The notes under the pieces: generated by a model
What the model was told of the DNA's origin: nothing
Databases searched by the model: none
Seen by the model: the letters and a program-made list of their open reading frames with translations, nothing else
Part shown: piece after piece, positions 1-24,178 of the stretch
How positions within the stretch are numbered: position 1 is the first letter of the stretch
How the letters are laid out: each line of letters opens with the position of its first letter
Source: Paraglomus occultum
Lineage: Eukaryota > Glomeromycota > Glomeromycetes > Paraglomerales > Paraglomeraceae
Direction of reading: 5' to 3'
Length of the DNA stretch: 24,178 nt
NCBI GenBank assembly: GCA_910592205.1
Contig: CAJVPJ010000472.1
Coordinates: 1-24,178 of the forward strand
Program-made: the position numbers and the translations under genes

Positions 1-1229
1 CAGAAAAAGGATATTGTCAGACAAAAGTTGCAGAAGTTGTGCACCCGACTGTCCGGCTAAAAGTATAAGGGTGCTAATGCATGAAAATCATGTACAACAC
101 AAATGTTGCGGGGAGATTTGTGTTGTGTGTGTAACATAAAGATTGTAGCTGCGCGCCCCATTAGCTTCAAAAATTACGATTTACATACATCAATATGCGA
201 TAGTATTAAAAAAGATGTTTCAAACAATACAATGTCATTACCTAAGAGTTGCAACTTGTGATATCTGCACTTAGGTAAGTATATGGTAATGATCGAGGCA
301 GGAGTGTGCTATTCTTACGTTGTTGGTTGATCTGTCAATTAACACATTTTGGAAAGGGGTATAAAATTAAAAATGTAAAGTAACCAATAACGATAGAATA
401 TAATTGTTTACAAGGAGGCATATTTGATGGAAGAAAAGTTTTACCGAAGATACAAAGTTTATCAAATGATTGGCACGGACATCAAACACCGAAGGTTTAA
501 TTCTTTCGTAGAGAAGAAATTTAAAAAAACATTAAAGACTTTTTATATTTCTGTAATAAGCAAATTGTTAATAATCAATGATAAACGTCGATGACAAAGT
601 TGGAAATTTGATATTGACAACATTGTGTTAATATTTAAGTACATGTTATGGTTATCTACTATTTATCCGAACACCATTGCAATACACGCTTGATCGTTTT
701 TCAGATCTAATTGATTTTGTAGTATGCATTCAAATCTAGACTAACGTAATGCTTGCATTTTTTATTGGTGCCCATTATGCAGATCAATATCACGCGGGTT
801 TCGTGAGAATCTGGTTATCGCATAATCACTGCGAGAATATTAATATCACATTCCGATAGGCTCATCATTTGTATAATAACAAGTCTAGTATACGTAACCC
901 ATATTTTATTCACTGCCCTACTTTTGTAAAATCATACAACAAACGTTTCAGCATACTATTTGGTCTTATTGGTATTATATACTCTTTAATCTTGCAGCAT
1001 TGTACGTTTCCTACGACAACGCTACGTTAATGTACTTTCTCAACACATGTTAACTTCTATTATACACACCATATACTCGATATCACAATGATAACTCTTA
1101 CATTAATATTAAACTTATTACAATTTTAACTTAACTACGGTGAATATTTGAAAAATCTTAAAACAATTTTTTGTTTGACTGTTATTAGGACAGAAGAAAA
1201 AACTTATATAATTAAAAACAAACGAGCAA
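1..1229. other. intergenic, no gene recognised
   Basis: AT-rich DNA with stops in every frame and no convincing coding stretch. One small stem-loop can be seen: the 11-bp arm ACAACACAAAT at 94-104 is complemented at 116-126, with an 11-nt loop. The right end is the 3' flank of the HMG gene that starts the coding part of the window; no clear AATAAA signal was found there on the minus strand. CpG frequency looks normal for the window. Confidence 0.6.
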
Positions 1230-2288
1230 TTATTCGTTTGGAATTGGTAAAAAATCGACTAACTGTTCGTTCGTGTAGTAAAACAGCGGGGTTTTAAGCC
1301 AATCCGTGTTACTTTCTTTAAAAAATTGTTCACCAAAATAAACAGCCGACGTATCAATATTACCGTACAAAGAATAGCCAGAGCTGGACATATCGTCGAT
1401 ATTAGTTGCGTCACTGTTAGTAAAACCGTTGTTGCTATCGGAGTAAATGTTATCGTATGAAACTAGTTCATAATATCCATTTGATGGAGTCTCTTCGCAT
1501 ATTTGACTGTATCCAACAACATGGTTGTCTTCGTTTAACTGAAAAAATTTGCTCGACAAAGCCGATGCTTCAACGTGCATATATCCATTCAGTTGATCAG
1601 ATTCAATCAATTGAGCGTGGTCGTCCGAAATTGGAAGTTGTCTATATTCGATTGGTTGATCATAGTCAACAGGCTTACATTCGCTGAGTCGAAAATTTTC
1701 TTGTTTAATTTGCTCAACATAATTACTTGAAAAATATTCGATTGGATTTTGGTGCTGTTCATATTCGCTTTGTTGATCATAGCTGTCGAAACCGTGGAAT
1801 TGTTTGTCTATTTGAGAAGAGTTATTTCTTTGTTTCTCGGTTCTGTTGTTTTTATCAATTCCAAATCTATTTCTGTCCACTTCTTTAAATACCCAATTAT
1901 TTTTCTTTTTGCTTTGCTTTGGTCTTGGTCTGTAAATGTAGCCGGAATACGTTTCTTTATGACGAAGCAAAGCCACTTTAGCGAGTGCGTTGAAGTACTG
2001 TTTGACTAAAATTGGCTGACTTTTCCAATCTTTAGAAGCCATCCTAGAAATATCTTGAATGCTGTACGGATATTGAGTTCGTAACATGCTTGTAAAATTT
2101 GTGCGAAAAAGGATCCATGGATTAGACGGCCGGGGAGGCTTTAAATTTTTGTTACTACTTTGTCCACGTTTTGGATCAGTGAGAGAATCAGGAGGAATAG
2201 TGAGAGTATAAGGTGGATTACTTAGGAGACTGCGTTCAATTAAAGTAAGATCAGTAGAATAATGTAGAGTCTTTGAAGAGGTAGACAT
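1230..2288 (-). CDS. HMG-box (MATA_HMG-type) putative transcription factor, paralogue A
   Basis: Single-exon gene for 352 residues, probably a nuclear DNA-binding protein. The HMG box is at about residues 52-124: it opens with PRPSNPWILFRTNF, continues with an ISRMASKDW segment and ends at HKETYSGYIYRPR, the pattern of fungal mating-type HMG domains (MATA_HMG, sequence-specific minor-groove binding and bending). A basic run (PRPKQSKKKNN) follows and could be a nuclear localisation signal. The remaining 220 residues are low-complexity, rich in Tyr, Gln, Glu, Asn and Asp with recurring Y/E-Q-x motifs, and could be a disordered activation region. The start is the ATG at 2288. The frame is open seven codons further, but the first codon there is GTG. 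Starting at 2288 also aligns end to end with paralogue B (353 residues), both giving 13 residues up to the shared STD. Such HMG genes form a large family in Rhizophagus; a mating role for this copy is not shown. Confidence 0.86.
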   Translation of the reverse strand: MSTSSKTLHYSTDLTLIERSLLSNPPYTLTIPPDSLTDPKRGQSSNKNLKPPRPSNPWILFRTNFTSMLRTQYPYSIQDISRMASKDWKSQPILVKQYFNALAKVALLRHKETYSGYIYRPRPKQSKKKNNWVFKEVDRNRFGIDKNNRTEKQRNNSSQIDKQFHGFDSYDQQSEYEQHQNPIEYFSSNYVEQIKQENFRLSECKPVDYDQPIEYRQLPISDDHAQLIESDQLNGYMHVEASALSSKFFQLNEDNHVVGYSQICEETPSNGYYELVSYDNIYSDSNNGFTNSDATNIDDMSSSGYSLYGNIDTSAVYFGEQFFKESNTDWLKTPLFYYTNEQLVDFLPIPNE

Positions 2289-4621
2289 GGTATTTGAATA
2301 TAGAAGCACAACAATTTGGCTTATTAGTCGGTGTTATTAACGATAATTTATCAAAAATTTTTTGTTAAAAGTTTTTTTTTGATACTTTTTTTTTAGTAAA
2401 GTTGTCTTTACTTTCTTTATTTTTCACGATGCTTATATGTGTTTTTCTGGCGACACCCCTGAATGTATTCCATGTTTGACTATTGCTATATATATTTATT
2501 ATGAATGTGACAAGTACGCGATGTTATAATTGTTAGATATACTGTATTCCAGATAAAATAGCATATATATGTTTACCCAAAAAAGTAACTTTCCTTGAGA
2601 TGTAGCATTCATGTGACTTACGAAACGGGGAATACATTTAAATAGTAGGAAGCTTTTCTAGTTTGTTACTTTATTTGGAACATTCGATTCATAAATAACA
2701 TTGCGTTTTGCAAACTATAATATTTTAAAAAGTAGTCAGGTTTTTGTTTAATAAATTTGATTACTAAAATTTTAAGTAATTATATATAACTAAATTATTT
2801 ATTATACACCGAAGCATCAGGCATGTGAATATCGGATAAATTATTCGCCTAGATTATGTAATTTGACATGTAACACAAATCGATTTGAGTACTAAAATTC
2901 AAATATTTAAAGCATCGATAAATTGGTAGAACTTTACTAAAAGATAAAACAGATTTAGATGTATTAGCATTTTAGCAATAAATTATCGTTATTAGAGTCT
3001 TTGTTAACAATAATCGGGCCGAATATAATAAATGGCTTATGTTTTCTAAATATCAGAAAGGTTTGTTTAACAAATATGCAAAACGCTAGGAAAGTGCCGC
3101 ACTGTCGGTGTGTAAATTTTCCGCTTTGAGCATAGTTTATAAAACAAGTGCCAATGTTGTATATAAGAGACTATAAGTGACACTCATGTGAATGGTTTGT
3201 ATAACAAATTAAACCTTAAATTGTGCCAAAAATATACTTCAGATGGTTCATCGCATATCAACTTTTCCCGAGCATTTATGCACAGATCTTTCACAATTTT
3301 TGTACACTTTAAAATTTCAGTCTTCACGGAACTTCGCCCCTGCATACGTAATTATCTAAAAGTCGATAACTTCTGAATTAAGAAATGTACAGCTTATAAC
3401 GATAATTCGTCTTATACATTCCATTTTCCAATTTTTTCTTCCCACTTCCATTTTTAAGCACGAACAGAAATAAATAACTATGTCAAAACTTTCCCATTCC
3501 AAGAGCGAAAAAAAAAGATTATAGGCTTCTGCTAGTACTTCAACAAGTTAGCAGCTGGAAGTAAATATGAGGTCAACAGCCGGCAATACTGTATATTATC
3601 GACTTTTTTTCCGGAAAAAAAACTTTGGGATGTGCTCACCATTTCGATTTCTTTTTTGATGAGGAAGAAAATGGAACTTAAAGAACTTCTATAATTATCG
3701 GAATGGTTGACGAACGGGTACACAAGCCCATTTTTTATTACCTAAATCAGATATCCAAACCAAATTTAGACTATTGTTTGTTAAAACGTTACACATTGAA
3801 TAAGTTAATCAATTCGATCATCTAGACTATAAGTCACACGGTTTCTTATGTAACTAGGTGGTTAGTTTCTTATCTTCGGTGATGAGAACGTCCTAGTACT
3901 GAATTGAGTTATTGTTATGAAACCTAATTGTATACGTACCAATAAATGCAAACCGTAAAACAAATAAAGTAAAAATCTACGTCGATAGTAATGAACTAGA
4001 CCATATAGTATTAGGCACTGGTCTATTCTATTTTCGTTCATGTTAAACCCGCATGGGCACACAAGATATTCACCTGCTAAAAATAACGAAAAGGAGTCCA
4101 GTCCATTTGCCCGACAAAACTACTCATAAAAACTTTACGCAATGACAAAGTAGTAGACCCGACCGTGAGTCACCGTGAGTCTTTTTTGCAGCTTGTACTG
4201 CAATTATCGTGGTACGCAAAACTTTTCCTTGATTCCTACTCCAGTTGAGGTAATTGATAATGGTTATCATATCAATAGACCTCAAATCTAAAATAATTCT
4301 TGTAACAATTAACAAAACACTAAACAAACTCAACGATAAAAGAATTAGAATTCGATTAAGCATGTGCTATGGACGGGTAGAGCTATTTAACTTTGTGCTA
4401 CTGAAATTAGATGTAATGTTCGAATTTCCAACCTGACTGTATATGTAATACCGTATGTATTATAACTGCGGCAGTTATAATTTAATTCATAACGAGACTT
4501 TCAAACTTTACTTTGTTACTCAAAGAATGAGATATCTAACTCTAGTTCTGCAATAAATGTTTAAATAGCATTGATCAACATCCCCGCAAAATCAACGATC
4601 GACTTTAATACACACGGATTT
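2289..4621. other. intergenic, no gene recognised
   Basis: About 2.3 kb of AT-rich DNA. The longest open frames are 60-80 codons, lack family resemblance and overlap on both strands, so I treat them as chance. A near-perfect stem-loop lies at 4459-4481: ATTATAACTGC and its complement separated by one G. CpG frequency is normal. No tRNA or other RNA gene was recognised by eye. Confidence 0.55.
2334..2400 (-). promoter_or_regulatory. A-rich leader/promoter-proximal tracts of HMG gene A
   Basis: On the sense (minus) strand the 45-110 bases before the ATG carry several A tracts (runs of 5 to 9 A). Paralogue B has a similar but longer A-rich stretch before its start. Poly(dA:dT) tracts commonly exclude nucleosomes at fungal promoters; a promoter role here is inference from position only. 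Confidence 0.3.
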
Positions 4622-4742
4622 CATGGGATCCGTTTATTTCCCCGATAACAAATAATAACTTTCCCGACAATTATTTCCGGGGAATAAACTGTTGGAAAAG
4701 TGAGCTGTCGGGAAAGTTATTATCGGGTAATGAACCAGACCC
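4622..4742. mobile_element. short inverted-repeat (MITE-like) element
   Basis: Two arms face each other. The inner cores are 4641-4669 and 4706-4727: the left reads CCCGATA, seven extra bases, then ATAACTTTCCCGACA; the right arm is the exact complement without the extra bases. Weaker complementarity extends the arms outward to about 4625 and 4742. A second inverted pair (TTTATTTCCCC near 4633 and GGGGAATAAA near 4679) lies inside. GATTT occurs just outside both ends (4617-4621 and 4743-4747) and may be a 5-bp target duplication, but the match is short. No coding capacity. Best read as a small non-autonomous DNA transposon of unknown superfamily, or otherwise a plain foldback repeat. Confidence 0.5.
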
Positions 4743-6019
4743 GATTTAATGCATAATTAGACTTCTGTCGCAAGACAATTCAGTATTATAACTGATTTGT
4801 TCGAGCAAATGCAATTTTTAAACCCTCTCAAACGTCAGTGGGTGAAAAAAATATATTGTTTATGCATCAACACATTGTTTGCTGGGTTCAGATGTCATTC
4901 ATTAAAAAGGATCATATCTAAATGCAAAACGACGCTATTACTCTCAATGGTTTTAAAATGTGGTTCAAAAATTTAGTTAAATTCTGATAGAGGAGTTTTT
5001 TCGGAGACTCGTAGCTGTAGCGTAGCGGCTTTACGGTGCGTTTTAGTGTGAAAAGTTAGTTAATACTCGTAACGTCAATTAAAGCTTATTGTATTTTTAG
5101 TGCACATAGAACAGTCGTCTCATTGTCTAACATAAATATAATGATTGAATACTACATAAGCGGTTTATCAGTTCGCCGTATTGATTATCCACTCAATTCT
5201 AATCGTTTTTTTTTGTAAAAAAAATTGGTTTCCAATTTTCGTAATAAGCGATACAGATAAGTTCAGCATAAGTATAAACAGTGTATTAATTGGAAGAGAA
5301 AGATTTGCAAGTTACTCATCGGTAACGTTGACAATTGTTTTACTGATAGTCATTTCACTAAGGTGTTCAACTTTGTTTATTCTTCGCCACAGCCAAACTT
5401 GTCATGACTGACGTTATTACGTTAACATGGCTTGAAACGCTTATCGTGAAATAGCTGTCAGTGAAATGTCAATAGCTTAACCTGTCTGTGAAGTAATTAT
5501 GATACAGACCCGTGACAATGACAACATGCATATAAAACATGATAAGCAATCGTATAATAATGCTTACCAATTAACTCGTACCAAATAGTTATTTTATACT
5601 AATGACTTGTTTTTTATCGAAAGCTGCTTGAAGTTTTTCTTCATAATGCAGAGAAATTTACCTGCTTTACTAACATTTGCTGCTCTAACACTTAGCATGT
5701 TTTACTCTTATTTGTTTTACGTAGAGCGGTATTTTTGCACCAAATAAACATCTTCTTTGCTTTTGCTTGTTTCCTTATAATTGTTTTCACAACAAGTTGC
5801 GATATTTTGTGTGAAAATTTAACCATTATCCATATTTTAGAATTCACTTCTTTGATGCGTCTAGTCGACAAAAGACTATCCGTCGGCAGAATGAAATGCG
5901 TTTAATCTTGAATTTTTTCGGCAATTATTCGATGCCAACATGTTATGTTAATTAAAGAATAAATCACATAATGATGCACTGCGTGATACTGTATATCTAA
6001 TCCACTTTGCTGTTACGTA
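4743..6019. other. intergenic, no gene recognised
   Basis: AT-rich, CpG-normal DNA with no open frame beyond 76 codons and none resembling a known protein. It contains a short palindrome around 5221-5239 (AAAATTGG, TTT, CCAATTTT) next to T and A homopolymer runs. Nothing else is supportable. Confidence 0.55.
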
Positions 6020-6079
6020 CAGTAAGGAGCATAAGTATCCGACCGCTCCTAGCTTGGGACAGGAACAAGTAAACACTTG
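6020..6079 (+). repeat. left terminal inverted repeat of the 682-bp MITE
   Basis: About 60 bp, matching the complement of 6641-6701 with a single substitution. Preceded by the TA at 6018-6019. Confidence 0.88.
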
Positions 6080-6640
6080 AAAATTTTCGTACATAAAGTG
6101 CATAACAAACCAGTTTTCAAACATTCAATATTTGCATCTAAAACATATAAAAAACATATAAAACCATATTAATATAAAAACCGCACATTGTTTATTTCGA
6201 CATAAACTTCAGAAATCAATATCTCCACATGTTCTAATCGATTTGCATAATTTTTTTTTGTTTTGTTTGTTAAATCAATCTCTGCGTTTTTCTTGAGATG
6301 CATGGTTGAATTAGAAAAAAATTGTTATTGTACTTGGCAACAAACGCGCGTACTATTTATAAATATCATCATGTCGTATGATTATTTGCTTTTTGTAATA
6401 GCAATCATACAGTAATTTTTAATAAAATTGGGTAAGCGCATTTTTAATAGTACATAAAAATAAAATAAAAGAATTACAAAATTAAGTTAGAAAAGTGTCG
6501 AGATAGGAATTTCCGAATTCTTATGATCAAAATCGCGAGATATATCTAGGTAAAAACTTCAGTGTTTGGAAAATTTTCCGGAGACATCCGATCGGGCTGA
6601 AATTTTACAGGTAATCATGGTCTGTTATGTACTTTATTTT

Positions 6641-6701
6641 CAAAGTGTTTACTTGTTCCTGTCCCAAGCTAGGAGCGGTCGGATACTTATGCTCCCTACT
6701 G
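6641..6701 (-). repeat. right terminal inverted repeat of the 682-bp MITE
   Basis: Complement of the left arm with one substitution and one inserted T near the inner edge. Followed by the TA at 6702-6703. Confidence 0.88.
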
Positions 6702-7066
6702 TACAGAAGTGTTTGAAGAAGACAGTTAGCAACAAGCGTATGCACGATAGAAATTAACGTTTGTTGGAGAATAATCTAAATATTATCCAACGTGCTACAC
6801 AGCGGCGTATTTCCTTTTTTTAATGGTCGGACAGACAAATTTCGATAAAGAATGAAATGTTACACGTCGGACAATTCCTGATTATCTATTATCCTATTGA
6901 TATCTCAAGTGTGACACACACAAATTACATGCATTTGATCCCACAGTATGATTGGTTCATGTCGTTCAATGTATCACGTCACAATAAAATATAGCATAAA
7001 CGATGCGTGGATCTAGTTTTTGCAAACCGCAAAGTACTGATTAAATACCTTCACTTCTGTACCGAC
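6702..7066 (+). promoter_or_regulatory. upstream region of the RING/TPR gene
   Basis: 365 bp between the MITE and the first ATG of the TPR gene. It must hold the promoter and 5' leader if the two-exon model is right. No TATA box or specific operator could be assigned. CpG frequency is normal here (for example around 6743-6868 and 7028-7064), unlike the gene body downstream. The MITE ends only 365 bp from the start codon, so it could influence expression; this is inference. Confidence 0.35.
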
Positions 7067-10000
7067 ATGGATAATGCATATTCACCGTCACCAGACAGCT
7101 GGGTAAGCTTCATCAACTATGTTTCTTCAAGATGACTTTCACAGAATAAATTAAGCAATGCCTATTCTTACATATTACAACCCGATTCAATATTAATATT
7201 GTCTTGATAGGAATTTGGACAACCATCATCCTCAAATACCAGCAAGAAAGGGAAACAAGCGCAGGTTGATAGTGCAGAAACTGAAGATGTCATTGGAGAC
7301 CTCATTGTCTTTGAAAGTGATAGTGATGACAATAATGATGATGACTTCAAAGATTCTAGAGAAACATTTGCTGCAGCAAATCTGAGCAATGCTGAATTAA
7401 ATGAACAGCTATCTGCAACTTTGGAATCGATTACCAACAGCAGTGACAGGGTCAGCCATCTTATTAAATTATCCAATCTGTTGCAATTATTTGGTAACAG
7501 GCTAGAGGGTAATCAGCTGAAAAATGTTTTGAAAACTATTGGAATTACTGTTGAATATAATGTCTATGAAGTGACTGCTGATGTTGAATTGGAACTACAC
7601 CTTAGAGCACATGCATTAGCTTTAGAAACATATGGCAGACGACTTGTTAAGATGGATAAGGAATTAATTGAAACTTTGCAGAAAAATCTTATAAAGTTGT
7701 ATGACTTCCACCAAGGTTATAGCAAAGTCATAGAAAGAGACTTGCAATGTCCAGAGATTTTAAGTGCCACTTTGGAGGGAAGTGCTAAAGTTCAAAATTA
7801 TAACAATGATTTTTTACTTATGCATCTTTATAATACTCTTCATGTGATGGGCAATGATAAGACAGCTTGGCTTGAAATTATAAATCAACTGAAGACTTTT
7901 TTTGCTGCACTAGTTGAGGCTTTACCTGTTATGGCTGGTATTATGACAGTTGTAGAGACACCAATTGATAATGAAGCCACTATTGAAATATATAATAATA
8001 TTCAAAAGGCTTTACAATCCAAGTTTTCTGTGGGACATTGGTACAAAGAATGGAGGTATTTGTATACAATTTACCAAGCATTTGTTGAATGGTCAGCTGC
8101 TCCAATTCATAAAAGTTTGGTTGCTAAAGGGGAGTTGATACTTATTAAGGATCTATGGAGATTTGGAGATCAAGAGTGGAATAAAGCCATTTTAGCAAAA
8201 TCAGAAACTGGATATAATAAGAAACCTAAATTAAAAGTCATGTCAGATCATATCTCAGGATCAGTTCCATACTCATTGTTGTTTGGTATACTGGATATTG
8301 CCCAAAGTCTAATAATATCTACAGAAAATACTAATACTTTGGCCCATTGTTACTATCTTGCAAAACTATCTCTGGATATGGTGAATATAGAATTTATTCA
8401 ATTTAAAGCAATGGAAGTTCTAATGACACTGCATAAACAAGATCCAATCACATTTTCTGTGGTGCAAGTTGATCTGGACCAACATGCTGAAACTTTGAAT
8501 GAAGACAAGAAAAGGCTTCAAGACATGAGAAGATATATTGATAAAAAGTATACTCATCTTAATCAAGCAAGTAGTAGAACAAATATTGAAATGCCAAACA
8601 CAAGGCAGGAAGCAGATAATAATCTAGAGCAACCATTTGAAGAACTTCTTAATTCAAATTCAAATGATTTATTAATCTTAGATATGGTTGCTGATCATCT
8701 GACATGTCAATTTACCCAAGAAGTTACTGATGATTTTAGAATACTTCCATGCAAGCACAAAATCAGCTATTTGGCATTAGAAACATTCATGAGGCTAAAC
8801 CATAATGAAATGAATTGTTTTTATTGTAAGAGAAAATTTCAATTGGAGGATACTGAGAAAATGCCAAGCTCACCAATTTACAAGGCACTGTATGAGAAAT
8901 TTGTCAAGGCTGGACATATTAATATTACACCAAAAGATTTTACAACTATTGTGGCAAGTCAGGATGATGATGATGATGATGTTGAGGAATCTTCTATTAT
9001 AAAATCAAAGTTTTTATGTATGCTTAAAATGAAACCAAGAAAAACAATTTTACAAAGAATGAAAAGACCAAAAGGCTTACATCCTACATACAGGCAAGGC
9101 AAGAGAGCCCTTGATGAAAAAAGATATGATGATGCAATATTATGGTTGGAAAGAGCACTTATTCATTACCCCAACAGCACAACTATTCAAACAGATCTTG
9201 CTGTTGCATATATGGAAAGTTTAAACTATCAAAAATGTTATGATTTAGATTACCTTACTAAAGCCATCAAAAATAATCCAAACAATGCTAGAACATGGGC
9301 ACAACGTGGACAATGTTATATGCAGCAAGCAGAATACAAACAAGCTCTGAAGGATCTTAAACAATCATTAAAGATTGATGCAAATGATGTACTTGCATTA
9401 GAAGTCAGGGGTAATATTTATTACATTCTTACATGGTATGAGCTAGCATTGGCTGATTTGAATCAACTACTAGAGATTGAACCAGATAACATAACTGCAT
9501 TGGGAATAAGAGGAAAAATTTATTCCATACTTGAAGAGACTGATAATGCATTAAGAGATTTTGACCAATTACTGAAGATTGAGCCAAATGACACAATAAC
9601 ACTAAAAGCAAGGCTTGGAATTTATATTAAATTTTGTCAATATGAAGATGCATTAAAAGATCTCAACAAATTAATATTAATACAAAACAAATCAACTGAT
9701 ATAATGGAACAATATTTAATATTAAGAGGATATGTTTATCTTATGCTTGACCAATGTGACCATGCATTGTCTGATCTTGATAAATTGTTAGGAACAGATC
9801 CAAGTTGCTTATTTATTATATTAAAGGAAAATGGAGATAACAGCTTTGATGAGAATGCATTGAGAAATTTGCATAAATTTTTAAATGTTGAACCTAACAA
9901 TGTGTCTGCATTGAGAGTAAGAGGAAATATCTATTATGCTCTCAAGCTATATACTAAAGCATTAGCTAATTTTAACAAGTTGCTAGAAATTCAACCAGAA

Positions 10001-10201
10001 AATAATGCAAATATATTGTACAGAAGAGCAACCATTTATCTTAAAATTTGTGAGTATAAGAAAGCACTGGATGACATTAATGAGCTCTTGAAGATCAAAC
10101 CAAATGGAACTCTTTCCAGACAGTTGTCATCTTTGTTTGATCAATTGGAAGCAGAAAATGAATGTTTATTATCATATATTAATATCAATATTAGATTTTA
10201 G
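7067..10201 (+). CDS. RING/U-box-like and tetratricopeptide repeat (TPR) protein, 2 exons, 1008 aa
   Basis: Model: join(7067-7102, 7211-10201). Exon 1 encodes MDNAYSPSPDSW. The intron 7103-7210 (108 nt) starts GTAAGC, ends TTGATAG, has TATTAATAT as a possible branch region and is phase 0. Without it the main frame has no ATG near its start: codon 7421 is TTG, and the frame is open back to the TAG that forms the acceptor. Order in the protein: Ser/Lys and acidic N-terminus (residues 13-70); an unrecognised, mostly helical region (80-460); a RING/U-box-like finger (504-580) with C511, C526-x-H528 and C548-x2-C551; a run of Asp near 597-603; then ten TPRs (about 637-982), the eighth degenerate. 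TPRs bind proteins; the finger suggests an E2-binding/ubiquitin role, unproven because several usual zinc ligands are absent. No signal peptide or membrane segment, so probably cytosolic. Exon 2 has only four CpG in 3 kb. Confidence 0.87.
7103..7210 (+). other. spliceosomal intron 1 of the RING/TPR gene
   Basis: GTAAGC donor and TAG acceptor; phase 0; 108 nt. The acceptor AG is part of the in-frame TAG (7208-7210) that would otherwise end the open frame. This intron roughly marks the left edge of the CpG-poor block. Confidence 0.8.
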
Positions 10202-12160
10202 GGAACATTGTATTGGAGATGTGGGAGCTAAAATGTTGACAAAATAAAAAATTTAAAATTAAATTTCTCCACTTTCTATTTCTCCACTTTTTCTCTAAAT
10301 CTCCAGTCCAATCAAATTGGAGCTACAGAAGCAACAGCTTTTGCAAAAGCTCTAGAATCAAATTCTTTCTAACTTCTTTGAATCTTCTGAATAATCATAT
10401 TGGAGATACAGGGGCAACAGCTTTAGCCAAGGCTCTAAAATCAAATTCTTTTTTGACTTTATTGGTTCTTTGGGATAATCAAATTGGAGATACAGGAGTG
10501 ACTGCTTTGGCAGAAGCTCTGGAATCAAATTCATCTTTGACTTCTTTGGTTCTTTGGAATAATCAAATTGAAGATACAGGAGCAACAGCTTTGGCAAAGG
10601 CTCTTAAATCAAATTCAACTCTGATTTCTTTAAATCTTATGAATACTCAAATAGGAGATACAGGAGCAACAGCTTTTGGCCAAGGCTCTAAATTAAATTT
10701 TTTTCTGACTTCATTATATTTAAATGATAATAAGATTGGAGATACAGGAGCAACATCTTTGGCAAAAGCTCTAGAATTAAATTCTTCTCTGACTTCTTTG
10801 AATCTTAGATATAATCAATTAGACATACTGGAGCAACAGCTTTGGCAAAGGCTCTAGAATCAAATTCAACTTTGACTTTTTTGAACCTCTGGTCTAATCA
10901 AATTGGATATATAGGCGCAACAGCTTTAGCAAAGACTCTAGAGTCAAATTCATCTCTAACTGATTTGAACCTTCAAAATAATCAAATTGGGTATATTAAT
11001 ATATATATAGTAACAGCAGCACGGCTTTGGCAAAAGCTCTAGAATTAAATTCAACTCTGACTTTTTTGGATCTCCAGTATTAGTATAACCAAATTGGAGC
11101 TACAGGAGCAACAGCTTTGGCAAAAGCTCTAGAATCAAATTCAACTCTGACTTCTTTAAATTTACAGGAGAATCAAATTGGAGTTACAGGAGCAATGGCT
11201 TTGGCAAAGGCTCTAGACTCAAATTCAACTCTGACTTCTTTAAATTTATAGGAGAATCAAATTGGAGTTACAGGAGCAACAGCTTTGGCAAAGGCTCTAA
11301 ATATAAATTCCTCATTGGCTTTTTTGAATCTTAGATATAATGAAATTGGAGGTACTAGGAGCAACAACTTTGGCAAAGGCTCTAGAATCAAATTCAACTC
11401 TGACTTCTTTAGATCTTCAGGATAATCAAATTGGAGATACAGGAGCAACAGCTTTGGCAAAGGCTCTAGAATCAAATTCTTTTCTGACTTCTTTGAATAT
11501 TAGATATAATCAAATTGGAGATATGGGAGCAACAGCTTGGCAAAGGGTTTAGAATCAAATTCAACTCTGACTTCTTTAGATCTTCTGGGCAATCAAATTG
11601 GATATATAGGAGCAACAGCTTTGGCAAAGGCTCTAGAATCAAATTCAACTCTGACTTCTTTAGATCTTTGGAATAATCAGATTGAAGATACAGGAGCAAC
11701 AGCTTTGGCAAGGGGTCTAGAATCGAATTCTTCTCTGACTTCCTTGAATCTTAGATATAATCAAATTGGAGATATGGGAGCAACAGCTTTGGCAAGGGTT
11801 CTAGCATCAAATTCAACTCTGTCTTTTTTGGCTCTTCAGGATAATCAAATTGGAGATACAGGAGCAAAAGCTTTGACAAAGGCTTTAGCTTCAAATTCTT
11901 CTCTGACTTCTTATTCTTTGGATCTTTGGAATAATCAAGTTGGGAATCAAGTTGGAAATACAAAAGCAAAGCAAAGACTCTAGTACTAGAATCAAATTCA
12001 ACATCTGACTTCTATTGGACTTTTGAATAATCAAATTGGAGATACAGTGTTTACTTTGGCAAAGGCTCCAGAATCAAATTCGACTCTGACTTCTTTGAAT
12101 TCTCAGAATAATTCTGTTGGAAGAACAAACAATACAACAGCAAGTTTCAGAAATTGAAAA
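10202..12160 (+). pseudogene. degenerate leucine-rich-repeat (RNI/NLRC3-like) array
   Basis: About two dozen 28-residue LRR units with consensus L-x-L-x-x-N-Q-I-G-D-T-G-A-T-A-L-A-K-A-L-E-S-N-S-x-L-T-S, the ribonuclease-inhibitor type that forms a protein-binding solenoid. It is not one gene now. Frame changes (-1) fall near 10360-10399, 10811-10830 and 11535-11545, and a +1 near 11355; a 23-bp insertion lies near 10990-11020; in-frame TAG stops are at 11081-11083 and 11249-11251. The longest clean stretches are 10378-10857 and 11537-11983 and have no proper ATG start. The first remnant (HCIGDVGAKMLTK, 10206-10244) begins right after the TPR gene stop, in another frame, so the array may once have been the C-terminus of that protein or a separate gene. 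Similar LRR proteins are numerous in Rhizophagus (recalled, not checked). Confidence 0.82.
10316..12125 (+). repeat. 84-bp tandem repeat array (LRR units)
   Basis: Taking the ATTGGA that encodes the I-G of each LRR as anchor, units start at about 10316, 10399, 10483, 10567, 10651, 10735, 10818, 10902, 10986, 11093, 11177, 11261, 11345, 11430, 11514, 11597, 11681, 11765, 11849, 11939/11951, 12035 and 12116. Spacing is 84 bp except at the indels. Units 11093-11345 are nearly identical in DNA, pointing to recent unequal exchange. A 12-bp duplication (AATCAAGTTGGG/A) lies at 11934-11957. Confidence 0.9.
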
Positions 12161-13636
12161 ATTTTAAGATGCTTTGCTCCTATTGGGTGAGGAAGTGCCA
12201 AAACATATTATATTGAAAAGACTTTTTTGAGAATAATAATAATGTCTCAGATATATGTTATTTTCTCAATGATTCAATGTAGGAAGATTCTATTATCTAT
12301 CTAAAAAAAAACTTATTAGAGACTTTCAACATGTCATTTAAAGTCAGGGGAAATTAAAATGTCCAATGGACTGTAACAGTAATGCATACAAAGTTTGTGG
12401 TGCCAGACTTGTTAATTCATTGAAATTTGCTGATAATTATCAAGACAGTTGATTCACTTCACTAACACCCATAAATAATATTTTGAGGTTGATTATAAAC
12501 CTCAAATTTTATCAATGGTAATAGTATTTATGATAATTTGGCACTTAGTATTAGTATTAGTTAAAAGATGCTTTATGGGGAAAATTTCTTTTTCAGTATT
12601 TTATTTATGTTGTCATGTTTAAAACTTTTTTTATCACTATCTCTACATCAATACCTTGACAACAAGAGTTTGTTATACTAATACTAAACATAACAATTAG
12701 TGCTCTAACTAATTTAAATCTAAATAAAGGATATCATTGTTACTCATTATCATTATTTGCACTCCATGTCATATTGATACCACTATATGATCTTTGGCAA
12801 GTCATGAATAGTCATTCTCAATTTATATCAGTCTGTTTATAACTCTAAATTTGATGATAATTTCAACTGGACAACATATTATGTCAATCAATATAACCAT
12901 CATGTTGATGTTTAAACATCAACCCATCCCTATTTCAGGAGGGGTACTTGGTAGAGGTGCCAGAGTTCTCTCAATAATCTTTTTTGAGTTGCTATTCCAC
13001 TATAGAGTCTACCATCTGTGTATAATGGCATCATGCTTATGCTGACTCTTATCAACTCTTGGTTCAATTTTATACACATTACATCTGTAACATGCAAAAT
13101 TCCAATCCTATAAACACTGAAATAATCTTTGAAACTCTTTATAGTGTCAGTTCTTACTATTACTATTGGAAGATGGATCTGGTAATTGGGATGCTGAGCT
13201 TTGTAGTAATAGTAGGTGATGACAAGCAGGTCCCAATAGAGATTTTGTGTCAATAAGCCAGTGTCATCAACACAACATCATTAAAGTTACCCTTCAGCAG
13301 AAGTCACAAATCAAGGCAATGGAGGAATAAAGCTAAATAGTACTGATACATTGCATTGCACCCACAAGCTGTATCTTTATTTTATCATATCACATTTGCA
13401 ATAGTCTCATGACATAGACAACACATCAGACTCATTTCTTGTAATGTAGCCAGGAAATTTGTAGATCAATTCTAGATAATCTGCAGGCTTCATAAATCAG
13501 AAATTCTTACAAGTCTGAGTGGCAGTGACTTTGAGAATGAATTGATTGGCTACCAAGAATAACTGACACTTACATATCTTTGCTTTGGTAAAGTGTTACT
13601 TGCATATATTAATATCATTATTTGTATGATTGAAAT
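12161..13636. other. CpG-free spacer, no intact gene
   Basis: About 1.5 kb without one CpG that I could find. The longest open frame is 107 codons on the minus strand (12930-13253, first codon ATG). It is Tyr/Ile-rich and not recognised, and it stays open a few codons upstream (reading DDTGLLTQNLYWDLL), so it could be a remnant of a decayed gene or transposon. A perfect 20-bp palindrome GTTGATGTTTAAACATCAAC lies at 12904-12923. An imperfectly placed inverted pair (TTAGTATTAGTAT at 12545 and its complement at 12675) is also present. Function unknown. Confidence 0.5.
12904..12923. repeat. perfect 20-bp palindrome
   Basis: GTTGATGTTT followed directly by its complement AAACATCAAC, no loop. It could bind a dimeric protein or extrude as a cruciform, or be chance; it sits in the CpG-free spacer with no gene beside it. 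Confidence 0.6.
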
Positions 13637-14683
13637 TTCGGCTTTTGATCAAACTATGAACAACATACAATTTTCACGTGTAACATAATATTGTCACTAG
13701 TACTAGGAACAATCAGAATATCGAACGGCATAATGTCATCATCTCAAGCAGGGAGAATGTAGCATTACGTATGCCCATTGTTGGCTATCGGTTAACAATT
13801 TAATACAGCAACTTGAGACAGGTATTGTACGTATATATATAAATAGTTCTTCGCAAAGGGGGATGTATGACAATGTGTGTAACATCTGGTCACTCAGGAG
13901 AAGTTTCTCCAAAAAATTAAGGTCGCACACGGATGTCAAATGCCGAAGCATAACTCTCCATACAGTGCAACAAAGAAACTTTGAATGACACATAACCAAG
14001 TCAAAGTTGAGAAAGAAGTTTAGATTTGAAATAAGCGATTTGATTGTGTCTGAACATGAAATATTAATATTATAGCATTTAATCAGTGGGGGTTTTGGTC
14101 GACAAGGAAGTTAACGAGAAATTTTGCAATGTGGTACAGGTTTAATTACGTGAGTAAGAGAACAATATTAAGCGCCAGGTAAATGCGTTGAGCAAATGTA
14201 GGGTTAGAATCCATTCATCTTATGTAGTATTTGGCGCAGGAGCCAATCTCATCCTGCAAGCCATACGTTTTCATGCAGATTTGTTTATCGCTGAGATAAT
14301 TTTCCACTGTGTCAAAACTTTCACACACTCAGAGGACGTTATCTTATTCCGGATTGGCTTTCGTAAACAATATGCATAATTTTGCGGACATGTTTGATTT
14401 ATTAACATGTATGCTCAACGTCATGCGTTAATTATACTCAAATCTTGAGTCAATGAAAAACTAAGCAAATGGGATTGATGTAAGTATAAAGACAAAGTTA
14501 GTAGAAATTTGAATTAGCTTACTCTATCGTTATTGAAGAGAGATAGAACAAAAAGAAGTTATGTGTTTAATAAATAGCCGGTTAACGAGCACTTTTCGTT
14601 CAACCAGCCGACTAGTTAGATGAAATGACAGATCCTCAGGCGAGTCTGCGCCGATTTTGTAGTAAAAACATGGCAAGTTGTTG
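13637..14683. other. intergenic, normal CpG, no gene recognised
   Basis: CpG returns abruptly at 13637 and stays at roughly 30 per kb. Open frames up to 86 codons occur on both strands without resemblance to known proteins. The right part is the 3' flank of HMG gene B; an out-of-phase minus frame (14530-14778) overlaps its end and is treated as chance. Confidence 0.5.
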
Positions 14684-15745
14684 TTAAATGAAAATGTCGT
14701 AGTATTCGTTATTGTGCATGTCATATTCGCCATTGTGCAAACCAATCTCATCCAATAAGTGCTGCTGCTCATTAACATATACTAATTTATAATACTCATT
14801 TGATAGAGCACATCGGTTTCTTTGATCGTATTCGTTGTATTGGAAAGGTTCACCCGATAGAATACATCCATCGAATTCATTAATGTATTCACATCCGTTC
14901 AGCTGATCGCGTTCAAGCGAATGACCGTAATCACTTTGAGCATATTCGATAAAACGAACGAATTCGTTCGATGGAAAGTGTATATCCAAAGCCGGAAGTT
15001 GTTCATATTTGTTCAGGTTCTCCAGTAGAACATATTTGCCAGACGTTTGGTTTTCATGTCCATTCTGTTGAACGTAGTCACTTGATAGAGCATATGCGCT
15101 AGGCGCTTGAGGGTGTTCATATTCATTCCGTTGGACATAGTTACTTAATAGCGTATATTTGTCTAAAGTTTGGAGTTGCTCATATTGGTTGCTGACATTT
15201 AATTGAGTATAATCATCCAAAGTTTGAAGTTTATCTGGTTGAGTAGAGTTATCCATCTGCTTCCCGGCCTCTTCTTGCTTATTATTATTATCAATTTCAC
15301 GTTCAATAAATTTAGCTCTGTTTACTTCTTTAAAGGTCCAATTCTTTTTTTTGTTCTGCTTCATTCTGTTTGGTTTGTAAATGTAACCCAAATAAGTTTT
15401 TTTGTGACGTTGTAAAGCCAATTTAGCAAGGATATCAAAGTATTTTTTGACTAAAATTGGCAGACTATTCCATTCCATGGAAGCCAGCCTGGAAACGTCT
15501 TGAACTTTGTATAAAGCATTAGGGTATTGCGAGCGTAATCTGCTCGCAAAATTTGTGCGAAAAATAATCCAAGAATTGGAGGGCCGGGGAAACTTCGAAT
15601 TTTGGTTTTCGTTTTGCCTACGGCCTGGATTAGTAAGAGAGTTGAGCGACATACTGAGAGCATAAGGCGGATTATCTAAAAGATTGCGTTCATGAGAAGT
15701 AAGGGTATCTGTAGAATGACATAGAGGTGTTGGAAAAATGAGCAT
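14684..15745 (-). CDS. HMG-box (MATA_HMG-type) putative transcription factor, paralogue B
   Basis: Single exon, 353 residues, ATG at 15745. The HMG box (about residues 53-126) opens PRPSNSWIIFRTNF and ends HKKTYLGYIYKP; about two thirds of the box is identical to paralogue A by eye, with a three-residue insertion in the first loop (QYPNALYKVQDVSR against QYPYSIQDISR). A basic segment (NRMKQNKKKN) follows, a likely nuclear localisation signal. The tail from about residue 155 has irregular repeats of about 10-20 residues around Y-E-Q-L/P, L-x-x-Y and S-N/D-Y-V-Q, rich in Gln, Tyr, Asn, Glu; it shares DQLNG and FQ[YL]NE islands with A, so the two genes are homologous over their whole length. Same orientation as A, 12.4 kb apart. 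Expected to bind DNA in the nucleus; target genes and any mating function are unknown. Confidence 0.88.
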   Translation of the reverse strand: MLIFPTPLCHSTDTLTSHERNLLDNPPYALSMSLNSLTNPGRRQNENQNSKFPRPSNSWIIFRTNFASRLRSQYPNALYKVQDVSRLASMEWNSLPILVKKYFDILAKLALQRHKKTYLGYIYKPNRMKQNKKKNWTFKEVNRAKFIEREIDNNNKQEEAGKQMDNSTQPDKLQTLDDYTQLNVSNQYEQLQTLDKYTLLSNYVQRNEYEHPQAPSAYALSSDYVQQNGHENQTSGKYVLLENLNKYEQLPALDIHFPSNEFVRFIEYAQSDYGHSLERDQLNGCEYINEFDGCILSGEPFQYNEYDQRNRCALSNEYYKLVYVNEQQHLLDEIGLHNGEYDMHNNEYYDIFI

Positions 15746-15754
15746 ACTAGTTGA

Positions 15755-15880
15755 ATTCTTTTTTTTAAAATGAGGTGTAATCTTTGTCTATTATAATAAC
15801 AATAAGTTTTTGTTGGAAATGGTTTTCTATTTTTCTTTTTATTTTTTTGTAATTTTATTTTTATTTTTCTTTCGTAAGTC
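15755..15880 (-). promoter_or_regulatory. A-rich leader/promoter-proximal tract of HMG gene B
   Basis: The sense strand before the ATG is dominated by A runs (complement of T-rich 15759-15767 and 15821-15872). This parallels the A-rich leader of paralogue A. Promoter role inferred from position. Confidence 0.3.
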
Positions 15881-18800
15881 TTCTCTCCTAAAACTTGCTT
15901 ATATATCTTTTAATCCGCAGCTTAAGTCCGCTATCACCGATGGCGTTTATGTACGGGACAATAAAAACTACTCCTGATGCAATAAACACCCCCGATGTCT
16001 CCCTTCAATTGATATTTATTTGTGTTCTCCTTATAACAATTTAATATGATGCAGCATTTAATATAATGTACAGACAAATATTACTCTATCTTTTTATCAC
16101 AAGTGTAAAAGTAAAATAATTTTTGGGCCCATTTACTCAAGTCGAGTATTTATTACTGCGCTTTTATTATAACTTGTTATTACACAGCTTAGAAAGTTAA
16201 AATAGTTACTGATACATTCGGCTCGTTTGACTTCTTTCCGGGATTTTAAAAAAACGTAATAACTGTCAGGGCGGATGCTGAAATCGGCTGATGCTGATAA
16301 GAAAAGATTTGTCAACTAACATTGTCCGTTGATGCTAACTGTCTCGTGTAATTGCGAGTTTTAGCGTTCCTAATATAAGTGCGTTTTGCACATCATATAC
16401 TGCTTCGTTGAATAATTGTAAGACTATGTAAATATGTATTATGTAAAAGTATGTTTAATTAGCCAACTTTTGGATTGATAAATACAAAAACGCGAAAAAC
16501 AAAGATAATTATAAAGTTAATTTTAATTTACGGAAAATACCAAGTTTAAAATTAGCAGTGTGTGTTGTGTGTGACACAAACGTTATCGCCAACTACATGA
16601 ACAACGAAAATGTCGCAAATTAAAGCTATGCCTAAAATTTGATTATGAATAGCCAAGGTATTTTATTCGTATTATATCACATTAGCTTTATTTTGAAACA
16701 CTATTTTAATTTGCATGCTTCATAAATTGAAATTATTTTCTACCAAATAAAATGTTACGAGTACAACTTGACAGTAAAAGTTTTGCTTGATTATAACAAT
16801 CTGTTCTCCACCTAAGTGTTAAATATTATCAATGTGCGCAAACAAACTGTTTTCCTTTGCAAACAAGTTCCAATAAGAAACAAATTATATCTAATAGTCA
16901 GAAGATAAGATCACTTGGACGCTCAATAATAACTAGAGAATATACTTATTTGTCTTCTGTAAGTATTATTGTGAGGCATATCAAATTGTTAATTAAATTT
17001 TATTAAAGCCTATTTTTTTTGTTTAATATGTAATATTTAATCAAAGAGGATGATTTGTTAATAAGTAAAGCAATTGCACGATTCAAATTCATTTCATGTT
17101 TGAGACAATCTATTTTAATATACGCCATATCGACTTCTTTTGGTTGGTTGAATTATATGTAGGGGTACGTTCGCTGTGTTACTCCCGATAATGTACATGT
17201 ATCAGATGTTTGATTTTTCAGAAAAATGTGACCGAGCGAGAAGAATAAACTAGTTAAATATACGTTATTTCCACTCATTAAAAACTTGTCTTACAAAGTA
17301 TTACCCCTTATTGCATAGTATTGCCACTAGGGGTATTGCAGATTACTGTTGCCAAAAAATCCCGTCTTGTTGAGTCTACGAACGCAATTTTTACATACTG
17401 ATCGCACATTTGTCTCAGCAGTTGGATTGAGAGTGTGGCCGAACCAACTTATTTAGTTCGAAACTATCTCAGCTCATAGTTTTGAATTGCTACAGTCTGT
17501 TTGGAATACCGAATGGAACATACGTCGATTGCAAAATTACTAATTTTTTTTTATGATAGGCTTAAAATTGTCTACCCTTTTATCAAATACAACACGTCAT
17601 TATTATTTTCTAATTATTAAATTGCTGCAACGTCAAAAATTCTTTCTAGACCTTTATAGCTTATGAAGGTTGACCGTACGTCATAAATTCAACAAAATGA
17701 CATTTTGCATATTTACTCATATTTGCGTCAACGTTAACTGTCTGTAAAAAAACGAGTTAATTTGCTTAATTTAAGAACGGAATTGGCTATTCTAAAATAA
17801 AACTTTTACCTTAAAAGAAAGTGCATATTTGCTTGTCTTCTTTACGTATATTTTATTACTATTATGGCTTTTTACGATTATTCTAATAGACAAATAACTA
17901 TTACAACTAGTTAATAATATGTATTACAAAAGTATTACCGTCTTATTTTTGACTATAAACATGTTATCGGACGTGTTGTCCTGGCTCATTAACAAACGAA
18001 CATTTTTCGCAATTAATGTCTTAATTGGGGTTTATTCTATAAGTAACTAATGCATATTTACGCATAAAGAGGGGTTAAAACTTGCTATACTAAAACTTGA
18101 ATGAACCCACTTTGGTTTTGGAGGTGCAACAATTTAAATTCAGTTTATTTTTAGCATCGCTTAAATACCACATACTCTTCTTGCTCAAACGCTGTTTGGG
18201 TTGCTAAAAATAGCGACTGAATTGCTTCAGATATTTTAACGTATATATAGAGATCGCAAAAATAAAACTAGTATCACAATAATGAGGATATCGATATGAC
18301 GTGTGTAATGTTAGTACCGTATATAGAAAAATAGGGGTATGGGTATGTAAGATTAACAAACGCCCCCTATTTCGGCCAAGCAAAGTCTTATATCCAGCGG
18401 TGTTTTTGCATGCGGCGTAGTATTAAAGTGACAATAGATTATGGATTTTGTGATCGACTAGCTGCATATATGCCCCTGTAAGCATCAATTGAGTTTAGGA
18501 GCAAATGTAATTTATATAAGAACCCTTAACAGACGATCCGATTGTTATATCTGCGAGGATCTGAATCGATACAAAAACTGTAGTCAAATACTTTATCTAT
18601 GTGTCGGCACATTGTACTAGAATATGTTTCTAATAAAATATACACGCCATAATTAAAAGTTTACGATTGGTATCATTATAACGATAAAAAAAGCATATTA
18701 CAGTCAAGCATTGATATAGTAAAGTTGACGGAATGGGGTTTTTCTTCACTATATTGAGAAATTTACTATATATTAAAAGTTTTTAATATAATAAAGTTTA

Positions 18801-19077
18801 TATGTAAGTGACATAATCTTCTATATCGCGGCTGGCCAATCTTACAGTAATAAGATCTCTTGATTCGGTCATTATTTTATTATAGCAGTTTTCAAAATTA
18901 TAGAAACCTCTGAAATTTACACACACGAAGTCACTTGACTGCGAAAATTTTCGAAAACTCAATAAACTTCTGCGATTCTTCGCCGGCAATCAATACTTTA
19001 CAGCTTCCTGTACAGTTTCAGTTACTCTTTTGGTACGTACGAGCAGTCCTAGTGCTAGTTTTTATAGAGAAGAGGTT
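15881..19077. other. intergenic, no gene recognised
   Basis: About 3.2 kb, AT-rich, CpG-normal, with only short chance frames. Two foldbacks were noted: 18137-18156 pairs with 18202-18223 (about 20 bp with a two-base bulge, loop about 45 nt), and TATATTAAAA/TTTTAATATA at 18769-18790 with a 2-nt loop. No RNA gene or transposon ends were recognised. Confidence 0.5.
18137..18223. repeat. foldback inverted repeat
   Basis: Left arm AATTCAGTTTATTTTTAGCA (18137-18156). The right arm, read on the minus strand from 18223, is AATTCAGT, CG, then C/TTATTTTTAGCA-like, so the arms match except for two extra bases and one substitution. Could be a very short MITE relic or a structured transcript; no target duplication was found. 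Confidence 0.4.
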
Positions 19078-19174
19078 TTCGATTACTGGCGATTACTTGC
19101 GATTACTGGGCGATTACTGAGCGTTTACTTGCGATTATTGACAATTGCTGGGCGTTACTGGACGATTACAGGCG
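19078..19174. repeat. short minisatellite, GCGATTACTGG-type units
   Basis: Nine or so degenerate units of 10-11 bp around GCGATTACTGG/GCGATTACTT follow one another, decaying to the right (GCGATTATTGA, CAATTGCTGG, GCGTTACTGG, ACGATTACAG). The rest of the region has no such periodicity. Likely replication slippage; no function visible. Confidence 0.7.
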
Positions 19175-20497
19175 AATGCTAACGAAAGTTGTTGTCATTT
19201 AGCTATTGTATGGGGACAACATGATTTACGTTGAAGGATAGTTTATCTCCATTACGAAGGCTTTTCTCGTAAACGGATTTGCCGTTAATTGTATGTTAGT
19301 CGGGCCACAGTTTGAACGTTAGGAAATCCCTTCAAGAGATGCGTGGACGTAGAAAGATTCATGATCGTAACCATATGGCATCACTCGGAAAAAGGTTTGT
19401 CTGTTACAACTAAGAAATAGAAAAATCTTTCTTGTAGTTACATAAAGCCGCTATGGAAAGGAATAGATTGCTTCGCAGTTCCTTTATCACTAAAATTGGA
19501 GAATCATATTCACCCCTTACTTTTGAGGATGTAATAAACTTTTTCAAAACACGCGTTTACATACGTGTGATTATAATGACATTGGTCTGTATTACTGGTG
19601 TAATCATCTGTTCCATACTGAATTTACACAGTAATTGCCATCGATTGATATCATCCAACTTCGACATTTGTTCTAGCGGGATAACTATCCACAAGAATCC
19701 TAAACCATTGTGCTCAAGCTTGTTTGCATATTTATGAACAACATCAAATCAAATGTTTTTTCTTGCAAATAAATTGCATTAATATTAATATGCCATCAGT
19801 CGCAATCACAAACAGTATAAATATCAGCGTCAGTGTCAAATAACAAATGTATTTCAGAATAAGGAGACTGACGAGTCAGGAAAGGTAACCTAGTCAGGAA
19901 GAACGCTGACATTAATTCCTATCAATTACGAATATATTTTTTTCGACAGGCTTTTTACATTCTGTATCGGTCAGATTTACGCTTTTCAAACTGGTTGCTG
20001 TTTGAAGCAGGTAAACAATGATGTAATCAACAAGGGACACCAGTCTCAGTTCATTAATACGATTATGAATGAGGTGAGGTGGATTTGTGGAACACGTTAT
20101 TTCATAGTGAACGAACCACTTTGAATTAAAGCGATACGATAAAATTCGCTACCGGCCAGAAAATATATATAAAAAGCGAATGTCAAGTGAGAAAATTAAG
20201 GTTCAAACGTCTTAATATTAAGGCATTAGGCACTTCGCATCAAATTCTTTAAATAAATTGTAATTTTAAAAGACTGTGTACATAACGACGGGTCTTGGCA
20301 CCCAGGCGTAACACCGACCAGTAGACAATTGGCTGAGCAAAACCAAAAATTGTTATCTTATAATTACCGCTAAATCTCCCTTACTATGACTCCTAATTCG
20401 ATTCTAAACTTTGGGATGATGTATGTAGACCGCCAGCGATAAGAACTCTATAGTAATAAGTAATAGTTTTACTTTCCTTCTCGAGACGTGATACCTA
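19175..20497. other. intergenic, one small open frame of doubtful status
   Basis: Between the minisatellite and the kinase gene. It includes the 94-codon frame listed separately and the 3' flank of the kinase gene (from 20497 leftwards). Nothing else is supportable. Confidence 0.45.
19453..19737 (+). CDS. doubtful small ORF with one membrane segment, 94 aa
   Basis: ATG-started frame of 94 codons. Residues 35-57 form a hydrophobic stretch (VYIRVIIMTLVCITGVII) long enough to span a membrane, preceded by a charged N-terminus and followed by a Cys/Ser-rich tail. I do not recognise it. It stands alone, with no homologue in the window and no supporting splice or promoter signal. In AT-rich DNA a frame of this length by chance is plausible; it could also be an exon of a larger gene. 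Confidence 0.18.
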   Translation: MERNRLLRSSFITKIGESYSPLTFEDVINFFKTRVYIRVIIMTLVCITGVIICSILNLHSNCHRLISSNFDICSSGITIHKNPKPLCSSLFAYL

Positions 20498-23012
20498 TTA
20501 CGTTATATGATAAATGGTAGTCCATGTGCCGTTGTCGGAGTTTTCCACATTCCTAACAAGCTCATACATGTCAATCCAAAGTCTATCTGCAGTTGGACGT
20601 TTATCAGGATCAGCATCACAACACTGCTTGGCTATTTTCTTATATTCTTCTGGTGCTGAATCAGGCATAAATGGTCGTAGTCCACCCATGATATCACTTA
20701 TTAAATCTCCATCAAGCTGACTGTGTCCAAAAGGTGGTTTACCAGTGGCTATTAAATGCATAATAATCCCAAACGAAAATATGTCGGATTTCTGAGTAAA
20801 TTTTCGAGTGTAAAAGACTTCTGGTGCAATAAAGGGTAAAGCACCTTGAATGGTTTGATTTCGTTTATGTGCATTCACTGATCGCGAAGAACCAAGATCG
20901 CATATGAACGTTGCTGTTTGAAATTCGTCATCATGTAGAACTATGTTTCCGCCATGAAGATCACCATGTACTAATCCTGCAAGATGGACAGTGTGAAGAT
21001 ACCTTGCAATCTCGTCCACATGCTGTAATTTCTCCTTCCACGTCAAGCTGTTAATATTTCGATCTAAGTAAGGCAAAAAGCTACCATTGTTAGCATACTG
21101 CATAACAATAATATACTCTTTTGTTTCTGGATTTTGTGTGACTCCATAAATGGCAATGAAAGAACGATTCGTGCACTTGACATGGTTTCTGAACTATTAA
21201 ACAAACAAATAAATATGAAGTCAGATTTAACTTGTCGGATTAATCAATTATTATTGTATTAAAAAAATGCTTACCTCAGAAATAAATAATTCCTGCGCTT
21301 GATCAAAATTCTTAAAGTGTTTGAGTGCAACAGTTTTTGAATACTTTTTATATTTGGCAATATAGATCGTTCCATAACCACCAGATCCAATCTCTTTAAA
21401 AGCATAAAAGTCTGTATATTGCATATGCTGAATAGTTCCATTAAGCTGTACAAGTTTGTCCAATATTGCATGTATTTCATGGTAAAAGACTAAGTAGTAT
21501 TCTCGAGTAAACGACTCTTGAGTGATTCCAATTATCCAAATATTATCCGGTGTTAACATCTCTGGGTATTCCTCAACTAGCTACGAACAATACAAACAAC
21601 AACATTAATGCAATGCATGTTTAATATCATTTGCATATTACATAGTGAAACTCGATAAATCGGGCACGGTGGGGCGGGCAGGGCTGTCCGACTTATCAAG
21701 GAATCCGACTTATCGAAATAATTTTAAAGAAAAGTGCAGAGGAATCTTGTCCGACTTATCGAATTACACTATGTATAGGCTATGTGAAATAATTTACCTG
21801 ATGAAATTCAAATGAACGCATATCACCTATCAGTTTGAGTGTCACTTTTGTCAATTCATCCGCCGTCGGTCCTAACCAATGTGCTATATGTGTGCATCCA
21901 TGGCGTAGCGATGTCATCTGTTGTACGTCTATCAATTGAGAGTATTCAATCCATTGTAGATAGGCATCATATTCATTCGCAGTATTACTCCATGACTCCA
22001 TAATGAATAAATCCAACGACTTGTTGCCAGTTGTCCAATCAAGAGGTCTTGGTGCTTTACAGCGATAACAGAATGCATCAATCTTAGATTCTAACTGCCA
22101 TGCACATGCTAGACATAATGCACGGTCATAGTATTCTTTTACTAAATAGTACTTTTGCATATTTGGATTGCATGTAAATCCGCCGGCAACCCAAACATCT
22201 TTGCTAAAAATATCGGGGTACTCATCACATAACTAATTAATGGAACGATAGTTATTATTATATTAAGTCTACTCATCCAAACAATTCAACAAACGTAATA
22301 ATTGAATAGTTACCTCGTCAAAATATAAGTCATCTGTCTCATCCGTTATTTCAAGCGACATCAACTTAATGTTTACTTGATATTCAAAAGGTAGAACATA
22401 CAAGTATCTCATCCTTCTCCTAGAAGCAATACAATCGAATGGAATCCATTCCAAATAAGCATCATTTGGTGAGTTTGTTTGTAATTGAGACTTCTTAATA
22501 AACTCATCGAGTTTCTTATTGTTGCTAGTCCATCCATCGCATAACTCTTTATTTCCACAAATACACCACACAGGACTGCATCGGAGTATTCCACATGCAG
22601 AGCAGAATCCATATCGAGAGTAACAATGGTAAAAGCGTTTATCGGCAACCATGTAATACTTGTCGTCATACTTGGTAAATCCAAATATGAGATCGTTCCG
22701 TCGTCGAAGCCATCTTTTGTATCTTCTGAACTGGTTATCATTGTTGTAATCGTGTGTTAAAAGTGAGTACTTTCTGGCGAAGTCGTTCACAAGTGTTTGG
22801 GTGCATTCTTCGTTACTTCCAAGGCACAGCAGTAGTATCGATATTCTACGTATCCAATTTGTAAATGCTTGTTCGCGAATAGCATGGTAAATGTTGTCAA
22901 TTTGGGTTGGACTGATGTCAGTGATTTCCGAGCAAGAAATCCATTTAAGTCTTTCGCCACATTCATTTGATAAGGATGATTGAATTAAGTTGTCGATGCT
23001 TGGATTATGCAT
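20498..23012 (-). CDS. TKL-like protein kinase with three degenerate N-lobe repeats, 4 exons, 711 aa
   Basis: Model on the minus strand: exons 23012-22314, 22232-21798, 21580-21275 and 21193-20498. Introns are 81, 217 and 81 nt, all GT-AG (donors GTAACT, GTAAAT, GTAAGC) and phase 0. The ATG at 23012 is the first in frame; the frame is open a little further up without another ATG. The complete kinase domain (about 438-700) has the Gly loop GSGGYG (443-448), VALK Lys465, a helix-C Glu (E480 or E475), the catalytic loop HGDLHGGN (Asp558, Asn563; Gly replaces Arg of HRD), DLG Asp579 and APE 603-605. It should therefore be active on Ser/Thr or Tyr. Before it lie two zinc-ribbon-like linkers: C137-x2-C140...C150-x-C152, then WTSNNKKLDEFI; and C273-x2-C276...C288-x2-C291, then WTTGNKSLDLFI. 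Degenerate N-lobe copies lie at about 24-130, 187-270 and 326-412. No signal peptide; probably cytosolic. The long middle intron holds a MITE. Confidence 0.86.
21581..21797 (-). other. intron 2 of the kinase gene, enlarged by a MITE
   Basis: 217 nt, GTAAAT...TTCGTAG. Taking out the 133-bp element and one TA copy leaves 82 nt, the size of introns 1 and 3 (81 nt each). Confidence 0.82.
21641..21773. mobile_element. 133-bp MITE, TA-flanked, Tc1/mariner-pogo-like ends
   Basis: Left end CATAGTGAAACTCGATAAAT (21641 on). The right end on the minus strand from 21773 is CATAGTGTAATTCGATAAGT, continuing TCGG on both sides. The arms are imperfect over about 25 bp. TA flanks both ends (21639-21640 and 21774-21775). 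The interior repeats TCCGACTTATC twice more in direct orientation. Ends of the type CAxAGTG..CTCGATAAxTCGG with a TA duplication resemble pogo/Tigger-like mariner elements. No coding capacity. It lies wholly within intron 2 and leaves both splice sites intact. Confidence 0.75.
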
Positions 23013-24178
23013 CTCGTTATCAACGTAAAGAATTTCATCCCCGAGAGAACATTTTTCAGTAATTATTGTGTTACATCACACTGTCTGCATAGCCAATAAT
23101 TACACGATGTAATAATTACTTATGTACTATTCCAAAAAAGGATAATAAAACTAGCATCCGCGCGTTGCCTCATCATATTGAGACGAGTAATCTGTAAATT
23201 AATATTTAATATATAATTGGGTAAGAACTATATACGGGAAGCTTCGCTTTTCTGTTGAAATCATGAATTTGATATTTATACTTTATAGAATGAAGAATTA
23301 TAAATAATGTTGTATGTCGGTTTGGAATTTATGTCCATTTCGGAATAGACACGTATGTAGTCGGGATTGGAATAGTAAATAACTAATCTATGTACTTGTG
23401 ACATTACTACTTGCATTACGTCTTTATATTATATCGTTCATATACACTTGAATCTTACTTCATAATACGATAAATAATATTACACGTAACAAATTACTGC
23501 ACTGTCGATAATGACAGTTAAATATGCTTCATAACGTTTCGTTACCGTCATATGTAATCATATCACAACGTAAACTCTGTCAAATTTCCAAACCCGCATT
23601 TACATACGTATAAAATTGAAAGTTCAGAACGTTTATTTGGAAGACATTGCATGTATCACTGTCACAAGAAGAATCGTATAACATATGTGATCAAAATAAT
23701 GTTTATTCTCGCAAAATGCACAATTCTATGCCAATACAGAGGTTTAGAAAAAATAGTGTGAATTTTGCTAATTATCTTCAACTACTACTACTCGCAGACG
23801 ATTCATTCAACGAGGTGTAATTGAAACTCAATAAAGCGTACGTATAGTTAGTATTGACAAATTCTAAATGTTGATTCGTAAGCCGTTATTGATTATTAAA
23901 TCATTCGACAAACTGTACACATACAGACAGAAACCACAAGTCGTATGGTTGAATCCGTCGTCAATAACCATACACCAGTCGTCAAATTGTGATCAGCACA
24001 AACTTTGTTTGATAACTTAAGTCATCAAGCAAATAACAATGGCGATAGTACAGTACATTGCTGGTCTACCATTTTGTTTATCGCTTAAACCAAATCATCT
24101 ACAAGGGTTGGTAGTAGCTACGAAAAGCGCAGAGTTGTTAATGTTCACACGATCTGTCCGTATTTTAGCCCAAATTTG
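23013..24178. other. upstream region of the kinase gene, no further gene recognised
   Basis: CpG-normal, AT-rich. Two out-of-frame ATGs lie 26 and 40 nt before the kinase start on the minus strand and would reduce initiation if the leader reaches that far. No other coding stretch, RNA gene or repeat pair was recognised up to the window end. Confidence 0.5.

Follow-up and report, generated by a model that had tools for sequence, protein, structure and literature searches.

In the mosaic gene-body methylation of invertebrates, gene bodies are CpG-low, promoters are normal and the genes are under selection. RIP in Dikarya acts on repeats, changes C to T and kills genes, with a preference for CpA or, in some lineages, TCG. 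In the glomeromycotan Rhizophagus irregularis, unlike in other fungi, 18% of genes are highly CG-methylated, with CG sites either highly or weakly methylated, and most of the highly methylated genes are without a known domain or transposon-related (PMC8647823). According to a 2026 review, fungi have for the most part given up gene-body methylation, apart from some exceptions, and the reason may be that it cost more in mutations than it was worth (PMC13297926).

The window analysed here is a stretch of 24,178 bp from Paraglomus occultum (contig CAJVPJ010000472.1, forward strand). Within it, a block of 6426 bp (7211-13636) contains 8 CpG (observed/expected ratio, o/e, 0.05), where 172 are expected from base composition (Poisson P ~3e-62) and 214 from the density of the flanks. 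The block is far below those flanks in windowed CpG o/e, which is 1.21 to the left (1-7210, 236 CpG) and 1.13 to the right (13637-24178, 355 CpG), as the earlier note on this DNA had anticipated; its counts by eye, 8 CpG in the block and about 24 in the next 0.78 kb, also agree well with the computed 8 and with the 25 found in the 784 bp directly right of the block. Ranked by length, the first six CpG-free gaps of the window (from 1665 to 212 bp) are all within the block, and one of them reaches up to its right edge; elsewhere no gap is longer than 186 bp. By a two-state model the CpG-low segment spans 7089-13616, with the next CpG at 13639, and CpG counts and gaps mark 13639-14420 as CpG-normal right flank. 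Accordingly, the abrupt right edge that had been proposed at 13637 stands (the low segment ends at 13616-13638), but the left edge proposed at 7211 does not, as the model puts it about 120 bp further left, shortly past the ATG at 7067. The loss is specific to CpG, since GpC is not low in the block (o/e 1.33) and CAG+CTG are not reduced (27.2 per kb, against 18.4 and 20.2 in the flanks). The CpG depletion of the block is a real and strong feature.

We consider it highly probable that the block is the footprint left in the body of a TPR-LRR gene by persistent, inherited CG methylation and subsequent deamination, with the proteins still selected. The excess of TpG and CpA for which the earlier note suggested checking is present, with TG+CA raised to 145.1 per kb (7067-13636) against 122.4 and 128.8 in the flanks. 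At the same time, TG+CA have risen by only 16-23 per kb where CpG have fallen by ~32 per kb, and the block shows no clear drop in G+C (0.328, against 0.329 and 0.345 in the flanks), both of which speak against a methylation footprint.

The CpG-normal side stops at the first exon of this gene (plus strand, 7067-7102, with the ATG at 7067 and a donor GT at 7103). A 108-bp intron ending in AG (7103-7210) leads to exon 2 (7211-10201), a 996-codon open frame with 4 CpG that encodes TPR repeats preceded by a conserved N-terminal part containing a Cys/His cluster. The LRR array that follows on the same strand (10202-12112) also has 4 CpG. The earlier note had treated an intact 3-kb exon and a decayed LRR array as separate elements; both are present, but they are parts of one gene, since other members of the family (L010, L011, L013, L021 and L022) continue from TPR into LRR repeats in the same frame. 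The window's copy is probably broken at its 3' end, because its TPR frame ends at 10201 and the LRR part beyond (to ~12112) can be read only as separate pieces in different frames. Beyond it lies a spacer without CpG (12113-13638), for which a search of the genome that skips very common words gave a single weak 100-bp match and nothing else. Of the near-full-length relatives with a named organism, three are from Rhizophagus clarus and one is from Glomus cerebriforme (26-27% identity), which points to a glomeromycotan of a different lineage as the probable source; among viral_contigs, 10 stretches fit a pattern and none was a relative. A solved-structure search with the Cys/His region returned two matches, neither significant (best E 0.51), and two short frames on the minus strand (12933-13277 and 13742-14110) matched no Pfam family. 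On both sides the neighbours are CpG-normal HMG-box genes on the minus strand, at 1230-2333 on the left and at 14684-15787 on the right, the latter convergent with the TPR-LRR gene. The window's kinase gene (20498-21193) also lies in CpG-normal DNA, with o/e of 0.64-1.24 in 500-bp bins.

The depletion is not particular to this copy. From the assembly (32.3 Mb, 1408 contigs) we fetched 60 TPR/LRR loci (L009-L068; the best 30 of 109 and the best 30 of 63 matches listed), which merge into 37 places, counting that of the window itself, and lie on 34 contigs. All 60 contain a CpG-low segment (o/e 0.00-0.19) under the two-state model, so other members of the family are CpG-poor too, as the earlier note had asked; a CpG-normal segment is also present in 54/60, and the other 6/60 are low throughout. 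The idea of a chromatin domain between two HMG genes finds no support here in the form proposed: the unit is the gene body, recurring at every family locus fetched, and the HMG neighbours of the block seem incidental. Chimerism of the assembly is ruled out by the recurrence on 34 contigs. As a side observation, some contigs carry kinases in which TGA is the sole in-frame stop; in L070 these stops stand at usual Trp positions, and we therefore take that stretch to be an endobacterium with genetic code 4.

HMG loci (the best 8 of 76 matches) are CpG-normal throughout, with 0/8 low. Ten 150-bp probes from arbitrarily picked contigs gave nine normal results and one leaning low (log ratio 3.3), and ten 120-bp probes in distant TPR genes gave eight normal, one leaning low (C152) and one undecided (C1352). 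Because the distant TPR probes are mostly normal and the multi-copy HMG loci are normal, the low state is not brought by TPR coding alone nor by copy number alone. The LRR array is likewise insufficient as sole cause: L019, a TPR copy with no LRR before the end of its frame, is low as well. That codon usage or amino-acid bias of the proteins accounts for the deficit is extremely unlikely, for although LRR and TPR units are compositionally biased, the spacer is just as CpG-low, the 5' parts of several family frames are normal, and so are the eight distant TPR probes.

The borders of the low segments were measured in a start-anchored set made up of the window copy and 15 paralogs. Loci without a 5' end were excluded from edge measurements, L016, with no exon 1 found in the stretch fetched, was left out, and L015 and L041 are one place, for which L041 was used. 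Most of these paralogs share the short ATG exon and the intron ending in AG; the exceptions are L013, which lacks intron 1, and L020, whose 5' end differs and whose start codon is a guess. In 16/16 copies the 5' edge of the low segment lies between -80 and +916 bp from the ATG (median +138), with o/e of 0.96-1.20 in 200-bp bins upstream of the start and 0.00-0.16 in bins from +800 on. Of the 17 LRR loci, nine offered both block ends together with a frame to match; the others were L063, which is broken, L048, which belongs to the TPR-LRR copies, and six that are cut 5'. In the nine, two of which are mirror copies on C157, no more than 142 bp separate the beginning of the low block from that of the LRR-bearing frame, and the block extends 73 to 591 bp beyond the stop. 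When seven loci with a 3' border only are added, this extension amounts to 73-768 bp in 16 LRR loci. The low state of the window copy overshoots the LRR homology by ~1.5 kb, which is beyond this range and, with the LRR part broken, is a further point against the methylation footprint.

On the whole, then, the borders follow gene bodies and spare the promoter, the departures being the overshoot into the window's spacer and the kinase-LRR genes, where the border lies inside the gene. In 6/6 of the latter the edge is found 100-240 bp before the DFG motif, mostly at or near the border of the C-lobe exon, with o/e of 0.70-1.44 in the 440 bp upstream against 0.16-0.31 in the C-lobe 400 bp. Since the C-lobe exon is CpG-poor and the upstream kinase part normal in all six fetched, one could tentatively suppose that the LRR/TPR module brings along a methylation signal of its own and confers it on whatever gene it is fused to, a possibility we hold to be well short of likely. 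If it were so, the whole receptor-like repertoire would have been gene-body methylated over long evolutionary times, the mutational cost being paid until hardly any CG was left, and the function of the mark would outlive its own substrate.

The same borders bear on two other explanations. Foreign DNA from a CpG-poor donor, for example an endobacterium, would fit the sharp edges, and the assembly does include code-4 (Mollicutes-type) sequence. But several family genes cross the edge within a single exon, where they have CG and their paralogs TG/CA, the gene has an intron and relatives in R. clarus and G. cerebriforme, and the endobacterial stretch L070 has an o/e of 0.70, which leaves this origin with almost no probability. 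The second explanation is transposon-type silencing of a repeat compartment, with the genes as a silent and decaying reservoir. The family is indeed repeat-rich and multi-copy, the LRR part of the window copy is broken, and 7/30 of the TPR-search loci (best 30 of 109 listed) have stops within the match. However, heterochromatin of a repeat compartment would form a domain independent of single genes, while the low segments match single genes, their edges tracking gene starts with normal flanks. Silencing of this kind is also at odds with the selection described below, and we think it rather unlikely.

To return to methylation and deamination, the replacement of CG was followed by comparing copies, the normal or low side being assigned from the edges of the start-anchored set. 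At CG on the normal side of L012-L014, close low copies kept 2.8% and had TG/CA in 67.6% (71 comparisons, 15 sites), while controls in the same comparison kept far more: GC 45.8% with 31.9% transitions (144), CC 44.4% with 38.9% (54) and GG 62.4% with 17.1% (205). With divergent copies included the contrast is weaker, which tells against the methylation footprint: CG was kept in 2.3% with 37.4% single transitions (724), against 22.6% and 24.2% for GC (1031) and 18.2% and 31.9% for CC (495). Between one normal stretch and another, CG was retained in just 15.0% (307). All four NCG contexts were lost and none was preferred.

This spectrum can be set against a RIP-like process that mutated the CG of duplicated genes in bursts, which would suit a multi-copy family and a near-complete loss. 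Judged by the thresholds for RIP indices, the block is not of RIP type (TA/AT 0.72, substrate index 1.82), the classic indices and a CpA to TpA signature being absent, and no single NCG context is favoured. The low state moreover reaches 1.5 kb into DNA without close copies, and HMG genes, multi-copy too with 76 matches, are normal in the 8 loci fetched. Inactivation by stops is not seen either, as 23/30 of the fetched TPR-search loci are stop-free within the match, and frames of 877-1299 aa are kept in 12/16 start-anchored copies, with dN/dS against the window copy of about 0.3. Taken together, we regard such a process as very unlikely.

Selection on the proteins is visible in several ways. 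The window copy has a dN/dS of 0.24-0.40 against 14/14 other copies. At alignment columns with CG in some copy, NCG went to CA by 21:6 (21/27) and NNC-G to TG by 29:6 (29/35), with a P of 2e-6 that, like the other P-values on selection, is only rough because the copies are related. CpG loss thus proceeded mainly by synonymous routes, since CA at NCG and TG at NNC-G are the synonymous choice each time. CpG retention relative to the normal parts reaches 17% at CGN, while the two remaining codon positions stand at 4.5% and 2.5%. Among the surviving CpG, those in CGN arginine codons are over-represented compared with the normal parts of the same genes (P 3e-6) and with five frames of the window (P 2e-4), and also on unique alignment columns (P 0.010); L067, with its short frame, was left out of the codon tests. 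One such survivor is the CpG at 9305-9306 (plus strand), in a CGT arginine codon within an Arg-Gly of a TPR, whose column retains CG in 10/13 low-state copies. Private changes number 42 nonsynonymous and 43 synonymous in the window copy and 13 and 5 in L041; since only codons that do not vary among the other copies were counted, these numbers are biased, and no weight is put on them. The route of CpG loss and the dN/dS argue against transposon-type silencing, and together with the edges they exclude a long death of the family, though its genes may still be silent under some conditions. The silenced or repeat-compartment island that had been proposed is therefore not upheld as worded, the low segments being gene-shaped and the genes having stayed under protein-level selection.

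Enzymes suited to such an inherited mark are predicted from exon-wise domain matches. On C166 (minus strand, 20780-17388) RFD, BAH, BAH and C5-methylase domains follow in that order, which we take to be the order of DNMT1, and C244:5154-5663 encodes an SRA domain, so that the genome appears to encode maintenance domains of DNMT1/UHRF1 type. C127 has weaker RFD, BAH and methylase matches, those to RFD and BAH containing stops. In the mechanism we propose, a DNMT1/UHRF1-type system would keep CG methylated in inherited nuclei, over a span from about the gene's 5' end to some hundred bases past its end. There 5-methylcytosine would deaminate, CG becoming TG or CA until hardly any remain, while the promoter and first exon would be unmethylated and so retain their CG. 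With the proteins under purifying selection, the losses kept would be mainly synonymous and the leftover CG enriched at arginine CGN. We infer methylation as the agent, and its presence today, from what is observed in the DNA: CpG loss, TG/CA, borders, recurrence, selection and domains. The earlier reading is, all claims together, partly supported; methylation and deamination as its cause are well supported, if indirectly, by the TG/CA replacement, the codon-position tests and the encoded machinery.

As in the mosaic methylation of invertebrates, the TPR-LRR family has CpG-low bodies, normal promoters and selected genes; in invertebrates, however, mostly housekeeping genes are concerned and the loss is moderate, whereas here it is nearly total and in a multi-copy family of repeat proteins. 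RIP of Dikarya differs in its CpA or TCG preference, neither signature being seen in the block. Our literature searches, which covered titles and the starts of abstracts and left most subscription journals outside their scope, gave among the papers listed no description of CpG-depleted gene bodies in these fungi, and PMC8298701 and PMC10234402, when searched by term, yielded nothing on CpG loss or LRR genes. The nearest likeness is to R. irregularis, which is reported to have gene-body CG methylation and a DNMT1-related enzyme; there 5mC was measured, while here a mutational footprint in one gene family is read from the sequence (PMC8647823). The words 'deamination', 'depletion' and 'leucine' are absent from its text, and its highly methylated genes, of the classes given above and with LRR unmentioned, count against our interpretation (PMC8647823). 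If that interpretation is nevertheless true, an inherited gene-body mark can be recognised with nothing but the sequence, such genes could be picked out of any related assembly by simply screening for CpG o/e, and the question arises what function a CG mark serves when CG have become so scarce. With regard to the cost held responsible for the loss of gene-body methylation in fungi, this family seems to have paid it almost in full, its CG nearly gone and its proteins still selected. What is known, then, is gene-body CG methylation in a glomeromycotan; what is new is a single repeat-protein family in which CpG loss is nearly complete and the borders lie at the gene start or, in kinase-LRR genes, within the gene.

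In the kinase-LRR genes L052, L053, L057, L058, L061 and L063, the C-lobe exon and the LRR region are CpG-poor while the kinase part upstream is CpG-normal. LRR gene copies L058 and L059 form a pair on contig C157 of the same assembly, at 30092-31389 on the plus strand and 7671-8968 on the minus strand, that score identically and whose CpG profiles mirror each other; either a large stretch was duplicated in inverted orientation, or the pair is an artefact of the assembly. A distant TPR gene (L082, C152:20300-20419) has no CpG across 120 bp and is possibly another gene in the low state of near-total CpG loss. The TPR-LRR copy L013, on C426, lacks intron 1 and retains CpG up to +428 from its ATG; it is perhaps a retrocopy. 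The block itself is bracketed by HMG-box genes (window positions 1230-2333 and 14684-15787) with equal frames of 367 aa and shared orientation.

Weaker RFD, BAH and C5-methylase matches at C127:17875-20551 could represent a second DNMT1-like gene. In-frame stops lie inside the RFD and BAH matches, due either to introns or to decay.

Several kinase matches in this fungal assembly have in-frame stops that are all TGA: C393:4399-5169 (L070), C393:19172, C1222:8440, C16:47839, C662:5127, C970:11608 and C877:9987. In L070, the one match among them whose sequence was inspected, the TGA codons occupy Trp positions, which points to genetic code 4, and therefore these contigs are probably endobacterial, of Mollicutes type, and would carry eukaryote-like kinases.
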